NCBI GenBank assembly: GCA_029008615.1
Contig: JAQXJI010000003.1
Coordinates: forward strand, 1-64,000
Direction: 5' to 3'
From: Elusimicrobiota bacterium
GTDB taxonomy: Bacteria > Elusimicrobiota > Elusimicrobia > Elusimicrobiales > Elusimicrobiaceae
Length of the DNA: 64,000 nucleotides
Positions within the stretch are counted from its first letter, which is position 1, and every line of letters starts with the position of its first letter. The notes below the pieces were generated by a model that did no database searches, was not told the origin of the DNA, and saw only the letters and a list, made by a program, of their open reading frames with translations. Made by a program: the position numbers and the translations under genes. Shown in pieces: positions 1 through 64,000 of the stretch.

Positions 1-1
1 G

Positions 2-721
2 CGCGCTTTAAGGGGTGCGGAAATCGGAATGATTTTTCAAGATCCGATGATGTCCCTCAACCCGGTGTTTACCGTAGCCGCACAAATGACGGAAACTCTG
101 CGCGCGCACCTTAAAATAAGCAAAAAAGAAGCTCTTAAAAAGGCGGCGGAACTTTTGTCTAAAGTGGGAATAGAAGAAAAATTTTTAAACTCTTATCCGC
201 ATCAGCTTTCCGGCGGAATGCGTCAGCGCGTAATGATAGCCCTTGCCTTAAGCCTAAACCCAAGCATATTGATAGCGGACGAACCCACCACCGCTTTGGA
301 CGTAACAGTCCAATTACAGATTTTGGAACTTATAAAGAAACTTCAAAAGGAATATAAAGCTTCGGTAATTTTTATTACTCATAATTTGGCGATAGTCAAT
401 AATATAGCGGACAGGGTTTTGGTGCTTTACGCCGGCGAAAAAGTTGAAGAATGCTCAAAAGAAGATTTGTTTAGAAAACCTTTGCACCATTACAGCGAGG
501 GGCTTTTAAATTCCGTGGTAAAACTTTCCTCAAAAGAGAAAAGGCTTAAAGCCGTTAAAGGCGCGCCGCCCGCGCCCGGGAAGGAATTTAAGGGCTGTAA
601 GTTCGCGCCGCGCTGCCCGTATGCTTCGGAAAAATGCAAAACCCGCAAACCGCCTTTATTTGAAGCGGGCGGCGGCAGGCTTGTGAAATGCTGGAAATAC
701 GAGGACGCTCAAAATGCCTGA
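2..721 (+). CDS. oppD: peptide ABC transporter ATP-binding protein OppD/DppD (5' partial)
   Basis: This is an ATPase subunit of an oligopeptide/dipeptide importer acting at the inner face of the cytoplasmic membrane. The reading frame is open to the left edge, so the N-terminus with Walker A lies outside the window. Visible are the Q-loop region ([14 protein letters not shown]), the ABC signature LSGGMRQR, Walker [13 protein letters not shown] and the switch histidine in FITHN. The C-terminus carries the oligopeptide-transporter extension with cysteines ([14 protein letters not shown]), typical of OppD/DppD. It overlaps the next gene by 8 bp, indicating one operon. Peptide specificity cannot be read from the ATPase, and no substrate-binding protein is seen here. 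Confidence 0.93.
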
Positions 722-1484
722 ACTGCTTAAAGTGGAACATATAAGCAAAAGTTATATTTCCGGCGGAACATTTTGGGGCGGGGAAAAGATAACTGCGCTT
801 AAAGACGTAAGTTTTTGCGTAGAAGAGGGGGAAAGCTTCGGTTTATTGGGGCCTTCCGGCTGCGGCAAAAGCACTTTGGCCCGCCTTATTCTGGCTTTGG
901 AAATGCCCGACGGCGGCAAAATTTATGTTGAAGGGCAGGATATTTCCGCTTTAAAAGGACGAGCTTTAAAGGCTTTCAGGCGCAAAGTCCAACCGGTGTT
1001 TCAAGACCCTTACGCCTCTTTAAATCCCAAAATGACGATTGCCGAGATTTTGGCCGAGCCTTTTTCGGTGCACGGGGAACATTATACACACGCTTCCTTA
1101 AAGAAGCTTTTAAGCCAAGTGGGGCTGGCGGAGTCCTCCTTGGCAAAATACCCGGGCGAATTTTCCGGCGGGCAGCGTCAGCGCATAGCCATAGCGCGCG
1201 CCTTGGCTTTAAAGCCCAAACTGATTATAGCCGATGAACCGCTTTCTTCTTTGGATGTTTCCGTACAAGCGCAGATACTCAATTTGTTGGCCGATATCAA
1301 AGAAGAATACGGACTTAGTTTGGTTTTTATATCGCACGATTTGGCTTTGTGCAAATTTTTATGTTCAAAAGCGGCTGTTATGGATAAAGGCGAAATTGCG
1401 GAAGCCGGCCCTTCGGAAGAGGTTTTGCTTTCCCCAAAGAGCGCGGCTGCGAAAAGGCTGCTTAAAGCCGTTTTGCCTTTGTAA
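714..1484 (+). CDS. oppF: peptide ABC transporter ATP-binding protein OppF/DppF
   Basis: Second ATPase of the peptide importer, 256 residues. Walker A (GPSGCGKST) is near residues 46-54, the Q-loop is FQDPYASLNP, the signature FSGGQRQRIAIARAL is near residue 150, followed by Walker B LIIADEPLSSLD. It is shorter than many OppF proteins because the cysteine-containing C-terminal extension is missing, so it ends soon after the nucleotide-binding domain. The start overlaps the end of oppD, which suggests translational coupling. Together with the two permease genes downstream it makes a complete ATPase/permease set; only the binding protein is unseen. Confidence 0.93.
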   Translation: MPELLKVEHISKSYISGGTFWGGEKITALKDVSFCVEEGESFGLLGPSGCGKSTLARLILALEMPDGGKIYVEGQDISALKGRALKAFRRKVQPVFQDPYASLNPKMTIAEILAEPFSVHGEHYTHASLKKLLSQVGLAESSLAKYPGEFSGGQRQRIAIARALALKPKLIIADEPLSSLDVSVQAQILNLLADIKEEYGLSLVFISHDLALCKFLCSKAAVMDKGEIAEAGPSEEVLLSPKSAAAKRLLKAVLPL

Positions 1485-1530
1485 AATTTTACGGCGGCTT
1501 TAGGGCCGGATTATTAAGGAAAGAATTTAT

Positions 1531-2556
1531 ATGTTCGTTTATATTTTAAGAAGACTTTTAATGCTGCCTTTGGTTATGCTGGGCGTTACGTTTTTTCTGT
1601 TTTTCCTGACGCAGAGATTATCGCCGGAAATGCGCGCCTCGCTTTACGTACAGGACCCAAGACAAATGGGCTCTTTGGAGGAAGTCATAGAAAAATACGG
1701 CCTTAACGACCCTATGCCAGTACAGTATATGCGATGGCTTAAAGGGGCGGTAAAAGGCGATTTGGGATACAGCGAAAGCGCGAATATGCCCGTAACTTCC
1801 GCCATAAAAGCTTATTTGCCGGCCACTGCGCAGCTTGCCGCCGCGGCTATGGTTTTGGTGGTGTTTTTCGGGGTATGGCTGGGCATAATATCGGCTGAAT
1901 ACAAGGACGGTTTTATTGACAATGCCGTAAGGTTTTTCGTTTTGGCGGGGTTTTCCCTGCCGATATTCGTTTTGGGCCTTGTTCTGCTTATGGTGTTTTA
2001 CGGAAAACTGGGATGGTTCCCGCCGGGTGAATACTCTTTGGCTTCGGATATGATTGTACACGGCCCGGCCTTTAAGGCTTACACAGGATTTTCCCTTATA
2101 GACAGCCTTTTAAACCTTAAATTTTACGTATTTTTTGACGTGTTAAAACATTTGATTCTGCCGGCGGTTACGCTTTGTATCGGCTCTTTTGCGCTTATGG
2201 TAAGGGTAATGCGTTCTTCAATGCTGGAAGAGCTCAATAAAGACTATATCCGCAGCGCGCGGGCAAGAGGCCTGAGCGAATTTAAAGTTATTTACAAACA
2301 CGCCGGTTTCAACGCTTTGATACCCGTAGTAACCTTAGCCGGCATACAATTTGTACGTCTTTTGGGCGGTACGGTAATAGTGGAAACTGTGTTTGATTAC
2401 CCTGGTATAGGGCGTTGGGGCGTTGAATGCGCCAGACAGCTGGATATAGCGGGCGTTATGGGATTTTCGCTGTTGGTTGCCGCACTTTTCGTATTAGGCA
2501 ATTTGGCCGCCGACATACTTTATACCGTCATAGACCCAAGGATAAGATTAAAATGA
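1531..2556 (+). CDS. oppB: peptide ABC transporter permease OppB/DppB
   Basis: Inner-membrane permease of 341 residues with an N-terminal membrane segment starting at residue 1 (MFVYILRRLL), a long periplasmic loop, then a bundle of five further hydrophobic segments. The EAA-type coupling loop is visible as DYIRSARARGLSEF before a conserved proline-containing segment. A GGAAAG Shine-Dalgarno lies at a suitable distance before the ATG. The stop codon overlaps the start of oppC as ATGA, so the two permease subunits are translationally coupled. Family assignment is secure; substrate is inferred only from the family. Confidence 0.93.
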   Translation: MFVYILRRLLMLPLVMLGVTFFLFFLTQRLSPEMRASLYVQDPRQMGSLEEVIEKYGLNDPMPVQYMRWLKGAVKGDLGYSESANMPVTSAIKAYLPATAQLAAAAMVLVVFFGVWLGIISAEYKDGFIDNAVRFFVLAGFSLPIFVLGLVLLMVFYGKLGWFPPGEYSLASDMIVHGPAFKAYTGFSLIDSLLNLKFYVFFDVLKHLILPAVTLCIGSFALMVRVMRSSMLEELNKDYIRSARARGLSEFKVIYKHAGFNALIPVVTLAGIQFVRLLGGTVIVETVFDYPGIGRWGVECARQLDIAGVMGFSLLVAALFVLGNLAADILYTVIDPRIRLK

Positions 2557-3431
2557 CGATTAAAACCGTATTTTTAAAAGCTCTTAAAAACAAAAACGCT
2601 TTGGCGGGTTTGGCCTTGGTGTTGTTTTTTGCGCTTATTGCCCTTTTCGCCCCGGTTTTGGCCCCTTCAAGCGGGCGCGACGCCTACCAAATGCCGCAAA
2701 GCGGCTACGGGATTGAACCGCAGGCGCCAAGCTCCGCTCATTACTTCGGCACTACTGAAAACCAGTATGATCTTTATTACGGTATAGTATGGGGGGCCCG
2801 TATGGCTTTTAAAGTGGGGATAACGGTGGTGTTTTTCGCTTTGCTTATCGGCGTGCTTATAGGCGGGGCGGCGGGGTACGCCGGAGGTTGGACTGACGAG
2901 ATACTTATGCGCCTTACCGATATAATTTTTGCCGTACCGAGTATGGTTCTTGCTATGGTCATAGCCGCAATGTTGGGGCGGGATTTAGGCAATATGATGA
3001 TAGCTTTGACGGTAGTATCTTGGCCTTCTTACGCGCGTTTGGTGCGCGGCGGGGTTTTGAGCGTTAAAGAAAGGGACTTCGTTACGGCCGCACGCGCTTT
3101 GGGCGCAAGCAGACTTAGAATATTTTTCCGACATATTATCCCCAACGCCATTTATCCCGTGGTGATTATGGCCAGTTTGGATATCGGCTATATAGTGCTT
3201 ACCGCCGCCTCTTTAAGCTTTTTGGGGCTGGGCTCGCCCGTCGGTACGGCGGACTGGGGGCAGCTGGTGGCGCTTTCCCGCAACTGGATTTTGGGCGGGC
3301 ACGGAAATCCCTTTGCTTATTGGTACACCATAGTAATACCCGGCGGCGCGCTTTTGCTGTTTGTTTTGGCTTGGAATTTGCTCGGCGACGCTTTCAGGGA
3401 CATTTTGGATTCCTCCGCGCGCAAAGCTTAA
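2553..3431 (+). CDS. oppC: peptide ABC transporter permease OppC/DppC
   Basis: Second permease subunit, 292 residues from the ATG that overlaps the oppB stop (ATGA). An upstream in-frame start would add over 40 residues read inside oppB and is not credible. The protein begins with the OppC_N-type segment KNKNALAGLALVLFF, has a periplasmic loop and then the transport domain with coupling motif DFVTAARALGAS near the middle. It closes the operon; a strong hairpin follows about 75 bp downstream. Confidence 0.93.
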   Translation: MTIKTVFLKALKNKNALAGLALVLFFALIALFAPVLAPSSGRDAYQMPQSGYGIEPQAPSSAHYFGTTENQYDLYYGIVWGARMAFKVGITVVFFALLIGVLIGGAAGYAGGWTDEILMRLTDIIFAVPSMVLAMVIAAMLGRDLGNMMIALTVVSWPSYARLVRGGVLSVKERDFVTAARALGASRLRIFFRHIIPNAIYPVVIMASLDIGYIVLTAASLSFLGLGSPVGTADWGQLVALSRNWILGGHGNPFAYWYTIVIPGGALLLFVLAWNLLGDAFRDILDSSARKA

Positions 3432-3505
3432 AACGCCGACGGAAGAAAGGGTAAAACGCGGATATTGAAGTAAAAGCTAAAATATGCTAAATTAAGTCAA
3501 TGGAG

Positions 3506-3530
3506 AGAAACGGCGCGGCCGTTTCTTTCT
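3506..3530 (+). terminator. intrinsic terminator after the opp operon
   Basis: A 9-bp perfect stem (AGAAACGGC / GCCGTTTCT) with a 3-nt loop is followed by a T-rich stretch (TTCTTGTTAT). It lies between oppC and the next gene and most likely ends the peptide transporter transcript. Confidence 0.7.
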
Positions 3531-3558
3531 TGTTATATCAAACTTATGGAAGGAACTT

Positions 3559-4182
3559 ATGAAAACCGGCAAAACGATTAAAAGCAAGATAAAAGAAGTC
3601 AAAAAAACGGAGAAAAAGGCGGTTTCCGCTTTAAAAACCAAAGCCGCTGCGGTTAAAAAGGCTGAAAAGAAAGCCGTAACCGCCGTAAAGAAAACGGCTA
3701 AAACCGCGGCTTCCGCGGCCAAAAAAGCCGTAAAAGAAGTAAAAAACAAAGTCGTAAAAATTGAAAAAGAGGTAACGGATTTAAAAAAACAATCAGCCGC
3801 AAAAGCCAAAGAGCAAGGTTCGGCTTCGGACAGGCTTACCCCGCAGGAGATCAAAGAAATTGAAAAACATCTCCTTGAAATGCGCGAAGAAGTTCAAAAA
3901 AGAATAAGAACCAAAAAAGAACACGAAATGCCGGAAACCGAAGTCGGCGACGAAGCGGACGTGGCTTCCCAAAGTTTGGATAAAGAGGTTCTTTTTGAAT
4001 TAAACGGCAACGCCCAAGCCCTTTTGGATCAGATAGAATCCGCCTTAAGACGCATAAGCAAAGGCATTTACGGCACTTGCGAATATTGCCGCTGCCAAAT
4101 CCCGAAAAAGAGGATTTTGGCTTTGCCTTTCGCAAGATATTGCATAAGATGCCAAACTTCCAACGAAGGCATAAAAAATTAA
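3559..4182 (+). CDS. DksA/TraR-family zinc-finger protein with histone H1-like N-terminus
   Basis: The C-terminal half is a DksA/TraR transcription factor. It has a coiled-coil-like helix with the acidic-tip motif DEADVA, and a C4 zinc finger CEYC-x17-CIRC. In the DksA family this binds the RNA polymerase secondary channel and modulates initiation, often with ppGpp. The first ~85 residues are almost only Lys and Ala with Val/Thr (runs such as KKAEKKAVTAVKKTAKTAA), like bacterial histone H1-like or AlgP-type tails, which would bind nucleic acid. The SD AAGGAA is well placed. The gene stands alone between two terminators. The fused basic tail is unusual for DksA; the regulatory role is inferred from the family. 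Confidence 0.88.
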   Translation: MKTGKTIKSKIKEVKKTEKKAVSALKTKAAAVKKAEKKAVTAVKKTAKTAASAAKKAVKEVKNKVVKIEKEVTDLKKQSAAKAKEQGSASDRLTPQEIKEIEKHLLEMREEVQKRIRTKKEHEMPETEVGDEADVASQSLDKEVLFELNGNAQALLDQIESALRRISKGIYGTCEYCRCQIPKKRILALPFARYCIRCQTSNEGIKN

Positions 4183-4209
4183 ACCTATATAAATAACGGT
4201 TTTCATGCA

Positions 4210-4240
4210 ATTCCCCGGGTAAATGCCCGGGGAATGTATT
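4210..4240. terminator. intrinsic terminator, perfect 10-bp stem
   Basis: ATTCCCCGGG and CCCGGGGAAT pair perfectly around a 6-nt loop, followed by GTATTTTAT. It sits just after the DksA-like gene and marks the left border of the AT-rich cassette. The AT-rich stretch from 4241 to 4375 shows no gene. Confidence 0.75.
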
Positions 4241-4375
4241 TTATAAATTGAGTTTTATTTGATATTATCTGCTGATAAGAAAAACTAGTGTTTGTACCTT
4301 TGGATTTCTATGCTTTCTTTCAAAACTAAATTAATACTCAATATATTTTTTTAATAGAAATTAATGTATATAATC

Positions 4376-5587
4376 CTATTTTGCTAATACCACCTTTTTA
4401 AATGTTGCACGCAATTTTCTTACATTGGTTTCATTTTCAGCCATAAAACAAAAACCGGCTTTTCCGTGTTGGACTGATGAGGTTAATATTATACCGCCTT
4501 TTGTATTATTTGATTTATTAATTTCATTAATCTGGGATATGAGCTTTTTTGTAGTTATATCTGGTGGCAAAGGTATGCTTGTATCTAAATAAAAAGTCAG
4601 CTTTTCTTTATCAATACCAAGGCTCGCAGCCAATCGTAAACAAAGGCCAAAGCCGTTATAGCGGCTGTTACATTCAAGAGCGCGTACTAATAGCTTTCCG
4701 TCTTTTATCCTTATAGCCCAGTCAAAATTAATTTGTCCTCTGACGCCTTGCCCATAATAATAACTTGCAAGAAGCATAGTTTTATCTTCTACTTCTTCTA
4801 ATATTTCTTTATCTATTTTTTTAAACGGGAAAAAACATCCTTCCCAAGCTTCTTTATGTATTATTTGGCAATCTATACCAGCAAAATGCACACCGTCGTC
4901 TTTTAAAATACACAAAGTTCCTAGAGTTTTATATATTTCTTTAAAAGGCTCTATATAAAAATCACTTTCTTTATGATATTGACGCATTTTTTTTAGGAGA
5001 TCAAACAGCTTTCCTTTTGTGTTGCCATAACCTCCTGCTGAAAACGGCCTTCTTAAAAGATATGTATCGTTAAAATTTAAAAATCTAAGTATTTTAGTTT
5101 TTTGATTTTTACCAGATGATATTGCCGGTTGTATAGTCTGGATGCCAAATTTTTTACATAGGTTTTTAAACATTAGCTTATCGTTTGCTTTTGACACAGC
5201 TATAGCATTGTTAAATAATATATTAGATGCCTTTTTACTCAACTGAGCAAAATTTTTACTGTAAATAAGCGGTATCATTACATAATCTTTTGAGCACAGC
5301 GTTTTGATTTTTGATAGTAATGCAGTATCTTGTGCTATGGCTTCCGTCAAAGGCTGCCCCTCTTCATGTTTGGAGGGGCTTAAAAGCCAATTTTTATTGG
5401 AAAATTTCTTTAGCTGTTCGGTATATTTTATAAAATCAGGGTCTTTCTCCACCAAAGGCGAAACTATTGCTATATCATCAGGTTTTAAAATTTGTATATA
5501 TTTAAGAGAATGCTTTTTTAATACGTAAAGTGCTTTCTCCTTAAATACAAAATCGTCCATATTAAGGACCCAAATTTTATTAGGCAT
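4376..5587 (-). CDS. ATP-grasp ligase of unknown substrate
   Basis: 403 residues, resembling ATP-grasp carboxylate-amine ligases. The best-supported motif is ECNSRYNG near residue 320, matching the metal-binding E-x-N-x-R segment of ATP-grasp enzymes. Before it are LLRRPFSAGGYGN (lid-like glycine-rich loop) and GQINFDWAI. The first ~130 residues would form the pre-ATP-grasp domain. Such enzymes join an acyl phosphate to an amine, as in peptide or amino-acid ligation. The start overlaps the end of the radical SAM gene by 8 bp, so the two are co-translated. The region is much more AT-rich than its flanks. The substrate is unknown; a peptide-like natural product is a reasonable guess. Confidence 0.7.
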   Translation of the reverse strand: MPNKIWVLNMDDFVFKEKALYVLKKHSLKYIQILKPDDIAIVSPLVEKDPDFIKYTEQLKKFSNKNWLLSPSKHEEGQPLTEAIAQDTALLSKIKTLCSKDYVMIPLIYSKNFAQLSKKASNILFNNAIAVSKANDKLMFKNLCKKFGIQTIQPAISSGKNQKTKILRFLNFNDTYLLRRPFSAGGYGNTKGKLFDLLKKMRQYHKESDFYIEPFKEIYKTLGTLCILKDDGVHFAGIDCQIIHKEAWEGCFFPFKKIDKEILEEVEDKTMLLASYYYGQGVRGQINFDWAIRIKDGKLLVRALECNSRYNGFGLCLRLAASLGIDKEKLTFYLDTSIPLPPDITTKKLISQINEINKSNNTKGGIILTSSVQHGKAGFCFMAENETNVRKLRATFKKVVLAK

Positions 5588-6533
5588 AGAATTTCCCGTC
5601 GCAAATATTACAACCGCAGCCTTTTATACCCAAAATATCTTCTTTGTCGGAAGATTTAAGTCCGCATAAAACAAATTCCATATTATATTTTTTTAGTATT
5701 GAAGTTATCGTTTTAACGCTTTCAAGCTTTACCTCATACTTTAAAGCATAATAAGTCGTTTCCGTCTGTTTAGGTAAAATTTGCCTGTTGTTATCTAAAT
5801 AGTTTGATTTTAGTTTAAGGAAAAAATCCTCACCAAATTTGTCAATAATATTTTTTGCTATAGTATAATCATAAAGCAAATAGGAAAACATTACTCTGTT
5901 TAGCCCCATTTCTTTAAGGCGGGCTATAAAAGGTTCCATCACTTCCGCAGTATCCTCCAAACCAACAATTAAAGGATCCATATGTATTGTTGTAAGAGCC
6001 CCGGCTTTATTTGCTCTTTGCGCCCATTTAAGGCGTTCTTCTGCAGTGGGGACATTTGTTTCCAAACATATTTCTGCCTGAGGTTTTACAGCAGCATTAT
6101 AGGAAAACTTATTAGCATATTTTTCTATAAGGGACATAATATTATCGTTGGGTATGCCTTTAGTTGTTATAATGATTCTTTTTATTTGCGGGTGTTCTGC
6201 CAATAATTTAAGTAATTTAAAGGAATAGCCGTCTTGAACAAATTTATTTGTAAATATGTCCGTATATCTTGAAAGTTTAATCGTGTGTATATTAGGGTCG
6301 GCATTTATTTCTGCTTCAATAGCTTTTAAGGCATCTTCTGCGCCTATACCTATTTGAGGATTATTAAAAGAGTTTCCAATTTCCTTAAGAACCTCTAAAA
6401 CATCACTTCTGCCTTTGCCATAGCAATATACACAATCATGTTCACATCCCGTAAATGGTTCTAAATAGTGATATTTACCATACCAGCAAGTGCCCAAACA
6501 ACCGGGTACAAAAAAACTTTTTTTAATTTTCAT
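5580..6533 (-). CDS. radical SAM protein, SPL/Rv2578c-like
   Basis: 317 residues. The cluster motif C-x3-C-x2-C is C30, C34, C37 in FTGCEHDCVYCYG, the context seen in spore-photoproduct-lyase-like and Rv2578c-like radical SAM proteins. It should bind a [4Fe-4S] cluster and cleave S-adenosylmethionine to a 5'-deoxyadenosyl radical. Additional cysteines C12 and C16 at the N-terminus and C306, C308, C311 at the very C-terminus (KGCGCNIC) could hold an auxiliary cluster. First gene of a leftward pair with the ATP-grasp ligase and divergent from the methyltransferase/MFS pair. True spore photoproduct lyase is unlikely given the neighbours and the lack of sporulation genes here. Reaction unknown. 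Confidence 0.8.
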   Translation of the reverse strand: MKIKKSFFVPGCLGTCWYGKYHYLEPFTGCEHDCVYCYGKGRSDVLEVLKEIGNSFNNPQIGIGAEDALKAIEAEINADPNIHTIKLSRYTDIFTNKFVQDGYSFKLLKLLAEHPQIKRIIITTKGIPNDNIMSLIEKYANKFSYNAAVKPQAEICLETNVPTAEERLKWAQRANKAGALTTIHMDPLIVGLEDTAEVMEPFIARLKEMGLNRVMFSYLLYDYTIAKNIIDKFGEDFFLKLKSNYLDNNRQILPKQTETTYYALKYEVKLESVKTITSILKKYNMEFVLCGLKSSDKEDILGIKGCGCNICDGKFYA

Positions 6534-6653
6534 ATATAAAGCCGCCTCAATAAATACTTAATAAAATTATATCAAACAGTAAAGACGTAAGAAAAGCTGT
6601 ATATCTGTTTTTTGTATAATATAAAAAATCATTACATACAGAGGGGTATATTT
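6534..6653. promoter_or_regulatory. divergent promoter region of the AT-rich cassette
   Basis: This 120-bp gap separates the radical SAM gene (leftward) from the methyltransferase (rightward) and must hold both promoters. On the plus strand a perfect TATAAT is at 6614-6619; no good -35 was found at normal spacing. A GAGGGG Shine-Dalgarno is at 6641-6646, 7 nt before the methyltransferase ATG. Confidence 0.45.
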
Positions 6654-7319
6654 ATGAATGACGGTACAACTACCAATTGGCATGATTCCGCTTTGCCGGA
6701 ATGGTATAACAAGAATATGAAGAATATTGCTGATTTGGAAAACTATGCCAAACTTTTCAATTTTAATAAAGAAGATGCGCTGCTTGATTTAGGCTGCGGA
6801 GACGGAACTTTACTAAAAATAGCTGCTCCTTTGTGTGCAAGTGTATGCGGAGTGGATATTTCTAAAGAGCAGTTAACCCGTTCCAAAGAAATACTGCAAA
6901 ATTTTGATAATACTGCTTTATATGAAATTCCTTTACAGGAAGCTGATTTCCCTACTGAAAGTTTTACTAAAATTTCAATGCGTAAGGCAATACATCATTT
7001 GACAGATAGTGAAAAAGACATAATGCTGTCAAAAATTTATAAATGGTTGAAGCCAGGGGGGCTTTTTATTGTTGAGGATATGATAACATCTTTTAATCTT
7101 CAGCTAAAATCAGATTTCTTAAATCTTGCTGAAGAAGAAGCATCCGTTTATTACGGGCAAAACTGGCCTGCTTTTAAAAAAGCGTTCTTTACTACTATGG
7201 ATAAGGAATTGCCTTGTGATTTAGCAACAATGACTAATCTTCTTTTAAAAAATAAATTCCATATAAGGAAAATAGATATAATCACTTGTTTTATGTCCAC
7301 ATTGACAGCGCAAAAATAA
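6654..7319 (+). CDS. class I SAM-dependent methyltransferase
   Basis: 221 residues from the ATG that follows a GAGGGG Shine-Dalgarno by 7 nt; a TTG start 42 bp upstream would lie on the -10 box and is rejected. SAM-binding motif I is LLDLGCGDGT, followed by the acidic residue in VCGVDIS, then motif IV-like RKAIHHLTD and WLKPGGLFIVED, a typical Methyltransf_11/25 layout. It would methylate a small molecule or peptide in the cytoplasm. The stop codon is directly followed by the MFS start, so the two are coupled. Its composition matches the AT-rich genes on both sides. Substrate unknown. Confidence 0.8.
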   Translation: MNDGTTTNWHDSALPEWYNKNMKNIADLENYAKLFNFNKEDALLDLGCGDGTLLKIAAPLCASVCGVDISKEQLTRSKEILQNFDNTALYEIPLQEADFPTESFTKISMRKAIHHLTDSEKDIMLSKIYKWLKPGGLFIVEDMITSFNLQLKSDFLNLAEEEASVYYGQNWPAFKKAFFTTMDKELPCDLATMTNLLLKNKFHIRKIDIITCFMSTLTAQK

Positions 7320-8546
7320 ATGAAAAACATATCTTTTAATAGCGAAAATTTTAAAGGCTGGAGTTTGGTAATAGCCGCTTTTGCAGTAGTTTTTGCTTTT
7401 AGTACTGCGGATCATGCAATATCGCCTATGGCAGATATTTTTAAGACGGCTTTTGCAATCAGCCAGGAACGTTCACTTTGGCTTATCAGCAGCTGTACTG
7501 TTGGGATTTTATTAGGTTTGTTTTCCGGTCCTGTATTAATTAAAGCCTATAAGCCCGGGCCTATCAGTTATATCTCGCTTTTGATGATGTTAACAGGTAT
7601 AACAGGTTTTATAGCTTCATTTAACTTTCTTTTAGCGTTGGGTTGCCGGTTGATATTTGGTTTGGGGGCCGGATTGGTAAGTACAGTTCTATGGTGGCTT
7701 GCATATGAAAGCATATCAAAGAAGTTTTATACCCCTATGATAACTGTCTTAACTGCAAGCCGTCCTATGGCTGTCGCTGCCGGTGTTCCTTTAATTTTAT
7801 GCTCATCTGTTGTGCTTGGCTGGCGTATTTCGTTTGCTTTAATAGGGGGCATATTAGTTTTGTCAATGCTTGTGTTTATATGGGCTTTGCCTTTATATAG
7901 GGGCAATATTATAAAATTGAATTTTACAGGTGCTATTAATACTTATATAGACTTGTTTAAAACTCCTTTTGTAAAACCGTTTTTTATTGCTATGTTCATA
8001 AACAGATTATGTTATTTTGGTTTTTACAGTATGCTAGGTATTTGGTTTATCAAAAAATACGGTTTTACTGCAGCAGCTTTATCAAAACCGCTTATGATTA
8101 TTGGCATATGTGAAACCGCAATTAATTTTATAGTGCCGATATTAATGAAATATGGGCAAAGAAAGCTTTTTTTAATTGCAGTATTTACCAATATAGTATT
8201 TTTTACTGCCTTCATATTAGGCATTCTGCCTGTTTGGGCAACTATATTGCTAATTGGCTTATTTGCTATGACAGACCGCATATATAATATGCTTTTGCTT
8301 ATATTTATACCGAATATTTTTAATCAATTTGAAAATAAGACCGTTATAGGCAGTATGGTAACATTGGTGTCTTGGGCATCTTTGGCTTTTATATCATATC
8401 TTGAAGGTGCATTATTAGATAAAATAGGGATGACGGCTTTTGCCGTTTTATTAATCATAGCCTTAACAGCAGGTATATTGTTATATATCAATACTTTGTA
8501 TCCTACTGTATTTTGTATGCAAAATTCAGGTAAAATACGGGCATAA
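7320..8546 (+). CDS. MFS transporter of the AT-rich cassette
   Basis: 408 residues with about 12 hydrophobic segments, typical of a major facilitator superfamily carrier of drug or small-molecule efflux size. The ATG directly abuts the preceding TAA, so translation is probably coupled to the methyltransferase. The sequence is poor in charged residues and AT-rich in composition (for example 16 G/C of 60 at 7921-7980). By position it is the natural candidate to export, or import, the product or substrate of the neighbouring ATP-grasp/radical SAM/methyltransferase enzymes. Direction and ligand cannot be read from sequence. Confidence 0.78.
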   Translation: MKNISFNSENFKGWSLVIAAFAVVFAFSTADHAISPMADIFKTAFAISQERSLWLISSCTVGILLGLFSGPVLIKAYKPGPISYISLLMMLTGITGFIASFNFLLALGCRLIFGLGAGLVSTVLWWLAYESISKKFYTPMITVLTASRPMAVAAGVPLILCSSVVLGWRISFALIGGILVLSMLVFIWALPLYRGNIIKLNFTGAINTYIDLFKTPFVKPFFIAMFINRLCYFGFYSMLGIWFIKKYGFTAAALSKPLMIIGICETAINFIVPILMKYGQRKLFLIAVFTNIVFFTAFILGILPVWATILLIGLFAMTDRIYNMLLLIFIPNIFNQFENKTVIGSMVTLVSWASLAFISYLEGALLDKIGMTAFAVLLIIALTAGILLYINTLYPTVFCMQNSGKIRA

Positions 8547-8635
8547 AATCATATCACGAATAAAATAAGTAATTATGTCTAAAAATATTATAATAAAGTT
8601 ATAATTTAAATATTTCTTTTATCATCTAAAATTTT

Positions 8636-9991
8636 ATGGACAATATGTATTTTGAAAAATTATTACGCCGTTACCGCGTTCTTTTGCCTCAACAAAAGCT
8701 TGTAGTTATATTTTTACTTTATATGCTTGTAGGTTTTGTATTACTTAGCCTGCCTTTCGCGCAGAAAACTTCCGTGGGCTTTATAGATAATTTGTTTACT
8801 TCCGCTTCGGCTGTTTCCACAACCGGCCTTGTTACGGTACCAACAGGCGCATCTTACACGTTTTTCGGGCAGTTGGTTATTTTGCTGTTAATGCAGTTCA
8901 GCGCGTTGGGATACATGAGTTTCAGCTCTTTTCTGTTCCTTCAGGGGCATTCCAAACTGCCGCGCGAAACTAAAGAAATTATGAAAGCGGAATTTTCCGT
9001 CCCGCAGGATTTTAATTTAAACTTATTTATAAAGTCCATTATCTTTTTTACTTTGTTTGTGGAAAGTTTCGGCACTTTATTTTTGTTTTTGACTTTTTAC
9101 TTTCACGGGGGGGGATTCTTTTCCTCTTTATGGAGCGGCCTTTTCCACGCCGTTTCGGCTTTCTGTACGGCCGGGTTTACGCTGTATCCAGACAGCATGT
9201 CCGGCTTTTTAAAGGTACCTTTCGTTACGGAGCTTACTTCCATTCTTGCTTTGTTGGGGGCTTTCGGTTTTATACCTATAACCGAAATAGCGGAAAATAT
9301 GATGGGCCGGCCAAAGAAAATTTCTTATACTTCCCGCTCAATATTTTTTTCTTTTTTGGTTTTGATATCTTTCGGCGGAATAATGCTTACAATCTTTGAA
9401 CCTTCTTTAAAAAACTATGATTTTTCCACACGCGTTTACGGCGCGTTCGCCCAAGCAATTAACGCAATGACCACCGCCGGCTATAATAACATAAACTTGG
9501 CGGCTTCCTCTGCGCCCGCGCTTTGCGCTCTTATGCTTTTAATGTTTATAGGCGGAGCTCCTGCGGGTACTTCCGGCGGTATCAAAACCACAACAGTAGT
9601 AACGCTTTTTGCCGTACTGGTAAGCAGGCTTAAGGGGAGGGATTTTGTCCGTTTCAACGGTAAGGATATTTCTCAAGAAAAAGTTTTCGTAGCATCTTCC
9701 GCGCTTATCTTTTATATGATAGTGCTGTATGCCGTCATTTTGCTGCTTACTATAAGCGAAAACGCCTCTTTTCTTGAAATAGTTTTTGATTCTTTGGCCG
9801 CTTTAAGCACCGCCGGGCTAAGCCTGGGGCTGACGGAACAGATGTCTGCTTTCGGCAAAATTGTGCTTATTTTTGCGATGTTTGTCGGCAGAATAGGGGT
9901 AATTACCTTCGGGTTGGCTTTCTTTATGCGGGAAAGACAGCCGCGCGAACGCGAAGAAGAGCAGGCAAAAAAAGTTGATATCGCCGTATAA
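8636..9991 (+). CDS. KtrB/TrkH-type potassium transporter subunit
   Basis: 451 residues, the usual KtrB length. Four degenerate selectivity-filter loops characteristic of the Trk/Ktr/HKT superfamily are visible: SASAVSTTGL, HAVSAFCTAGF, QAINAMTTAGYN and SLAALSTAGLS, each with the conserved filter glycine. It forms the membrane pore for K+ (or Na+-coupled K+) uptake. KtrB normally works with a cytosolic RCK subunit (KtrA/TrkA); none is next to it, so the partner must be elsewhere. There is no Shine-Dalgarno before the ATG; a TATCAT box lies about 10 nt upstream. A second ATG 9 nt in is an equally possible start. Confidence 0.9.
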   Translation: MDNMYFEKLLRRYRVLLPQQKLVVIFLLYMLVGFVLLSLPFAQKTSVGFIDNLFTSASAVSTTGLVTVPTGASYTFFGQLVILLLMQFSALGYMSFSSFLFLQGHSKLPRETKEIMKAEFSVPQDFNLNLFIKSIIFFTLFVESFGTLFLFLTFYFHGGGFFSSLWSGLFHAVSAFCTAGFTLYPDSMSGFLKVPFVTELTSILALLGAFGFIPITEIAENMMGRPKKISYTSRSIFFSFLVLISFGGIMLTIFEPSLKNYDFSTRVYGAFAQAINAMTTAGYNNINLAASSAPALCALMLLMFIGGAPAGTSGGIKTTTVVTLFAVLVSRLKGRDFVRFNGKDISQEKVFVASSALIFYMIVLYAVILLLTISENASFLEIVFDSLAALSTAGLSLGLTEQMSAFGKIVLIFAMFVGRIGVITFGLAFFMRERQPREREEEQAKKVDIAV

Positions 9992-10041
9992 TTTTTTTAG
10001 TATAAAAATTGAAACTTCGTCTTATATATAAGGGAGGATAA

Positions 10042-11367
10042 ATGCCTGTCAACAACGGTAATAAAAGTCTTTCCCAGATTATGTATATGTGTCTGGGGTT
10101 TTTCGGCATACAATTCGGCTGGGCTTTGCAAATGAGCAATATGAGCACCATTTACGCAAGGCTCGGCGCAAAAGAGGATCAAATACCTCTTTTATGGCTC
10201 GCCGCGCCGGTAACCGGCCTGTTGGTTCAGCCTCTTGTAGGTTATTTCAGCGACAGAACCTGGTGCCGCCTCGGCAGAAGACGCCCGTACTTTTTGGGCG
10301 GGGCCTTATTTTCGGCCTTGGCGCTTGTTTTAATGCCGCAGGCTTCGGCTATATGGATGGCTGTTATAGCTTTGTGGGTATTGGATACTTCAGTCAACGT
10401 CAGTATGGAGCCTTTCCGCGCTTTCGTCGGCGATATCCTGCCGGAAAAGCAACGTAAAACCGGCTACGCAATGCAAAGCGTTATGATAGGCGCGGGTGCG
10501 GTAATAGCTTCTTCCCTGCCTTTTATTCTTGCCAGCTTGGGCGTAAGCACCGATGCCCCCGCCGGCACCATTCCGCCCAGCGTAAGATATTCTTTTTATA
10601 TAGGGGCGGTTGTCCTTTTGGCGGCCATTTTGGCTACAATTAAAACTACGCCGGAATATCCTCCCGCCGATATGGAAGCTTTTAAAGCCATGAAAAAGCA
10701 GGCTTTTAATCCTTTAAAAGCTTTAAAAGAAATGGGTTCCGCCTTCATTACCATGCCCTCTACAATGCGCCGCCTGGCGGTGGTGCAGTTCTTCACTTGG
10801 GCGGCTTTTATGATTATGTGGGTATATTTCAGCGTCGGTATAGCTTCAGCCGTGTTTAACGCCGTGCCCGGTACGTCGGAATATGAAGCGGCTTCAAACT
10901 GGGCCGGGACGTGCTTCAGCGTATATAACGGAGTGGCTTTCTTTACGGCTTTTCTGCTGATTTGGCTTACCACAAAGTATTCCGCAAAATATATACATAT
11001 AGTATGCCTGTTGATAGGCGCGCTGGGGCTGGGCTCTTTGGGGCTGACGCTTTGCGGCGTAACGTTTAACAAGTATATGCTTTTCGGCCCTATGGTTTGC
11101 GTTGGCGTCGCCTGGAGCAGTATTTTGGCTATGCCTTATGCGCTTTTGTCCAACTCGATACCTGCGGAGAAAATGGGCTTTTATATGGGCGTGTTTAACT
11201 TCTTTATCGTTATACCGCAAATATGCGTAAACTTGTTCTTCGGCCCGGTTATGAAGCACCTTTTGGGCGGCAGCGCGATAGCCGCAGTAGGCGTAGGCGG
11301 GCTTTCTATGCTGATTGCCGCGCTGTTTATGTTCCTCGTGGAAGACAAAACCGTCAAAGCGGGTTAG
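10042..11367 (+). CDS. MFS sugar transporter, SLC45/GPH-like
   Basis: 441 residues with about 12 membrane segments. The N-terminal half has the sugar-transporter pattern GYFSDRTWCRLGRRRPYFLG after the second segment, followed by a conserved MEPFRAFVGD and AMQS stretch, as in maltose/sucrose-type SLC45-like carriers of bacteria. It probably moves a di- or oligosaccharide with a cation across the inner membrane. A strong SD (AGGGAGGA) precedes the ATG. No glycosidase is adjacent, so the sugar is unknown. A terminator follows directly. Confidence 0.83.
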   Translation: MPVNNGNKSLSQIMYMCLGFFGIQFGWALQMSNMSTIYARLGAKEDQIPLLWLAAPVTGLLVQPLVGYFSDRTWCRLGRRRPYFLGGALFSALALVLMPQASAIWMAVIALWVLDTSVNVSMEPFRAFVGDILPEKQRKTGYAMQSVMIGAGAVIASSLPFILASLGVSTDAPAGTIPPSVRYSFYIGAVVLLAAILATIKTTPEYPPADMEAFKAMKKQAFNPLKALKEMGSAFITMPSTMRRLAVVQFFTWAAFMIMWVYFSVGIASAVFNAVPGTSEYEAASNWAGTCFSVYNGVAFFTAFLLIWLTTKYSAKYIHIVCLLIGALGLGSLGLTLCGVTFNKYMLFGPMVCVGVAWSSILAMPYALLSNSIPAEKMGFYMGVFNFFIVIPQICVNLFFGPVMKHLLGGSAIAAVGVGGLSMLIAALFMFLVEDKTVKAG

Positions 11368-11387
11368 GCCGGTTTGATTTTTTAGGT

Positions 11388-11417
11388 AAAAAGCCCTATA
11401 GGAATATAGGGCTTTTT
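11388..11417 (+). terminator. intrinsic terminator, perfect 13-bp stem
   Basis: AAAAAGCCCTATA pairs perfectly with TATAGGGCTTTTT around a GGAA loop; the T-run is the right arm. It ends the sugar transporter transcript 20 bp after its stop. Confidence 0.85.
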
Positions 11418-11441
11418 GCTCTTTTATAAAGCTTGTTTTAT

Positions 11442-11457
11442 TGTTAGAATGTAAATA
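11442..11457 (+). promoter_or_regulatory. extended -10 promoter, leaderless start of the metzincin gene
   Basis: TGT followed by TAGAAT (11445-11450) lies with exactly 6 nt between it and the ATG at 11457, so transcription should begin at or next to the A of the start codon. There is no Shine-Dalgarno. Confidence 0.55.
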
Positions 11458-12287
11458 TGAATGTTGATATTTTCAGACGCTTGGGATTTTCATTACTGTT
11501 TTTCGCCTGCCTGCCGCTTTTGGGGCGGGCCGAGCCTTTTGCCCCTTTAACCGATATCGGGCCGGAAGACAGCCTTTATTCCGCTTCAATTAAAAACGGG
11601 GCTATCGCCTGCGCTTTATATTGTGAAGAAGAAATGGACTGTTCCGAACCGCCGGCGGAGGCTTACTTTTCAAGATTAAGCGGCGCGTTTAAAAGTTGGT
11701 TTTCCGGCGTGTGGAATATTATCCCCGAAGAGCGCAAAAGCGAATTCTTCGATTTAAAACCTTATTTGCTTTCGCCTAAAATAAATAAAGCCGGCAATAT
11801 TGAAGATTTACTATCCAAAACCGGGAAGAACTTTTCTTGGATAAGCGAATCTTTGGGGAAGAGCCGCCTCGCCGTTTCCGCGTTTGATACGGCTTTAAAG
11901 GCGGATTTAGCCGTTATCATAGTTAAAAAAGAAAGTTTAAAAGAGATTTGCGGTTCCAACGCTTTGGCTTGTTATGAAGCAGGATTTATATTTCTGCCGG
12001 AGGATTTTCAAGATAAAACTCTTATTCACGAATTGGGCCACGCTTTCGGCTTGGCCGATCAGTACCCGGCAGGGCTTCATAACGCAAATCCGGAATTATG
12101 CACATCTTCCATAAAAGAAGATTCCCTTATGGCCGCCGGCGCGCCCGACGTAACCTGCGACGAAGCCGACGGAGTTGTATTCCTTTTTGACTGCATTTTA
12201 ATGCCGCGCAATCCAAACAAAAGGCATAACGGCTGGAAGAGCCTTTGCGACAGAGATTTAACCATAAAGCACTGCCTGGTGGAATAG
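11457..12287 (+). CDS. secreted zinc metalloprotease-like protein (metzincin motif)
   Basis: 276 residues with an N-terminal signal peptide (hydrophobic LLFFACLPLLGRA, cleavage about residue 25). The zinc site HELGHAFGLAD is at residues 191-201: HExxHxxGxxD, the metzincin pattern with an aspartate as third ligand. A following LMAAG could be the Met-turn, and CDEADGVVFLFD is a conserved tail segment. A second protein with the same order of motifs is encoded at 43869-45242. The protein should act outside the cytoplasm, possibly as a peptidase; no substrate is evident. The gene appears leaderless. Confidence 0.72.
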   Translation: MNVDIFRRLGFSLLFFACLPLLGRAEPFAPLTDIGPEDSLYSASIKNGAIACALYCEEEMDCSEPPAEAYFSRLSGAFKSWFSGVWNIIPEERKSEFFDLKPYLLSPKINKAGNIEDLLSKTGKNFSWISESLGKSRLAVSAFDTALKADLAVIIVKKESLKEICGSNALACYEAGFIFLPEDFQDKTLIHELGHAFGLADQYPAGLHNANPELCTSSIKEDSLMAAGAPDVTCDEADGVVFLFDCILMPRNPNKRHNGWKSLCDRDLTIKHCLVE

Positions 12288-12308
12288 ATTTTTAAAAGGA
12301 GAATATTA

Positions 12309-12896
12309 ATGAAAAGTGAAATTAACAGAGAAGCCGCTTTGGCTTTGCTTAAAGAATATAACAAAGAGCCTTTTCACATTTTACACGCTTTAACGGTGGA
12401 AGCCGCTATGCGTTGGTTTGCAAAAAATCTGGGATATTCCGAAGATGAAGAATACTGGGCCTTAACGGGGCTTTTGCACGATATCGATTTTGAAATGTAC
12501 CCTTCCGAGCATTGTAAAAAAGCGCCGGAACTCCTTAAAAAGGCGGGTGTGGGGGAAGATATGGTATATTCAATTTGCAGCCACGGCTACGGGCTTTGCT
12601 GCGATATTGAACCTAAACACCAAATGGAAAAAGTCCTTTTTGCCGTTGACGAACTTACCGGCCTTATAGGCGCGGCGGCAAAAATGCGTCCCTCAAAAAG
12701 CGTGCGGGATATGGAAGTTTCAAGCCTGAAAAAGAAGTTTAAAGATAAAAAATTCGCGGCGGGCTGTTCGCGCGACATTATAAAAAAAGGCGCGGAAATG
12801 CTGGGCTGGGATTTGGAAAAGCTTATGCAAGATACGCTTGAAGCGATGCGCGCGTCCGAAGAAAGCGTAAACAAAGAATCCGCCGCATTAAATTAA
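12309..12896 (+). CDS. HD-domain hydrolase
   Basis: 195 residues with an HD phosphohydrolase layout: H at HALTVEA, the HD doublet in LLHDIDFE, a histidine in SHGYG and an aspartate in AVDELTG, i.e. H...HD...H...D metal ligands. Related small HD proteins are annotated as putative hydrolases of nucleotides or cyclic nucleotides, but the substrate is not predictable. A GGAGAA Shine-Dalgarno precedes the ATG, and the gene follows the metzincin gene by 21 bp, so it may share its transcript. Confidence 0.78.
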   Translation: MKSEINREAALALLKEYNKEPFHILHALTVEAAMRWFAKNLGYSEDEEYWALTGLLHDIDFEMYPSEHCKKAPELLKKAGVGEDMVYSICSHGYGLCCDIEPKHQMEKVLFAVDELTGLIGAAAKMRPSKSVRDMEVSSLKKKFKDKKFAAGCSRDIIKKGAEMLGWDLEKLMQDTLEAMRASEESVNKESAALN

Positions 12897-12918
12897 GCAA
12901 ACAGGCAATTTAATATAG

Positions 12919-12949
12919 AAAAGCCCCGGCTTTTATAAGTCGGGGCTTT
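12919..12949. terminator. bidirectional intrinsic terminator
   Basis: AAAGCCCCGGC pairs with GTCGGGGCTTT (one G-T pair) around an 8-nt loop, with A-run and T-run on either side. It separates the convergent HD-domain gene and the symporter gene and can serve both. Confidence 0.8.
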
Positions 12950-12968
12950 CATTTTGCGTCAAATATAG

Positions 12969-14135
12969 TTACGGTTTATAAATTTTGTTGATTATCAAAG
13001 CGATTGCGCCGTCACCAGTAACATTGCAGGCCGTACCAAAGCTGTCCATAGCAATGTATAAGGCTATCATTAAGGCGATGGCCTTTTCGTCAAAGCCCAA
13101 AATGCCGCTGAGTACCCCCAAAGCCGCCATAATCGCTCCGCCCGGAACGCCCGGCGCGGCCACCATAGAAACACCTAACATCGTAATAAAACCGGCGTAC
13201 ATATATAAGTCAAAAGGCATACCCGATATCATCATTATCGCCAAAGAGCAGGCGACGATTTTCATAGTACTGCCGGAAAGGTGTATCGTAGCGCACAAAG
13301 GAATAACGAAAGAAGCCACATTTTCCGCTACGCCGTTTTTTAGGGTTTGCCTTAAAGTTACGGGTATTGTCGCCGCGGAAGACTGCGTACCGAGCGCGGT
13401 CGCATAAGCCGGCATCATATTTTTGATCGATATAAAAGGATTTGCGCCGGAAACCAGCCAAGCTATGATAAACTGTATCATCAGCATTACTATCGTTATT
13501 AAGAAAATTACCGCCACCAGCTTTATAAATACGCTTAATATCCCCATAACCTGCCCGGATACGGTAATATCCATAAAAATACCGCAGATAAACAAAGGCA
13601 GAAGCGGTATGATTACTTTATCAATGGTTTTATAGGTAATATCCTTAAATTCTTCCATAATTTTTTTAAGGGTGTTGCCCTCGCAGGAAGCTATGCCCAA
13701 CCCCAGCATAAAAGCGAAAACCAAAGCCGAAATCACGCCCATAATGGGGGGCAAATCCAAAGTAAAATACGGCTTTAACGAAGCGGCCTCGGCAAATTCA
13801 GTCATAGTTATGGAACCTAAAACGAAGGGGAAAGAAGCCTTACAGACGAAATAAGTGAAAAATCCCGAGAATAACGTAAACGCGTAAGCCAAAGCCACGG
13901 TTATTAATAACAGCTTACCGGCTTTGGAGCCCAGTTCCGCAATACCCGGGGCTATAAGGCCCAAGATAATTAAGGGCACTATAAAGCCCAGAAACGCGCT
14001 GAAGAGGGAATTAAAAGTAATAAACAGCCTTACAATCCCGTCAGGCAAGTACAACCCGCCGATTATACCGGTGATAATAGCAAACATCACGGCCAGAAGC
14101 AGCGGTATTTTGAATTTCTTTTTTTGTGTTTTCAT
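12969..14135 (-). CDS. dicarboxylate/amino acid:cation symporter (SLC1/DAACS family)
   Basis: 388 residues, a little shorter than the ~420 of GltP/DctA. About eight membrane segments plus the two hairpin loops of the family: a serine-rich loop GTQSSAATIPVT and, further on, GDGAIALIIN at the place of the substrate-binding NMDGT region. It should take up glutamate, aspartate or a C4-dicarboxylate, or serine/threonine, with Na+ or H+. The SD AAAGGA is well placed. It is divergent from the RDD gene. Confidence 0.88.
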   Translation of the reverse strand: MKTQKKKFKIPLLLAVMFAIITGIIGGLYLPDGIVRLFITFNSLFSAFLGFIVPLIILGLIAPGIAELGSKAGKLLLITVALAYAFTLFSGFFTYFVCKASFPFVLGSITMTEFAEAASLKPYFTLDLPPIMGVISALVFAFMLGLGIASCEGNTLKKIMEEFKDITYKTIDKVIIPLLPLFICGIFMDITVSGQVMGILSVFIKLVAVIFLITIVMLMIQFIIAWLVSGANPFISIKNMMPAYATALGTQSSAATIPVTLRQTLKNGVAENVASFVIPLCATIHLSGSTMKIVACSLAIMMISGMPFDLYMYAGFITMLGVSMVAAPGVPGGAIMAALGVLSGILGFDEKAIALMIALYIAMDSFGTACNVTGDGAIALIINKIYKP

Positions 14136-14225
14136 AATCTTTTCCTTTAACTTTTACTTGAGAATATTTTATAAAAAATATATATAATAATAAACGGAAA
14201 GATTTATTTGCAGGGGGATATCGTT

Positions 14226-15071
14226 ATGTTCAATCAGACCCAATATTACGCCCAGCCGGAGCAGGAAAATCAGCCTCAGGCCCAGGAGTTTCCCATAGCG
14301 GGCATATTTGAAAGGGCCGTTGCGTTCGCCATAGATATTCTAGGGCTTTTTGCGGTTATTTATATTGCGGGTTATATTCTGATAAGAAAAACGGGGATTA
14401 TAGCTTCAGACAATTATTGGATAATTTTAATTTTCTTTTATGCTCTTTTTGCTCTTTACTGCGCCGTATTTACAAGCGGCGGCAGGCAGACTTTGGGTAA
14501 ATTTCTGGTGGGCATAAAAGTTATTGACCGCAAAACCGGCGAGGGGTTGACTTTCGTCAAAGCTTTGCTTAGGGGGCTTACTTATTTTGTAAACCTGTTT
14601 ACGCTGTTTATAGGCTTCGGCATAGCTTTGCTCAATAAAAAACGCCTTACGCTGGAAGATTTAGTCGCCGGCAGCGAAGTTATTACGGTAAGGGAAAAAT
14701 CCCCCAACGAATTTATTGCGCTTTCCGCTTTAGGCACTATGCTTATCGGCGGAGTTATATTTTACATTTATTATTTATTCTTTATTACGCCCAGCGTTTA
14801 TCAGCGCGAACTGGTGGATAACGCCCGCGAGCAATTAAACAAATTGGCCTATTTGGAAGAAGTGCATAAAGAGCATTTCGGCCGTTATACTTCCGATTTA
14901 ATGCGCCTTGCCCTTATCAGCGGCGATCCCGTACAGCTTCAGAGGGATATACAAAAGAATTTCAGAAGGCGCGGTTTCAGTATAGGCATCAACCGAGAAG
15001 GATATCAAATAAGTGCGATTGCCAAAGATAAGGAAGAAACAATAGTAACAGTCAATAATAAGAAGGACTAA
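14226..15071 (+). CDS. RDD-family membrane protein
   Basis: 281 residues from the ATG preceded by CAGGGGGAT; a TTG start 18 bp upstream is less likely. After a Gln/Pro-rich leader, the RDD domain begins near residue 23 (FERAVAFAIDILGLF) with the conserved Arg and Asp, followed by two membrane segments and GRQTLGKFLVGIKV. A further membrane segment near residue 180 is followed by a soluble C-terminal part of ~90 residues. RDD proteins are integral membrane proteins of mostly unknown role, some linked to Na+/H+ exchange. Function not assigned. Confidence 0.75.
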   Translation: MFNQTQYYAQPEQENQPQAQEFPIAGIFERAVAFAIDILGLFAVIYIAGYILIRKTGIIASDNYWIILIFFYALFALYCAVFTSGGRQTLGKFLVGIKVIDRKTGEGLTFVKALLRGLTYFVNLFTLFIGFGIALLNKKRLTLEDLVAGSEVITVREKSPNEFIALSALGTMLIGGVIFYIYYLFFITPSVYQRELVDNAREQLNKLAYLEEVHKEHFGRYTSDLMRLALISGDPVQLQRDIQKNFRRRGFSIGINREGYQISAIAKDKEETIVTVNNKKD

Positions 15072-15143
15072 GCAAATTAAGCTTTCAACAGCCCTATGTA
15101 TGGCTTATATCTTAATCAGCCGGAGCGGTAGATAATTGATATA

Positions 15144-15152
15144 TGATATACT
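15144..15152 (+). promoter_or_regulatory. extended -10 element before the PTPS-like gene
   Basis: TGATATACT is an extended -10 box about 45 bp upstream of the ATG. No convincing -35 was found. The roughly 40-nt leader carries AGGAG and no structure that matches a preQ1 riboswitch. Confidence 0.4.
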
Positions 15153-15196
15153 TTAAGGACTGAAAATATAGTATTAAATATAGGAGATTATATAAG

Positions 15197-15760
15197 ATGA
15201 AATCTATTACTAAATTTGATTTGCAATATGCTCACAGGTTCTATGGTTTTAAAGGCGAAGCCCAGTATTTACACGGGCATACAGGCACTTTGACGATAGA
15301 AGTTGAAGATAGCGTTAATGACGGGGTAAATATGGTATTTCCCTGTAATGAAATTCAAAAAACAGCTTGGGATGTATTAAAAAACTTTGATCATGCTACG
15401 ATTTTAAGGGAAGATGACCCTCTTTTGCCGGCTTTATTGGATGTATATGAAAACCAAGGCATCAAAGACGGTACTCCGCAAAATACGATGAAAGGCGAAG
15501 CGTTTAAAACCGATCTTGCAACCGCTTATCCTAACTGCCGTCTTGTAGTAACTAAAGAAACTTTGACGGTAGAAGGTATGATAAAAATTGTTTATGATTT
15601 GCTTAAAGATAAATTAAATATTTCTAAGCTTACGTTTACAAGCGGAGTAAATGCCGCAACTGAGGATTATACAGTCAATAAAACTATTGAAAGATGCCCG
15701 TTATGCGGAATTGCTCTTAATAAAAATCATGTATGTCCTAAGTGCGGATATAAAAAATAA
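15197..15760 (+). CDS. 6-pyruvoyltetrahydropterin synthase/QueD-like protein with C-terminal zinc ribbon
   Basis: 187 residues in the COG0720 fold. Zinc ligands are H13, H26 and H28 (AHRF ... LHGHTG), and TVEGMIK matches the conserved PT(A/V)E segment. QueD enzymes use a cysteine in C-x3-HGH; here that position is alanine (A22), with a glutamate (E21) just before it, so the usual nucleophile is missing. The C-terminus (residues ~165-187) adds a zinc ribbon of two CPxCG knuckles. It may be a pterin/deazapurine enzyme variant of the type that uses Glu, or an inactive relative. SD AGGAG is well placed; no other queuosine genes are next to it. Confidence 0.75.
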   Translation: MKSITKFDLQYAHRFYGFKGEAQYLHGHTGTLTIEVEDSVNDGVNMVFPCNEIQKTAWDVLKNFDHATILREDDPLLPALLDVYENQGIKDGTPQNTMKGEAFKTDLATAYPNCRLVVTKETLTVEGMIKIVYDLLKDKLNISKLTFTSGVNAATEDYTVNKTIERCPLCGIALNKNHVCPKCGYKK

Positions 15761-15822
15761 GATTTATATTCCCCATAAGTGTGCTCTTGGCTTAAGCCTT
15801 GGGCATTCTGTTAAGTATAAAA

Positions 15823-15858
15823 AGAAGTTGCCGCAAAAACTATTTTGCGGCAACTTCT
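15823..15858. terminator. intrinsic terminator, 16-bp perfect stem
   Basis: AGAAGTTGCCGCAAAA pairs with TTTTGCGGCAACTTCT around a 4-nt loop. The better T-run is on the minus strand, so it probably ends the thioesterase gene as well as the PTPS-like gene. Confidence 0.8.
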
Positions 15859-15940
15859 CTTATGGATGAAAATCCGGGCTTTTATAGGTAAAATACAATG
15901 ATATAACCCTGTTAAAGTGATATATCAATTAACAGCCGGG

Positions 15941-16417
15941 CTAAAGATGTTTTGTGCGTTCCCATTCGTCGGCTTCTTCTGCCCAGTTGGCTTTTACGTC
16001 CGCCGGCATTTGATAAAGCAGAGCTGTGCCCTTTGCGCTTACTTCGCCCGAAGGCAGCAGGATTTCTGCTTCCACAATCGCTTTGGAAGTTCCGCCCCTT
16101 AAAACCCTTCCTACAAGTTTTAAAGGCGTATTGGTAGGGGTAACTTTTTTATAGACCACTTCCAACTTTAAAGTTACCATAAGATTATCAAAATCGCCGT
16201 TAAGCATTATCGCGCGGCCGGATGTTTCGTCAAGCAAAGCGGCCACTATTCCGCCGTGCACCACGCCGGGATAGGAACGGTAATTTTCGGAAACCGTAAC
16301 TTCGGCTTCCACGGTGTTGTTTTCATTATTGTTAAACCAAACTATTTTAAGGCCCAAAGGATTATCCTTCCCGCATAAAAAGCAACCGCAGGAGGTGGGC
16401 TGACGTTTTTTATTCAT
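15941..16417 (-). CDS. PaaI-like hotdog-fold thioesterase
   Basis: 158 residues from the ATG preceded by AGGAGC; 14 codons further upstream remain open but lack an SD. The hotdog motif VVHGGIVAALLDETSGRA contains the conserved HGG and the catalytic acidic residue on the long helix, followed by VTLKLEVVYKKVTPTN. A CGCFLCG cluster sits near residue 10, as in many UPF/PaaI-like thioesterases. It probably hydrolyses acyl- or aryl-CoA thioesters in the cytoplasm. Divergent from the CYTH gene across 48 bp. Confidence 0.82.
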   Translation of the reverse strand: MNKKRQPTSCGCFLCGKDNPLGLKIVWFNNNENNTVEAEVTVSENYRSYPGVVHGGIVAALLDETSGRAIMLNGDFDNLMVTLKLEVVYKKVTPTNTPLKLVGRVLRGGTSKAIVEAEILLPSGEVSAKGTALLYQMPADVKANWAEEADEWERTKHL

Positions 16418-16450
16418 AATAAAGCTCCTTTTTTCTAGTATATTATATTT

Positions 16451-16466
16451 TGCTATCATTTAATAA
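16451..16466 (+). promoter_or_regulatory. extended -10 promoter, leaderless start of the CYTH gene
   Basis: TGC followed by TATCAT (16454-16459), then 6 nt and the ATG at 16466. There is no Shine-Dalgarno. Confidence 0.5.
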
Positions 16467-17086
16467 TGGAACACATTGAAACGGAATATAAATGGGCCGT
16501 AAACAAACGCTCAGATTTTCAAAAACTTATAAATATTCTGGCCGCACAGGGCTGGAACTGCGCTTTTTCCGCCCCGTTTTTGCTTGACACTTATTTCGAC
16601 GCTCCGGGCGGCGCGCTGAGCGCGGAAAAATCAGCCCTCCGCTTAAGAAAAACCGTTTTAAACGGTAAAACTTTTTACGAACTTACGCTTAAAAGCGCGT
16701 CCGAGGTAATAAACGGCCTTGCCCGCCGAAAGGAAATTACTGTTCCCCTTAATGCACAAAACCGCCGTGAAGCTTTAACAAAATTCCGCGCGGAAGCCGC
16801 AAAGCTCAATAAAAACGCCGTCGGCGTAAAAAGATTGTTTTCAATAGCAAACAAGCGCAAAACTTTTTTAATAAACGCGCCGGAGTTTAAAGCTGAACTT
16901 TCTTTTGACGACTGTCTTATCAAATCCAGAACGCATAAAAAACTGCTGGAAGCCGAACTTGAATTTAAGGGGGGGCAAATAGCGGCTTTTAACGCTTTTG
17001 CCGCATATTTGGGGCGGGAAAGCGGGCTTAAAGCCCCGATAAAATCAAAAGTGGCTACCGCGCGGGCTCTCTTAGCGTGCAAGTAA
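16466..17086 (+). CDS. CYTH-domain protein
   Basis: 206 residues. The signature E-x-E-x-K is at the N-terminus (ETEYKW, residues 5-10), followed by alternating charged strands typical of the triphosphate tunnel: LDTYFDAP, SALRLRKT, YELTLKS, EITV, and LLEAELEFKGG near the end. CYTH enzymes act on triphosphates (thiamine triphosphatase, class IV adenylate cyclase, polyphosphatase). Which reaction applies is not readable. The start seems leaderless. Confidence 0.85.
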   Translation: MEHIETEYKWAVNKRSDFQKLINILAAQGWNCAFSAPFLLDTYFDAPGGALSAEKSALRLRKTVLNGKTFYELTLKSASEVINGLARRKEITVPLNAQNRREALTKFRAEAAKLNKNAVGVKRLFSIANKRKTFLINAPEFKAELSFDDCLIKSRTHKKLLEAELEFKGGQIAAFNAFAAYLGRESGLKAPIKSKVATARALLACK

Positions 17087-17163
17087 GCTGCCGCCGTGCA
17101 TTTGCCGCCTTTAAAATAGTATAATAATATTGAGGAAAATATTAATTTATAAGGAGAAGTAAT

Positions 17164-17337
17164 ATGGCTTACAAAGTAAATCCTGATGTTTGCGTAAACT
17201 GCGGCGCTTGCGAATCCGCCTGCCCCGTAGGTGCTATTTCCGAGCAGAACGATAAAAGATTTATCGACGCCGGCAAATGCATTGACTGCGGTTCCTGCGC
17301 CGGCACCTGCCCGGTAAGTGCAATCGCGCAGAACTAA
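17164..17337 (+). CDS. 2[4Fe-4S] ferredoxin, 57 residues
   Basis: Translating from the ATG after AAGGAGAAGTAAT gives a 57-residue protein with two C-x2-C-x2-C-x3-CP clusters: CVNCGACESACP and CIDCGSCAGTCP. This is a clostridial-type ferredoxin carrying two [4Fe-4S] clusters, a low-potential electron carrier of anaerobic metabolism (for example for pyruvate:ferredoxin oxidoreductase and hydrogenase). Length matches the family exactly. A TATAAT box is at 17120-17125 and a terminator follows, so it is transcribed alone. Confidence 0.96.
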   Translation: MAYKVNPDVCVNCGACESACPVGAISEQNDKRFIDAGKCIDCGSCAGTCPVSAIAQN

Positions 17338-17349
17338 TTAAGTTTTAAT

Positions 17350-17382
17350 AAAAAACCCCCGGTTTTTAAGCCGGGGTTTTTT
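17350..17382 (+). terminator. intrinsic terminator after ferredoxin
   Basis: AAAAAACCCCCGG pairs with CCGGGGTTTTTT (one C bulge) around an 8-nt loop; the right arm is the T-run. Confidence 0.85.
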
Positions 17383-17440
17383 GTTTGATATCCGATGAAA
17401 TCCGCCTGCTAAGACCGGGTATTTCTAAAAAGCTGTTTTA

Positions 17441-17578
17441 TTACTCCGCAGCCGCCGGCATATAATCAAAGCCGGGCGCGTCTTCAAGCTCCTCCCTGTT
17501 TTGCAGAGCAAAGAAACCAACCAAAGCAAAAGCCGAAATTAAAACTGCTATAACTATTATTATGTGAAGTTTTTTCAT
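17441..17578 (-). CDS. 45-residue single-span membrane peptide
   Basis: An open frame of 45 codons starts with ATG after AGGACGG and encodes MKKLHIIIVIAVLISAFALV followed by a short acidic tail ending DYMPAAAE. It has one hydrophobic helix (residues 5-24) with the positive end inside, so the tail would face the periplasm. It lies 16 bp after the FGGY kinase stop, on the same strand, as the last member of that operon. No family was recognised. The good SD and typical codon use make it likely real. Confidence 0.6.
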   Translation of the reverse strand: MKKLHIIIVIAVLISAFALVGFFALQNREELEDAPGFDYMPAAAE

Positions 17579-17594
17579 AATCCGTCCTTTTTAT

Positions 17595-19037
17595 TTAAAG
17601 GCGGGGCGCTTTTACCGCCCATTCAAAAAAAGCCCGCCATTTGGCGTAAAGCTCTTTACTTTCAATAGGCGTAACAGCGGGTTTAAAATCCTTGTATTCC
17701 TCTTTCAGCCAATCAGATACCTCAAAGCCTTCATGCTTTGCCGCCAGCAGGGCCGAACCTATTAGCGTGGTATTAAGCCTTTTGGTTTGCCTGATCGGCA
17801 TCCCCAGCACGTCGCTTTGTGTCTGAGGCAGAATATCGTTAAGGCTTAAGCCTCCGCCGGATTGTATTTCTTCTATGTTAAAACCCGCTTTAGCCACATA
17901 AAAAACTATATCCGCCATCAAGAAACAAAGGCTTCTTAAAGCGCCGAATACAATATCTTCCCGCTTGGTTTCTATTTTCAGCCCTGCTATTACAGGTGTT
18001 GCGGTAAAATCCCAGTACGGCGCGCCTAGGCCGCCCAAAGCAGGCAGCAGATAAACGGGATTTTTCGCTTTTAAAGCGTACTCATCCAGCTTGGAAAGTT
18101 CCGCATCAATGCCTATTTCTTTAAGCCAGGTAAACAGAGAACCGGCGGCGTTTATCTGCCCTTCTAAAAGGAACTGCGGCTTATCTTTTTCCGAAACGGC
18201 GGAAATTGAAGTTAAAATCCCTTTAACGCTTTTTGGCTCCTCCCCTATATTCAAAAGGAAAAACGCGCCCGTACCGTAATTTATACAGGCTTTTGCGCGT
18301 TTATCAAGCCCGCAGGCCAATGCGGCGGCTTGCTGATCGCCGGTAAAAGCCGCTATTTTTATACCTTTATATTCGCCGAAGTTACCGGCGGAAGGAACAG
18401 GCGTAGGCAAAATTGAGGCAGGTATTCCGAAAGATTTTAAAATTTCCCCGTCCCAATCAAGAGTGTTTATATTAAAAAGCAAAGTGCGCTGGGCGCAGGC
18501 GTAATCGCAGGCGAAGGTCTTGCCGCCCGTCATATGCCAAATTATATAACTGCCTACGGGCCCGGCCAAGAGCGTACCATTGTTAAGTGCCTGCTTTACC
18601 TCAGGATAGTTTTGCAGGCACCAAGCTATTTTTGGCGCGGAAAAAAACGGCGTCTTATAAAGCCCCGTTTTGGAGTGTACAACTTCCTGGGAAAGCGGGT
18701 TTTGCGCGCTTATTTCAGCGGCTCTGCCGTCGGCCCAGCTTAAAGCGGGGCAAAGCGGTTTGCCGGTATTTTTATCCCATAAAACTATTGTCGAACGCTG
18801 GCAGGAAAGGGCAATAGCGGCTATTTTGTCGCCTGCTCTTAAGGAGGATAGAACCCGCTCCAAAGCTTCAATTTGGGTGTTAAGCAAATCTTCCGCGCTG
18901 TACTCGTAAATATTGCCTTCCGCCCTGAAAGGAACAGGCTTTTGCGTTTCTTTTAAAATAACGCCGCCCGCAGTTATCGCCGCCGCTTTAGAAGAGGAAC
19001 TGCCTTGGTCCAAGGCTATTATAATGCTATTTTCCAT
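17595..19037 (-). CDS. FGGY-family carbohydrate kinase, glycerol kinase-like
   Basis: 480 residues, near the 490-500 of glycerol kinase. The phosphate-binding N-terminus is IIALDQGSSSSKAAA, followed by CQRSTIVLWDKNTGKPL and LSWADGRA; the second ATPase-lobe motif includes FTGDQQAAALACG and INYGTGAFF, and FGGY signature regions occur later (QSGGGLSLND). It phosphorylates glycerol or another polyol/sugar with ATP. The start overlaps the upstream LtaS-like gene by 11 bp. Being co-transcribed with two phosphoglycerol-transferase-like enzymes makes glycerol the favoured substrate, by inference. Confidence 0.83.
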   Translation of the reverse strand: MENSIIIALDQGSSSSKAAAITAGGVILKETQKPVPFRAEGNIYEYSAEDLLNTQIEALERVLSSLRAGDKIAAIALSCQRSTIVLWDKNTGKPLCPALSWADGRAAEISAQNPLSQEVVHSKTGLYKTPFFSAPKIAWCLQNYPEVKQALNNGTLLAGPVGSYIIWHMTGGKTFACDYACAQRTLLFNINTLDWDGEILKSFGIPASILPTPVPSAGNFGEYKGIKIAAFTGDQQAAALACGLDKRAKACINYGTGAFFLLNIGEEPKSVKGILTSISAVSEKDKPQFLLEGQINAAGSLFTWLKEIGIDAELSKLDEYALKAKNPVYLLPALGGLGAPYWDFTATPVIAGLKIETKREDIVFGALRSLCFLMADIVFYVAKAGFNIEEIQSGGGLSLNDILPQTQSDVLGMPIRQTKRLNTTLIGSALLAAKHEGFEVSDWLKEEYKDFKPAVTPIESKELYAKWRAFFEWAVKAPRL

Positions 19038-20967
19038 TTTTAAACCATTTGTTAGAAGATATTAAAGTCAAAGCGGCTTTATCCAAAGAGAGTAAAGTTT
19101 CCTCCGCTTTGGCTTTATCAAATTTATCGTTTTTGGCTTCCGCGGAAAGTATTTTGCCGCGGTTATGCCTTATCGCACCGTCTTTGGTTATAAGCCCGAT
19201 ATTAATCCCTTCCGAAACGAAAGCCACGCGTTTTTCCGGGTGTGAGGCGTCAAACAAGTCGCGCCCGAAAGCCGTATAAGGATAATTTAAACCGGCCAAA
19301 GCGTAGAGCGTGGGCGCAATATCCAACTGTGAAGCCACATAATCTATCCTGGCGGGTTTTAGGAGTTTCGGCGCGTAAAATACCAAGGGAATATTAAATT
19401 TTTCGTAAAGGGAATCACGTTTTTCCTTAAGGCTGTGATCCGAAACGAAAACAAACACAGTATCGTCAAACCAGCCGTCTTCCTTAGCTTTATTTAAAAA
19501 TTCGCCCAAAGCCCAGTCCGCATAGTAAAGAGTGTTTCTGTATTCGTCGTCCCAAGAGCCGCTTGTAAACTTGTAAAACCGCTCCTGCGTTTTGGCGAAA
19601 GGCTCGTGGGTCGTCCCGGTAAACAAGGCGGCGAGGAAATTATTTTTACCGCGGTTTTTTATTTTGTCGGCCGCAAGCATATAAGCCTCGTAATCATATC
19701 CGTAGAAAGGCTCTTCAAGATAGTCAAGCAGCATAGGCATGTCTTCCCAGCCGAATGTTTCCTCGGCGCCCAAATAGGAAGCCAAAGAACACATCCTGAA
19801 AGAATGCCTTAAAGAAGTCTGCGCGTAAAAAGTATAATAACCGGCTTTTTTAAAAGATTCGAAAAGGGGGGAAAATTCCGTAAGTTCCAAGCCGTAGCCG
19901 AAAACCGGCAAATCCGGGATAAGCGGCACCGAAGCGAAAGCCCCCGCAAACCCCAAAATGCTTCTTGCCCCTACGGAGTAGGCGTTTGTAAACAAAACGC
20001 CGTTTTTGATAATATTGTCAAAGACGGGCGTCGCCCCGGTTTTTCCGCCGCTCATTGCGTCTATATAGGCGGGAATCCAGCCTTCAAAAAGGACTATTAC
20101 AAAGTTTATTTTTTTAGGATTTGGCGCGGATGCCGGCCTGCGCATCAGCGGATAGGCCGGGTCAAAGCTTTCTTCGCAGGATTTAAAAAGAAGCGCTTTG
20201 ACGTTTTCCACGGCTTTTTCCGCCGGGAAATTGTTTTTATCCAAAGAAGCCGAACCTTTCCTTAGTATATGGAAAGCTATAAAAGGTGCATTACCCACCA
20301 AAGAAGCCTGCGCCGGGGTTTTGGCGTAATCGTAAATATCGGCTATGCCTATGGCTTTTCCGTCTATTTTACCGCGTATAAAAAGCACGGCGAAACCAGC
20401 GATAAGCAGAAGTTTTACGATATCCTTCCAAAGCGGACGCTTAAAAGAAGAATGCTTTTTATAATACTTTAAAGCCAAAACAACAATCAAAGCGGAAACG
20501 GACGCTGCAATCAAAAGAAAAATAAAGTTCCGCACCTTCAGGACGTAATTAATCAAAAAGCCCCAGTCGTTGTTTAAATGCAGGAGCTCGTCCGAAATAT
20601 GGCGGTTGACCTCCGGGAAGTATAGCAAATCTGCGTAAGAGTAAACGGCAAAAGCAAAAAACAGAAAGCCCGTTAAAGTCAGCCAAAAAGCATTATAATA
20701 TTTGTTCTTTACCGGGATATTTAAGAAGAACAAAGGCGCGGCCAAAAATACGGCGGTAATCGATAAATCAAAACGCAGGCCGGAAAAGAAAGAAGATATT
20801 TTTACCCATAAATCTATATCCTCAAAACGGGAGGGGTAACATAACAGCAAAGCCAAGCGGGCCGCCGCAAAAAGCAGGATAAACAAGCCTATTACGGCCA
20901 AAGTCAGCCGTAATTTATAATCAGGCTGAAAAAAGTTTTTAATTTTAGTCGCCGGTTTTGGCGTCAT
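19027..20967 (-). CDS. LtaS/OpgB-like phosphoglycerol transferase homologue 1
   Basis: 646 residues: about five N-terminal membrane segments (residues 20-200) and a large extracytoplasmic alkaline-phosphatase/sulfatase-fold domain (COG1368). Metal and catalytic features are the Glu in VLFEGW (~residue 291), a probable nucleophile serine in ARSILG (~334) where LtaS has threonine, the His in GTTHEPF and the DH pair in VSDHS (~509). The family moves phosphoglycerol from phosphatidylglycerol onto glycans or lipoteichoic acid. It overlaps both neighbours and is a tandem paralogue of the next gene. The acceptor is unknown in this Gram-negative setting. Confidence 0.82.
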   Translation of the reverse strand: MTPKPATKIKNFFQPDYKLRLTLAVIGLFILLFAAARLALLLCYPSRFEDIDLWVKISSFFSGLRFDLSITAVFLAAPLFFLNIPVKNKYYNAFWLTLTGFLFFAFAVYSYADLLYFPEVNRHISDELLHLNNDWGFLINYVLKVRNFIFLLIAASVSALIVVLALKYYKKHSSFKRPLWKDIVKLLLIAGFAVLFIRGKIDGKAIGIADIYDYAKTPAQASLVGNAPFIAFHILRKGSASLDKNNFPAEKAVENVKALLFKSCEESFDPAYPLMRRPASAPNPKKINFVIVLFEGWIPAYIDAMSGGKTGATPVFDNIIKNGVLFTNAYSVGARSILGFAGAFASVPLIPDLPVFGYGLELTEFSPLFESFKKAGYYTFYAQTSLRHSFRMCSLASYLGAEETFGWEDMPMLLDYLEEPFYGYDYEAYMLAADKIKNRGKNNFLAALFTGTTHEPFAKTQERFYKFTSGSWDDEYRNTLYYADWALGEFLNKAKEDGWFDDTVFVFVSDHSLKEKRDSLYEKFNIPLVFYAPKLLKPARIDYVASQLDIAPTLYALAGLNYPYTAFGRDLFDASHPEKRVAFVSEGINIGLITKDGAIRHNRGKILSAEAKNDKFDKAKAEETLLSLDKAALTLISSNKWFKNGK

Positions 20968-22900
20968 TTTCTTCCTCCGAAGGGTACCAGCGGTCTTCCT
21001 TTATCAAAGTAAATACGGTTTTATCCAAAGAAAGCAATTCTTCTTCCGCTTTTGTTTTGTCAAAAGTTCCTTCGTATTTTTCTTCTTCCAAGGCCTTTTC
21101 CCTGGTGTGCCTTATCGCGCCGTCATTTTTGATAAGCCCTATCGTATAGCCGTCGGCAAAGACGGCGCGTCTTTCTCCGTCTTCGGCAAAAAGGCTTTTC
21201 CCGGCGGCGGAATAAGGCTCCTGAAGGCGGAGCAAGTCAAAAAGAGTCGGCAAAATATCCAACTGTGAGCCTAAAGCATCGCTCTTCTGCGCTTTTATAT
21301 ATTTCGGCGCATAGATAAGGAAAGGTATATGATATTTTTCCTTAATATTGCCGTTGCGGTTGAAAGTGTGATCCGCCACAAAAATAAATACGGTATCGTA
21401 GAACCAAGGTTCTTTGCGGGCCTCTTCAATAAAGTAACCTATGGAATAATCCGCAAACAAGAGGGAATTTAAGTATTTGTTTTCCTCGGTGGTATTAGGA
21501 TATTTGTCAAAGCCTTCCAAATAGCCCAAATAGGGCGTATGCGTAATACCCGTGAAAGCGAAAACAAAGAAAGGCTCCTGCCCGCCGCGGAGTTTTTCGG
21601 TCAGAAGGTGATACATATCATAATCATATCCGTAGCCTTCTGCCTTGGCGTAATTAAATTGTTTGGGCATATCTTCCATACCGTAAACTTCGTCAAAGCC
21701 CAAGAGTTTTGCCGATTTGTCCAAATTGAAAGAAGCGCGCTGGGAAGTCTGCGCGAAAATCGTCCGATAGCCTTTATCTTTCAAGATTTGAGGCAGTTTC
21801 GTCATTGAAGTATTCTGAAGGCCGTATCCCAGTTTCGGCATTTTAGGCAGAGCGGGAATACCCGTCAAAACGGCCGTTATGCCTTGCAGGCTTCTTAGTT
21901 CAAAAGCGTAGAAATTATTAAAATAATTGCCGTGTTTTACCAATTTGTCAAAGTTGGGCGTAACTCCGTAAGCCGTACCGTTTACGGAATCTATATAATT
22001 GGGAACCCAGGATTCCAATGCGACGATTACCACATTAAGAGGTTTTTTATAGGGATTATCATTTTTAAACTTACGCATCAGCGGATACTGATAAGGCATA
22101 GGGGATTCTTCCCTTGCGGAAGAAAGCATATTTACGGTTTCTTCGGTAGCCAAATGTATGTCCCGCTCGTTTTCCGCCATATAATTGCCTTGGCTGATAA
22201 CGCTGTAAGAAGTAAAAATGCCGTTTAAAGCCAAATCTGCCGCCATACCGCTGTCGGCGTTTTTATAAGCGTCGGGGATATTTAAGGGCGTTTTGCCGAC
22301 TTTGCCGTATATGCCGAAAGCCGCCAGAAGTATAAAAATAAAATAAAACAGAATTTCCTTCCGGCCCATAAATTCCGGTTTATCGTAATAAATGTTTATT
22401 ATAGTATTGACAAGCCAAATAAAGAATGCAAAAGCAAAAATCAACAAAAGCAAAATCCACAAACCGGGGCCGAAAGCATAACCTACTATAAAGGAAAAAT
22501 CATTACCCAGGCTTAAAAGTTCTTCGCCCATATGGCGTTTAACGTAACCGAAGTATATCAAATCCGCCGTAAGAAGCGCACCCGATAAAACAAATTCCGC
22601 GCACAGGGCAAAAGTCCACACCTTAAGCCATTTTTTTGATTTTACGGGAAAAATCATCATAAAAATCAAAGGAAAAACGAATAAAGCTATTGCAGAAAAA
22701 TCAAATCTGAGTCCGCTTAAAAAAGCCGTAACCGTCTGCCAAAAAGAGAGCTTTTCAAAAAAAGAGTAATTAAAACAAAAAAGCAAAAATCTTTCAAAGC
22801 TGAACAGAGCAAAGAAAGAGAAAACAAAAAACAGAGCGGCTTTAAACCTAAGCTGAAGCGAGCCGCCGCGTTTGGCCAATTTTATGTGTCCGTATCTCAT
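20945..22900 (-). CDS. LtaS/OpgB-like phosphoglycerol transferase homologue 2
   Basis: 651 residues when started at the ATG just after the nuclease stop codon, with GGAAG upstream; an ATG eight codons earlier lies inside the preceding gene. Same layout as its downstream paralogue: five membrane segments, then a sulfatase-fold domain with VALESW (metal Glu), LRSLQG (predicted serine nucleophile), TGITHTPY and VADHTF. The two paralogues are clearly diverged, so they probably act on different acceptors or at different steps. It shares its operon with the nuclease upstream and the FGGY kinase downstream. Confidence 0.82.
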   Translation of the reverse strand: MRYGHIKLAKRGGSLQLRFKAALFFVFSFFALFSFERFLLFCFNYSFFEKLSFWQTVTAFLSGLRFDFSAIALFVFPLIFMMIFPVKSKKWLKVWTFALCAEFVLSGALLTADLIYFGYVKRHMGEELLSLGNDFSFIVGYAFGPGLWILLLLIFAFAFFIWLVNTIINIYYDKPEFMGRKEILFYFIFILLAAFGIYGKVGKTPLNIPDAYKNADSGMAADLALNGIFTSYSVISQGNYMAENERDIHLATEETVNMLSSAREESPMPYQYPLMRKFKNDNPYKKPLNVVIVALESWVPNYIDSVNGTAYGVTPNFDKLVKHGNYFNNFYAFELRSLQGITAVLTGIPALPKMPKLGYGLQNTSMTKLPQILKDKGYRTIFAQTSQRASFNLDKSAKLLGFDEVYGMEDMPKQFNYAKAEGYGYDYDMYHLLTEKLRGGQEPFFVFAFTGITHTPYLGYLEGFDKYPNTTEENKYLNSLLFADYSIGYFIEEARKEPWFYDTVFIFVADHTFNRNGNIKEKYHIPFLIYAPKYIKAQKSDALGSQLDILPTLFDLLRLQEPYSAAGKSLFAEDGERRAVFADGYTIGLIKNDGAIRHTREKALEEEKYEGTFDKTKAEEELLSLDKTVFTLIKEDRWYPSEEENDAKTGD

Positions 22901-22902
22901 AA

Positions 22903-24099
22903 TCAATCTTCCGTTTTGGAACAAATTATTTTATATTCTTCGGTAAATTCCGCCAAATCGAAAAGTATTTTATGCTGCTCGGGCGTAAGAGAACCGCTTT
23001 CAAGCAAAGCTTTTATAGTGCCCAAAGTCGGCACCAAAGTTTTACCGAGCAGATTTAAACTTTTTAAGGTTTGAACGGTCTTTTCCTTATCTTTAAAATC
23101 TATATTGCGCGTCTTGTGGAGCGAAACTTCAAAATTTTTACCAAAGTGCCTGTTAAGAGAGTTCTCTTTCATTGCGGATATTATTTCCTTTTCCAACTTT
23201 TTGGCTTCGTCCAAGGCTTTGCCGTAAGCGTCTATCTTTGAGGAAAGTTCCGCCATAGGGTTCTGCGGCTGCAAAGGCTCTTGCCCATAATCTTCCCCGC
23301 CGAAACTCTGTTCGTCGGCCGGGCTTAAACGCCAAACCGGGCACATATCTTTATAATCACAGAAGCGGCATTTTGTTTCCCCGGGATCGGGCGCAAACTT
23401 GCCCGCTTTGATATCAGCCGCAACGCCTAAAACGCGCGCCCAAAAATCATCCATTTCTTCTTTAGAGGCGGGGGGAAAAATCTGGGAATCTAAACTGGGC
23501 AAATGGTAAAAAGCCATATTGGCAAACTCTATTTTTTCCGCTTCGGGATGGCGCGCTTTGACGATATTTTCCAGTTCTTTATTGCCGGTCATAAGCTTTT
23601 GGTACATCATAAGCTGGTCCGGCTCGCGCGATATTTTTTTGCCGGTTTTATAATCAAGTATAGATACTTTGCCATCACCCAAATAGTCAATGCGGTCCAC
23701 TATGCCGATTACCGAAAGCCCGTCTATATCAACGGTGGTTCTAAATTCCGTCGCAATGGGGGAAAGCGTATCCGTAACGTGCTTGGCGTAATAAGCTTTT
23801 ATTATTCTTACGCCTTCAAGGTAGCCTTCGCTCTCTTTTAATTTGGAAGCGTATCCTTTATCGGCATAGGAGGTGGACTCCCAGTCTTTTTCAAAAAAAT
23901 CCAAAACCGTTTCCAAAGGCGGAAAAGGGGGTTTTAAGGAGGAATAAAGGTATTCCATTGCCTTATGCAAGGCCGAACCGAAAGCAAAGTAATATTTAGG
24001 CTTTTCCGGCAATTTCAGAACATAACGGAATTTGTATTTTTGCGGACATTCTTTATACATGCCCATTTTTGAATAAGAAAAGCTTAATTTGCCGGCCAT
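22903..24099 (-). CDS. PD-(D/E)XK nuclease-superfamily protein with probable Fe-S cluster
   Basis: 398 residues. N-terminal YSKMGMYKECPQKYKFRY is the classical start of the RecB/AddB/Cas4-like PDDEXK_1 family. The active site follows as H in FGSALHKAMEY, D in VIGIVDRIDYLG and the D-x-K pair in VSILDYKTGK. C18 with the later CRFCDYKDMCPVW gives four cysteines, the usual iron-sulfur staple of AddB and Cas4. The last ~120 residues are helical and unlike Cas4. No CRISPR array or helicase is nearby, so a DNA-repair or processing role is the safer reading. SD AGGAG is clear. Confidence 0.83.
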   Translation of the reverse strand: MAGKLSFSYSKMGMYKECPQKYKFRYVLKLPEKPKYYFAFGSALHKAMEYLYSSLKPPFPPLETVLDFFEKDWESTSYADKGYASKLKESEGYLEGVRIIKAYYAKHVTDTLSPIATEFRTTVDIDGLSVIGIVDRIDYLGDGKVSILDYKTGKKISREPDQLMMYQKLMTGNKELENIVKARHPEAEKIEFANMAFYHLPSLDSQIFPPASKEEMDDFWARVLGVAADIKAGKFAPDPGETKCRFCDYKDMCPVWRLSPADEQSFGGEDYGQEPLQPQNPMAELSSKIDAYGKALDEAKKLEKEIISAMKENSLNRHFGKNFEVSLHKTRNIDFKDKEKTVQTLKSLNLLGKTLVPTLGTIKALLESGSLTPEQHKILFDLAEFTEEYKIICSKTED

Positions 24100-24158
24100 A
24101 AAATCTCCTAAATATATTTAAATATATTCTAACATTTTATATTTAAATATAAACAATT

Positions 24159-24184
24159 AAGCCGCCGTATATTTGCGGCGGCTT
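24159..24184 (-). terminator. intrinsic terminator after pit
   Basis: AAGCCGCCG and CGGCGGCTT pair perfectly around an 8-nt loop, followed on the minus strand by TTAATTGTTT. It lies 24 bp after the pit stop codon. Confidence 0.7.
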
Positions 24185-24207
24185 TAAAATTTACGCTTTG
24201 CTTTAAA

Positions 24208-25266
24208 TCAGAACAGCGTTGAAGCCCAATAAGCCGCGGCCGCTATCAAGGCGGAAGCAGGTATCGTTACCACCCAGGCCCATACGATTTTCCTGGCTAC
24301 GCCCCAACGTACAGCCGAAAATCTTTTAAAAGAGCCTATGCCGACTATTCCGCCGGTTATGGTGTGCGTAGTGCTTACGGGTATGCCCAGCCAGGAAGAT
24401 ACAAACAAAGATATGGCCGCGCCCGATTCCGCGCAGAAGCCGTCTATCGGTTTTATACGGGTTACTTTCTGCCCCATAGTTTTTACTATACGCCAACCGC
24501 CGCTTAAAGTGCCCAAAGCTATGGCCAACTGGCAAAGTACGGCAACCGATATGGGGATAAAGAACTCTTCCCCTGCGGCGTAGCGTGCGGCTTCGGAAGA
24601 AGTCATAAAGAAATCCCTTACGACACTTATGTCGCCGGAGCCTGAAGCCGCTATGCCGCCGAATAAAATCATAGATATCATACCCATAGTTTTCTGAGCG
24701 TCGTTGCCGCCGTGCCCCAAACTGTAAGCCGCGGCGGAAAACAGCTGCCCTTTGCGGAATATCCCGTCCACTTTAAAAGGATTGAAATGAGCGAAAATCC
24801 TAAATACTATACTAGCCATAACAATGCTCATCACAAAGCCCATTACGGGGGCTATAACGATAAAAGCCACAGTCTTGAGTATGCCTGAAGTTACCAAACT
24901 TGCCGGGCCGGCTTTAACCAAAGCCGCGCCTATAAGCCCGCCTATCAAAGCGTGCGAGGAGCTTGAAGGCAGCCCCCACCACCAAGTAAGCAAATTCCAT
25001 ATACACGCGCCCATAAGCGCGCCGAAAACCAAATTTGCGTCCACTATGGAAATATCAACTATGCCGCTGCCTATGGTTTTAGCGACACCCGTATGGAATA
25101 CGAATAAAGCCGCAAAGTTAAAAAACGCGGCCCACCATACGGCCAATCGCGGGGATAACACCCTTGTGGCCACTACTGTGGAAACGGAATTTGCAGCATC
25201 GTGAAAGCCGTTTAAATAATCAAAAAATAAAGCCAAAGCTATAAGGAAGAGTATCCAAATCGCCAT
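24208..25266 (-). CDS. pit: Pit-family inorganic phosphate transporter
   Basis: 352 residues with the duplicated PiT signature: N-terminal GFHDAANSVSTVVATRVLSP and the internal copy SLGHGGNDAQKTMGMI, with ~10 membrane segments. PiT proteins are cation-coupled phosphate (or metal-phosphate) uptake systems of the inner membrane. Length matches the compact bacterial members. It lies 9 bp after the PhoU-like gene on the same strand, a common pair in bacteria and archaea. Confidence 0.93.
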   Translation of the reverse strand: MAIWILFLIALALFFDYLNGFHDAANSVSTVVATRVLSPRLAVWWAAFFNFAALFVFHTGVAKTIGSGIVDISIVDANLVFGALMGACIWNLLTWWWGLPSSSSHALIGGLIGAALVKAGPASLVTSGILKTVAFIVIAPVMGFVMSIVMASIVFRIFAHFNPFKVDGIFRKGQLFSAAAYSLGHGGNDAQKTMGMISMILFGGIAASGSGDISVVRDFFMTSSEAARYAAGEEFFIPISVAVLCQLAIALGTLSGGWRIVKTMGQKVTRIKPIDGFCAESGAAISLFVSSWLGIPVSTTHTITGGIVGIGSFKRFSAVRWGVARKIVWAWVVTIPASALIAAAAYWASTLF

Positions 25267-25275
25267 AATCGCCTC

Positions 25276-25899
25276 TTAGTTGTTTTTAACTATTATTGAT
25301 TCTACGACATTGGCCACGTGTTCGCACATATCCGTAACACTTTCCGCTTCTTCAAGAAGTTCTTTTTGTTTAATTACAAGTATAGGGTTTGCGCTCTCGT
25401 CGTTAAGTATGCGGGAAATCGCTTCGTCGCGGATTTCGTCGGCCATATTTTCCAAACGGTTTATTTCCACGCACTGTTTAAGAGTTTCTTTCATATTTTT
25501 GTTGCTTCTTAAAAAGTTGACTACTTTGCTTACGGCCTTGACGGAATTTTCAATTATTGAAGCAAGTTTTTTACTCTCTTCAGAGGGATTAAATATTTTG
25601 TAAAGATAAAAGCGGTTGGTTATCATATATATGCCGTCTATGATATTATCCATATTCTGCGCTAGGGAAAAGATGTCTTCCCTGTCAAAAGGGGTAATAA
25701 AACTTTCGTTGAGCATATTTAAAATATTGTGGTTGATTTCGTCTCCGCGGTGTTCTATGGCGTGCATTTTGTCCACATTGTCGCGGCTGATATCGGGCGT
25801 ATTGATTATTTTGTTAAAAAGCTGCGCGCCCTCCAGCAGATTTTCGGCCTGTTTATCGAACAAGTCGAAGAATTTTACTTCTTTAGGCATAAATAACAT
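25276..25899 (-). CDS. PhoU-like DUF47 protein, Pit accessory
   Basis: 207 residues from the ATG after AAAGGAG; an upstream in-frame start would run through the leader hairpin and lacks an SD. The sequence is nearly all helix, with the DUF47/PhoU_div pattern (HAIEHRGDEINHNIL, TPFDREDIFSLAQNMDNIIDGIY). In known Pit operons it modulates phosphate uptake. First gene of the two-gene operon with pit, behind a long structured leader (25900-26073). Confidence 0.88.
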   Translation of the reverse strand: MLFMPKEVKFFDLFDKQAENLLEGAQLFNKIINTPDISRDNVDKMHAIEHRGDEINHNILNMLNESFITPFDREDIFSLAQNMDNIIDGIYMITNRFYLYKIFNPSEESKKLASIIENSVKAVSKVVNFLRSNKNMKETLKQCVEINRLENMADEIRDEAISRILNDESANPILVIKQKELLEEAESVTDMCEHVANVVESIIVKNN

Positions 25900-25943
25900 A
25901 TATTTTTCTCCTTTATTGTTTATCCTTATTTGAAATCCGTTAT

Positions 25944-25973
25944 AAAAAAAGAGCAGACGCAAAAGTCTGCTCT
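25944..25973 (-). terminator. intrinsic terminator in the leader of the phosphate operon (possible attenuator)
   Basis: Read on the minus strand, AGAGCAGAC pairs with GTCTGCTCT around a 6-nt loop and is followed by seven Ts. It lies 43 bp before the PhoU-like start codon and about 100 bp after the predicted promoter, so it would stop leader transcripts before the operon. A second smaller hairpin (ATCCCG/CGGGAT, 25994-26010) lies between it and the promoter. Confidence 0.6.
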
Positions 25974-26079
25974 ATATACGCAAAAAATTTAATATCCCGT
26001 TAAGCGGGATTGAATTACTTGGTTTTGTTATTTTTAAACTTCGCTTATGATATTTCATAAATTTAAGATATTTATCAAA

Positions 26080-26107
26080 ATTATAACATAATTTTTTTAC
26101 AAGTTAA
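26080..26107 (-). promoter_or_regulatory. promoter of the phosphate operon
   Basis: On the minus strand TTAACT (26107-26102), a 16-bp spacer and TATAAT (26085-26080) preceded by TGT give a good -35/extended -10 pair. The start site would be near 26073, leaving a leader of about 170 nt. Confidence 0.6.
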
Positions 26108-26160
26108 TAGGTCTTTGGGCCCACGGAGATTTAGGGCCTTTTTCCCTTGTGAACTAAAGA

Positions 26161-26176
26161 TATATTAATTAATATA
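26161..26176. promoter_or_regulatory. 16-bp perfect palindrome over the -10 region of the secreted protease gene
   Basis: TATATTAATTAATATA is perfectly self-complementary and contains TAATAT (26170-26175), which sits 6 nt before the ATG at 26182. It could be both a leaderless -10 element and a repressor site; AT-richness alone could also explain it. Confidence 0.35.
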
Positions 26177-26181
26177 GAAAT

Positions 26182-29100
26182 ATGGGAGCGTATTTCAAAA
26201 AGTTTACCGCCGCGCTTTTGGCTCTGTTTATGCTTATTCAGAGCGGGCTTCCGCTCCGCGCAGAGCCGAACTCTTTCGCTCCGGATTTTGAAAGTTCTTC
26301 CCAAGACTCCGACAAACTGCTTATAAACACAAAATTTGCCGCTTTGGGCAATACTCTTTCTTTTGCGGCTTTTAAATACACGATGAGCGGCGGAAATATC
26401 TTCGCCAAAACCGATGACGCCGCATTGAAAGCCTTATATTTTGACTACAAAAAATCCGTCGTTGCGGAAGAAGAAGCCGTAAGCGCGGCTTACGCCCATA
26501 TAAACAAAGTGCACAAATACGGCCCCAAAAGCGCATTGGACGTCCTAAAAAAGGGCAAAAATAAAAACGGCGAAATTTGCGATTCCGGCAAATGCTTTGA
26601 CGAAACAATTTATAGCCGCGCGCTTTTAAGGGCTTTTTTAAGGTACGGCGCGGGGCTGGGCGAAAGCAACAAAAAATGGCGTTGGAACCGCGAAATAATG
26701 CTTGAATACGCTAAGCATATTTATTCCATATTAAACGGATACGGAGCAAGCCCAAACGATATAGCTTTGGCTCAAAAATACCTTCGCTATTTAATAGAAA
26801 AAACGGGCGATTGGTGCGACAATGACGTTTATATGGCCGATATTATGCCCGGCTTTGCCGGCGGAGACGGCCGAGCCGATGCCAGAATAGGCAAAGAACG
26901 CCGCAAAAATTATTGCGAGAAAATTGGCTACGCCGCGCTTTCCCTTGCTATGCTGCAAGATTTATCCGCCCAAGACGCGGAATTTAACGCCCGCTTGCTT
27001 TACAAACAATTAAAAGACAATTACCGCAAAGATTACGGCGCAATGGTGTTGGGCAATTATGTAACGGCTTTACTGATTGCCGGAAACGATACGGCCTTTT
27101 CCCTCTTGGAAAAATTCTTGCTTAAAGACAGCCTCTCCGACGGACTGCGCATAGGCGGAGTTTGGCAGATTTTGGGCAGAGTTTTTGACATCATCTCCAT
27201 AAAAGCGTGGGTGGATAAATGCACCGACGTCAACAATAAATTAAGGGGACGAGGCGGCAGATATTTAAACGAAGTCGGCCTGCGATTTCAATATATAGAC
27301 GAAGACACCGCACGCTCTTTCGGATTTTCTTCCTTCAGCGTATCTTTGGCCAAAGACGGAGTAAGCGGATACAATATGCCTTACGGCAATATCCTTGAAG
27401 ATCTGGGCGAACTCGTAGCCGCCTGGCCAGATAACCGCGCGCAAAAAATAGCCGCAAAAGCCGTAAATAATTACTCTTACGCTTTAAGAAAAGGCGACGT
27501 CGGATATTCTTATGCGCATACTCCTTTTGTCGTCGGAGCGATAAAAAGCGGAAAAGTAAAATCTTCAAACTCCGCCTATGTGGTAAATAAGCTTTATGCG
27601 CTTGACTGGTGGGATTTGAACGAAGGTACCCAACGCCGCGTAAACAATTTGGCGGCAAAAGCTTCAAGAGAATACGGGGCTGGATACAAAGCCGAAAAAA
27701 CGAAAGACGCGGTAAAAGCCGCCCGCGCCGCCAAAAATAAAAAAATATCCGAACTTGCCGTTTGGGGCGATATACTTGTAAGTGCGGTGCTTATGACTTC
27801 TTTCGTAATCAGCATACCTTCTTTGGCAAAAGGAGCTTCTTCTTTCATAAAAAGCTTTTCAGCTTCAAAATCATTAAGGACGGCGCGCATAGCAAAAATA
27901 AGAAACGCGGGCAAAGGCAATTTGCTCAATAAAATGCGTACTGTTAAAAAGGCCCCTGCGGCTTCTTCTCCGGTAAAAAACGTCCCGGCGAAAAGCGGCG
28001 GAGTAAAACCCGCTCCCGCTAGCGCGGCAAAGCCTTCTTCCTCAGCCAAAAGCGGACGGCTGAAAGGCAAAAAATCTTCCGAGCTTTCTTCCCTAACCAA
28101 GAAGCGCAGAACGGCTGACAAACCGGGCCTTTCCGCTTCCGCGCCTAAAGAAGCCGCTGCACCTAAAAAACAAACCGTTACGGGGCAAACAACTCTTACC
28201 GAACAATCGGCCCAAAATTTTACGGATATGTCCGCAAGGCCGGAAGCTTTAACCGTTTCAATCGGGGAAGGCTCCTCCGGCGGAGCATCGGGCGGAAACA
28301 TTTCTGCTCTTACAAGGGAGCAAAGACTGTTAAGAGCCAAAATTGACGCCGAATATGAGATGCGTCTTGCGGAAGAGGCTCTTGAACTAAGCCGGCCTGT
28401 CGGGCCGCAAAAACCGTTTAAAGGCGGTTGGTTCTTCAATAAACCTTATAAAGAATTACCCGCGTGGAAGCGTTTTGCGTTTGACAATTATTTTTCCTGG
28501 GTTTTACCATCTTTTGATATTACGGCCCAAAGTTTGACGGGCGCATTAAGAAATCCGGGCAAAGCCGCAGCCGGATTAAGTTTAAGCGGCGCGCCGGCGG
28601 TAAATTTATTTACACCGTCAGTCACAGTCGTTAGATATGAACGCGCTCCGCAGGCAATAGTGAATGTTTCCTCTTTATTAAAAGGAAGTTCAAATATCCC
28701 GGTAACGGTAACCCGCATTACGCCTTCCTTAACCAAAATAGAAGCCTTTTCCGGCGCGCTTAATTCCGCAGGGACCGCGGCGCAAAGCGCAAATGCCGGG
28801 CATAAAGCTTTATCGATACTTGCTTTGCCGGCTATTGAGGGCGTTTTAAATGAGTTTCACGGCGGCAATTCCGGCGGGGTAAGCCGCTTTCGCGGAAGCG
28901 GTACAGCCGTATATCCCGCAAACAGAACTTCCTCCGTCAATCCGAACACGCCCGCCAAAAACGTATTTTATTTGGAAGATTCTATTTCACCGCAGGAGAA
29001 AGGCTTTTCGGATTTAGAGCGTTTTGTCGAACAAATACTGAAAAAGCGTTCCGTCAATAAGGCCAACAAAGCCAGATATGAGAACCTTATGGATATTGCC

Positions 29101-31071
29101 AAATATATCTCGCCAAGGCTCAGCGCGGAACTTATAGAGATAATAGATCAAAATCCTTACGGCACTCAGACTTTTGACAGTTTCTTTGAAGCCGTTTTAA
29201 ACCTGCTTGAAGATTTGCGGCCCGGCCAAATTATAGCGCTTGCGGCCGATAAAATACCCTCGACCAGAACCGCCCCCTTGGAAGATTCCGCCGTGGCGAA
29301 TATGCTTATCATAGAAGATAACCCTCTTGAAGACGTTTTTGACTATGTATCTTCTTCCGGCAATTTTATGGTGGCTTCCGCTTTAAACAGAGCTTTGCAG
29401 CTGCCGCGTGAAGCGCAGGACAGAGTTCTTTCCAATTTAATTGATATCGCTTTGCAGAAGAGAAGCGCCGGCGCGCCTAAGAAATCTTATCTTATAGGCG
29501 TCAGCGGGGACGCTTACGAATGGGAAGATTTTTCACAAGACGACTTGGTCGAACTTGCTTTGGGCAAGGAAGTTAAAAAAGATTTAATAAAGGAACTTTC
29601 CGTTAAAAAAGGACGCAGCGATTATAAGCATTTCCTTTCGGACTATAAAGAGTGGCTTATATCGGTGCTCGGCGCAACGCGCGAAACGCCGGCGGTTGTA
29701 TTTAAAAATTCTCAAGATACTTATTTTATTTACAGCCACGACGGCAGCCGACGCATAAGGATAGGCGGCCACGAACTTTTGATGTCAAGAAAGGTGAATT
29801 ATCATTTTCATCTTGAATACCGCAACGGAAGCGAGGGTTCTTGGCGCGGTCCTTTAAATTACGTTTACGCTTGGCCCAACCAAGATATGCTTCCTTCCGA
29901 TGTGATAACAGATATGTTGGAAGGCCCAGTTAAATTTATGAAATCGCGCGGGGTTTTGCTCGCACAAGCGGCTTTTGAACAAAAATTCGGGCAGGCTTCC
30001 CCAACGGAAGTCAAGGGCGGCGGCGACGCAAACGGCTTTTTCGGAAGCGGACTTTATTTATCGGCATATCCCGCAAAACCGGCGTCTTTCGGCGATATTC
30101 CTTTGGCGGGTAAATTTAAAGGTTGGCAAAACGCCCTTATCCCCAATATGACGATGAGGGGGCTATCATACGTGCCGGCAAGAACGCCGGAGCGCCACGC
30201 TTTCTACGAGGGAATAAAAAAGGATTTGGCGGAACTTTTCGGGCGTAGTGATTATCTTTCGCCTTGGCGCAAAAAGCTGGGCGGATATGACGTTACTCCC
30301 TATAAAAACAGTACATTTTCCGTAATGACGCCTTCTTATATGACGGGTACGGCTTTTTATGCGCAGTATTTGGGAATGAATTTTCTGATTACAAACAGCC
30401 ACGTAGTCGGCAAATCAAAAAGCGTAACTTTAACTGACGCCGACGGAAAGGAATATAAAGGGGACGTCATCGCCAGGACTACCGAACGCGACGCATTGGA
30501 TTTGGCGCTTATTCTGCCCAGAAATCAGAAAATTTTTAAAGGCCGCACCCCTTTAAATCTTTCTTTAAGGCCTGTTGAGGGCTTTGGCAGTGAACTGTAT
30601 CTTATGGGATATCCCGGCGACGCACGGGCTTTTAACAAGAAAGCTATGTTGTTTATAGAACAGGATTATACGGGCCGCTATCCCGCTTTAACCGCTGTAC
30701 CGGCCGCTTTTGGCGGCAATTCCGGCGGGCCTTTAATGGCGCAGGGCCAAAACGGCGATTATGTGGCGGGGGTAATGCAAAGTTCCAGCCAGGTAAGCAG
30801 CCATTTTATACCGTCTTCAACCGTAAAAAGCTTTTTAAAGAAAACGGTAAAACTCGGGCTTTCCAATCCGGGATTTGATAATAATATTTTTTACAGAGCC
30901 GGGCTGTTTTCAACGAGGCCTTTTCTAAAAGAAATGTTTACCATCGACGCCGGCTTTTGGCGGCAAAACCTTTTGGAAGGCGAGGGCAAAGCGGTGCCAG
31001 GCTTCGGTTTTACTCCCGGTATGACAATAGAAAACCGCTACATCCCCGTAACTTTTACGCAGCCCAAGTAA
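26182..31071 (+). CDS. 1629-residue secreted protein with C-terminal trypsin-like serine protease domain
   Basis: A signal peptide (ALLALFMLIQSGLPLRAEP) opens the protein. Residues ~40-500 are a helical, repeat-like region; a hydrophobic segment lies near 524-550; residues ~560-720 are Ala/Ser/Lys-rich low complexity. The C-terminal ~300 residues hold an S1-type (HtrA/V8-like) protease: His1407 in TNSHVVG, Asp1440 in LDLALIL and Ser1514 in GGNSGGPL, all in the right order. The whole triad is intact, so it may be an active exported protease; the last ~60 residues follow the domain. No matching full-length family was recognised. No SD; the -10-like box is 6 nt before the ATG. Convergent with rmuC after 10 bp. 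Confidence 0.75.
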   Translation: MGAYFKKFTAALLALFMLIQSGLPLRAEPNSFAPDFESSSQDSDKLLINTKFAALGNTLSFAAFKYTMSGGNIFAKTDDAALKALYFDYKKSVVAEEEAVSAAYAHINKVHKYGPKSALDVLKKGKNKNGEICDSGKCFDETIYSRALLRAFLRYGAGLGESNKKWRWNREIMLEYAKHIYSILNGYGASPNDIALAQKYLRYLIEKTGDWCDNDVYMADIMPGFAGGDGRADARIGKERRKNYCEKIGYAALSLAMLQDLSAQDAEFNARLLYKQLKDNYRKDYGAMVLGNYVTALLIAGNDTAFSLLEKFLLKDSLSDGLRIGGVWQILGRVFDIISIKAWVDKCTDVNNKLRGRGGRYLNEVGLRFQYIDEDTARSFGFSSFSVSLAKDGVSGYNMPYGNILEDLGELVAAWPDNRAQKIAAKAVNNYSYALRKGDVGYSYAHTPFVVGAIKSGKVKSSNSAYVVNKLYALDWWDLNEGTQRRVNNLAAKASREYGAGYKAEKTKDAVKAARAAKNKKISELAVWGDILVSAVLMTSFVISIPSLAKGASSFIKSFSASKSLRTARIAKIRNAGKGNLLNKMRTVKKAPAASSPVKNVPAKSGGVKPAPASAAKPSSSAKSGRLKGKKSSELSSLTKKRRTADKPGLSASAPKEAAAPKKQTVTGQTTLTEQSAQNFTDMSARPEALTVSIGEGSSGGASGGNISALTREQRLLRAKIDAEYEMRLAEEALELSRPVGPQKPFKGGWFFNKPYKELPAWKRFAFDNYFSWVLPSFDITAQSLTGALRNPGKAAAGLSLSGAPAVNLFTPSVTVVRYERAPQAIVNVSSLLKGSSNIPVTVTRITPSLTKIEAFSGALNSAGTAAQSANAGHKALSILALPAIEGVLNEFHGGNSGGVSRFRGSGTAVYPANRTSSVNPNTPAKNVFYLEDSISPQEKGFSDLERFVEQILKKRSVNKANKARYENLMDIAKYISPRLSAELIEIIDQNPYGTQTFDSFFEAVLNLLEDLRPGQIIALAADKIPSTRTAPLEDSAVANMLIIEDNPLEDVFDYVSSSGNFMVASALNRALQLPREAQDRVLSNLIDIALQKRSAGAPKKSYLIGVSGDAYEWEDFSQDDLVELALGKEVKKDLIKELSVKKGRSDYKHFLSDYKEWLISVLGATRETPAVVFKNSQDTYFIYSHDGSRRIRIGGHELLMSRKVNYHFHLEYRNGSEGSWRGPLNYVYAWPNQDMLPSDVITDMLEGPVKFMKSRGVLLAQAAFEQKFGQASPTEVKGGGDANGFFGSGLYLSAYPAKPASFGDIPLAGKFKGWQNALIPNMTMRGLSYVPARTPERHAFYEGIKKDLAELFGRSDYLSPWRKKLGGYDVTPYKNSTFSVMTPSYMTGTAFYAQYLGMNFLITNSHVVGKSKSVTLTDADGKEYKGDVIARTTERDALDLALILPRNQKIFKGRTPLNLSLRPVEGFGSELYLMGYPGDARAFNKKAMLFIEQDYTGRYPALTAVPAAFGGNSGGPLMAQGQNGDYVAGVMQSSSQVSSHFIPSSTVKSFLKKTVKLGLSNPGFDNNIFYRAGLFSTRPFLKEMFTIDAGFWRQNLLEGEGKAVPGFGFTPGMTIENRYIPVTFTQPK

Positions 31072-31081
31072 TTTATTGTTT

Positions 31082-32476
31082 TTAATGCGGAGGGAAAAGG
31101 CTTTCTTCCTCATTTCCCTCTTTTGTAAGTTTAGGTTGAGCCGCATTTTCTTCCGTATTTGTCAAAGCGGCGTTCTGCGGCAGTTTCTTTGCAGTCTTTA
31201 CGCCTATTTCCTTTAGTTTCCTGGCCGATGTTAAAAGCCCCAAATTGCCATCAAGGTTCAGCATCGCTCCGCCAAAGGCTTTGTCGGCGTCCGTAAGGCC
31301 TTTTTTGATTTTCTGCATATTCTCGTAGAAATTTGCTATTCTGTCGTGCAGCTGTCCGCCTATTTTGACGATTTCGTCTATATTCTTCTGGCTTACGCTT
31401 ATGCGCCAAAGGCTCTCGACTGTTTTAAGTATAGGTATCAAAGAAGAAGCCGTTACAAGAGCAATCTTTTTGCCGCCGGCGAAAACTCCCAAGCCCGGTT
31501 TCGCTTCCAACGCGGCCATATAAGCATATTCCACCGGTATGAACATAAGAACGAAATCCGGCGTACGGCCTTTAATTTCTTTCAAATCCTGATACTTTTT
31601 CTTGGAAAGTTCGTCAATATGGTGTTCTATCGAAGATATGTGCGCGTTTAGATACTCGGCCTTTTTTTCGGGATTTTGCTCATTTACGTAATTGGTGTAA
31701 GCCGTTAAGGACATTTTTGAATCAATAACGACGTATCTTTCATCGGGCATATTTATAAGGCAATCGGGCTGCCTGTCCGAGCGCACTGCGGCGCCGTCTT
31801 CGGAATGCATAGCCGTTTGCGTTTCATAATGAACGCCCTTTTTAAGGCCGGAAGCTATAAGTACGTCTTCCAAAATCATCTCGCCGAAGTTTCCTTGCGT
31901 TTTATTTTTAAACTGCAAAGCGTTTGCCAAATTGCCGGCTTCTTTCTGCAAGCTTTCGTTAAGGTTTTGCATACGGGCGAGCTTTTCCTGCAATTTTTCA
32001 AGATTATCGTTAAGCGGGGCGACTATCTCTTTGCTTTCGCTTTTAAGTTCTGTCATTTTAACTTTGAACACCTCGTCGGCCAAATGGCGGAAGTTATCTT
32101 TCGCGGAAGCCTGAAGCTTGTCAAAAGCGGCCTGTTGGCGGGAAATATTTTCCTCAAGGTTATTTTTAACGGCGTTAAGTTCGGCCTCTTTGGCTTTAAA
32201 GGCGGAAATTTCTTCTTTAAGGGCGTCATTTGCGGCACGGCAGGCTTTTAGGTCAGCTTCGGTCTGCTCGTTTAAAGCTAATAAATTCTTATTTTCGTTT
32301 TCAAGAACGGCGGATCTGGAAGAGAGTTCCAAAATATCTTTATTTCTATCCTCCAGTTTTGAAGAAAGCTCCAGAACATCTTTATTTTTAGTGTTCGCTT
32401 CTTTTTTGAGGAAATACGTCCACGCCGCAAAAGATGCGGCGACAACGGCTAAAATGATAATCAGTGTAATTTGCAT
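31082..32476 (-). CDS. rmuC: RmuC-family DNA recombination protein
   Basis: 464 residues: an N-terminal membrane anchor (LIIILAVVAASFAAWTYFL), a long coiled coil to about residue 190, then the RmuC nuclease-like domain with KTQGNFGEMILEDVLIASGL, the substrate-like core QPDCLINMPDERYVVIDSKMSL and VLMFIPVEYAYMAAL. RmuC limits inversions and may cleave branched DNA; its catalytic core belongs to the PD-(D/E)XK group. The start fits a leaderless mRNA: TGA-TAATAT on the minus strand lies 6 nt before the ATG. Confidence 0.93.
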   Translation of the reverse strand: MQITLIIILAVVAASFAAWTYFLKKEANTKNKDVLELSSKLEDRNKDILELSSRSAVLENENKNLLALNEQTEADLKACRAANDALKEEISAFKAKEAELNAVKNNLEENISRQQAAFDKLQASAKDNFRHLADEVFKVKMTELKSESKEIVAPLNDNLEKLQEKLARMQNLNESLQKEAGNLANALQFKNKTQGNFGEMILEDVLIASGLKKGVHYETQTAMHSEDGAAVRSDRQPDCLINMPDERYVVIDSKMSLTAYTNYVNEQNPEKKAEYLNAHISSIEHHIDELSKKKYQDLKEIKGRTPDFVLMFIPVEYAYMAALEAKPGLGVFAGGKKIALVTASSLIPILKTVESLWRISVSQKNIDEIVKIGGQLHDRIANFYENMQKIKKGLTDADKAFGGAMLNLDGNLGLLTSARKLKEIGVKTAKKLPQNAALTNTEENAAQPKLTKEGNEEESLFPPH

Positions 32477-32482
32477 AGATAT

Positions 32483-32491
32483 ATATTATCA
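32483..32491 (-). promoter_or_regulatory. extended -10 promoter, leaderless start of rmuC
   Basis: On the minus strand TGA then TAATAT ends 6 nt before the ATG at 32476; there is no SD. Confidence 0.5.
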
Positions 32492-32563
32492 AAATAGCAA
32501 ACAAGATGTTAAATCCTATTGTGCGGGAGCATAAACGCCCTAAACCGCCTTGGCGGGGCATAC

Positions 32564-32597
32564 AAAAACCCCCGGCTTTTATAGGCCGGGGGCTTTC
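32564..32597 (-). terminator. intrinsic terminator after the PPi-PFK gene
   Basis: CCCCCGGC pairs with GCCGGGGG around an 8-nt loop; on the minus strand the stem is followed by TTTTT. Confidence 0.8.
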
Positions 32598-32607
32598 AAA
32601 CTGATTC

Positions 32608-34311
32608 TTATTTCTTTTTGCTCTGTTCGTACCTGAGGGTTTCTGTCGTCATATCCGTAACCTCTTCCGGCCCGAAGAACTGCATAGGCCCGGGGAACAG
32701 ATAGCTTTCCGTAGCCGCCCAAACTTCTCTGTTTTTGACAAGCTGTTTAAACGGTTCGCCTTTAAGGTCGACCAAAGCTTTTCTTATAACCGGTTTTTCT
32801 TTGCCTTTTCTTCTTTCGATGTTCATCATCATCGTCAAAGGAATACCGCCGCAAGCCCAGTCTTTAGGGTTCTTGACGAGTTTCTTTACTGAAGAAAGAT
32901 AACCGCTGCATTTATTTAAAGCCAAAACGGCGGCGTTATAGCCCAAAGCGTAAGTATAGTTGGCGTCAAAGTTTGAAGGTACGCCGCAGCGGCCTTCATA
33001 ACCGAAGAAATGCGTTATGGCGGAGAATTTGCCGCTGTATTTGCCGTCTTTCTTAAGCTGGGCCAATTTCGCGCGGAGCATTTCAATCAAAAGCTTTTCG
33101 GTTTCAATCAAAGAAACCTGAACGTTGCCGTGGGGATCTCTGTCCAGCATAAGCTGGGCGGCGATGCCCTCGGGGAGGGATTTCATCAAATCGGCCAGTG
33201 TCGCCGGCAGTTTGGAAATTACAAAAGCTTTCTTTTCCGCTATGGAATTGAGCTTGGAAAGTTCGGCTTCGTTATCGGCCAAAAGGTCGTTCAAAGCTGA
33301 AATGAGTTCTTTCATTTCCGGGATAAATTCAATCAAACCTTCCGGCACCAAAACCACGCCGAAGTTTTTGCCTTCTTTTGCCCTGCTTACAACGATTTTA
33401 GCCAAGTAGTCTATCACTTGCGCCAAAGTCATTTTTTTGGCCAGAACTTCCTCGCCCACCAAAGTTACGTTCGGCTGGGTTTTTAAAGCTACTTCCAAAG
33501 TGATGTGGGATGCGCTTCTGCCCATCAAGCGGACAAAATGCCAATATTTCCTGGCGGAGTTTACGTCGCGGCAGATATTGCCGACCATTTCGGAATAAAT
33601 CTTGGTGGCCGTATCAAAACCGAAGGAGGTTTCAATATGTTCGTTTTTCAAATCGCCGTCAATCGTCTTCGGTACGCCGATAACGCTTGTGTCTACGCCT
33701 TCTTTTTTAAGATATTCGGCTATGACGCCGGCATTGGTGTTGGAATCGTCGCCCCCGACCACCACAAAAGCGGAAATTTTGTGTTTGAGCAGGTTTTCCT
33801 TGGCTTGGCCGAGCTGTTCGTCAGTTTCGATTTTGGTTCTGCCGGATTGAATCAAGTCAAAGCCGCCGGTATTTCTGTATTTTTCCATTAAGGCGGGGGT
33901 AATTTCAATAAATTTATCTTCGATTACGCCGCTGGGGCCGCCCAAAAAGCCGTAAAGCTTGTTTTTGGAATTGGCCTTTTTAAAACCGTCCAAAAGGCCG
34001 GCTATTACGTTATGGCCGCCGGGCGCCTGACCGCCGGAAAGCACTACGGCCGCGTTAATCGGTTTTTTTGATACAGTCGAATTATTGCCTTTTACGAAGG
34101 ATATTTCCGGCATACCGTAAGTATTGGGGAAAATCTTTTTTACTTTAGCCTGATCGGCTACGCTTTTGGTCGGTTTGCCGGCTTTTACTTTTACCGAAGC
34201 CGGGCCGCTCTTTAAAATATTGGGAAGTACAGGTTTGAATTTGCCTCTTTGGCGCTGCAGCTGAGAGCAGGCCTGGGTTTTGCATTTCGTATTGCACTTT
34301 TTAGTGGCCAT
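32608..34311 (-). CDS. pfp: PPi-dependent 6-phosphofructokinase, long type
   Basis: 567 residues, the size of the long plant/spirochaete/chlamydia-type PPi-PFK. It interconverts fructose 6-phosphate and fructose 1,6-bisphosphate with pyrophosphate. PPi specificity is shown by GGDDSNTN (~residue 184; ATP enzymes have GGDG) and by PKTIDGD (~215, Lys after Pro). MGRSASH and the late FGYEGRCGVP match the family. The N-terminal ~65 residues are an unusual basic, cysteine-bearing extension (CNTKCKTQAC). SD AGGAG is clear. The enzyme points to PPi-saving glycolysis typical of some anaerobes. Confidence 0.94.
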   Translation of the reverse strand: MATKKCNTKCKTQACSQLQRQRGKFKPVLPNILKSGPASVKVKAGKPTKSVADQAKVKKIFPNTYGMPEISFVKGNNSTVSKKPINAAVVLSGGQAPGGHNVIAGLLDGFKKANSKNKLYGFLGGPSGVIEDKFIEITPALMEKYRNTGGFDLIQSGRTKIETDEQLGQAKENLLKHKISAFVVVGGDDSNTNAGVIAEYLKKEGVDTSVIGVPKTIDGDLKNEHIETSFGFDTATKIYSEMVGNICRDVNSARKYWHFVRLMGRSASHITLEVALKTQPNVTLVGEEVLAKKMTLAQVIDYLAKIVVSRAKEGKNFGVVLVPEGLIEFIPEMKELISALNDLLADNEAELSKLNSIAEKKAFVISKLPATLADLMKSLPEGIAAQLMLDRDPHGNVQVSLIETEKLLIEMLRAKLAQLKKDGKYSGKFSAITHFFGYEGRCGVPSNFDANYTYALGYNAAVLALNKCSGYLSSVKKLVKNPKDWACGGIPLTMMMNIERRKGKEKPVIRKALVDLKGEPFKQLVKNREVWAATESYLFPGPMQFFGPEEVTDMTTETLRYEQSKKK

Positions 34312-34397
34312 ATATAATTCTCCTATATAATGTTATAACTTTATAATATTATAACTTTTTTCCCGTGGGAGAGTATCATTTTTCCGCTTGAGTCGGT

Positions 34398-35690
34398 TTA
34401 AAACTTTCTTTGAAGCTTACGGTAAAGAATCCATTGCGCCAAGCCTCTTACCGCCAAATAAACTAAAAAAGAAAGCCACAACGCATTATTGCCAAGCTTT
34501 GAAGCCGATAAAAAGTAGAGCCCAAAGAACCCCGCCGCCGCACATAACATAGCGTTGCGCATTTGTTTTGATGCCGTTATTCCCACGAATACGCCGTCCC
34601 ACAAAAAAGCCGCAAATCCGGCAATAGGCACCAATACGGCCCAAGTTTTATATTTAAGCGCGGCGGATATGACGTCCGGCTTGTCCGTCAGCAGGTTCAG
34701 TATGCCGCCGGCAAAAAAGGCGTAAACAACCGTAAAAATATGGCTCAGCACAATACCCCAAATAAATATTTTGCGAATAATAAAACCGAGTTTTTCGTAA
34801 TTGCGCGCGCCGAAATATTTTCCGCTTAGAGCTTCCGCCGCAAAGGCGAAGCCGTCCATAATATAGGAAAATAAAATAAAAAACTGCATAAGAAGGCTGT
34901 TGGCAGAAAGGTATATGTCGCCGCTTTTGGCCGAAACGGAGGTAAAGAATACCGTAACCATAATCAGGGCGAAACTTCTTATAAATATGTCGCGGTTAAC
35001 TTTAAAAAAAGCTGCAAAATCCCGTACGGATTTAAAAACTTCCGCAGAAATATGTTTTTTAAGTTTTCCGTAAAATTTAAACCAAATGAAAAACGATAAA
35101 GCAAAAGCGAAAATCTGCGCCGCCAAAGAGCCTAAAGCTATCCCCTTAATCCCCAGTTTCAATACAAATACAAAAAACAAACTGGATATAATGTTAAGAA
35201 TATTTGCGCTTATGGATATTGCCATTGGGGCTTTTGCGTTTTGCATACCGATAAACCACCCCGTCATCGCAAACATCGCTAAAGCGAAAGGGGCCGACCA
35301 TATATAGACAAAAAAATATTCCGCGGCATAATCCTGAATTTGAGGGGAAGCCTGTAAAAAGAAAAAGGCCGCTTTAAATATAAAGCTTTGCAAAATTATT
35401 AAAATAATTCCGGCGGAAAATGCCGTAACAAGCGCGCGCATAAGCACGTTGACGCATTCTTTCTCATTATTTGCGCCTACGGCCTGCGCCGTAAAACCGC
35501 TGGTTCCCATTCTTAAAAAAGAAAAGTTCCAATATAAAAAATTAAATATTACGCCCGCCGCGCTTACGGCCCCAATATAAAGGGAAGAAGGCAAATGCCC
35601 CGCTATTGCCGTATCGGCCATAGCCAAAAGCGGAACCGTAATATTAGTAATGATGTTCGGCACGGCCAAACGCAGGATTTCTTTATTCAT
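34398..35690 (-). CDS. MATE-family efflux transporter (DinF-like)
   Basis: 430 residues from the ATG that lies 6 nt after a perfect TATAAT on the minus strand; the 13 codons before it would cover that box. About 12 membrane segments; the N-terminus LRLAVPNIITNITVPLLAMADTAIAG and TSGFTAQAVGA are typical for the DinF branch of MATE. It exports cationic drugs or metabolites by Na+/H+ antiport. Divergent from the heptosyltransferase gene. Confidence 0.88.
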   Translation of the reverse strand: MNKEILRLAVPNIITNITVPLLAMADTAIAGHLPSSLYIGAVSAAGVIFNFLYWNFSFLRMGTSGFTAQAVGANNEKECVNVLMRALVTAFSAGIILIILQSFIFKAAFFFLQASPQIQDYAAEYFFVYIWSAPFALAMFAMTGWFIGMQNAKAPMAISISANILNIISSLFFVFVLKLGIKGIALGSLAAQIFAFALSFFIWFKFYGKLKKHISAEVFKSVRDFAAFFKVNRDIFIRSFALIMVTVFFTSVSAKSGDIYLSANSLLMQFFILFSYIMDGFAFAAEALSGKYFGARNYEKLGFIIRKIFIWGIVLSHIFTVVYAFFAGGILNLLTDKPDVISAALKYKTWAVLVPIAGFAAFLWDGVFVGITASKQMRNAMLCAAAGFFGLYFLSASKLGNNALWLSFLVYLAVRGLAQWILYRKLQRKF

Positions 35691-35696
35691 ATATAA

Positions 35697-35702
35697 ATTA
35701 TA
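35697..35702 (-). promoter_or_regulatory. -10 box, leaderless start of the MATE gene
   Basis: A perfect TATAAT on the minus strand is separated from the ATG at 35690 by exactly 6 nt, which also decides the start codon. Confidence 0.55.
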
Positions 35703-35801
35703 GAAAAAACCTCCGCAGCAGTTCCGCAAAAGAAAACAATGGAAAAATATCTTATGATTTTCTAATATATGGTTAATTATATGATTTTGAGAGGTACAGC
35801 T

Positions 35802-37163
35802 ATGTCAAGCCAAAAAAACGACACCGATAATGTCGCTGAAGTTTCTTCCGGGGTGCAGCAAACGCCTTCTTCACAGGCGCAAGGAACTTGCGGGGCGGAT
35901 TCTAAAGCGCGTCCGCTTTCCGACGTTACCGCCGCAGCCAATTCCGGCAAATCCGCGCAAGGAAATTTGGCGCAAAACCCTTTCGTCGTACCGGTCCCGG
36001 CTATCCCCACGCAAGAAGGCCCGCTTGGCATACGTTATGATTTTAACGACGGCGCGCGCGTACTTCTGCCAGAAGGCAAATGGCACGTTCAGATAGAAGA
36101 CGCCGAAAGCGATAATATAATTTTTGCCTGCGACAGCGGTGCGGGTTGGGTTTTAAGCGCGAAGAAATATTATATACCTTTCAGAATAAAAGTTTGGATA
36201 CAGGGGGAAAAAGAACCCGTCCTTAACCACACTTTGGATTTAAGCGGAAAAGAAGTTCAAATCAAATTCCCGGTAGGTACTTTGGGCGATATAATAGGCT
36301 GGCTTCCTTACGCCGAAAGATTCCAAAAAAAGCACAACTGCGCGGCGGAGCTTACTTTGGCGCAGAATATGGTTGATTTATTCGCCGCACAATATCCTCA
36401 ATTATTTTTTACCGCAGTTCCCGGCAAAGTCAAATTCGAAAAGCCTTACGCCAGTTACCGCCTCGGCCTGTTCTTTAAAGGCAACAATACCGATCAGCCC
36501 ATTGATTTCCGTATGGTCGGCCTGCATAAAACAGCCGCTTATATTTTGGGAGTAGATCCCGGGGAAGAAGCCCCGCGCGTACGTTTGGGCAGCGAACGTA
36601 AAATCAAGGAAAGATATGTCTGCATAGCTGTAAAATCAAGTTCTCAGGCTAAGTTTTGGAATAACGGCTGCGGGTGGGAACAGGTTGTAAAACATCTTAA
36701 AGATATGGGATACCGCGTGCTTTGCATAGATAAAGAACCCGTCGTAGGGCAAGGTTTTATTTGGAACAGAATGCCGCACGGCGCGGAGGATTTTACGGGC
36801 AATATTTCCTTGCAGGAGAGAGTGGCCCTTTTGGAACACGCTGATTTCTTTATAGGTCTTTCTTCAGGATTAAGCTGGCTAGCCTGGTGTACGCATATAC
36901 CCGTAATACTGATAAGCGGTTTTACTCTGCCTATTTGCGAGTTTTATACTCCATACCGCGTCTACAACAGCCACGGTTGTATGGGCTGCTGGGACGATAT
37001 CAATCTTAATTTTGACCATTATGATTTTCTGTGGTGTCCACGATTTAAAAATACGCCCAGGCAGTATGAGTGCACCCGCCTGATAACCGGCAAACAGGTT
37101 ATAGGGCATATAGACAGACTGATGAAAGAGAATAATTTAACCGCGCCTGCAAAAGGCCGCTGA
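35802..37163 (+). CDS. autotransporter O-heptosyltransferase (TibC/Aah, BAHT family)
   Basis: 453 residues from the ATG that follows GAGAGG by 7 nt. The C-terminal half matches the bacterial autotransporter heptosyltransferases: FPVGTLGDIIGWLPYAE, SGLSWLAWCTHIPVILISGFT and FYTPYRVYN, ending with four cysteines C393, C396, C412, C424 (C-x2-C-x15-C-x11-C) in the place of the TibC iron finger. Such enzymes transfer ADP-heptose to many serines of the adjacent autotransporter passenger in the cytoplasm. The first ~70 residues are Ser/Ala/Gln-rich and not conserved. It is 26 bp upstream of, and co-directional with, the autotransporter gene. Confidence 0.88.
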   Translation: MSSQKNDTDNVAEVSSGVQQTPSSQAQGTCGADSKARPLSDVTAAANSGKSAQGNLAQNPFVVPVPAIPTQEGPLGIRYDFNDGARVLLPEGKWHVQIEDAESDNIIFACDSGAGWVLSAKKYYIPFRIKVWIQGEKEPVLNHTLDLSGKEVQIKFPVGTLGDIIGWLPYAERFQKKHNCAAELTLAQNMVDLFAAQYPQLFFTAVPGKVKFEKPYASYRLGLFFKGNNTDQPIDFRMVGLHKTAAYILGVDPGEEAPRVRLGSERKIKERYVCIAVKSSSQAKFWNNGCGWEQVVKHLKDMGYRVLCIDKEPVVGQGFIWNRMPHGAEDFTGNISLQERVALLEHADFFIGLSSGLSWLAWCTHIPVILISGFTLPICEFYTPYRVYNSHGCMGCWDDINLNFDHYDFLWCPRFKNTPRQYECTRLITGKQVIGHIDRLMKENNLTAPAKGR

Positions 37164-37189
37164 CGTAAAAATAAGATTCGGAGATTATT

Positions 37190-40100
37190 ATGGCTATACC
37201 CAAAACAAGCGCATATATTGAAAATTTGGAAAACATTTACTGCCACAGCAGGAGTGCGGCCTGTTCTTTAAGTTCGGGTGCGGCAAAAACAAGAGGCGCC
37301 CGGATAATAAACGGCGGTAAAAAAGCCGTTTATACGGCCGCGGTTATAGCTATGCTAAACAATAACTTCGCCGCTTACGCATACGCGGACAGCTTTGTTC
37401 CCGTAGGGGAAACGGCTTCCGGCGTAATAGTGCAGGGCACCGATGAAGAGGCGGACTCTATGCACGTTTACGGTTCGGCGCATAGTACGGAAATCGACTA
37501 TAACGGTTATCAATATATTTATTCCGGCGGAGCGGCCGGGCTGACTTCCATTAATTCCGCGGGTTACCAAATAATATCCGGCGGCGGGAAAGCTGCCGAT
37601 ACAACAATCACCAACGGCGGCGAGCAGATTGTTTCAAGCGGCGCATTGGCGCAACGAACAAACGTAAATTACGGAGCTTTCCAAACGATTTATGCGGGCG
37701 GAAGTTCCTTGGACGTTACGCAAAACGGCGGAACGATAAACGCTTCCGTAGGCAAAAGCGGGGATAATGCCGCAACATATATTTCCGGCAAGAACCAAAA
37801 CGGAGAAGTCTTTACGCTTCAAAACGGTTCGGCAAATAATTTTATAATCAATTCCGGCGGATATTTAAACGTCAATTCCGACGGTACAGCCAATAACACT
37901 ACGGTAACTTACCAAGGCGTTCACAGTGTTGAAGCCGGCGGAAGTTCCCTGAATATAGACCAAAAAGCGGGCGGTAACATAAACGCGGCGGCAGGCAAAG
38001 ATTCCGCAAATATCTCCACCTTAATAAGCGGCGAAAACCAATACGGGGAAGCCTTTTCTCTCCAAAACGGCGTAGCGACAAACTTCGTAGTCAATTCCGG
38101 CGGAGCCCATACCGTAACTGCGGGGGGAAGTTCTCTTAATTTGGTGCAAAACGCGGGCGGCAATATAAACGCCGATGTCGGCGCGGACGCGGCAAATGTT
38201 TCCACATATATAAACGGCGTAAATCAAAACGGACAGAACCTTACTTTGGAAAACGGTTCGGCCAATAATTTTATAATCAATTCCGGCGGTTGGCAAAACG
38301 TATTTTCCGGCGGGCTGGTAACTAATACGACTGTCAACGGCAGGGGCTTGCAGTCTATATCCTCCGGCGGTAAAGCTTTAAACACCGTAATAAATGCTTA
38401 CGGGAGCCAAGCCATATATGAAGGCGGTCAGGCCGCAAGCGTTGTTATAAGCGGGCAGGAAGCTTTACAAAATATTTATTCCGGCGGTAAAGCCGAAAAT
38501 ATTTTGATAGAAGATTACGCAGCGCAAAATATCGGCGCAGGCGCACAGGCCGACAATACGGTAATAGGGGCAAACGGCATTCAGCAAATAGCTTCCGGCG
38601 GAACGGCCCAATCCACAACAGTCAATTCCGGCGGAACGCAAAGCGTTAACGCAGGGGGAAGTTCCTTGGACGTTACGCAAAACGCGGGCGGCAATATAAA
38701 CGCCGAAATAGGCGGCAATGCCGAAACTTATATTACCGGCATAAACCAAAACGGGGAAAGTTTTACGCTTCAAAACGGAGTAGCTGCAAATTTTGTGGTC
38801 AATTCCGGCGGGGCTCATACCGTAATGGCCGGGGGCAGTTCAATCAATTTAACCCAAAACGGCGGATACATTGATGCCGTCGTCGCTAAAGACGGGGACA
38901 ATATATCCACATACATAGACGGCGTCAACCAAAGCGGAAACGCTATGACCCTTTCAAACGGAAAAGCCGAAAATTTTATAATTAACAAAGGTTCTCAAAC
39001 GGTATCTTCCGGCGGGGTAACGGTTTCAACGATTTTAAATAATTCCTCATATCAATATGTCGGCCCGGGCGGAACGGCAAATTCTACCGTCGTACTCAGC
39101 GAAGCAGAACAGCACATATCATCGGGCGGTGCGGCTTACGGGGCGATTTTAAGCGGATTTTCGGCCTATCAAGTGGTTTCAAACGGAGGTTTTGCCCAGG
39201 GAACGGTTTTAAATTCCGGCGCGATGCAAAATGTACTTTCCGGCGGTTTGGACAATGAAGCGCAGGTCAATTCCGGCGCAAGCCAGGTTATTTCTTCGGG
39301 CGGCTCAGCCTACGGAGCGCAAATTAACTCCGGCGGGGTTCAATATATTTCCGCAGGCGGATCGGCAAATTCCTCTTATATAAATGAAAGGGGAAACCAA
39401 GCCGTAGAATCCGGCGCAATGGCGGAAAACACCGTTTTGGCTTCGGGCGCAAGGCAGAATGTTTTTGTTGGCGGAAGCGCTGTAAACGTAATACAAAATT
39501 CCGGCGCAAACATTAACGCCAGCATAGGCGCTGCGGCGGAATATCAAGACACATACATCACCGGCACTAACGAAAACGGCGAAGCTTTAACGCTTTCGGG
39601 GGCGGTCGCAAGCAATTTTATAATTAATTCCGGCGGCATACAGCTTGTTGATTCCGGCGGATCGGCCCTCAATACCATAATAAACGATAAAGGCTATCAA
39701 TACGTTTCGGCGGGGGGAAGTTCCATTGACGTAACGCAGCATTCGGGCGGTAATATAGACGTAATAGTCGGCAAAGACTCCAAAAACATTTCAACTTATG
39801 TCGGCGGCGAAAACCAAGAGTGCTCGGTTTTAAGCCTTTCCGGCGGAGTTGCAAGCAATTTTATAATCAATTCCGGCGGATCTCATACGGTTTTATCGGG
39901 CGGCAAATCCTTAGACGTTGTAATTAAATCCGGCGGTAATATTTATGCCGTCGTCGCCAAAGACGCCGCTAACATTGATACTTACATAAGCGGCGTAAAC
40001 CAAAACAACGACACTTTAACCCTCGACCAAGGGGTTGCAAGCAATTTTATAGTAAACTATTACGGCAAACAAATAATATCTTCCGGCGGCTCGGCTTACG

Positions 40101-43100
40101 ACACAATTATAAACGCGGAAGGCCAACAATGGATATCGGAAGACGGCATCGCTTATAACGCGCAAGTCAATCAAGGCGGGGTACAGCAAATATCCTCCGG
40201 CGGTGCCGCCGAAAACACCGAGCTTAAAGGAACTCAAGTTATTTTTGCAGGCGGTTCTGCCAATTTGACCGAAATAAACGGCGGAACGCAAAAAATTTCC
40301 GGCGGCGCGGCCGAAGGCACAGTAATAAATTCCGGCAGTCAGTTTATTTATGAAGGCGGAGCCGCCAGCGCTACTTTGGTGGCTTCCGGCGGATATCAAA
40401 TAGTGGAAAAAGGCGGCCTAGCTGATGGCACGGTGCTCTCTTCCGGCGGCGTTCAGCAGGTTTCCGCAGGCGGAAGCGCTGTCAATCTTACCCAAAACGC
40501 CGGGGCATACATAACCGCGGACGTCGCCAAAGACGCCGCAAATATTTCCACATATATTACCGGCCACAACCAAAACGGGGAAGCCTTAAGCCTTATCAGC
40601 GGCGAAGCAAACAATTTTATAATAAGTTCCGGCGGCGCGCAAAACGTTTATTCCGGCGGCGTGGCAGTTAATACAGTGGTGGAATCCGGCGGAAGGCAAG
40701 CTGTTTCGCAAGGCGGAAGCGCGGTAAACGTAATACAAAAAACCGGAGCGTACATAGATGTTGACGTCGCCAAAGACGCCGCGAATATTGATACTTATAT
40801 TACCGGGCAAAACCAATACGGAAGCAGTATGAAGCTTTTACAGGGTGAAGCTGAAAACTTAGTAATAAATACCGGCGGAAAACAAAATGTATATTCCGGC
40901 GGCATAGCCGACAATACCATCGTAAGCGGCGTACAGACGGTAGCTATGGGCGGTTCGGCCAATTATACCGATATTACCGGCGGTTTGCAGTTGGTTTCCT
41001 CCGGCGGCGCGGCAAAAGATACTGCAATCAACTTCTTGGGGGTGCAGGATATTGCAGGCGGTACGGCCGAAGGAACGACAATAAACAGTTTCGGCACTCA
41101 GACCGTGGCCGCGGGCGGAAGCGCGGTAAACACAATAATAAATGCCGGCGGCAATCAAAACGTATCTTCAGGCGGAACCGTAAACAATACGCAAGTCAAC
41201 GCTTCGGCAATACAAAATGTTATGGGCGGCGTTGCGAACTCAACCTTTGTCAATTCCGGCGCGGTTCAAAACATAACGGAAGGCGGTGCGGTGAGGGATA
41301 CTCAAGTCAACGCCGGCGTACAGAACGTCATAAGGGGTATAGCCATAAATACCGACGTGAATGAAGGGGCGGCGCAGAATGTTTCTTCCGGCGGAGTAAC
41401 AAGCCACACTTATGTAAATTCCGGCGGAACACAGACGGTTTATCAAGGCGGTGCGGCCGTATCCGCCACGCTAAGCGGCGGAGTGCAGAATATAGCCGGC
41501 TTGGCAAATGACACTTTAATAGCCGCTGGCGGCGTACAGAATATTTTGGCCGGCGGCGCAGCCGAAGGCGTAACGGCGGGTTCTGGCGGAACTCAAAACA
41601 TCAATGCCGGAGCTTCGGCCAAAAACGTATATGCGGCGGGCGGAACCGTCAATCTGCTTTCAGGCGGATCTTTGCAGGGTTACTCTGCCGAAAACGGAAC
41701 TTTGAACATTTACGGCAACAATCACATTTACGGCGATACGGTGTTAAGCGCGGGCGCGGCGATTAATATGGTTTCGGCTTCCTCAGGATTTACCGATTTA
41801 AACGCGGATAATCTCAAAGCCGATAACGCCTTAATGAAGATGAACGTCAATCTTGAAACCGGGGAAAGCGATAAACTGACCGTAAACGGCAACTATGAAG
41901 GCCAAACTATGCTAGCCTTAAACAATACCTCCGAAATTGCCAAAGAAACCACCGGCGACGGCATAAAACTGGTGGAGTTTTCTTCCGCCTCTCAAATTGA
42001 CGGAGATTTTGAACTTTTGGGCGGCAAATGGGACGAAGGCGGCTATGAATACCTTTTGCACCAAGGCACGGCGGCGGGGGAAGGTTACGATTATTATTTG
42101 CGTAATTCAATGGTATACAGCGACGTATTCAAGAGTATGCTCAACATTCCTTTGATGAACAGCGTAATAGCCAGAAGCGGTATGAATTCCCTGCAAAAAA
42201 GAATGGGCGATTTGCGAAATATGGCCGAAGGCTCCAACCAAAACGGAATATGGGCCAGAACTTACTATAAGGATATGCGCGTAAAGGATCTTGTGGAAAC
42301 GGATATGAGCCTCTTCGGCGTTGAAGCGGGGTATGATTGGCTGTTTACTCCTAATGAACCTAACAAGTTATACGCCGGCGTTATGATAGGCTACGCCAAT
42401 GCGGGTTCAATAAAAACCGAAAAAGAAAACGGCTCCGTCTACGGGGACGGCAAAGGTACATCGCCTAGCGTCGGTATATACGCCACTTTGATAAATGACG
42501 ACAAATGGTTTGTGGATTTGGCGGCAAGGAACTTTTGGACCAAACTGGATATGACGCACTATTCCGCTTCCGGCAATCAACTTAAATTTGAGCCGGAGCG
42601 CAACATATTCGCCCTAAGTTTGGAAGGCGGCAAAGAGTTTACCCGGGATTTGGGCGGGGATTCTTTTATCCGCATAGAACCTAAGGCTGAAATTGAATAT
42701 ATGTCCGCTTCTTCCGACGAAGTTAAAGTAAAAGGCGGAACGGGTGCATTGGCATACGACAAAGCAAACTATTTCAGCGCGAAAGGCGCGATTATGGCGG
42801 CTTACAGTATGCGCCAGCCTAATGGACTGCTTATAGAACCGCTTTTGGAACTTGCATACAGATATGAGTTTATGGGTGAAGGCGACGTAAGCTACGGCGG
42901 AGCGAAAGAAACCACAAGCCTTAAAGGCGGCACGCTTGAAGCCGGGCTCGGCATAAATATGCAGCTTACGGAAAACCTCTATTGGCACGCCGTGGGCAGT
43001 TATGAAGCCGGCGACAAACTGCAGGGTTGGGGCTTAAACGCAGGGATAAGGTATGCTTTCGGGGGGATTTCTTTCGGAAGCGGAACGAAAACCCGTAAAA

Positions 43101-43288
43101 ATAACCGTAAAGAATCTTTCTATGAATACAACAGATATGACCGCGGCTACTATGACAGAGATTACGACGAAAAACCTAAAAAAGAAAAACAAAAAAAGGT
43201 AAAAAAGGCCAAAAATAACGATAAAACTTACGAAAGCCAGCCCGACAGCAACGAGATACGCAACGTAAGAAGGCGTTACGAGTTTTAA
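37190..43288 (+). CDS. AIDA-I-like self-associating autotransporter, 2032 residues
   Basis: SD GGAG precedes the ATG. The first ~65 residues are an extended signal peptide with a charged N-terminus and a cleavage site after AYAYA. The passenger (to ~residue 1500) is made of SGG-rich strand-loop-strand repeats of the AIDA/TibA type (pattern SGGxAxxTxINSGGxQxV) interrupted by ten copies of a longer ~60-residue module. A linker leads to the beta-barrel from about residue 1657, whose last strand ends LNAGIRYAF (F1957). A 75-residue charged tail follows the barrel, which is unusual. It should be exported, pushed through its own barrel and displayed on the surface for aggregation or adhesion, after heptosylation by the upstream enzyme. 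Confidence 0.92.
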   Translation: MAIPKTSAYIENLENIYCHSRSAACSLSSGAAKTRGARIINGGKKAVYTAAVIAMLNNNFAAYAYADSFVPVGETASGVIVQGTDEEADSMHVYGSAHSTEIDYNGYQYIYSGGAAGLTSINSAGYQIISGGGKAADTTITNGGEQIVSSGALAQRTNVNYGAFQTIYAGGSSLDVTQNGGTINASVGKSGDNAATYISGKNQNGEVFTLQNGSANNFIINSGGYLNVNSDGTANNTTVTYQGVHSVEAGGSSLNIDQKAGGNINAAAGKDSANISTLISGENQYGEAFSLQNGVATNFVVNSGGAHTVTAGGSSLNLVQNAGGNINADVGADAANVSTYINGVNQNGQNLTLENGSANNFIINSGGWQNVFSGGLVTNTTVNGRGLQSISSGGKALNTVINAYGSQAIYEGGQAASVVISGQEALQNIYSGGKAENILIEDYAAQNIGAGAQADNTVIGANGIQQIASGGTAQSTTVNSGGTQSVNAGGSSLDVTQNAGGNINAEIGGNAETYITGINQNGESFTLQNGVAANFVVNSGGAHTVMAGGSSINLTQNGGYIDAVVAKDGDNISTYIDGVNQSGNAMTLSNGKAENFIINKGSQTVSSGGVTVSTILNNSSYQYVGPGGTANSTVVLSEAEQHISSGGAAYGAILSGFSAYQVVSNGGFAQGTVLNSGAMQNVLSGGLDNEAQVNSGASQVISSGGSAYGAQINSGGVQYISAGGSANSSYINERGNQAVESGAMAENTVLASGARQNVFVGGSAVNVIQNSGANINASIGAAAEYQDTYITGTNENGEALTLSGAVASNFIINSGGIQLVDSGGSALNTIINDKGYQYVSAGGSSIDVTQHSGGNIDVIVGKDSKNISTYVGGENQECSVLSLSGGVASNFIINSGGSHTVLSGGKSLDVVIKSGGNIYAVVAKDAANIDTYISGVNQNNDTLTLDQGVASNFIVNYYGKQIISSGGSAYDTIINAEGQQWISEDGIAYNAQVNQGGVQQISSGGAAENTELKGTQVIFAGGSANLTEINGGTQKISGGAAEGTVINSGSQFIYEGGAASATLVASGGYQIVEKGGLADGTVLSSGGVQQVSAGGSAVNLTQNAGAYITADVAKDAANISTYITGHNQNGEALSLISGEANNFIISSGGAQNVYSGGVAVNTVVESGGRQAVSQGGSAVNVIQKTGAYIDVDVAKDAANIDTYITGQNQYGSSMKLLQGEAENLVINTGGKQNVYSGGIADNTIVSGVQTVAMGGSANYTDITGGLQLVSSGGAAKDTAINFLGVQDIAGGTAEGTTINSFGTQTVAAGGSAVNTIINAGGNQNVSSGGTVNNTQVNASAIQNVMGGVANSTFVNSGAVQNITEGGAVRDTQVNAGVQNVIRGIAINTDVNEGAAQNVSSGGVTSHTYVNSGGTQTVYQGGAAVSATLSGGVQNIAGLANDTLIAAGGVQNILAGGAAEGVTAGSGGTQNINAGASAKNVYAAGGTVNLLSGGSLQGYSAENGTLNIYGNNHIYGDTVLSAGAAINMVSASSGFTDLNADNLKADNALMKMNVNLETGESDKLTVNGNYEGQTMLALNNTSEIAKETTGDGIKLVEFSSASQIDGDFELLGGKWDEGGYEYLLHQGTAAGEGYDYYLRNSMVYSDVFKSMLNIPLMNSVIARSGMNSLQKRMGDLRNMAEGSNQNGIWARTYYKDMRVKDLVETDMSLFGVEAGYDWLFTPNEPNKLYAGVMIGYANAGSIKTEKENGSVYGDGKGTSPSVGIYATLINDDKWFVDLAARNFWTKLDMTHYSASGNQLKFEPERNIFALSLEGGKEFTRDLGGDSFIRIEPKAEIEYMSASSDEVKVKGGTGALAYDKANYFSAKGAIMAAYSMRQPNGLLIEPLLELAYRYEFMGEGDVSYGGAKETTSLKGGTLEAGLGINMQLTENLYWHAVGSYEAGDKLQGWGLNAGIRYAFGGISFGSGTKTRKNNRKESFYEYNRYDRGYYDRDYDEKPKKEKQKKVKKAKNNDKTYESQPDSNEIRNVRRRYEF
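37500..41700 (+). repeat. coding repeats of the autotransporter passenger
   Basis: Dozens of degenerate repeats of about 19-22 codons encode SGG-type strand-loop-strand units. Between about 37694 and 40895 they alternate with ten copies of a ~60-codon module reading roughly AGGSSLDVTQNAGGNINA, a KDxxNISTYI stretch, then NQNGE, SLQNGxA and NFIINSGG. The DNA of the repeats is similar enough to allow slippage or recombination. They are coding and not a CRISPR or satellite. Confidence 0.85.
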
Positions 43289-43320
43289 ACGGCCCGTAAG
43301 TTAACCCCGTCATCTTGAAA

Positions 43321-43337
43321 AAAGCGGTTTCCGCTTT
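43321..43337 (+). terminator. hairpin between the autotransporter and denV
   Basis: AAAGCGG and CCGCTTT pair perfectly around TTT, followed by AATATATTTTTT. It can end the autotransporter transcript, and its downstream flank overlaps the presumed -10 (TAATAT, 43337-43342) of denV. Confidence 0.5.
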
Positions 43338-43349
43338 AATATATTTTTT

Positions 43350-43754
43350 ATGACGCGGATAAATTTAATAGAGCCGAAAAAGCTTTACGATCAGCACCTG
43401 ATAGCGGAATACAGAGAAATTTTTATGGTGCCCGCCGCTTTAAAACGCTCTTTAAAAGCAACAAACGGCGCGCGCCTTGATCATATACCTAAAAGTTTTA
43501 CATTAGGCAAAGGGCACGTAAGATTTTTCTATGATAAAGGCAAATACCTTTACAAACGCTACGCGCTTTTGCGGGCGGAAATGATAAAGCGTGGGTTTAA
43601 GCCCGATATAAACAGAAAATTCCCCAAAGAAATATTTATAGAAAACAAATTATTTAACGACTGGCGACCTGATAAACTCGCCCGCGCCGTTATTATTCAG
43701 AGAATTAAGCAAAAAATAGCCCAAAAGCCCACTTGGTACCGCAAAAGCGTATAG
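43350..43754 (+). CDS. denV: pyrimidine dimer DNA glycosylase, T4 endonuclease V homologue
   Basis: 134 residues aligning by eye with phage T4 DenV along its length. The N-terminus MTRINL gives the catalytic Thr2 (after Met removal), with Arg3, and E23 in AEYREI is the catalytic acid; LGKGHVRFFYDK, KRYALL and KIAQKPTWY also match. The enzyme nicks DNA at UV-induced cyclobutane dimers through a glycosylase/AP-lyase reaction. The C-terminal aromatic tail is shorter than in T4. No phage genes flank it. No SD; a TAATAT box lies 7 nt before the ATG. Confidence 0.9.
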   Translation: MTRINLIEPKKLYDQHLIAEYREIFMVPAALKRSLKATNGARLDHIPKSFTLGKGHVRFFYDKGKYLYKRYALLRAEMIKRGFKPDINRKFPKEIFIENKLFNDWRPDKLARAVIIQRIKQKIAQKPTWYRKSV

Positions 43755-43804
43755 GGGAAAATAACACAAAATAAAAAACAAATAAATCATCAGGATAAAT
43801 TTTA

Positions 43805-43829
43805 GGCCCATAAATTTATTTTATGGGCC
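43805..43829. terminator. bidirectional terminator between denV and the second metzincin gene
   Basis: GGCCCATAA pairs with TTATGGGCC around a 7-nt AT loop, between two convergent genes. T-runs are weak on both sides. Confidence 0.6.
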
Positions 43830-43868
43830 GAATTATATCTCTAAAATAAAGTTGTACGGGCGTTTATT

Positions 43869-45242
43869 TTATTTCGGCAATTTTATCTCCGGGTTTTCCT
43901 TTGATAACACTTTGGTCTTCTTTTTTACCAATTTGCCCTCTTTATATATTTCAAGCGTGTAATACAAAAGATTGCCGTTATTGTCATACTCCTCTATAAG
44001 AACCTGCTCATGTAAATTCCTAGGTCCAAAAGTGATTATTGCCTTATGCGTGCCGACGGGGACGCGGTTTTCGGAATTGTTAAAATCCACTATGCGCATA
44101 TTGCCGCTGACTCTTTGTAATCCACCTAACTTTTTAGGCATAGCTTTTTGGTCAAAATTTTTGTTAATCAATTTACGCCCTTCTTTAGCTTCCATATTAA
44201 TGTAAGTTCTGCTTTTAAAAAAATATACACCAGTATCTTTAGTATCACTGGAATAAGTCCTGCTCATATAGTTATAGCCTGAATTATAAGCGTTTGTTTT
44301 TTCTCCCTCAAAAGATTCTTTCCCTTCCGAAAATCTTATCCCGTCTTTGCAGAAAGATTCAAAATCCCTTTTTATCTTCAGAGCGTCGTCAAAAAGCATT
44401 ATAATTCCATCGACGTCATCGCACTTCAGCGTCTGCGTCAAATTATCCATAATGCTTATACGGGGATTTACGGTAGAATAAATGATATCGGCATTATCCG
44501 CTGATTTTAATTGGTCCGCCAAACCTATCGAATGGCCCGTTTCATGCAACATTGCATAAAATAAATTCTTTTTGGGGGGCATAAAGTTATTTATAAAACT
44601 TTCAAGTTCATCCAGCAAAGCGGCCATTTTGGTATATTCATAATTTGGAGTTTGCAAAATGTCATTCTTTAATTGGGAGAATTTCTTTGAATTTGAATAT
44701 ACGTCTATAAATCTCGTAGGTATTACGATATGAGGTGCGGGATTAAAAGTGTAGTGAGGGGGCATTTTATCTAAATAGTTCATTTTTGAAAAAAATACAT
44801 CTTCATAAAAAAACGAAATATCAGCAGCCGGGGCGGAAATAACTCCCGGAAGAGGATTAAGATATTTTAAATATTTTTCCGGATATTTGGAAAAATCACA
44901 ATTTTCAAGTAAAGTCAGGTTAGGAGCCATTTCCAGCTTTTCCAAAACAGTGGCAAATTCCTTTTCCCTGCCGGACTGCCTTATAACCTTCGCCGGATAA
45001 GCCGTCCATATTTTAAAAACAAGTTTTATATAATCTTCAAAATCCGCCTTTGAAATTGCTTTAAGCCCGTCCTCGCTAACGTAAGAACAATATGAAATAG
45101 ACTTTCCCGATGCAAGTTTTTCGGCCAAATATACGTTCTTGTTAATATTATAGGTGTAAAGCCTTGCCGCAGGTTTCGCATTAACCGCTACGGCAAAAAA
45201 ACATAAAGATAAAACAGTAAAAATTTTATAAAGGGCTTTCAT
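43869..45242 (-). CDS. secreted zinc metalloprotease-like protein, second metzincin
   Basis: 457 residues with a signal peptide (IFTVLSLCFFAVAVNA). The zinc motif HETGHSIGLAD starts at His233, the same HExxHxxGxxD pattern as in the protein at 11457-12287; both also share a methionine-containing turn (SIMDN here) and a CDDVDGIIMLFD segment. It differs by a longer N-terminal part and an extra ~150-residue C-terminal region of beta character (TYTLE/EQVLIEEYDN-like strands). It probably acts in the periplasm or outside. SD AAGGAG is clear. Function beyond a likely peptidase is unknown. Confidence 0.72.
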   Translation of the reverse strand: MKALYKIFTVLSLCFFAVAVNAKPAARLYTYNINKNVYLAEKLASGKSISYCSYVSEDGLKAISKADFEDYIKLVFKIWTAYPAKVIRQSGREKEFATVLEKLEMAPNLTLLENCDFSKYPEKYLKYLNPLPGVISAPAADISFFYEDVFFSKMNYLDKMPPHYTFNPAPHIVIPTRFIDVYSNSKKFSQLKNDILQTPNYEYTKMAALLDELESFINNFMPPKKNLFYAMLHETGHSIGLADQLKSADNADIIYSTVNPRISIMDNLTQTLKCDDVDGIIMLFDDALKIKRDFESFCKDGIRFSEGKESFEGEKTNAYNSGYNYMSRTYSSDTKDTGVYFFKSRTYINMEAKEGRKLINKNFDQKAMPKKLGGLQRVSGNMRIVDFNNSENRVPVGTHKAIITFGPRNLHEQVLIEEYDNNGNLLYYTLEIYKEGKLVKKKTKVLSKENPEIKLPK

Positions 45243-45419
45243 AAAAGCAATCTCCTTAAGTGCTACATAAGGAGAGTTTACATTTTATTTACACAAATCA
45301 ACAGGGTCAAAAGACCTATATGCAAAGCAAAAATTTAACTTTTAATAAAAATTAGGAAAAATTTTGATAAATTTTATATAATATTTATGTCAAAGAAATA
45401 CAATTTGCAGTTTTCATAC

Positions 45420-45491
45420 GCCCCCATAGCTCAATGGATAGAGCACCTGCCTTCTAAGCAGGGGATATAAGTTCGATTCTTATTGGGGGTA
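45420..45491 (+). tRNA. tRNA-Arg (anticodon UCU)
   Basis: A complete cloverleaf is visible: acceptor GCCCCCA/TGGGGGT (first pair G-U), D-arm with GCTC...GAGC, anticodon stem CCTGC/GCAGG with loop CTTCTAA giving anticodon TCT, and T-arm ATAAG-TTCGATT-CTTAT, then discriminator A. The 3' CCA is not encoded. It reads AGA codons. Confidence 0.95.
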
Positions 45492-45517
45492 TTTGTTTTG
45501 GAATATAGTTTAAAATT

Positions 45518-45539
45518 TTGTGCCCAAATTTGGGCACAA
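45518..45539. repeat. 22-bp perfect palindrome downstream of tRNA-Arg
   Basis: TTGTGCCCAAA followed directly by its reverse complement TTTGGGCACAA. It lies 27 bp after the tRNA. It may be a processing or termination hairpin, a protein-binding site, or a relic of an integration site. Confidence 0.45.
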
Positions 45540-45551
45540 TCGGGTATAAAC

Positions 45552-45577
45552 AGGGCTTTTAAGGCCCTTTATTTTTT
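45552..45577 (+). terminator. terminator of the tRNA transcript
   Basis: AGGGC/GCCCT stem with an AT loop, followed by TTATTTTTTT. Confidence 0.6.
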
Positions 45578-45634
45578 TGTGCTTCTTAATATTTCAAACA
45601 TATACTAGGGCGCAAATATTTTACTCTCCTTTTA

Positions 45635-45650
45635 TGTTACAATAGCTTTA
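45635..45650 (+). promoter_or_regulatory. extended -10 promoter, leaderless start of the HAD gene
   Basis: TGT then TACAAT (45638-45643), exactly 6 nt and the ATG at 45650. There is no SD. Confidence 0.55.
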
Positions 45651-46249
45651 TGAAAAAAACCGTAATTTTTGATTTGGGCGGGGTTCTTGTGGATTGGAAT
45701 CCCAGATATTTTTACCGTTCCGTTTTTAACGATGACGAGAAAATGGAAGATTTCCTTTCCTCTTGCTGCAATTCCGAGTGGATAGTTGCGATGGACGCCG
45801 GCATTACGGCTAAAGAAAATATCGCCCGCGGGCAAAAAGCCTGCCCGAAATACGCCAAAGAATTGGCCCTTTACGACGAAGGCTGGTATAGTATGTTCGG
45901 CGGAGCGATAGAAGGAACCGTAGAGATACTTAAAAATTTGAAACGGGCCGGAACGCCGCTTTACGCTTTGACGAATTGGTCGGCGGAAAAATTCCCTTGG
46001 GCAAAAGAGAACTTTCCTTTCTTTAATTTGTTTGACGGAATAGTCGTTTCCGGAGAGGAAAAAATCATAAAGCCCAATCCCGAAATTTACAAACGGCTTT
46101 TAAACCGCTATAACCTTAAAGCCGAAAACTGCATTTTTATAGACGATAGTCCCGCCAATGTCGCCGCGGCCCGCGCGCTAGGAATGGAGGGGATAGTGTT
46201 TGTTTCTCCGCTGAGCCTTAAAAAGCAGCTTTCCGCATTGGCTCAATAA
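45650..46249 (+). CDS. HAD-superfamily phosphatase, YihX-like
   Basis: 199 residues. HAD motif I is IFDLGGVLVDWNPR with the nucleophilic aspartate, motif II is LTNWS, motif III Lys lies in EEKIIKPNPEIY and motif IV is FIDDSPANV. The helical cap between motifs I and II makes it an HAD-IA enzyme of the YihX/haloacid dehalogenase-like branch; YihX dephosphorylates glucose 1-phosphate. Substrate not determined. The gene appears leaderless. Confidence 0.88.
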   Translation: MKKTVIFDLGGVLVDWNPRYFYRSVFNDDEKMEDFLSSCCNSEWIVAMDAGITAKENIARGQKACPKYAKELALYDEGWYSMFGGAIEGTVEILKNLKRAGTPLYALTNWSAEKFPWAKENFPFFNLFDGIVVSGEEKIIKPNPEIYKRLLNRYNLKAENCIFIDDSPANVAAARALGMEGIVFVSPLSLKKQLSALAQ

Positions 46250-46261
46250 AACTGACGCATA

Positions 46262-46290
46262 TTGAACCTTTCTCTAAAATGTCTTATAAT
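46262..46290 (+). promoter_or_regulatory. sigma-70-type promoter of the DUF805 gene
   Basis: TTGAAC (46262-46267), a 17-bp spacer and TATAAT (46285-46290). The start would be near 46297, giving a ~33-nt leader with GGAGAG before the ATG. Confidence 0.7.
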
Positions 46291-46329
46291 ATCAAACGCA
46301 AGCTATAAATTATAACGGAGAGTAATTAA

Positions 46330-46644
46330 ATGGAATTATTTAAAAAATATTTCGTTAACATCGTAACCAAAAAATACATTGCTTTTGAAGGATCAGCCGG
46401 CAGAGAAGAGTTTTGGTATTTTACGCTTTTCGCAGCTATAATAAGCTTAGTTTTAGGCTTGATTTTCGCTTTCTTGGCAGGGCTTTTTAATTTGGCGATA
46501 TTGCTGCCGTGGCTCAGCGTAGCGGCAAGACGCCTTAGAAATGCCGGGCACAGCCCTTGGTGGCTTTTAAGCTTGATTTTCGGCATCGGTATTTTTATAG
46601 TGCTTGGTTTATGCACTTTACCGAGCATAAAAGCTTCAAAATAA
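46330..46644 (+). CDS. DUF805 inner-membrane protein
   Basis: 104 residues with the DUF805 layout: an amphipathic N-terminus with FEGSAGREEFWYFTLF, then three hydrophobic segments, and the conserved ARRLRNAGHSPWWLL before the last. Small DUF805 proteins (YhaH-like) are inner-membrane proteins of unknown function. SD GGAGAG is 7 nt from the ATG, and a terminator follows. Confidence 0.87.
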   Translation: MELFKKYFVNIVTKKYIAFEGSAGREEFWYFTLFAAIISLVLGLIFAFLAGLFNLAILLPWLSVAARRLRNAGHSPWWLLSLIFGIGIFIVLGLCTLPSIKASK

Positions 46645-46662
46645 ATAAAATTCAAACTATTG

Positions 46663-46690
46663 AAAAGGCGGCTTTAAAAGCCGCCTTTTT
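46663..46690. terminator. bidirectional intrinsic terminator
   Basis: AAGGCGGCTTT pairs with AAAGCCGCCTT and is flanked by an A-run and a T-run, between the convergent DUF805 and aldo-keto reductase genes. Confidence 0.85.
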
Positions 46691-46718
46691 GCTTTTAACA
46701 AATTGCTTCCTGCGCGGA

Positions 46719-47714
46719 TTAATCGGCGGAAGATATTTTATCTATTTCTTCAAGTTCTTCCTCGGTAAAAGAAGGGAACGCCATTACGCCCAGATTTTCT
46801 TTGACTTGTTCCGGGCGGCTCGCGCCGATAATCACGCTTGTAACGGCTTCGTCGCGCAAAACCCAGTTTAAGGCCATTTGCGCCAAAGTCTGCCCGCGTT
46901 TTTCGGCAACTTTGTTTAAAGCCACTATCTGCAAAAGCCTTTCGGGCGTCAAATCCGCGCGTTTTAAAAATCTGCCGTCTTTGGCGATACGGCTGTCCGA
47001 GGGAACACCGTTTAAATATCTGCCCGTAAGAAGACCCTGCGCCAAAGGGCTGAAAGCTATCAGGCCGAGGCCGTTTTTCAAAGCGTATTTTTTAAGGCTG
47101 TTCTTTTCTATGGTTCTGTCAAATATGGAATATCTTATTTGATTAATTACGAAGGGACAATTAAGATTTTTTAATATTGCAGAGGCTTTTTCGGTGGTTT
47201 CCGCATCATAGTTGGAAATCCCCGCATACAAAGCTTTGCCGGATTTTACGGCTTGATTCAATGCGCCCATAGTTTCTTCAAGCGGGGTTTCTTTGTCCAT
47301 ACGGTGAGAGTAAAATATATCCACGTATTCAAGCCCCATACGTTTAAGGCTTTGGTCAAGGCTGGCAAGCAGATATTTGCGGCTGCCGTTATCTCCGTAA
47401 GGGCCGGGCCACATCAAATATCCGGCTTTTGTGCTGATTATAAGTTCGTCGCGGTAAGGTTTTAAATCCCCGTTGATTATTTTGCCGAAGTTTTCTTCCG
47501 CCGCGCCGGGAATCGGCCCGTAATTGTTGGCAAGGTCAAAATGGGTTATGCCGTTGTCAAAAGCCGTAAAGCAAATGGCTTTCATATTGTCAAAATCATC
47601 ATTGGTGCCGAAATTGTGCCACAACCCCAAAGAAACCGCCGGTAATTTAAGCCCGCTCAATCCGCAGCGGTTGAACTTCATTTTAGAATATCTGCTTTCG
47701 TCAGCTTTGTACAT
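46719..47714 (-). CDS. aldo/keto reductase, YghZ/GpR-like
   Basis: 331 residues, TIM-barrel aldo-keto reductase of the KCNAB/AKR14-like group. The tetrad is visible: Asp and Tyr in FDLANNYGP, Lys in IISTKAGY and His in FYSHRMD. SPLAQGLLTGRYL and IIGASRPEQVKENL near the C-terminus bind NADPH. E. coli YghZ reduces L-glyceraldehyde 3-phosphate and methylglyoxal, so detoxification of reactive aldehydes is likely. SD GGAGG is strong. It lies 12 bp after asnA on the same strand, so they may share a transcript. Confidence 0.92.
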   Translation of the reverse strand: MYKADESRYSKMKFNRCGLSGLKLPAVSLGLWHNFGTNDDFDNMKAICFTAFDNGITHFDLANNYGPIPGAAEENFGKIINGDLKPYRDELIISTKAGYLMWPGPYGDNGSRKYLLASLDQSLKRMGLEYVDIFYSHRMDKETPLEETMGALNQAVKSGKALYAGISNYDAETTEKASAILKNLNCPFVINQIRYSIFDRTIEKNSLKKYALKNGLGLIAFSPLAQGLLTGRYLNGVPSDSRIAKDGRFLKRADLTPERLLQIVALNKVAEKRGQTLAQMALNWVLRDEAVTSVIIGASRPEQVKENLGVMAFPSFTEEELEEIDKISSAD

Positions 47715-47726
47715 AGAAAACCTCCG

Positions 47727-48734
47727 TTACAATAAATTTATACCGTTTGCGGAACATTCCTCCCGCATACCTTCCGGCCATAAAGAGGCCTGTACTTCCC
47801 CTATATGCGCTTTGCCCAGCAAAAGCATACACAGACGGCTTTGGCCTATTCCGCCGCCTATGGTAAGCGGCAATTTATCCTCTAAAATCAATTTGTGATA
47901 AAGATACTTTTTACGTTCCGGGCAGCCGGCGGCTTCAAGCTGTTTTTGCAAGGAGCCGGCATCAACGCGTATGCCCATAGAAGAAAGCTCAAAAGCGTCT
48001 TCAAGCACTTCATTGTAAACCAACAAATCCCCGTTTAAAGCCCAATCGTCATAATCCGGCGCGCGCCCGTCGTGGGGAAGGCCGTTTTTTAAAGGCCCTC
48101 CTATGCCGGAAACAAACACCGTTTTATGTTCTTTGGTTACGGCCCTTTCCCTTTCCTTAGGGGTAAGCGCGGGGTACTTGGATTCCAAATCGGCGGCGGA
48201 AATAAAATAGACTTCGCGGCTGATTTCTGTTTTTACGGCGGGATACTTCGCCTTAAGTTCCTGTAAGGTGTCCGCCAAAACGCCGGTTATCTTTAAAACT
48301 GTTTTTTTAAGCGTATCCATATTGCGCCGCTCTTTATTAATTATAAGCTCCCAATCCCATTGGTCAACGTAGATTGAATGGAGATTATCCGTTTCTTCGT
48401 CGCGGCGTATGGCGTTCATATCGGTATATAAGCCTTCGCCCGGTGCGAAAGAGTAAAGCTTAAGGGCCATACGCTTCCATTTTGCCAAGGAATGCACTAT
48501 AACGGCTTTTACGCCGGTCTGCTTTAAATCAAAAGAAACGGGCCTTTCGACTCCGTTCAAATCGTCGTTAAGGCCGCTGTCTTCTTCCACGAAAAGCGGA
48601 GCGGAGACCCTTTCCAAATTAAGCGCCGAAGCCAGCTTGCGCTGGAAAGTGTCTTTGATAAATTTTATCGCTCTTTGAGTTTGCCTTAAATCCGTAGAGC
48701 TTTTATAGTTTTCCGGGAGTATAAGTTTCTTCAT
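47727..48734 (-). CDS. asnA: asparagine synthetase A (aspartate-ammonia ligase)
   Basis: 335 residues, close to E. coli AsnA (330). A class II aminoacyl-tRNA-synthetase-like fold is indicated by SAPLFVEEDSGLNDDLNGVERPV, HSLAKWKR, GEGLYTDMNAIRRDE, YVDQWDWE and the C-terminal IGGGIGQSRL. It makes asparagine from aspartate, ammonia and ATP. It has no SD; TACAAT on the minus strand lies exactly 6 nt before the ATG, so the mRNA may be leaderless. Confidence 0.96.
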   Translation of the reverse strand: MKKLILPENYKSSTDLRQTQRAIKFIKDTFQRKLASALNLERVSAPLFVEEDSGLNDDLNGVERPVSFDLKQTGVKAVIVHSLAKWKRMALKLYSFAPGEGLYTDMNAIRRDEETDNLHSIYVDQWDWELIINKERRNMDTLKKTVLKITGVLADTLQELKAKYPAVKTEISREVYFISAADLESKYPALTPKERERAVTKEHKTVFVSGIGGPLKNGLPHDGRAPDYDDWALNGDLLVYNEVLEDAFELSSMGIRVDAGSLQKQLEAAGCPERKKYLYHKLILEDKLPLTIGGGIGQSRLCMLLLGKAHIGEVQASLWPEGMREECSANGINLL

Positions 48735-48773
48735 TAATAAATTGTATAAAAAAGCCCGGCAAAAGTGGGGAAA

Positions 48774-48802
48774 TTGACAAAAACCTCGTTTTTTGATATT
48801 TT
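48774..48802 (+). promoter_or_regulatory. sigma-70-type promoter of the phage-tail-like cassette
   Basis: A perfect TTGACA (48774-48779), a 17-bp spacer and TATTTT (48797-48802) preceded by TGA, i.e. an extended -10. The start would be near 48809. Confidence 0.65.
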
Positions 48803-48816
48803 TTTCTCAGGGAGAG

Positions 48817-48846
48817 CCTCATATAAACTTTAATATGAGGTTTTTT
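48817..48846 (+). promoter_or_regulatory. 5' hairpin with T-run that covers the Shine-Dalgarno
   Basis: CCTCATAT pairs with ATATGAGG around an 8-nt loop and is followed by six Ts. The right arm contains GAGG, the only SD candidate, 7 nt before the ATG at 48848. The element looks like a terminator and at the same time would hide the ribosome site. Confidence 0.6.
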
Positions 48847-48847
48847 A

Positions 48848-49153
48848 ATGCTTATAACAGATTTTTCCCAAAATCCCGCCATAAACAAAAGTGTAAAACT
48901 GACGGAAATCGCCGCCTGTACCAACGGCAGAAGCGAATGCGTCAGCCTGCTGGCAACAGGCTCCGTTATCGGCGGAGAAATACAATTGCAGGTAAGCCAA
49001 GACGACGCAAACTATTATCCTCTCACCGATGAAAACGGCGTTCAGATTATTTTAAAACCTAATACGCCTTTATATCTTAAATTCGCCAATTTGTATTTAA
49101 AATGCAATTTAAGCGGCATTTCTTCCGACAATCTTAAAATAACGGTGCAGTAA
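48848..49153 (+). CDS. small hypothetical protein of a phage-tail-like cassette
   Basis: 101 residues, no signal peptide, rich in beta-type sequence (VSLLATGSVIGGEIQLQVSQ, PLYLKFANLYLKCNL). No family was recognised. The next gene starts 1 nt after its stop, so they are co-translated. Short beta-rich proteins preceding a tail or receptor-binding protein are common in phage tail modules, which is the best guess. Translation start may be controlled by the preceding hairpin. Confidence 0.55.
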   Translation: MLITDFSQNPAINKSVKLTEIAACTNGRSECVSLLATGSVIGGEIQLQVSQDDANYYPLTDENGVQIILKPNTPLYLKFANLYLKCNLSGISSDNLKITVQ

Positions 49154-49154
49154 A

Positions 49155-50267
49155 ATGCGAACTTCCCTTATAACATCTCTTAAAGAGAGCTTGAAGTTTA
49201 AGAGCGGATGCGGATTTCTGCCAACAAATTATAATTGGACAAAACCGGCTTGCTGGCCGGAACTGCGCAATATAACCCCAAACGGAAGCATATCTTTGCT
49301 TATATGCGATAAATATCCTTATCTTGACTTCTCCGCATCGTGTACCGGTGGATACTGCGTAACAATAGACGGCAATATGTATGCTTTATACGACAGCGGC
49401 GCACCGTGCCATATAGCGATATCGGATATATCATCGCTTGGAATACTATCCGATTATCCGGAAGCGCTGACGCTACATACTGTAAATATAACGCCGCGCA
49501 ATGCCGGCGGGCGGATATCTTCCTTTAAATGTTTTGCGGCTGATACCGGTATAAAAGAAGAACAAGGCATTTTGTGGGCGCATTTTAACATTGAGGAAAC
49601 AATAAATTTATATCTTGCATTCAGCCGCAGCAATATGGAATACGCGAACCCTATGCTTACGGCAGTAACGGCAAAAAACAATTTGATAAAAGTTTCTTCA
49701 ATACAGGAAACTTTTTATTTATGTTCTATGCTTGAGTATCTGCCGGCGTTTGACTTTTCCCATACGCCAAGCAGCATTTCGGCTTCATTCTATTTATGCT
49801 CAAAGTTAAAGGATATCAATCTTCAGAATACGGCTTTTACCAATATGTATAATTCCTTTACCGGCGCGCAAGAAATCGAAAAGATAAACATTTTCGCCCC
49901 GAAATGGGATAAACTTCAAACAGCTTCGGAATTTCTCGTAAATCTGCCGAAACTTAATATGCCTATACTCGACTTAAGCGAAGCGGATCTGCTGGAAAGT
50001 GTCAAATGCTATGGCAATTCCCAAACGCCTATGAGCGGATTTAAGGGATTGCTTGTCAGCAACAAAGCAAAATTCAACGGCAGCGCGCCTCAAATAAAAC
50101 TTGATTATACGGGACTTGACAAAAAAGCTCTTAAATCGCTTTTTGAAAGCCTGCCGCAAGTTTATGATTCTCAAAAAATAAGCATTATCGGCGCGGAAGG
50201 GACAACAGATCTCACTCAAGAAGATATCGCCTCGGCGACGGATAAAGGATGGGAGGTGCTGCTGTGA
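49155..50267 (+). CDS. BspA-like leucine-rich-repeat protein, phage tail or surface adhesin type
   Basis: 370 residues without signal peptide. Residues ~180-330 contain irregular BspA/DUF285-type repeats with units such as LKDINLQNTAFTNMYNSF and LPKLNMPILDLSEAD. The C-terminus (LDKKALKSLFESLPQVYD, then a TTDLTQEDIASATDKGWEVLL-like end) is the kind of ending found in receptor-binding proteins of gut phages. The lack of an export signal argues for a virion or tail-like particle component rather than a classical surface protein. It overlaps the next gene by 4 bp (GTGA). Confidence 0.6.
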   Translation: MRTSLITSLKESLKFKSGCGFLPTNYNWTKPACWPELRNITPNGSISLLICDKYPYLDFSASCTGGYCVTIDGNMYALYDSGAPCHIAISDISSLGILSDYPEALTLHTVNITPRNAGGRISSFKCFAADTGIKEEQGILWAHFNIEETINLYLAFSRSNMEYANPMLTAVTAKNNLIKVSSIQETFYLCSMLEYLPAFDFSHTPSSISASFYLCSKLKDINLQNTAFTNMYNSFTGAQEIEKINIFAPKWDKLQTASEFLVNLPKLNMPILDLSEADLLESVKCYGNSQTPMSGFKGLLVSNKAKFNGSAPQIKLDYTGLDKKALKSLFESLPQVYDSQKISIIGAEGTTDLTQEDIASATDKGWEVLL

Positions 50268-50437
50268 AGTATCAAAAAATTGAAGACCCGGAAGGAAAAT
50301 ATATCGGGGAAGACGGCAAATTATACACTTTGCTTTTCTGCAACCGAGCCATTGGCCCTAAAGGGGAAAATATAAACTGGGGGGAATTTAAAACTTTAAA
50401 ATCCGCCCTGAAAAAACTTACGCTGAAAAAATTATAA
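50264..50437 (+). CDS. 57-residue protein closing the phage-tail-like cassette
   Basis: Starts with GTG 7 nt after GGGAGG and overlaps the stop of the previous gene as GTGA. The protein VKYQKIEDPEGKYIGEDGKL... is charged and lysine-rich at the end (LKKLTLKKL). No family was recognised. Such short partners often follow tail fibre genes (chaperone-like roles), but this is only contextual. Confidence 0.6.
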   Translation: MKYQKIEDPEGKYIGEDGKLYTLLFCNRAIGPKGENINWGEFKTLKSALKKLTLKKL

Positions 50438-50440
50438 AAC

Positions 50441-50467
50441 AATCCCCGGCCGACAAAGCCGGGGATT
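50441..50467. terminator. bidirectional intrinsic terminator, 10-bp stem
   Basis: AATCCCCGGC pairs with GCCGGGGATT around a 7-nt loop. The better T-rich tail is on the minus strand, serving the convergent phosphatase gene. Confidence 0.75.
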
Positions 50468-50489
50468 ATAGCTAATAACGCAAATTATT

Positions 50490-50942
50490 TTAGTTTTCCG
50501 TCAATTTGTCCGCAACGGCCTTTACGGCCCGCTTAAGCTTCTCCATAGTTTTATAAAACGCCCGGCCGCTTTTGGATATAGGGTCCTCCAAATCTTTTTC
50601 TTCCCCGTATGCATAATCCAACAAAAGATATATTTTATCCGAAAATTCGGAATATTTATCCAGTAAATAATCAAGTTGGTCTTCCGTCATTACCAAAATC
50701 AAATCCGCCTTTTGCATATCCGCCCCGGAAAGCAAAGCGGCGCAATGCCCGTCAAACAGGATATTTTCTTCTTTTAAGAATTCGGTTATTTTTGATGGAA
50801 CGCTAAAATAAGACTGGGCGAAAATCCCTCTGGAAAAGACATTTATGTCCCTGCGGTTCTTTTCCGATAAAAACTTTTTCAGCAGTTCCTGCGCGCTGAA
50901 ACTGCGGCATATATTGGCGTGGCAGACAAAACATATATTCAT
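50490..50942 (-). CDS. low-molecular-weight protein-tyrosine phosphatase (Wzb/Etp-like)
   Basis: 150 residues. The P-loop C-x5-R-S is C7 to R13 (CHANICRS) and the general acid lies in EDPISKSG near residue 119, the two hallmarks of the family. Next to a Wzc-like kinase and OPX protein it most likely dephosphorylates the kinase tail and so controls polysaccharide assembly. It is transcribed divergently from the polysaccharide operon across a 37-bp gap. Confidence 0.92.
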   Translation of the reverse strand: MNICFVCHANICRSFSAQELLKKFLSEKNRRDINVFSRGIFAQSYFSVPSKITEFLKEENILFDGHCAALLSGADMQKADLILVMTEDQLDYLLDKYSEFSDKIYLLLDYAYGEEKDLEDPISKSGRAFYKTMEKLKRAVKAVADKLTEN

Positions 50943-50979
50943 ATAAAGTAACTATATCAAATTTTATAGAATAAATATT

Positions 50980-52602
50980 ATGGGATTAATATATTCTGTT
51001 TTACTTATGGCAGCGATGCTGTTCCTTACCGTGTTCTTCGGAGGGGGAGAACCATGGGTTCAGCTTTTTACTTACGCTTTTGTATATACGGGGGCCGTAA
51101 TTCTTTTGTTCAAAAGGCGGCGCATCTACTTGCCAAAAGCGGGAAAAATTATAGCCTCGGTTCTGATATCGCTTTTTATATTATCCTTGCTGCAAGCCTT
51201 AAATCCCAGAACCTTGCTTGACGCAAAAACATTTATTCCTTTTACTTTTTCGCCTCTTTATACATGGCAGGCCGCGCAAAGAATACTGTTCGGGATTTCG
51301 CTTTTCTATATAGTAACCAATGCGATAGAAAGCTCCAAATATACAAAACTCCTTCTTATAATGACGATAATATGCGCCTTATATGCTTTGTGCGCCGCTT
51401 TAATGTATAAAGGTTGGCAATACAGTTTTTTGCTTACAGGTTTTAAAACCCACTCTTTCGGCCCTTTTATAAGCAGAAATCACGGCGCGGCTTTTATGAT
51501 GATGTCATTTTTTTCGGCCGCGGCGTTATTTTTGCCGTCTTTTTTCAATAAGGAAAGGGATTTTAACAATCAAAACGGATATAAAAAAATCTTTTTCATT
51601 TTTATATTGATTTTATTGTTTTTCGGCGTTTTTGCCACCAGATCAAGGGGGGGAATATTATCTTTTATTATCGGCCTGTTTACGCTTGCGTGGACGCTTG
51701 TGCTGTCTTTATCTGAAACTAAAAGAAACAAGATACTCTTTTTATCCGTTTTAGTTGGCGCCGGGCTGATATTAATTGCAATCGGCGTGAATAACATTGA
51801 TTTTATAAATTCTTTTTCCAGGAGAAGCGCAGGGTTTTCCTGGTCGGTAAGAAAAGCATTGTATGCAAGCGGTTTGGATATGCTGAAAGATTACCCCCTT
51901 ACCGGCGTGGGATATGACGCTTTTTCCGCAGCGTTAGGGCCATATTTTCCGCAAGGGATAAACAGATTCGTCCTTCGCCTTCACAGCGATTGGCTGGAAC
52001 TGCTTCTATCTGTAGGAATCCCCGTTTTTACCGCTTTGGCGGCGGCCTGCATATATGTCCTGAACCTGTTTTTAAAAAGAATAAAACGCTTGAGTTCAGA
52101 TAAAAAAATAATGTTTTGTTCTCTTTTATCGGGCATTACAGCTTTCTGCGCGGCAAATATTGTGGATTTTCACTTTCATTTAGCGGCAACATATATGATG
52201 TTTTTCATTTTTTTGGGAATATTATGCTGCGAAACCTTCTGGCACGAAGAAGTATCACCCTTTAAAATATCTTTCTATTTAAAGCCGCTTTTTCTGGCGG
52301 CCGCGGCGGTATGCCTTTATTTTTCCTATTTGGAAACAACCGCCTGGCGGCAATACGTAACTGCGCGTATGTACGGAAACGAAAACAAATTAACTTATTA
52401 CAAATCGGCCGCGGAAATATATCCAATCCCCCGATACGCCGAATTATCGGCTACGGAAAGTTATAATATGTCGTTAAACAAACGCATTACTGCCGAAAAA
52501 GCGCAAAATTACAAAAAACAGGCGGCGGATTTATCGGAAAAATATCTTAAAATGTATCCCAAGGAAAAACAACTCTCAAAGATTTACGCCTTAACCCATT
52601 AA
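50980..52602 (+). CDS. O-antigen ligase/polymerase-family membrane protein
   Basis: 540 residues with about 12 hydrophobic segments and the Wzy_C/O-antigen ligase domain (motifs SRNHGAAFMM, ATRSRGG and, in the large periplasmic loop, LTGVGYDAFSAALGPYFP plus HSDWLELLLSVG). It joins or polymerises undecaprenyl-linked glycan on the periplasmic side. A C-terminal ~100-residue soluble part follows. TAGAAT lies 7 nt before the ATG with no SD, so it may be leaderless. A second polymerase-type gene lies at 57591-58733. Confidence 0.85.
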   Translation: MGLIYSVLLMAAMLFLTVFFGGGEPWVQLFTYAFVYTGAVILLFKRRRIYLPKAGKIIASVLISLFILSLLQALNPRTLLDAKTFIPFTFSPLYTWQAAQRILFGISLFYIVTNAIESSKYTKLLLIMTIICALYALCAALMYKGWQYSFLLTGFKTHSFGPFISRNHGAAFMMMSFFSAAALFLPSFFNKERDFNNQNGYKKIFFIFILILLFFGVFATRSRGGILSFIIGLFTLAWTLVLSLSETKRNKILFLSVLVGAGLILIAIGVNNIDFINSFSRRSAGFSWSVRKALYASGLDMLKDYPLTGVGYDAFSAALGPYFPQGINRFVLRLHSDWLELLLSVGIPVFTALAAACIYVLNLFLKRIKRLSSDKKIMFCSLLSGITAFCAANIVDFHFHLAATYMMFFIFLGILCCETFWHEEVSPFKISFYLKPLFLAAAAVCLYFSYLETTAWRQYVTARMYGNENKLTYYKSAAEIYPIPRYAELSATESYNMSLNKRITAEKAQNYKKQAADLSEKYLKMYPKEKQLSKIYALTH

Positions 52603-52615
52603 CAGCAGCTATAAA

Positions 52616-52632
52616 TGATATAATATATTATA
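52616..52632 (+). promoter_or_regulatory. consensus extended -10, leaderless start of the OPX gene
   Basis: TGA followed by a perfect TATAAT (52619-52624), then 7 nt and the ATG at 52632. No SD is present, so the exporter genes may have their own start besides read-through from the gene upstream. Confidence 0.55.
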
Positions 52633-53276
52633 TGAACAAATTTATACCCCTATTTATACTGACTTTCTTTACCTTGGCCTGCACAACCCGGGAAAATATA
52701 AAAGAAAAGCCTAAATTAGGCCAAAATAATATTTTAACCGATATACAAAATCAAATAGAAAACATAAGAATTTCTAATGATTATTTATTGCAGCCCGGCG
52801 ATCTGCTTGAAGTAAAAGTCTATATGGAAGAAAATATGGACAGAACTTTAAGAATCAGCGCAAACGGGACGATAACTTTCCCGCTGGTCGGCAATATAAA
52901 AGTTGGGGGGATGTCCGTCGCCGCGGCGGAAGGGAAACTTTCCGACGAATTAAAAAGATATATCAAAAATCCGCAAATATCTATGCTGATAAAAGAATAC
53001 GGCAATAAAACCGTGTATCTTTTGGGCCAAGTGCAAAAACCCTCCGCAATAGAAATACCGCCGGAAAAGCCTCTTACCGTGCTTGAAGCCATAACCTCCG
53101 TAGGCGGTTTTACGGATATCGCGGCGCCTTCAAAGGTGAAAGTGCTGAGAATGGAAAACGGCCGTCAAAAAGCGATAGACGTTGATATCGCGCAAATAAC
53201 AAAATACGGACAGAAATCATTGGATATAACCCTTATGCCGGGCGACGTCGTATTTGTCCCGCAGAGTATGTTCTAG
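52632..53276 (+). CDS. polysaccharide export lipoprotein (OPX, Wza-like)
   Basis: 214 residues. A lipoprotein signal ends with the lipobox LACT near residue 17. The Poly_export domain begins with LLQPGDLLEVKVYMEENMDR and the SLBB segment follows (VYLLGQVQKPSAIEIPPEKP). It forms, or helps to form, the outer-membrane channel for the glycan, together with the kinase/copolymerase encoded 9 bp downstream. It is shorter than Wza (~380) and lacks the long C-terminal helix, so it resembles short OPX proteins. Confidence 0.9.
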   Translation: MNKFIPLFILTFFTLACTTRENIKEKPKLGQNNILTDIQNQIENIRISNDYLLQPGDLLEVKVYMEENMDRTLRISANGTITFPLVGNIKVGGMSVAAAEGKLSDELKRYIKNPQISMLIKEYGNKTVYLLGQVQKPSAIEIPPEKPLTVLEAITSVGGFTDIAAPSKVKVLRMENGRQKAIDVDIAQITKYGQKSLDITLMPGDVVFVPQSMF

Positions 53277-53285
53277 GATGACGAA

Positions 53286-54983
53286 ATGAATACCATACAA
53301 GATAATGACAATTTGGATTTTAGTTACTATTTTGGAGTAATATTAAAAAGATTTTGGCTCTTATTGCTTATAATGACCATAAGCGTAAGCGCGGCCGTTG
53401 CCGTCAACGTATTAATGCGTCCGGTTTATAAGACATCGGCCTTAATGATGATAAACCGCGAAGATTCCGGAAAGATTGACAGCAATACTATCACTTCCTG
53501 GAACAGCGATGAAGATTATTACAGAACCCAGTATAAACTGCTGGAATCACGCACCCTTTTACAGCAAGTCTACGACCGGCTTTCATTACAGGATTATCCG
53601 GAATTCGCCGATCCTTTAGGCTGGCAAAAACTTAAGGATAGAATTAACGTATCCCCTATCCCCAGAAGCCGCTTGGTAACAATAGAAGTTAAATCATTTG
53701 ATCCCGTTCTTGCCGCGAAAATAGCCAACACCTTAAGCAACACTTTTATACAAAACAACTTAAACGACAGAATATCTATGGGCCAAGACGTAATTAAAGC
53801 TTTGGAAAGCACCGAAGCCAGCCCTCAGGAAGAAGAACTTTTAAACTCAATGCCGCAGGTGGTCAACAGCGATTTTATAAAAACCTTAAAGCAACAGGAA
53901 GCGCAGGTGGAAGGCGAGCTGGCCAATTTAAAAGCGAAATACACCAATAATCATCCTGACGTAATATCAAGAATAAATCAGCTTAAAGCCCTTAAAAATA
54001 AAATAGCATTAGAAACAAGAAGGCTTGTACAAAGCATAAAAATAGAGTTGTCCGGGCAGTTTTCCGCAAACAATATCAGGATTATAGACCCGGCCGGAGT
54101 GCCTCAAAAAGTTTACCTCCCCAAGAAAATGATAAACTTGGCGGCTTCCGTACTCTTCGGTTTTATATTTGGGGTAATAATTATATTTATAGTGGATTTT
54201 TTAGATCAAAGCATAAAAAGTTCGGACGACTTGGAAAAGAAACTCCAAATCCCGTTCTTGGGCTTCTCTCCTTACGAAAAATTCAATAAAAGAGATTCGG
54301 AATACGGCGTAATGCTGAAAGAGGGCAATTATCTTATGGCGGAAAACATAAGAAACATAAGGACAATGCTGAACTTTGCGCTTAAGTCAAACAATGCCAA
54401 ATCAATATTAATAGCAAGTTCTTTGCAAGGGGAAGGAAAAAGCAACATATCCGTAAATTTATCCGTAGCTTTTGCGCAAACCGGCAAAAAAGTTCTGCTG
54501 GTGGACGGGGATTTGCGTCGTTCCCGCTTGCACAAACTGTTTAAACTCAGCTTGGAAAAAGGCCTAAGCAATTTATGGACCGACGACGAAAGCAAAAACT
54601 CTTTTGAAGATAATATATATCATACCGAAGTGCAAAATCTTGACGTTATGACTTCCGGGCAAAGGCCTCCCAATCCGGCGGAACTGCTTAACACTCCGCT
54701 TTTGGATTCTTTCGTAAAATGGGCTGAAGAAAAATATGACTTACTCATTATAGACTGCCCCGCTTTAATGCCCGTCAGCGACACATTGCTTTGGGGCCGC
54801 TTAATAAATAAAGCCTTATTTGTAATAAGATACGGCAAAACAAACGGCAATATAGCAAAAATAGCCTTAGAAAGGCTGCAGCATACGTCGATAAAGGTGC
54901 TTGGCGGAGTAATAAGCCAATACAACCCGGGAGGATTAACCTCCTATCGTAAGACTTATCATTACTACAGCCAAGAGAAATAA
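53286..54983 (+). CDS. polysaccharide copolymerase/tyrosine autokinase (Wzc-like)
   Basis: 565 residues. A Wzz domain with two membrane segments (~residues 25-45 and ~280-305) and a periplasmic coiled coil is followed by a BY-kinase domain: Walker A SSLQGEGKS (~residue 379), Walker A' VLLVDGDLRRSRL, Walker B LLIIDCPA (~490). The tail has a small tyrosine cluster (SYRKTYHYYSQEK), the expected autophosphorylation site. It controls chain length and export and is the presumed target of the LMW phosphatase. Confidence 0.93.
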   Translation: MNTIQDNDNLDFSYYFGVILKRFWLLLLIMTISVSAAVAVNVLMRPVYKTSALMMINREDSGKIDSNTITSWNSDEDYYRTQYKLLESRTLLQQVYDRLSLQDYPEFADPLGWQKLKDRINVSPIPRSRLVTIEVKSFDPVLAAKIANTLSNTFIQNNLNDRISMGQDVIKALESTEASPQEEELLNSMPQVVNSDFIKTLKQQEAQVEGELANLKAKYTNNHPDVISRINQLKALKNKIALETRRLVQSIKIELSGQFSANNIRIIDPAGVPQKVYLPKKMINLAASVLFGFIFGVIIIFIVDFLDQSIKSSDDLEKKLQIPFLGFSPYEKFNKRDSEYGVMLKEGNYLMAENIRNIRTMLNFALKSNNAKSILIASSLQGEGKSNISVNLSVAFAQTGKKVLLVDGDLRRSRLHKLFKLSLEKGLSNLWTDDESKNSFEDNIYHTEVQNLDVMTSGQRPPNPAELLNTPLLDSFVKWAEEKYDLLIIDCPALMPVSDTLLWGRLINKALFVIRYGKTNGNIAKIALERLQHTSIKVLGGVISQYNPGGLTSYRKTYHYYSQEK

Positions 54984-54987
54984 CCTT

Positions 54988-56064
54988 ATGAAAATTCTTG
55001 TTTTAGGCGGAACCGGCGCAATGGGGCACCATTTGGTTAATATCTTGGCAAAAGAAGGGCATAGCGTAACTGTTACCAGCAGGAAAGAACGCACCGGCTC
55101 CGATAATATCTCTTACGTCCGTGGCAATGCGAAAGATTATACTTTTTTGCGTCCTTTGCTTTTAAGTACAAAGTGGGATGCCGTTATCGACTTTATGGTT
55201 TATGTCCCGCAAGAATTTGCCCAAAGAGCCGAATTGTTTTTAAATTCCGCAAAACAATATATTTTCCTAAGTTCGGCAAGGGTTTATGCAAACTCTGACG
55301 CCCCGATTACGGAAAGTTCCCCAAGATTGCTTGACGTCAGCAAGGATAAACGCTTTCTGTCAGATGAAAAATACGCCTTAGCCAAAGCCAGGGAGGAAAA
55401 TATCCTTTTCTCTTCTAAAAATAAGAACTGGACTATTATCCGCCCATATATAACTTATGACGAGCGGCGTTTGCAGCTTGGCGTCTTGGAAAAAGAAATA
55501 TGGCTTTACAGAATATTAAACGGGAAGGAAATTCTATTTTCCAAAGATATAGCGGGGAATCTTACCACTTTAACATACGGCAGGGACGTAGCGGAAGCCG
55601 TGGCGAAATTGACCGGGAACCCGAAAGCTATGGGAGAAGCGTTTCATATCACCACGGAAGAATCGATAAAATGGTCTGAAGTGCTGGATATTTATGCAGG
55701 AGTCCTTTCCGAAAAACTGGGCCGGAAGGTTTCTCCGCGCATTATAGAAAAAGCTCTCAATTTAAGCGCAAAGCGCGCAAAATACCAAGTGCTTTACGAC
55801 AGATATTACGACAGAGTTTTCAATAACGATAAAATTAAATCCGTTTGCCCGGAAATTAAGTTTACGCCCGTAAGAACCGGCCTTAAGAATGCTTTGGAAA
55901 AATTCCTTCAAAAACCTTCTTTCATTACCGATAATCTTTGGCTAAATGCCAGGGAAGACGCTTTTATGGGGGAAACCACACCCCTAAAAGAGATAACCGG
56001 CTTTAAATCTAAAATAAGATATATTCTGTTAAGATACGCCCCTTTCATAGGGGAAAAGATATAA
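54988..56064 (+). CDS. NAD-dependent epimerase/dehydratase (extended SDR)
   Basis: 358 residues. The Rossmann motif is GGTGAMG at residues 8-14 and the catalytic Tyr-x3-Lys is YALAK. The order of motifs fits nucleotide-sugar epimerases/reductases, but also atypical SDRs. Placed 4 bp after the kinase gene, it probably provides or modifies a nucleotide sugar for the surface glycan. Its stop is only 7 bp from the convergent flippase stop. Confidence 0.82.
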   Translation: MKILVLGGTGAMGHHLVNILAKEGHSVTVTSRKERTGSDNISYVRGNAKDYTFLRPLLLSTKWDAVIDFMVYVPQEFAQRAELFLNSAKQYIFLSSARVYANSDAPITESSPRLLDVSKDKRFLSDEKYALAKAREENILFSSKNKNWTIIRPYITYDERRLQLGVLEKEIWLYRILNGKEILFSKDIAGNLTTLTYGRDVAEAVAKLTGNPKAMGEAFHITTEESIKWSEVLDIYAGVLSEKLGRKVSPRIIEKALNLSAKRAKYQVLYDRYYDRVFNNDKIKSVCPEIKFTPVRTGLKNALEKFLQKPSFITDNLWLNAREDAFMGETTPLKEITGFKSKIRYILLRYAPFIGEKI

Positions 56065-56071
56065 AACGTCT

Positions 56072-57589
56072 TTATCTAATTATTTTTGACAGAATTGAGC
56101 GCATAGGCTTAAGAAACAAGTCTTTCTCGTAAGAGTTTAAAGCAAACAACCACAAAACCGCCGCAAAAACAGAACCGTATACAGATATTTTTACAATCAT
56201 AAACACAAGACGCCCATTCGTCGGGAAAGCGGCGTTTAACGCATAGCCGGCGGAACCTACAATAAGTACCGACGCCGCAATCTTGCCAATTTCTCTAAAA
56301 AACGCGCCAACCGCCACGCCTTGCTTTATGTAATAAATGTTTATAAGCAGCCCCTTCCCCAAGAAAAGGCAAAATCCCGTTGCCGCCGCGCAGCCTATCG
56401 GGCCGTACAGCTTGCCCAAAGGTATCCCTATCAAGATATTAAGCAGCGCCGTGGCGGTATATATATACGCCCTTGCGGCATGTTTATTTTTGGCTTGCAA
56501 TATGGCTATCCCGGTATTTTGAACCACATCCAGGAAGTATGCGCTCATAATTATAACAGCCACATAATAGGATATATTAAATCCGTCGCCGAGCCAAAAG
56601 TATATGAAATCAGGCCCGAATATGATAAAACCGCTAAGTATCAAAGATGCCAATACAAATTGAAGACGGCCTGTTTTAATAAAAATTTTATTTATTTCCT
56701 CGTTGGCGTTATCGCGCAGACACAGGGAAGATATTTTTGGCAGGAAGACACCGCTCACCCCGCTTGAAATCGACAAATAAAACGATGATATCTGCATTCC
56801 CACCGCATATACCGCAACCGCCACAGTTCCGCTTACCGCGCCCAATATCACGGCTCCGCTGCGCCAATAGACTTGGTCCATAAGAATATGTATAAAAATG
56901 AAAGAGGAAAACAAAAGAACCTCGGCCGCGAAGCGGTTGCTCCACTCGTGAAGTCTGAAACTGATTTTAAGCCTTGCGAAAGAATAATATATATTCATTG
57001 CTATTACCAGCAAATTCATAGAAACTTGCGTTATTACAAGCAGCAATACGTCGGCTTTAAGCGATAAAACACCGTATACTATAAGCGGCTGGAGCAGTAT
57101 CTTAAACAAATTAACGCCCCTGACGAAAATAAATCGCTCATGGGAATTTATCGCCGCCGTAAATACGTGGGAAGGAATACTGACAAATACATTGAAAAGC
57201 AAAATCAAGAATATTCGCTTCGCCTTAAGCAAATCCGAAGGCACAAGACTTTTTGAATACAAAGGATCTATACATAAATAAAAAATCACGCCGAGCAAAA
57301 GCACAAACAAACCTATTGCGCCGTAAAGTATCCCGGATACGGACAAAACGTTTTCCTGCTCTTTCTTGTCTTTGCGCTCCAAAGCTTGGGAATAGTATTT
57401 CGTAATGGTGCTAGCCAAGGCCAAATCAAGCAAGCCGAGCGAAGCCGCAACCGAACCCATAAGTTCATAAAGGCCGTATTGCGATTTTGTCAAAAAAGAA
57501 ATCAGCATCGGCACATAAATAAAGCCTATAAGGCTGTTAGCGCCCATAGAAAGATAAGATAATATTACCCCTGCTTTACGTTGATTCAT
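56072..57589 (-). CDS. polysaccharide flippase (Wzx, MOP superfamily)
   Basis: 505 residues with about 14 hydrophobic segments and the PST-family N-terminus (SYLSMGANSLIGFIYVPML, SQYGLYELMGS). It flips undecaprenyl-linked repeat units across the inner membrane. SD GGAG precedes the ATG; the gene follows the EpsG-like gene by 1 bp in a leftward operon. Confidence 0.9.
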   Translation of the reverse strand: MNQRKAGVILSYLSMGANSLIGFIYVPMLISFLTKSQYGLYELMGSVAASLGLLDLALASTITKYYSQALERKDKKEQENVLSVSGILYGAIGLFVLLLGVIFYLCIDPLYSKSLVPSDLLKAKRIFLILLFNVFVSIPSHVFTAAINSHERFIFVRGVNLFKILLQPLIVYGVLSLKADVLLLVITQVSMNLLVIAMNIYYSFARLKISFRLHEWSNRFAAEVLLFSSFIFIHILMDQVYWRSGAVILGAVSGTVAVAVYAVGMQISSFYLSISSGVSGVFLPKISSLCLRDNANEEINKIFIKTGRLQFVLASLILSGFIIFGPDFIYFWLGDGFNISYYVAVIIMSAYFLDVVQNTGIAILQAKNKHAARAYIYTATALLNILIGIPLGKLYGPIGCAAATGFCLFLGKGLLINIYYIKQGVAVGAFFREIGKIAASVLIVGSAGYALNAAFPTNGRLVFMIVKISVYGSVFAAVLWLFALNSYEKDLFLKPMRSILSKIIR

Positions 57590-57590
57590 T

Positions 57591-58733
57591 TTATAAAAAC
57601 TCCGCAGAGTTTATTGTTATTTTCGTTCTTATATTGCTTGGATTGCTTAGATAGGTTTCATAGGGTATAACGGCGGTCCAATCCGGGCGGTACCTTATGA
57701 TAACGCTTTGATAAATGACCGTCATCAGCAATATCACCGTAATGCACAGCGCCCGCGCATTTCGCTTTGGCAGAAGGGAAACCGCCTTCGGTATCGATAT
57801 CATATAGAAAACCGACATATAAATAAACAAACGGGCGAATATCGTACCTATAAAGCCCAGCAAAGTTATTTCAATCAAAAATATATTGGCAAAAAGAAGA
57901 AACTTCATTTCCTTGCCTTCAAATGAATTTTCCCACGATGGTTCGCACTTTCTCTTAACGCAATAGCAGAAGAAGTTAAAGCAGAAAATACAAACGCTTA
58001 ACATAAGCAGCATAAATGAAGCCGGCTTAAAGTTTAAACCCCACCAAATGCTCTGCATATAACCGGCATAAGGAGTATATTTTACCGCAAACAGAAACGA
58101 AGTCAGCCCTATAACGCTTGCAGCCCCGTACACAAAAATGTTCGTCAAACGAAGTTTCAGCGGATATAAAAAATAAATTATTGTAAAAAACAACGCCGAA
58201 GTATGTATAAATGAAGCGGTAACGGTTATCAATATAAAAGGGATAAACTTCCTTTTTATGATAAAGGGGTAGGAAAATAACAATATCGCCACGGCCAAGG
58301 CCTGCCTTAAGGCGTTCATATCATAAAAGAACTTGCCTATGGTAACGTAAATTATCACGCCAAGCCAAAATATGCCCGTATTCTTTTCTATAAAGCGCAG
58401 TGTGGAAAACGCAATAAAAAAACCTGTTACAACAAACAAAAGCTGAGGAGAATAAGAAAAATAAGCAAGCGCCCTGTTTAAAAGCAAATAGCCGTATTCC
58501 AAATGTAAAAAAGAAAGCGAGGAAAGAGAACCGGCCCCGGCGCATAGCAAATAGATATTATAATAATTGACAGTGTCTTCCCCGACGTTTACCGAGCGCA
58601 TACCCATAATCAGCCCCAGTTCGGCAAGCATAAGCAGAAAAAACAGTTTTCTCGTAAAATTATTCCGCTTAAAGCCGAAGCATATTATCGCTTGCAAAAG
58701 TATTAAGCATATAAAAAGAATATATTGCCCCAT
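57591..58733 (-). CDS. EpsG-family polysaccharide polymerase
   Basis: 380 residues, about ten hydrophobic segments. The EpsG pattern is visible: GMRSVNVGEDTVNYYNIY in the first loop, FEYG-like LEYGYLLLNRAL and FYDMNALRQALAVAI followed by SFIHTSALFF. It is a Wzy-type polymerase candidate, more typical for this role than the O-antigen-ligase-like gene at 50980. Confidence 0.85.
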   Translation of the reverse strand: MGQYILFICLILLQAIICFGFKRNNFTRKLFFLLMLAELGLIMGMRSVNVGEDTVNYYNIYLLCAGAGSLSSLSFLHLEYGYLLLNRALAYFSYSPQLLFVVTGFFIAFSTLRFIEKNTGIFWLGVIIYVTIGKFFYDMNALRQALAVAILLFSYPFIIKRKFIPFILITVTASFIHTSALFFTIIYFLYPLKLRLTNIFVYGAASVIGLTSFLFAVKYTPYAGYMQSIWWGLNFKPASFMLLMLSVCIFCFNFFCYCVKRKCEPSWENSFEGKEMKFLLFANIFLIEITLLGFIGTIFARLFIYMSVFYMISIPKAVSLLPKRNARALCITVILLMTVIYQSVIIRYRPDWTAVIPYETYLSNPSNIRTKITINSAEFL

Positions 58734-58734
58734 A

Positions 58735-59412
58735 TCATTCCTTTAATCGGTTAAAAACGGCTTTTAAGGAAGAGGGGTTATATTTCCACTCGGTAAGGAC
58801 CTCACCGTTTTTTGTGTATTTTTGCGGTAAGAGCACCGCGCTTTTTATATCCGGGTAATAATTCGCCGTATAACAAATTTTATTTTTAAAAGGAAGTTTA
58901 TCAAACGCTTCTATAAGTTCTTTGGTGCAAAAATCAATTTCCGCCATTTTAACCAGCATATTGCTCTTGTTTATTCTGGTTTTGCGCTTTTGCCATTTTT
59001 CGCGGGCTTCTTCCTTAGTTTTATAATGCAGAAAATGGATTTCTATATCGCCCGGTAAAACCCCGACGGGGTACTTTTTGCCGGCCAGATCCGATTTCTT
59101 ACAATAATATTCGGATTGTTCCGCTTCTATAAAAGAAAGTTCCGCCGCCATGACCGTATCAAAGTTCAAAAGAAGCTTTATGTAACACGGCATTGGTATA
59201 AACAAACCTATAAAAGGACTTCTATACTCAAGGCCATAATACTGATACATTATTCCGCCCCAACAATTGTTGCTGATTATGGTAAAATCCCTGTTTTTAA
59301 GGCCTATTTTTCTTAGCGGAGAGAAGAGCGTCCTTAAATATTGCGGATATTTCGCTTTAAGTTTAGCAAGGAAAGGAACTTTCCGCAAAAGAGCTTTTAT
59401 CTTATTTTTCAT
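58735..59412 (-). CDS. DUF1919 family protein, polysaccharide biosynthesis
   Basis: 225 residues. The DUF1919 signature near residue 45-75 (FTIISNNCWGGIMYQYYGLE, then RSPFIGLFI) and GDIEIHFLHYKTKEEAREKW are clear. The family occurs in capsule and exopolysaccharide clusters and is thought to act as, or with, a glycan-modifying transferase, but no reaction is established. It overlaps the glycosyltransferase gene by 11 bp. Confidence 0.85.
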   Translation of the reverse strand: MKNKIKALLRKVPFLAKLKAKYPQYLRTLFSPLRKIGLKNRDFTIISNNCWGGIMYQYYGLEYRSPFIGLFIPMPCYIKLLLNFDTVMAAELSFIEAEQSEYYCKKSDLAGKKYPVGVLPGDIEIHFLHYKTKEEAREKWQKRKTRINKSNMLVKMAEIDFCTKELIEAFDKLPFKNKICYTANYYPDIKSAVLLPQKYTKNGEVLTEWKYNPSSLKAVFNRLKE

Positions 59413-60541
59413 TTAAAGCCGTCCCGTAAAAATCATTTAGTTTATTTATTATCGACTTAACGCCGAATCCGGCTTGTTCTATTGTTAAACTTTCGTCTTT
59501 CCTTATAAAAGTTTTTGTATTTGCCAAAATTATATCTGCCCATCTGGCGGGAGAGTTTTTTAACGATATCTTAAACGTGTGTATGATATGGACATTATCA
59601 GGCACCTCATCTGAAATAAAGCATGGTAACCCGCAGGCTTGCGCTTCTGCCGCAACCAATCCAAAACCCTCGTATAAAGACGGAAGAACAAAAATATCCA
59701 TAGCCCGATAAAGATCTTCCGGCTTATCGTATACGCCCATAAAAAGGGTGTTTTTCTCCATACCAAGGCTTTTAGCTTTTTCTTTTGTCGCCTGTTCCAA
59801 AGGCCCCATACCTGCCATAATCAACTTGCAGTCCGGTCTTCGTTTAAGCAATTCCGCAAAAACATCAAGCAAAAAGAGTTGGTTTTTCTGCTCGCAAAAA
59901 CGGCCTATATGGCCCAGCACCAAATCACTTTCGCCCAAGCCCAGCTTGGCCCTTATTTCCGCCCTTTTATGCGGATTAAAAGCAAATTTTTTACAGTCTA
60001 CGGCATTGTTTAGGATTTCGTATTTGGCGTTTTTGCCGAACAGGAAATCGCCCGCTTTCTCCGAACACGCCGCTTTTACATCCGCCATATTCTTTACGCA
60101 CGCAAGCATCAGGCCGGCAAAAAATCCTTTTATTTTACTATCGGAATATTTCGGGTTATGGCTGTGCAGAATAATCTTCTTTACGCCGTAGATCCGCGCC
60201 AACGGGAAAAACAAAAAGTTATACTGCGTAACATGGCTGTGAAAAACGGAATAATTGCCTTCTTTAAAAATCTTATATGCCGAGGCTAAAAATCCCAAAG
60301 GGCGTCTGCGGGGGGAGGGCATAGTATAAACCCTGCCGCCCAGTTTTTTTATTTCGCTCTCATAGCTTTTTTCGCGTTCATAGCAGACAAGGAAGTCAAA
60401 CTGCACTTTGCTTCTGTCAATCTCGCGGTACCAATTCATCACCACGGCCGCAACGCCGTTGGCAAGACCGAGGCTCGGCACAGCGTGCAAAATCCTCACA
60501 GGCGATTTTGACGGGAAATTGGTGGAAGAGGTATCATTCAT
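59402..60541 (-). CDS. glycosyltransferase family 4
   Basis: 379 residues of the GT-B fold. N-terminal acceptor-domain region ILHAVPSLGLANGVAAVVMNWYR and the C-terminal donor domain with HIGRFCEQKNQLFLL, FMGVYDKPEDLYRAMDIFVLPSLYEGFGLVAAEAQACG, containing the E-x7-E motif of GT4. It transfers a hexose from a nucleotide sugar to the lipid-linked glycan at the inner face of the membrane. EpsF-like. Sugar not known. Confidence 0.9.
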   Translation of the reverse strand: MNDTSSTNFPSKSPVRILHAVPSLGLANGVAAVVMNWYREIDRSKVQFDFLVCYEREKSYESEIKKLGGRVYTMPSPRRRPLGFLASAYKIFKEGNYSVFHSHVTQYNFLFFPLARIYGVKKIILHSHNPKYSDSKIKGFFAGLMLACVKNMADVKAACSEKAGDFLFGKNAKYEILNNAVDCKKFAFNPHKRAEIRAKLGLGESDLVLGHIGRFCEQKNQLFLLDVFAELLKRRPDCKLIMAGMGPLEQATKEKAKSLGMEKNTLFMGVYDKPEDLYRAMDIFVLPSLYEGFGLVAAEAQACGLPCFISDEVPDNVHIIHTFKISLKNSPARWADIILANTKTFIRKDESLTIEQAGFGVKSIINKLNDFYGTALNEK

Positions 60542-60549
60542 TTTCTTAT

Positions 60550-62319
60550 CTATTTTTTAATTATATTGATTATTTTCTGGGCTTTATCTTGACCTATTAC
60601 GCATTTGGCGAATTCTTTGCCCTTACGCATAATTTCAGAGCGCAAATCCTTAGGACGGCTGAGGTCGTAAAACTCTTTAATGAAATCGGCGTCGGAACTC
60701 ATTTCCGTAAAAACTTCAAAAAATACCGGATTCTCGCTCTTTTCGTTCATAAATTGAGCATAGGCCTGTTCAAAAGAATCTTTATCCTTTGCGCAAAGGT
60801 ATGTAAATCCGTTTTCCTTTACCCAGCCTTCGGCTTTAGTGTTATGGCGCGCGGTAGTGTGCAAATCGCTGTTTTTGTTGCGGTATATGCCGTTATAATA
60901 AAACTCTTCGCCGCCGTGATTGTTTATCATCAATATTCTTACGTTTTTGCCTATATGGCGAAGCCTTAAAGCATTCATATCATAGAAAAACGCCAAATCG
61001 CCTATTATCAAAAAGGCAAGTCCCTGTGCCGCACTCGCCTGCCCCAAGAAAGAGGACAAACACCCGTCTATTCCATGCGTACCGATATTGGCGTAAACGC
61101 GGATATTATCTTTAAGTTTAAAAAAGTTTGTTATGCGTATGGCATTATTTATGCTGAGATGCAGTATTGAACCTGAAGGAATATTCTCCACAACCCTTTT
61201 GACGGCATAGATATTGGAATATTTAAAATCGGGATAAATGATTTCAGACTGCTTTTCGCTAAGCAAATTGTGGTAGAGCAAGTCATTTTTGGCGTCAGCC
61301 GGCGCATATTCGTTAAAATATTTGAAAAAATGAAGGGGGGAGCATTCAAAAACAGACGTCAAACTCTTAAACAAATCCACCTGGCGGCCGTCCTCTTGGA
61401 TAAGCCAATGTTCAAATTCTCCGGCGTGCTGTCTAAGGGATTCTTTCAGCCCCGACATTACCTGCCCGCCGAAGAAGATTACCACCTCGGGCAGAAGCTT
61501 TTTAAACATATGCGTCGGCATATAGCGCGAATCCAAAAAAACCGAAGAATTTAATGTTCCTTCCCCGCCGATGTTTGAAGTATATTCAACAGATATGGAA
61601 CAATTATATTTACGGAAAAAAGTATCAATTTCTTTTCTGAGTTCATCGGAAATCCAGCTGTTCTGCCCGCATACCACTAAAATTTTTTTACAAGAGGCAA
61701 GCTTTTCCGCCTTTTTCGCCCATTCGTCTTTGGGGGAAGAGAGTTCCAAAAGGTCAAATTTCGTAACTTCCGGGAGAGTTTGCGCCGTAAACGAACGGTT
61801 GTAATAACGCATAGGAATATTTATGTGGACCGGCCCTTTGCCGTGATGATTAAGTTCCGTTAAAGCCTCGTTTACCAACCTTTGGCAGAAAATAAAATCG
61901 TTATGATTTTCAATCTCTGGCAAATTGACCGACTTTTTTACGTGCCTGTCGTACATTCCCACCTGGTCTATCATTTGATCTTCCCACTGTCCCAACATTG
62001 CGGGGTTTCTGTCGCTGGTAAGAACCAGTAATGGAACATTTTGATAAAAGGCTTCCGCAACCGGCGGCCAATAATTGCAAGTCGCCGTGGAAGAAGTGCA
62101 GGATATTACAACAGGTTCCTGCACCTGCTGAGCCAAACCCAAAGCAAAGTATCCGGCGCTTCTTTCATCTACCACGGAGTAGCATTTAAAATATGGATCT
62201 TCCTCTACCGAATGTACAAAAGGCACATTCCTTGATCCGGCCGAAAGGACGCAATGCCTTATCCCGTATTTTTTAAGCAAAGCTATTATTATTTGATATT
62301 GTTTAAGTTCTGTATACAT
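60550..62319 (-). CDS. MenD-like thiamine diphosphate enzyme in a polysaccharide locus
   Basis: 589 residues in the MenD family. The N-terminal Pyr domain has VLSAGSRNVPF and the ThDP-activating glutamate E52 in VVDERSAGYFALGLA; the C-terminal PP domain has the Mg/ThDP site GDLAFFYDMNALR (~residue 440). MenD (SEPHCHC synthase) makes menaquinone, but no other men genes are here and its neighbours are glycosyltransferases and a pyruvyl transferase. It may add a 2-oxoglutarate-derived or another decarboxylated 2-oxoacid unit to a sugar precursor. Identity as a ThDP enzyme is firm; substrate is unknown. Confidence 0.83.
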   Translation of the reverse strand: MYTELKQYQIIIALLKKYGIRHCVLSAGSRNVPFVHSVEEDPYFKCYSVVDERSAGYFALGLAQQVQEPVVISCTSSTATCNYWPPVAEAFYQNVPLLVLTSDRNPAMLGQWEDQMIDQVGMYDRHVKKSVNLPEIENHNDFIFCQRLVNEALTELNHHGKGPVHINIPMRYYNRSFTAQTLPEVTKFDLLELSSPKDEWAKKAEKLASCKKILVVCGQNSWISDELRKEIDTFFRKYNCSISVEYTSNIGGEGTLNSSVFLDSRYMPTHMFKKLLPEVVIFFGGQVMSGLKESLRQHAGEFEHWLIQEDGRQVDLFKSLTSVFECSPLHFFKYFNEYAPADAKNDLLYHNLLSEKQSEIIYPDFKYSNIYAVKRVVENIPSGSILHLSINNAIRITNFFKLKDNIRVYANIGTHGIDGCLSSFLGQASAAQGLAFLIIGDLAFFYDMNALRLRHIGKNVRILMINNHGGEEFYYNGIYRNKNSDLHTTARHNTKAEGWVKENGFTYLCAKDKDSFEQAYAQFMNEKSENPVFFEVFTEMSSDADFIKEFYDLSRPKDLRSEIMRKGKEFAKCVIGQDKAQKIINIIKK

Positions 62320-62346
62320 TTGGCGCTCCGATAGTTAATGGTAAAA

Positions 62347-63435
62347 TTAAGGTATTAAATTCTTCTTTAAATAGTTTAAGCCCTTCTCCCTAAGTTCAGA
62401 TATCTTCCCGTTGACGGCGTTCCAGTCCGTTTTGCGGGAAAGGACTTCTTCCAATTTATCAAAACCGGCCATTTTCCGGCCGCTTAACCCCAAGGAATCA
62501 AGCAGATATGTCATTTTGTTTACGTTTATTGTACGAACAAAAGCCGCAAACGGCGTATTTGTCAATGCGGAAATAACGCTTCCGTGGAAAGTATCGGTAA
62601 CTACGGCCTTCGCATTTTTTATTACGCTTAAAAGTTCCAGAGGATTAAGATTTAAGTTTATATCCGCCCATTTATGATAGTAACCGGCAGAAACTACTGT
62701 CAAATTGTTTTTCGCCGCATAGTTTTTAATCAAAGAAACTTCCCTTTCGTCGTTCATATTGTTATCGTAGGCATAAACGACAAGGTATTTGTCCGCAGGC
62801 TTTTTAATTGATAATGATTTAAGTTCATTTTCAAAGCCGTAGAGCAAAACGGGATCGAAATTTATTTCAGGCTCAAGCGAGGTAACTTCTTTAACCGTAT
62901 TAAAAGAAGCTCCGTCCCTTACGCATAAGGCCTTAAAACTCTTTAACCCGCTTGAAATAAGCGCGCCGCAATTTCTCCTGATAACTTCCGCCGCGTCCGT
63001 CTGTCCGAAGCTGGCCGCATAAGATATTATATTCTTGCACGGTACTCCGTGTCCGTACATTATCATATTTACGCCGACTTCCAAAGAAAAGACTTCGTCG
63101 CTGCCAACCAAAACATAGTCCATATCACTTTGGAATACGGACATAAAATCATAATTTTCCGTCTTAAAACGATTGAGAGTTCTGTATTTCTTAAAGTTAA
63201 AAAATGTTTTGCCGATACCTTTTTTTAACAGATACTTTATATAATAAGGCGCAGACTTAAGGGATATGTTATATTTTTCGCCCAAAGAGGGGGGCAAGAA
63301 GGAAAAATCTTTCTTGTATGTAAGCACAAAAGGTTTAAAGCCCAAAAACTGCAAAGTTTTATATAAAGCGTGCATTTGCAATATTGCGCCGTGATTGTGA
63401 ACTTGATAATGGGTTAAAATTCCTGTTTTTTTCAT
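62347..63435 (-). CDS. polysaccharide pyruvyl transferase-family protein
   Basis: 362 residues of the PS_pyruv_trans (CsaB/WcaK) family: ILTHYQVHNHGAILQMHAL at the N-terminus, YVLVGSDEVFSLEVG in the middle and VVTDTFHGSVISALTNTPF near the C-terminus, the conserved TD-x-FHG(S/T) signature. It should attach a pyruvate ketal (or a related group) to a glycan sugar, adding negative charge. Its start overlaps the GT2 stop by 4 bp. Confidence 0.9.
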   Translation of the reverse strand: MKKTGILTHYQVHNHGAILQMHALYKTLQFLGFKPFVLTYKKDFSFLPPSLGEKYNISLKSAPYYIKYLLKKGIGKTFFNFKKYRTLNRFKTENYDFMSVFQSDMDYVLVGSDEVFSLEVGVNMIMYGHGVPCKNIISYAASFGQTDAAEVIRRNCGALISSGLKSFKALCVRDGASFNTVKEVTSLEPEINFDPVLLYGFENELKSLSIKKPADKYLVVYAYDNNMNDEREVSLIKNYAAKNNLTVVSAGYYHKWADINLNLNPLELLSVIKNAKAVVTDTFHGSVISALTNTPFAAFVRTINVNKMTYLLDSLGLSGRKMAGFDKLEEVLSRKTDWNAVNGKISELREKGLNYLKKNLIP

Positions 63436-64000
63436 TGTTTTCTCAGAGCCTTTTTATAAAACCAAGCTCTTAAAAAGCCCGGCATAGCGGCTTGCACCGC
63501 AAAGCGTACCAAAAGTATATAAACGTAATCTTTAAGCCCTATCATATTATGATCTTTCATATAAGAATAAAGCTTTCTGTTACTTAAAAAATATTTAAAA
63601 CCGCCGCGTCTCCCGTAAAAAGCGCTGTCAACCCTGGCATAAACAAGTATTTGCGGCAGATTGGCGAATTTAAAACCGCACTCCGCCATTCTTACCCAAA
63701 GATAATAATCTTCCATATAATGCAAATGCAAATATCCGCTGGCGGAAGATACGGCTTCTTTCTTGAACATAACGGTCATATGATTAAAAGGACATCTTCT
63801 TTTAAGAAATTGTTTCAGTTCGGCGTCTGTAAGCGGCAAACGCCTAAAATAAAGCTTCTTTTTGCTTAAAGAATCAATTTCCTCAATAGCGCCGCCGAGG
63901 ACGCAAAGCTCCTTATCCTCATTAAACGCCGCCGTTTGCAATGCAAAACGATTCGACGCGGCGATGTCGTCGCTGTCCATACGGGCCACCAAAGGATAAG
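63432..64000 (-). CDS. glycosyltransferase family 2 (N-terminus cut by window end)
   Basis: The frame stays open to the right edge (…YPLVARMDSDD), so the N-terminal ~80 residues are outside. Visible are the DSDD (D-x-D) metal site, the acceptor-domain segment CPFNHMTVMFKKEAV, and HYMEDYYLWVRMAECG with the catalytic ED of GT2/GT-A enzymes. It transfers a sugar to the lipid-linked glycan. Transcribed leftward, overlapping the pyruvyl transferase gene. Confidence 0.88.
   Translation of the reverse strand, partial: YPLVARMDSDDIAASNRFALQTAAFNEDKELCVLGGAIEEIDSLSKKKLYFRRLPLTDAELKQFLKRRCPFNHMTVMFKKEAVSSASGYLHLHYMEDYYLWVRMAECGFKFANLPQILVYARVDSAFYGRRGGFKYFLSNRKLYSYMKDHNMIGLKDYVYILLVRFAVQAAMPGFLRAWFYKKALRKQ

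What the first reader, a model, noticed from the sequence alone, without database searches (positions are those of the whole stretch)
4376..8546. AT-rich divergent cassette: radical SAM + ATP-grasp versus methyltransferase + MFS carrier
Four tightly packed genes with far lower G+C than their flanks (by count 12/60 at 4921-4980 and 16/60 at 7921-7980, against 23/60 at 9241-9300) form two coupled pairs around a shared 120-bp promoter region. Enzyme types (radical modification, ATP-driven amide ligation, methylation) plus a transporter are the parts list of a small natural-product or peptide-modification pathway. No known cluster of this exact content came to mind, and no precursor peptide was found in the gaps, so it may act on amino acids or a small peptide. 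Composition suggests recent transfer.
Basis: partly seen in the sequence, partly recalled or inferred. Interest (0 to 1): 0.75.

Follow-up and report, generated by a model that had tools for sequence, protein, structure and literature searches.

The report
Conserved four-gene peptide-ligase biosynthesis cassette
Four neighbouring genes in an uncultured Elusimicrobiota bacterium form a unit that is kept together in three bacterial phyla and probably makes and exports a small amino-acid-derived compound that, as far as I could find, nobody has described.

Summary
Four genes lie at 4376-8546: ATP-grasp (A) and radical SAM (R) on minus, methyltransferase (M) and MFS carrier (T) on plus, around a 120-bp gap. 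At 33% G+C against 43% it is the most AT-rich 4.2-kb stretch of the window.

The four families form a real unit. They occur together in 28 genomes of Elusimicrobiota, Riflebacteria and one MAG labelled Cyanobacteria, mostly as a compact M-R-A-T operon. Among 341 Elusimicrobiota genomes R is in 24, A in 26, T in 25; 23 have all three. Where RA and MT are split onto separate loci, both pairs are usually kept.

A has the sequence and fold of PGM1/BesA-type peptide ligases, R the spore-photoproduct-lyase fold; T resembles efflux MFS families; M is a class I methyltransferase. No precursor peptide was found. Best reading: a small amino-acid or dipeptide-type metabolite, radical-modified, methylated, ligated by A and exported by T. 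Product and step order are inferred.

'Recent transfer' is not supported as stated: two sister species hold the cassette at the same site with normal G+C, so either an allele was replaced here or the locus drifted. New variant of a known kind.

The parts
4376..5587 (-). A: ATP-grasp ligase (403 aa), PreAtp-grasp/PGM1/BesA type
   Evidence: Family profile hits PDB 8ynd ATP-grasp peptide ligase E=1.2e-26, BesA 8yi6 3.9e-13, PGM1 3wvq 4.4e-10; model pLDDT 90 with the same top folds; PreAtp-grasp Pfam in 16 of 23 members; D289, E305, N307 and R309 invariant in 23.
5580..6533 (-). R: radical SAM enzyme (317 aa), spore-photoproduct-lyase fold
   Evidence: CX3CX2C at C30/C34/C37 invariant, plus invariant C16, C290, C311 in 24 members; top fold 4fhc, E=4.4e-9, TM 0.63; weak PA0069/Rv2578c profile hits in 24 of 24.
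6534..6653 (.). 120-bp divergent intergenic region, presumed to hold both promoters
   Evidence: Direct from sequence; promoter-like hexamers in the region are no more frequent than in shuffles.
6654..7319 (+). M: class I SAM methyltransferase (221 aa)
   Evidence: Methyltransf_25 E=6.4e-17; invariant W9, DxGCG and RK..HH residues across 19 homologues; ribosome-binding-like AGAGGGG upstream of ATG 6654.
7320..8546 (+). T: MFS carrier (408 aa), probable exporter
   Evidence: MFS_1 E=1.6e-15; family members match mainly efflux models: Cmx/CmrA in 13 of 19, MxcK and AraJ in 8 each.
4210..4235 (+). GC-rich terminator-like hairpin after the dksA-like gene; composition drops beyond it
   Evidence: 11-pair stem; G+C profile in 100-base steps.

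Best explanation
The four genes are a minimal biosynthesis-and-export cassette for a small, ribosome-independent, amino-acid-derived metabolite, most likely a modified amino acid joined by an amide bond (a dipeptide-like or pseudo-peptide compound). A, a PGM1/BesA-type ATP-grasp ligase, activates a carboxylate as acyl phosphate with ATP and couples it to an amine. R, a radical SAM enzyme with the spore-photoproduct-lyase fold, carries out a radical reaction on the amino-acid building block or on the ligated product. M methylates the compound. T exports it. Shown here: linkage, co-inheritance, enzyme classes and conserved catalytic signatures. Inferred: substrate, order of steps, export direction and biological role.
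For: Co-occurrence in 341 Elusimicrobiota genomes: R in 24, A in 26, T in 25, all three in 23 (Fisher R-T p=2e-32, not corrected for relatedness). All four in 28 genomes of three phyla. RA and MT pairs both kept in four genomes where they are split onto two loci. A is PGM1/BesA-type. T is nearest to efflux families. In annotated plasmids PGM1-related ligases sit with tailoring enzymes and an MFS carrier; one Streptomyces cluster has MFS, class I methyltransferase, ligase and a lysine 2,3-aminomutase, that is, all four functional classes. No conserved small ORF beside the cassette. Patchy distribution fits specialised rather than core metabolism.
Against: No product, substrate or activity is known. 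SPL-fold radical SAM enzymes with known function act on DNA. A alone occurs in the complete-looking genome G018 and T alone in G010, so single parts may have other uses. MFS direction cannot be proved from sequence.
Confidence: 0.62

Rival explanations
1. RiPP-type pathway: R, M and A modify a ribosomal precursor peptide (A ligating a non-proteinogenic residue as PGM1 does), with the precursor gene missed or encoded elsewhere.
For: PGM1 itself joins a non-proteinogenic amino acid to a ribosomal peptide (PMC8939145), and precursor genes can be as short as 18 bp (PMC13417212).
Against: No small ORF family conserved beside the cassettes; the genes overlap or abut, leaving no room inside most operons.
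Confidence: 0.15
2. Modification or salvage of an imported compound: T imports a substrate that R, M and A then modify or detoxify.
For: Some T members also match import families (TIGR00895, D-galactonate transporter).
Against: Most matches are efflux families; an ATP-consuming ligation is an odd catabolic step.
Confidence: 0.1
3. Macromolecule modification or repair (DNA, tRNA, protein or cell wall), with R as a DNA-lesion or RNA-modifying enzyme.
For: R has the spore photoproduct lyase fold and weak similarity to PA0069/Rv2578c families.
Against: An MFS carrier and a peptide ligase are part of the unit; present in only 24 of 341 genomes; spore photoproduct lyase family model matches only 6 of 24 members, weakly.
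Confidence: 0.1
4. The two divergent pairs are unrelated neighbours.
For: In part of one genus the two pairs lie apart.
Against: Joint presence and absence across 341 genomes, and a single M-R-A-T operon in distant relatives.
Confidence: 0.02

Closest known systems
Pheganomycin pathway (PGM1 peptide ligase, radical SAM enzyme, C-methyltransferase)
   Same: PGM1-type ligase together with a radical SAM enzyme and a methyltransferase (PMC8939145); A aligns with PGM1 by profile and fold.
   Different: No NRPS, polyketide synthase or precursor peptide was recognised beside the cassette; only four genes; whether R resembles the pheganomycin radical SAM enzyme was not tested.
BesA, L-propargylglycine-L-glutamate ligase of the beta-ethynylserine pathway
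   Same: ATP-grasp dipeptide ligase with the same fold (8yi6, TM 0.72) in a free amino-acid pathway (pathway knowledge from memory).
   Different: About 15% identity; no radical SAM partner in that pathway as I recall it.
8ynd ATP-grasp peptide ligase from Streptomyces
   Same: Best profile (E=1.2e-26) and fold match of A.
   Different: About 14% identity; I found no paper on its pathway in the held library.
PGM1-related plasmid clusters (Streptomyces sp. SAT1, Paraburkholderia, Rhizobium)
   Same: Compact sets of amino-acid-tailoring enzymes, PGM1-related ligase and MFS carrier; SAT1 also has a class I methyltransferase and a lysine 2,3-aminomutase.
   Different: Ligases are only 20-23% identical to A's family; the SAT1 radical enzyme is of the aminomutase type and the other two clusters show no radical SAM gene in the annotated stretch.
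Spore photoproduct lyase and the PA0069/Rv2578c radical SAM families
   Same: R shares the SPL fold (TM 0.63) and weak profile similarity to PA0069/Rv2578c in all 24 members.
   Different: Scores far below family cut-offs; R has its own conserved C-terminal CDGxFYA-type motif and extra invariant cysteines, and sits with a ligase and a carrier.

Membership tests
PGM1/BesA-type ATP-grasp peptide ligases | PreAtp-grasp plus ATP-grasp fold | tested here: met
   Model pLDDT 90; top PDB folds 8ynd, BesA, PGM1; PreAtp-grasp Pfam in 16 of 23 members, though not in the window's own copy.
PGM1/BesA-type ATP-grasp peptide ligases | Metal/ATP-binding D, E-x-N and R residues | tested here: met
   D289, E305, N307, R309 invariant in all 23 sequences and aligned with the 8ynd, BesA and PGM1 equivalents; that these are the catalytic set is general ATP-grasp knowledge.
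PGM1/BesA-type ATP-grasp peptide ligases | Amide-bond formation between carboxylate and amine | not testable with these tools
   Needs an enzyme assay.
Radical SAM superfamily | CX3CX2C cluster motif and partial TIM barrel | tested here: met
   C30/C34/C37 invariant in 24; model and fold matches.
Spore photoproduct lyase (DNA repair) | Sequence recognised by the SPL family model | tested here: inconclusive
   TIGR03886 matches 6 of 24 members weakly (best E=6.9e-5) and not the window protein.
Spore photoproduct lyase (DNA repair) | Active-site hydrogen-donor cysteine and DNA-lesion substrate | not tested
   No residue-level structural alignment was available; substrate not testable.
RiPP / graspetide pathways | Precursor peptide gene in the cluster | tested here: not met
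   No small ORF (18-90 aa) family conserved within 1.5 kb of the cassettes, except antisense artefacts of a flanking M20 gene; very short or distant precursors would be missed.
RiPP / graspetide pathways | SPASM/TWITCH domain on the radical SAM enzyme or an RRE domain | tested here: inconclusive
   No such model among Pfam or NCBIfam hits for the window proteins, but RRE domains are often missed by such scans.
DHA1 MFS efflux carriers | Profile similarity to efflux families | tested here: met
   Cmx/CmrA in 13 of 19 members, MxcK and AraJ in 8 each, all below curated levels as far as shown.
Anti-phage defence systems | Match to PADLOC models beyond a generic domain | tested here: not met
   Only M matches, to part of mad2, a methyltransferase domain region.

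The most novel reading that the evidence does not exclude
A self-contained four-gene pathway to a new class of radical-modified, methylated dipeptide-like metabolites in uncultured phyla, in which an SPL-fold radical SAM enzyme acts on a free or ligated amino acid rather than on DNA.
Probability: 0.3. Interest if true: 0.75.

Novelty: new variant of a known kind. Interest (0 to 1): 0.52.

Why it matters
It defines a compact biosynthetic unit, small enough to express whole, in phyla with almost no characterised natural products, and it gives a concrete substrate hunt for an uncharacterised SPL-fold radical SAM family. Joint inheritance of the four genes, even after they are split onto two loci, makes one coherent product likely.

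Tried and rejected
Mobile-element carriage: no relative of R in phage or plasmid records by tblastn, and none in viral contigs. A functional fifth gene: an M20 peptidase lies directly upstream in several f2/f14 genomes, but it is a housekeeping gene found in 150 of 341 genomes, mostly in genomes without any cassette, so it marks an old location rather than the pathway. Precursor peptide: none found. Riboswitch or other known RNA at the promoter: Rfam finds only a distant tRNA in the window. Defence system: no. Empty-site test in the genus: inconclusive; TrkH is itself accessory (5 of 18 genomes), in G012 it lies next to a pilin-like gene without a cassette, and in G005 it lies on another contig than the cassette. 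Sequence match of R to solved structures: only spurious hits. Literature: no paper describing this gene set was found in the held library; the library lacks most subscription journals.

Full report
What is there. The window is the start of contig 3 of a 1.66-Mb, 99.6%-complete genome whose named relatives are Elusimicrobiota MAGs. At 4376-8546 lie four genes: A (ATP-grasp, minus), R (radical SAM, minus), M (class I methyltransferase, plus) and T (MFS, plus), with an 8-bp R/A overlap, a 120-bp divergent gap, and T starting right after M's stop. G+C is 0.333 against 0.429 for the window, and this is the most AT-rich 4.2-kb stretch. GC3 is 0.26-0.30 against 0.44-0.58 in the flanking genes.

Is it a unit? 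Yes. A scan of one genome per species with the R family found 23 loci; 18 carried M, R, A and T together, in Elusimicrobiota, Riflebacteria and a MAG labelled Cyanobacteria UBA8530. Outside the window's close relatives the order is M-R-A-T in one direction, mostly with short overlaps; in the window's genus and some of its family it is the divergent RA|MT form. In 341 Elusimicrobiota genomes R occurs in 24, A in 26, T in 25, and 23 have all three. The exceptions: G232 has A and T with R cut by a contig end; G124 has R and A without T; G010 has T alone in an 88%-complete genome; and G018, a single 1,643,562-bp contig (the size I recall for Elusimicrobium minutum Pei191), has A alone. In four genomes of one genus RA and MT sit at different loci and both are kept. 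Riflebacteria: 5 of 40 genomes; the cyanobacterial phylum sample: 1 of 292. Pairwise distances of the four families over 28 genomes correlate at 0.89-0.96, as expected of joint inheritance, although shared species history alone also raises this.

What the proteins are. A: the family profile matches the 8ynd ATP-grasp peptide ligase (E=1.2e-26), BesA (3.9e-13) and PGM1 (4.4e-10), and the model (pLDDT 90) has these as its top folds. R: model pLDDT 89, best fold spore photoproduct lyase (TM 0.63), weak profile similarity to the PA0069/Rv2578c families, cluster cysteines plus invariant C16, C290 and C311. M: a small class I methyltransferase with an invariant RK..HH motif. T: similarity mainly to efflux MFS models.

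How it probably works. A forms an acyl phosphate on one partner and couples it to an amine; R does radical chemistry on the building block or product; M methylates; T exports. The reaction class of each protein is supported by homology; substrate, order and export are inference. The closest working analogies are pheganomycin, whose cluster has PGM1, a radical SAM enzyme and a C-methyltransferase (PMC8939145), and plasmid clusters in which PGM1-related ligases sit beside tailoring enzymes and an MFS gene, one of them (Streptomyces sp. SAT1) with all four functional classes. No conserved small ORF was found next to the cassettes, so a RiPP is less likely, though very short precursors can be missed (PMC13417212).

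Origin. The cassette lies at the same site, between a dksA-like gene and TrkH, in sister species G001 and G008, with GC3 of about 0.5 there. The concatenated tree groups the genomes mostly by taxonomy, but G005 of the window's genus falls among another genus, so some exchange occurs. In several more distant genomes the cassette sits beside a housekeeping M20 peptidase gene, suggesting an old resident position. In the window the low-G+C tract seems to run about 120 bp into TrkH (GC3 0.275 in the first 40 codons against about 0.475 after; p=0.019, a single test chosen after looking), which would fit homologous replacement of the locus by a low-G+C relative's allele. 'Recent transfer' of a new island is therefore not the right description; replacement or drift remains open.

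Verdict. Observation confirmed; functional-unit interpretation supported; recent-transfer claim not supported as written. This is a conserved and, as far as I could find, undescribed four-gene pathway of a recognisable kind: a PGM1/BesA-type ligase cluster with an unusual radical SAM partner.

Noticed in passing
15197-15760: QueD/6-pyruvoyl-tetrahydropterin-synthase-like gene with GC3 0.287, as low as the cassette and far below its neighbours; may share its origin or process.
   Followed up: no
37190-43288: 2032-aa repetitive autotransporter-like protein with many 'GG.a..t.v..gG.q.v..gG.a' repeats and a beta-barrel-like C-terminus.
   Followed up: no
50980-63992: Polysaccharide or capsule locus: O-antigen-ligase-like, polysaccharide export protein, chain-length/tyrosine kinase, flippase, glycosyltransferases, and a TPP-dependent MenD-like enzyme (60550-62319) in the middle.
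   Followed up: no
11457-12287 and 43869-45242: Two proteins with HELGHxxG/HETGHxxG zinc-protease-like motifs and secretion-signal-like starts.
   Followed up: no
L134:6705-7931 (G018:C1:99705-100910): Orphan copy of the A ligase, without R, M or T, beside pilin-like genes in a single-contig 1,643,562-bp genome, probably the cultured Elusimicrobium minutum; a possible relic or reuse.
   Followed up: partly
L041:4185-5111: In one Riflebacteria MAG the A gene is shorter (308 aa) and matches the profile in two pieces (1-199 and 312-417), as if the middle were deleted or misassembled.
   Followed up: partly
L164:6500-10692: In one Riflebacteria genome the M-R-A-T set is found on a high-G+C contig with the same order; with L163 it shows the cassette is spread over several Riflebacteria lineages.
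   Followed up: partly

Follow-up and report, generated by a model that had tools for sequence, protein, structure and literature searches.

A predicted heptosyltransferase-autotransporter pair in an Elusimicrobiota branch of the TibC/Aah family

Dedicated heptosylation of autotransporters has been described in proteobacterial pathogens, and the window analysed here, a stretch of 64,000 nucleotides from an Elusimicrobiota genome, appeared in an initial annotation to hold such a system outside that setting, with the gene of a TibC/Aah-like heptosyltransferase 26 bp upstream of that of an AIDA-like passenger-barrel protein. The locus raises the question of whether the pair is a recent import or a branch of its own, and of what its two proteins might do. 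We read it, with a probability of roughly 0.83, as an Elusimicrobiota branch and variant of the system in which a BAHT enzyme (a TibC/Aah-like autotransporter O-heptosyltransferase) serves a self-associating autotransporter, heptosylation and adhesion being its predicted functions. No publication on this system was found for Elusimicrobia combined with autotransporter or heptosyltransferase, and the prediction would carry dedicated autotransporter heptosylation into a gut and rumen phylum that is largely uncultured. The features of the locus are as follows.

35769..37163, likely start 35802, + strand: BAHT enzyme (TIGR04414, PF21129, TibC match)
35973..37127, + strand: TibC-like enzyme domain, residues 69-453 (alignment to TibC)
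36978..37073, + strand: iron finger, Cys404, Cys407, Cys423 and Cys435 (kept in 40/40 rows)
37190..43288, + strand: AIDA-like autotransporter adhesin, 2032 aa (ORF, profile and structure matches)
37190..37387, + strand: lineage-specific extended leader, residues 1-66, not ESPR by sequence (common to 18/18 passengers)
37535..41557, + strand: strand-loop-strand repeats, predicted heptose acceptors (TIGR04415 matches; TibA, Ag43 and AidA-I family structures)
42110..43060, + strand: classical (type Va) 12-strand translocator barrel with pore helix (PF03797, AlphaFold model)
43061..43285, + strand: basic tail of 75 residues after the barrel (pI 9.8), predicted to be disordered and to lie in the periplasm (composition, model)
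43321..43337, + strand: terminator-like hairpin 3' of the pair (simple pattern match, weak)

The first protein scored 583.4 bits against the TIGR04414 profile (cut-off 200), its N-terminal part matched PF21129 (TibC_1st) in a Pfam scan, and its residues 69-453 matched the TibC structures 4rap and 4rb4 (E 6.5e-173 and 4.8e-174, respectively). Within the longest ORF (35769-37163) we preferred the in-frame ATG at 35802, 11 codons in, as the start, because it has the sequence GAGAGG just ahead of it, a feature for which 35769 shows no counterpart; from this start, a Ser/Ala-rich stretch of about 57 residues runs ahead of the TibC-like domain. All four cysteines of the annotated finger (Cys404, 407, 423 and 435) align with those of TibC (Cys339, 342, 358 and 370), and they are retained, together with the catalytic Asp174 and the sugar-binding Lys295, Arg351 and Trp370, in 40/40 rows of the enzyme alignment. 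The position of TibC Thr226, also sugar-binding, is occupied by Ser291, as it is by serine in 29 of the 40 rows, from Elusimicrobiota, Saezia, Planctomycetota, Pandoraea and one E. coli sequence; the change is conservative, and we counted it against our preferred explanation. At the site of TibC Pro300 the enzyme has Ser365, the same residue as AAH, an enzyme reported to accept both ADP-heptose epimers (PMC4358343).

The second protein begins after the annotated gap of 26 bp (37164-37189), on the same strand, and its description as AIDA-like also held, at scores far above chance. TIGR04415 matched it with 488.5 bits in 29 stretches and PF16168 in 12, and a genome scan gave 30 TIGR04415 matches, all within 37535..41557 and none elsewhere. 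Its full-length scores against NF033176 (599 bits) and NF033177 (363 bits) fall below the cut-offs of 1200, so that it is a relative of AIDA-I rather than AIDA-I itself. The barrel profile PF03797, absent from the Pfam list for the whole passenger, was detected at 101.5 bits (cut-off 26) in a separate scan of the C-terminal part; the same region matches the barrels of BrkA, EspP and AIDA-I in the PDB (E 1.2e-14 for EspP and 2.5e-14 for BrkA), and its blocks in the AlphaFold model have mostly pLDDT values of 76-93. The hairpin downstream is weak because 20 such patterns occur in the region against 15.6 expected, and a promoter scan (19 patterns against 12.9 expected) pointed to nothing.

The pairing of the two genes recurs in the phylum. 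Elusimicrobiota-labelled loci with a complete enzyme number 15 (L002-L016), and in every one of them, as also at L130, the ORF that immediately follows the enzyme on its strand is a repeat ORF; at L136 a BLAST search with the window's passenger as query found no passenger within 20 kb of the enzyme. Strand-loop-strand repeats are present in 21 of the 24 barrel proteins with more than 150 residues ahead of the barrel in genomes holding the enzyme, and in 2/8 such proteins in genomes without it. Two genomes (G080 and G077, 86% and 83% complete) have repeat passengers, and the enzyme was not found in them.

In both the TibC-TibA and Aah-AIDA-I systems of E. coli (the BAHT systems of PMC4358343), as here, the enzyme combines an N-terminal TibC domain, a glycosyltransferase core, an iron finger and a catalytic Asp, and its gene adjoins that of a strand-loop-strand autotransporter. 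The window pair differs from them in belonging to another phylum and clade, in the Ser-rich N-terminus of its enzyme and the serines at the TibC Thr226 and Pro300 sites, and in a passenger with another leader and a tail past the barrel.

In order to act as proposed, the enzyme would draw ADP-heptose from the lipopolysaccharide (LPS) pathway of the cell. The host genome, which belongs to the Elusimicrobiaceae and not to the Proteobacteria, has a candidate gene for each of the five steps of ADP-heptose synthesis: the hldE kinase, the hldE adenylyltransferase and hldD exceeded the NCBI cut-offs in a profile search, and gmhA and gmhB were the best-matching families for their ORFs, at scores just under theirs. 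The pair had been called a self-contained system; the gene pair itself is borne out, but 'self-contained' overstates the case, since the genes that make the sugar donor are located in other parts of the genome. Next to these heptose genes are those for lipid A and Kdo, so the donor also serves LPS, and this lends something to a reading in which the enzyme acts on the LPS core or on other proteins and leaves its neighbour unmodified. We consider that reading very unlikely indeed, because LPS heptosyltransferase families score 22-24 bits against the enzyme where TIGR04414 scores 583, because the iron finger and N-terminal TibC domain of the BAHT family are retained, and because the enzyme's neighbour is the genome's sole repeat protein.

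The initial annotation had left open whether the pair was a transferred adhesin system or a separate branch, and the enzyme trees favour the latter. Main-branch Elusimicrobiota enzymes form a single clade, which comprises 22 rows, has 100/99 support and stands separate from the enterobacterial one, and within it the rows of family f21 separate from those of f1 and f2. One tree omits three long-branch rows (L087, L061 and L062); in a 40-row tree that keeps all three, L061, of family f2, falls outside the Elusimicrobiota clade, and L062 belongs to that clade with a branch of great length. Because the clade spans the Elusimicrobiota and is separate from the enterobacterial one, the enzyme is, as judged from these trees, a settled Elusimicrobiota branch and not a recent import. 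Arrival from an enteric proteobacterium on a plasmid or phage might otherwise seem attractive: enzymes 58-64% identical are carried by E. coli plasmids, many of them conjugative, and the enzyme has a patchy distribution within its own family (18/90 genomes). Moreover, it scores 583 bits over 385 residues against TibC, more per residue than the slowly evolving housekeeping protein PyrG scores against its PDB match (598 bits over 522 residues; 15 entries, the first being 1s1m, which we take to be E. coli CTP synthase). We nevertheless set recent import aside as very improbable, given the single clade with its internal family split, a single viral-contig scan that found no relatives, and a leader and barrel tails common across the phylum and not shared with Saezia.

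An old transfer between phyla, followed by a long stay in the Elusimicrobiota, is a different matter, since it concerns origin only and is compatible with the preferred reading of a settled branch; we regard it as probable. The enzyme is highly conserved between phyla, each of which forms its own clade in the unrooted trees, and its holders are few (2/369 genomes of the class of Saezia and 2/294 of the phylum of a Phycisphaerae metagenome-assembled genome, the seed genome being counted in each case), although the transfer may have run in either direction and strong constraint on the enzyme could also yield such identity. The proteobacterial setting named in the initial annotation does not cover the whole family, which has members in the Planctomycetota too.

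The passenger begins with a conserved leader of about 65 residues that is found in 18/18 complete Elusimicrobiota strand-loop-strand passengers and in 0/11 other barrel proteins. These counts cover the window and 28 Elusimicrobiota rows from 44 unique barrels, with the ORF closed on its 5' side and a near-complete barrel match; the rows are akin to one another, so that the p-value computed for this contrast does not give a fair probability, and six of the 11 negatives lack a passenger altogether. The Saezia row, with which the count would be 19/19, was excluded, its motif match falling inside the repeats. Cleavage of the leader is likely after ...AYA, a site read by eye. Like the ESPR (PF13018), the leader lengthens the N-terminus of strand-loop-strand passengers by a long stretch ahead of an ordinary Sec signal; unlike it, the Elusimicrobiota leader has about 40 residues ahead of the signal core and gave no PF13018 match at E values up to 10 in the three cases searched (the window, L012 and L134), whereas the leader from Saezia matched at 48.4 bits.

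Taken with the E. coli systems, these features suggest how the pair may work. The heptosyltransferase would probably assemble into a cytoplasmic, iron-containing ring resembling that of TibC, the ring of the BAHT family being dodecameric, and place heptose on serines of the neighbouring passenger's repeats before export; the modified passenger would then cross the inner membrane by means of its extended leader, the 12-strand barrel would be inserted through BAM, and a long, sugar-coated beta-helix would be displayed, by which the cell could adhere or autoaggregate in the gut. The timing of cytoplasmic glycosylation against export is treated as an open question in a 2021 review (PMC8151025), and the Elusimicrobiota branch, being old and separate, offers independent comparisons on it. 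According to the same review, glycosylation in the systems studied depends on neither the ESPR nor the signal peptide.

The most unusual part of the passenger is its end. The barrel usually ends a type Va autotransporter, with a terminal aromatic residue in the last strand, and the window's passenger departs from this rule by 75 residues, with pLDDT values below 50 at model residues 423-495. Among the 44 Elusimicrobiota barrels, 34 run at least 37 residues beyond the last strand, 19 of these with an OmpA-like domain (which Pfam recognised in all six tails scanned). The end of the window's tail looks slightly OmpA-like, yet a degenerate OmpA domain was rejected there, PF00691 not being found by Pfam or a local model. 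The basic tail would stay on the periplasmic side and may contact peptidoglycan or a different part of the envelope there, and the OmpA-like tails of the relatives probably act likewise. We propose, tentatively and at less than even odds, that the Elusimicrobiota have their own version of the system, in which the leader marks heptosyltransferase substrates and the periplasmic extension anchors the adhesin to the wall.

Type Ve autotransporters such as intimin and YeeJ, the inverse autotransporters, likewise couple an adhesin barrel with a part in the periplasm that is believed to hold on to peptidoglycan. That part is N-terminal and carries LysM, whereas in the Elusimicrobiota it follows a classical barrel on the C-terminal side and is OmpA-like in the relatives. 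OmpA itself also has a periplasmic domain after its barrel, as the relatives do, but the Elusimicrobiota barrel is of the 12-strand autotransporter kind and carries a passenger, and the window's tail has no OmpA domain. If peptidoglycan is indeed bound by the OmpA-like tails, anchoring to the wall is open to classical autotransporters, and the type Va class would include an anchoring that a 2019 review, in its account of type Ve, confines to that type, describing the extra periplasmic domain as absent from other autotransporters (PMC6555100). A literature search by title or abstract found no OmpA-tailed autotransporters. The tails could instead be functionless C-terminal drift, as their varied sequence and length where OmpA is lacking, and the 7/44 barrels with no tail at all, might suggest; we think this somewhat unlikely, given the OmpA-like domain in 19/44 barrels and the end motif D-[YF]-[ST]-x-M-x-x-[IL]-E-x-x-W that four other tails share.

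The host genome, which is 1.66 Mb in size and 99.6% complete and belongs to Elusimicrobiaceae (the window being bases 1-64000 of its contig 3), carries two ORFs on the same strand, 26 bp apart:

35769-37163, + strand, heptosyltransferase ORF, 464 residues (453 if counted from the ATG at 35802, with GAGAGG immediately 5' of that codon)
37190-43288, + strand, passenger ORF, 2032 residues, with GGAG upstream

The enzyme scored 583.4 bits against TIGR04414, the autotransporter heptosyltransferase family (cut-off 200), and Escherichia coli TibC aligned to its residues 69-453 with E-values of 4.8e-174 and 6.5e-173 for two PDB sequences. The passenger contains 29 stretches of the TIGR04415 repeat, 12 of PF16168 and one PF03797 barrel; its structure matches were to Ag43, an AidA-I family adhesin and TibA for the passenger part, and to BrkA for the barrel part. 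A genome-wide profile search found no TIGR04415 in the host beyond this protein. The adjoining heptosyltransferase and AIDA-like autotransporter described in the initial annotation are both present, and the pair is real and lies outside Proteobacteria.

The active site was compared over an alignment of 40 rows, numbered according to TibC (PMC4358343). The window enzyme and 40/40 rows retain Asp110, Lys230, Arg286 and Trp305 together with the four cysteines of the finger, bearing out the four-cysteine finger that had been claimed for it. The enzyme differs from TibC in having serine at the positions of both Thr226 (serine in 29 of the 40 rows) and Pro300, where it resembles AAH. The same paper gives Pro300 as the stereoselectivity site and AAH as accepting both ADP-heptose epimers.

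Taking a score over the TIGR04414 cut-off as presence, we found the enzyme in 18/90 genomes of Elusimicrobiaceae and 24/340 of Elusimicrobiota, and, with the seed genome counted in each case, in 2/369 genomes of the class of Saezia and 2/294 of the phylum of a Phycisphaerae MAG. The 18 named relatives found in a single scan comprised 16 labelled Elusimicrobiota, Saezia sanguinis and the Phycisphaerae MAG; among plasmids, 218 records matched, mostly from E. coli. In a tree of 40 rows, 23 Elusimicrobiota rows formed one clade (100/99) and the enterobacterial rows a separate one (100/99), with one sequence of family f2 (L061) outside the former. A second tree, with three long rows and the N-terminal stretch removed, gave clades of 22 Elusimicrobiota rows (100/99), enterobacteria (100/100) and Planctomycetota (100/99). 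Within the Elusimicrobiota clade, rows of family f21 split from those of f1 and f2; this split inside a single, Elusimicrobiota-only clade argues for long residence of the enzyme in the phylum and disfavours a recent import. An old exchange between phyla, in either direction, nevertheless seems likely from the sequences, because the enzyme is 58-64% identical to its E. coli plasmid counterparts and, scored by residue, shows higher conservation (583 bits over 385 residues) than PyrG (598 bits over 522, against 1s1m, which we take to be E. coli PyrG). Of the two origins first suggested, a transferred system or a separate branch, the separate branch therefore fits the trees, and transfer is likely only as an old event; the window pair belongs to a known system, of which it forms a new branch and variant.

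The search for ADP-heptose synthesis genes that had been proposed was positive: in profile searches of the host genome, the heptose kinase (374.9 bits; cut-off 345), a separate adenylyltransferase (182; 181.5) and the epimerase (303.2; 274.6) exceeded their cut-offs, and the isomerase GmhA (201.8; 209.45) and phosphatase GmhB (162.5; 178) fell below theirs, although each remained the best family for its ORF. The donor pathway is thus encoded in the host genome. Because the kinase and phosphatase genes adjoin lpxK, an LpxL-like acyltransferase gene and kdsB, LPS probably draws on the heptose as well. The pair had been called self-contained; this holds for enzyme and passenger, which lie together, but not for the sugar donor, whose genes are elsewhere.

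A strand-loop-strand ORF lies directly 3' of the enzyme gene and shares its strand in all 15 Elusimicrobiota-labelled loci with a complete enzyme (L002-L016) and in L130; the sequence of L019 ends inside the enzyme. The partner is upstream in L131, L132 and L133, from other families, and downstream in L134 and L135; for L136, BLAST with the window's passenger found no partner within 20 kb of the enzyme. Among barrel proteins with more than 150 residues before the barrel, repeats occur in 21/24 from enzyme-holding genomes and 2/8 from genomes without the enzyme. In L003 (10354-17377) the passenger is split over three frames, through assembly error, decay or phase variation.

Two parts of these passengers, the N-terminal leader and the post-barrel tail, are ones that a specialist would not expect, and their functions are only putative. 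The leader is a conserved region in which a Ser/Cys-rich stretch is followed by a GG-[RK]-x motif and then by a hydrophobic signal core that stops close to AxA. Of the complete barrel proteins from Elusimicrobiota, 18/18 with repeats have this leader versus 0/11 without (the Saezia row, whose motif match falls inside repeats, was removed), and one genome, G292, holds both kinds. Three leaders of this type (window, L012 and L134) gave no match to the ESPR profile, whereas the leader of the passenger beside the Saezia enzyme matches it (48.4 bits). By sequence, the Elusimicrobiota leader looks like an independent answer to the same requirement. It might delay export and so give the enzyme time to act, a role weakened by PMC8151025, which reports that glycosylation needs neither ESPR nor the whole signal peptide.

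Tails were surveyed in 44 unique Elusimicrobiota barrels, drawn from a phylum search (33/334 genomes matching) and the earlier loci. Seven end at the last strand, three have 9-14 extra residues, 15, including the window passenger, have 37-228 without OmpA, and 19 carry an OmpA-like domain, some of these being short proteins without a passenger. The OmpA profile used was built from six sequences in which, in 6/6 scanned, Pfam confirmed both PF03797 and PF00691 (OmpA 41-76 bits). Predicted structures gave a 12-strand barrel in the window protein and in L006, with PDB matches of barrels to EspP, BrkA and AIDA-I; the window tail is disordered in the model and the OmpA part of L006 was modelled at low confidence. 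Neither the partner in Saezia nor that in Planctomycetota (L137) has a tail, both stopping at the barrel strand. According to a 2019 review (PMC6555100), other autotransporters lack the additional periplasmic domain that some type Ve proteins have, and a 2016 survey (PMC4827864) lists the AT-1 family only within Proteobacteria; in the limited collection of literature searched, we found no report of OmpA-tailed classical autotransporters.

Several tails have features of their own. L166, L167 and L179-L182 (489-575 residues) consist of an ordinary signal peptide, an autotransporter-type barrel and an OmpA-like tail, with no passenger, and are OmpA-like proteins with a larger barrel. In L135 (4223-9862, from G292), an ART-PolyVal domain (PF18760, 43.2 bits) lies between barrel and OmpA domain, an unusual site for an ADP-ribosyltransferase-like fold. 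The tails of L008, L012, L013 and L016 differ in length and composition and share a C-terminal motif, approximately D-[YF]-[ST]-x-M-x-x-[IL]-E-x-x-W, possibly a binding signal.

Elsewhere in the window, the pair is directly followed by a Pyr_excise-family protein (43350-43754, +) and a protein with a weak, below-cut-off matrixin (M10) match (43869-45242, -). An FGGY sugar kinase lies beside two sulfatase-family genes (17595-22924, -), and the only notable match of a 1629-residue ORF (26182-31071) is a trypsin-like domain near its C-terminus. Bases 4001-8000 have a G+C content of about 33-35%, against 38-47% around them, and hold ORFs at 4376-5587 (no family) and 5580-6533 (a weak Radical SAM match, below cut-off).
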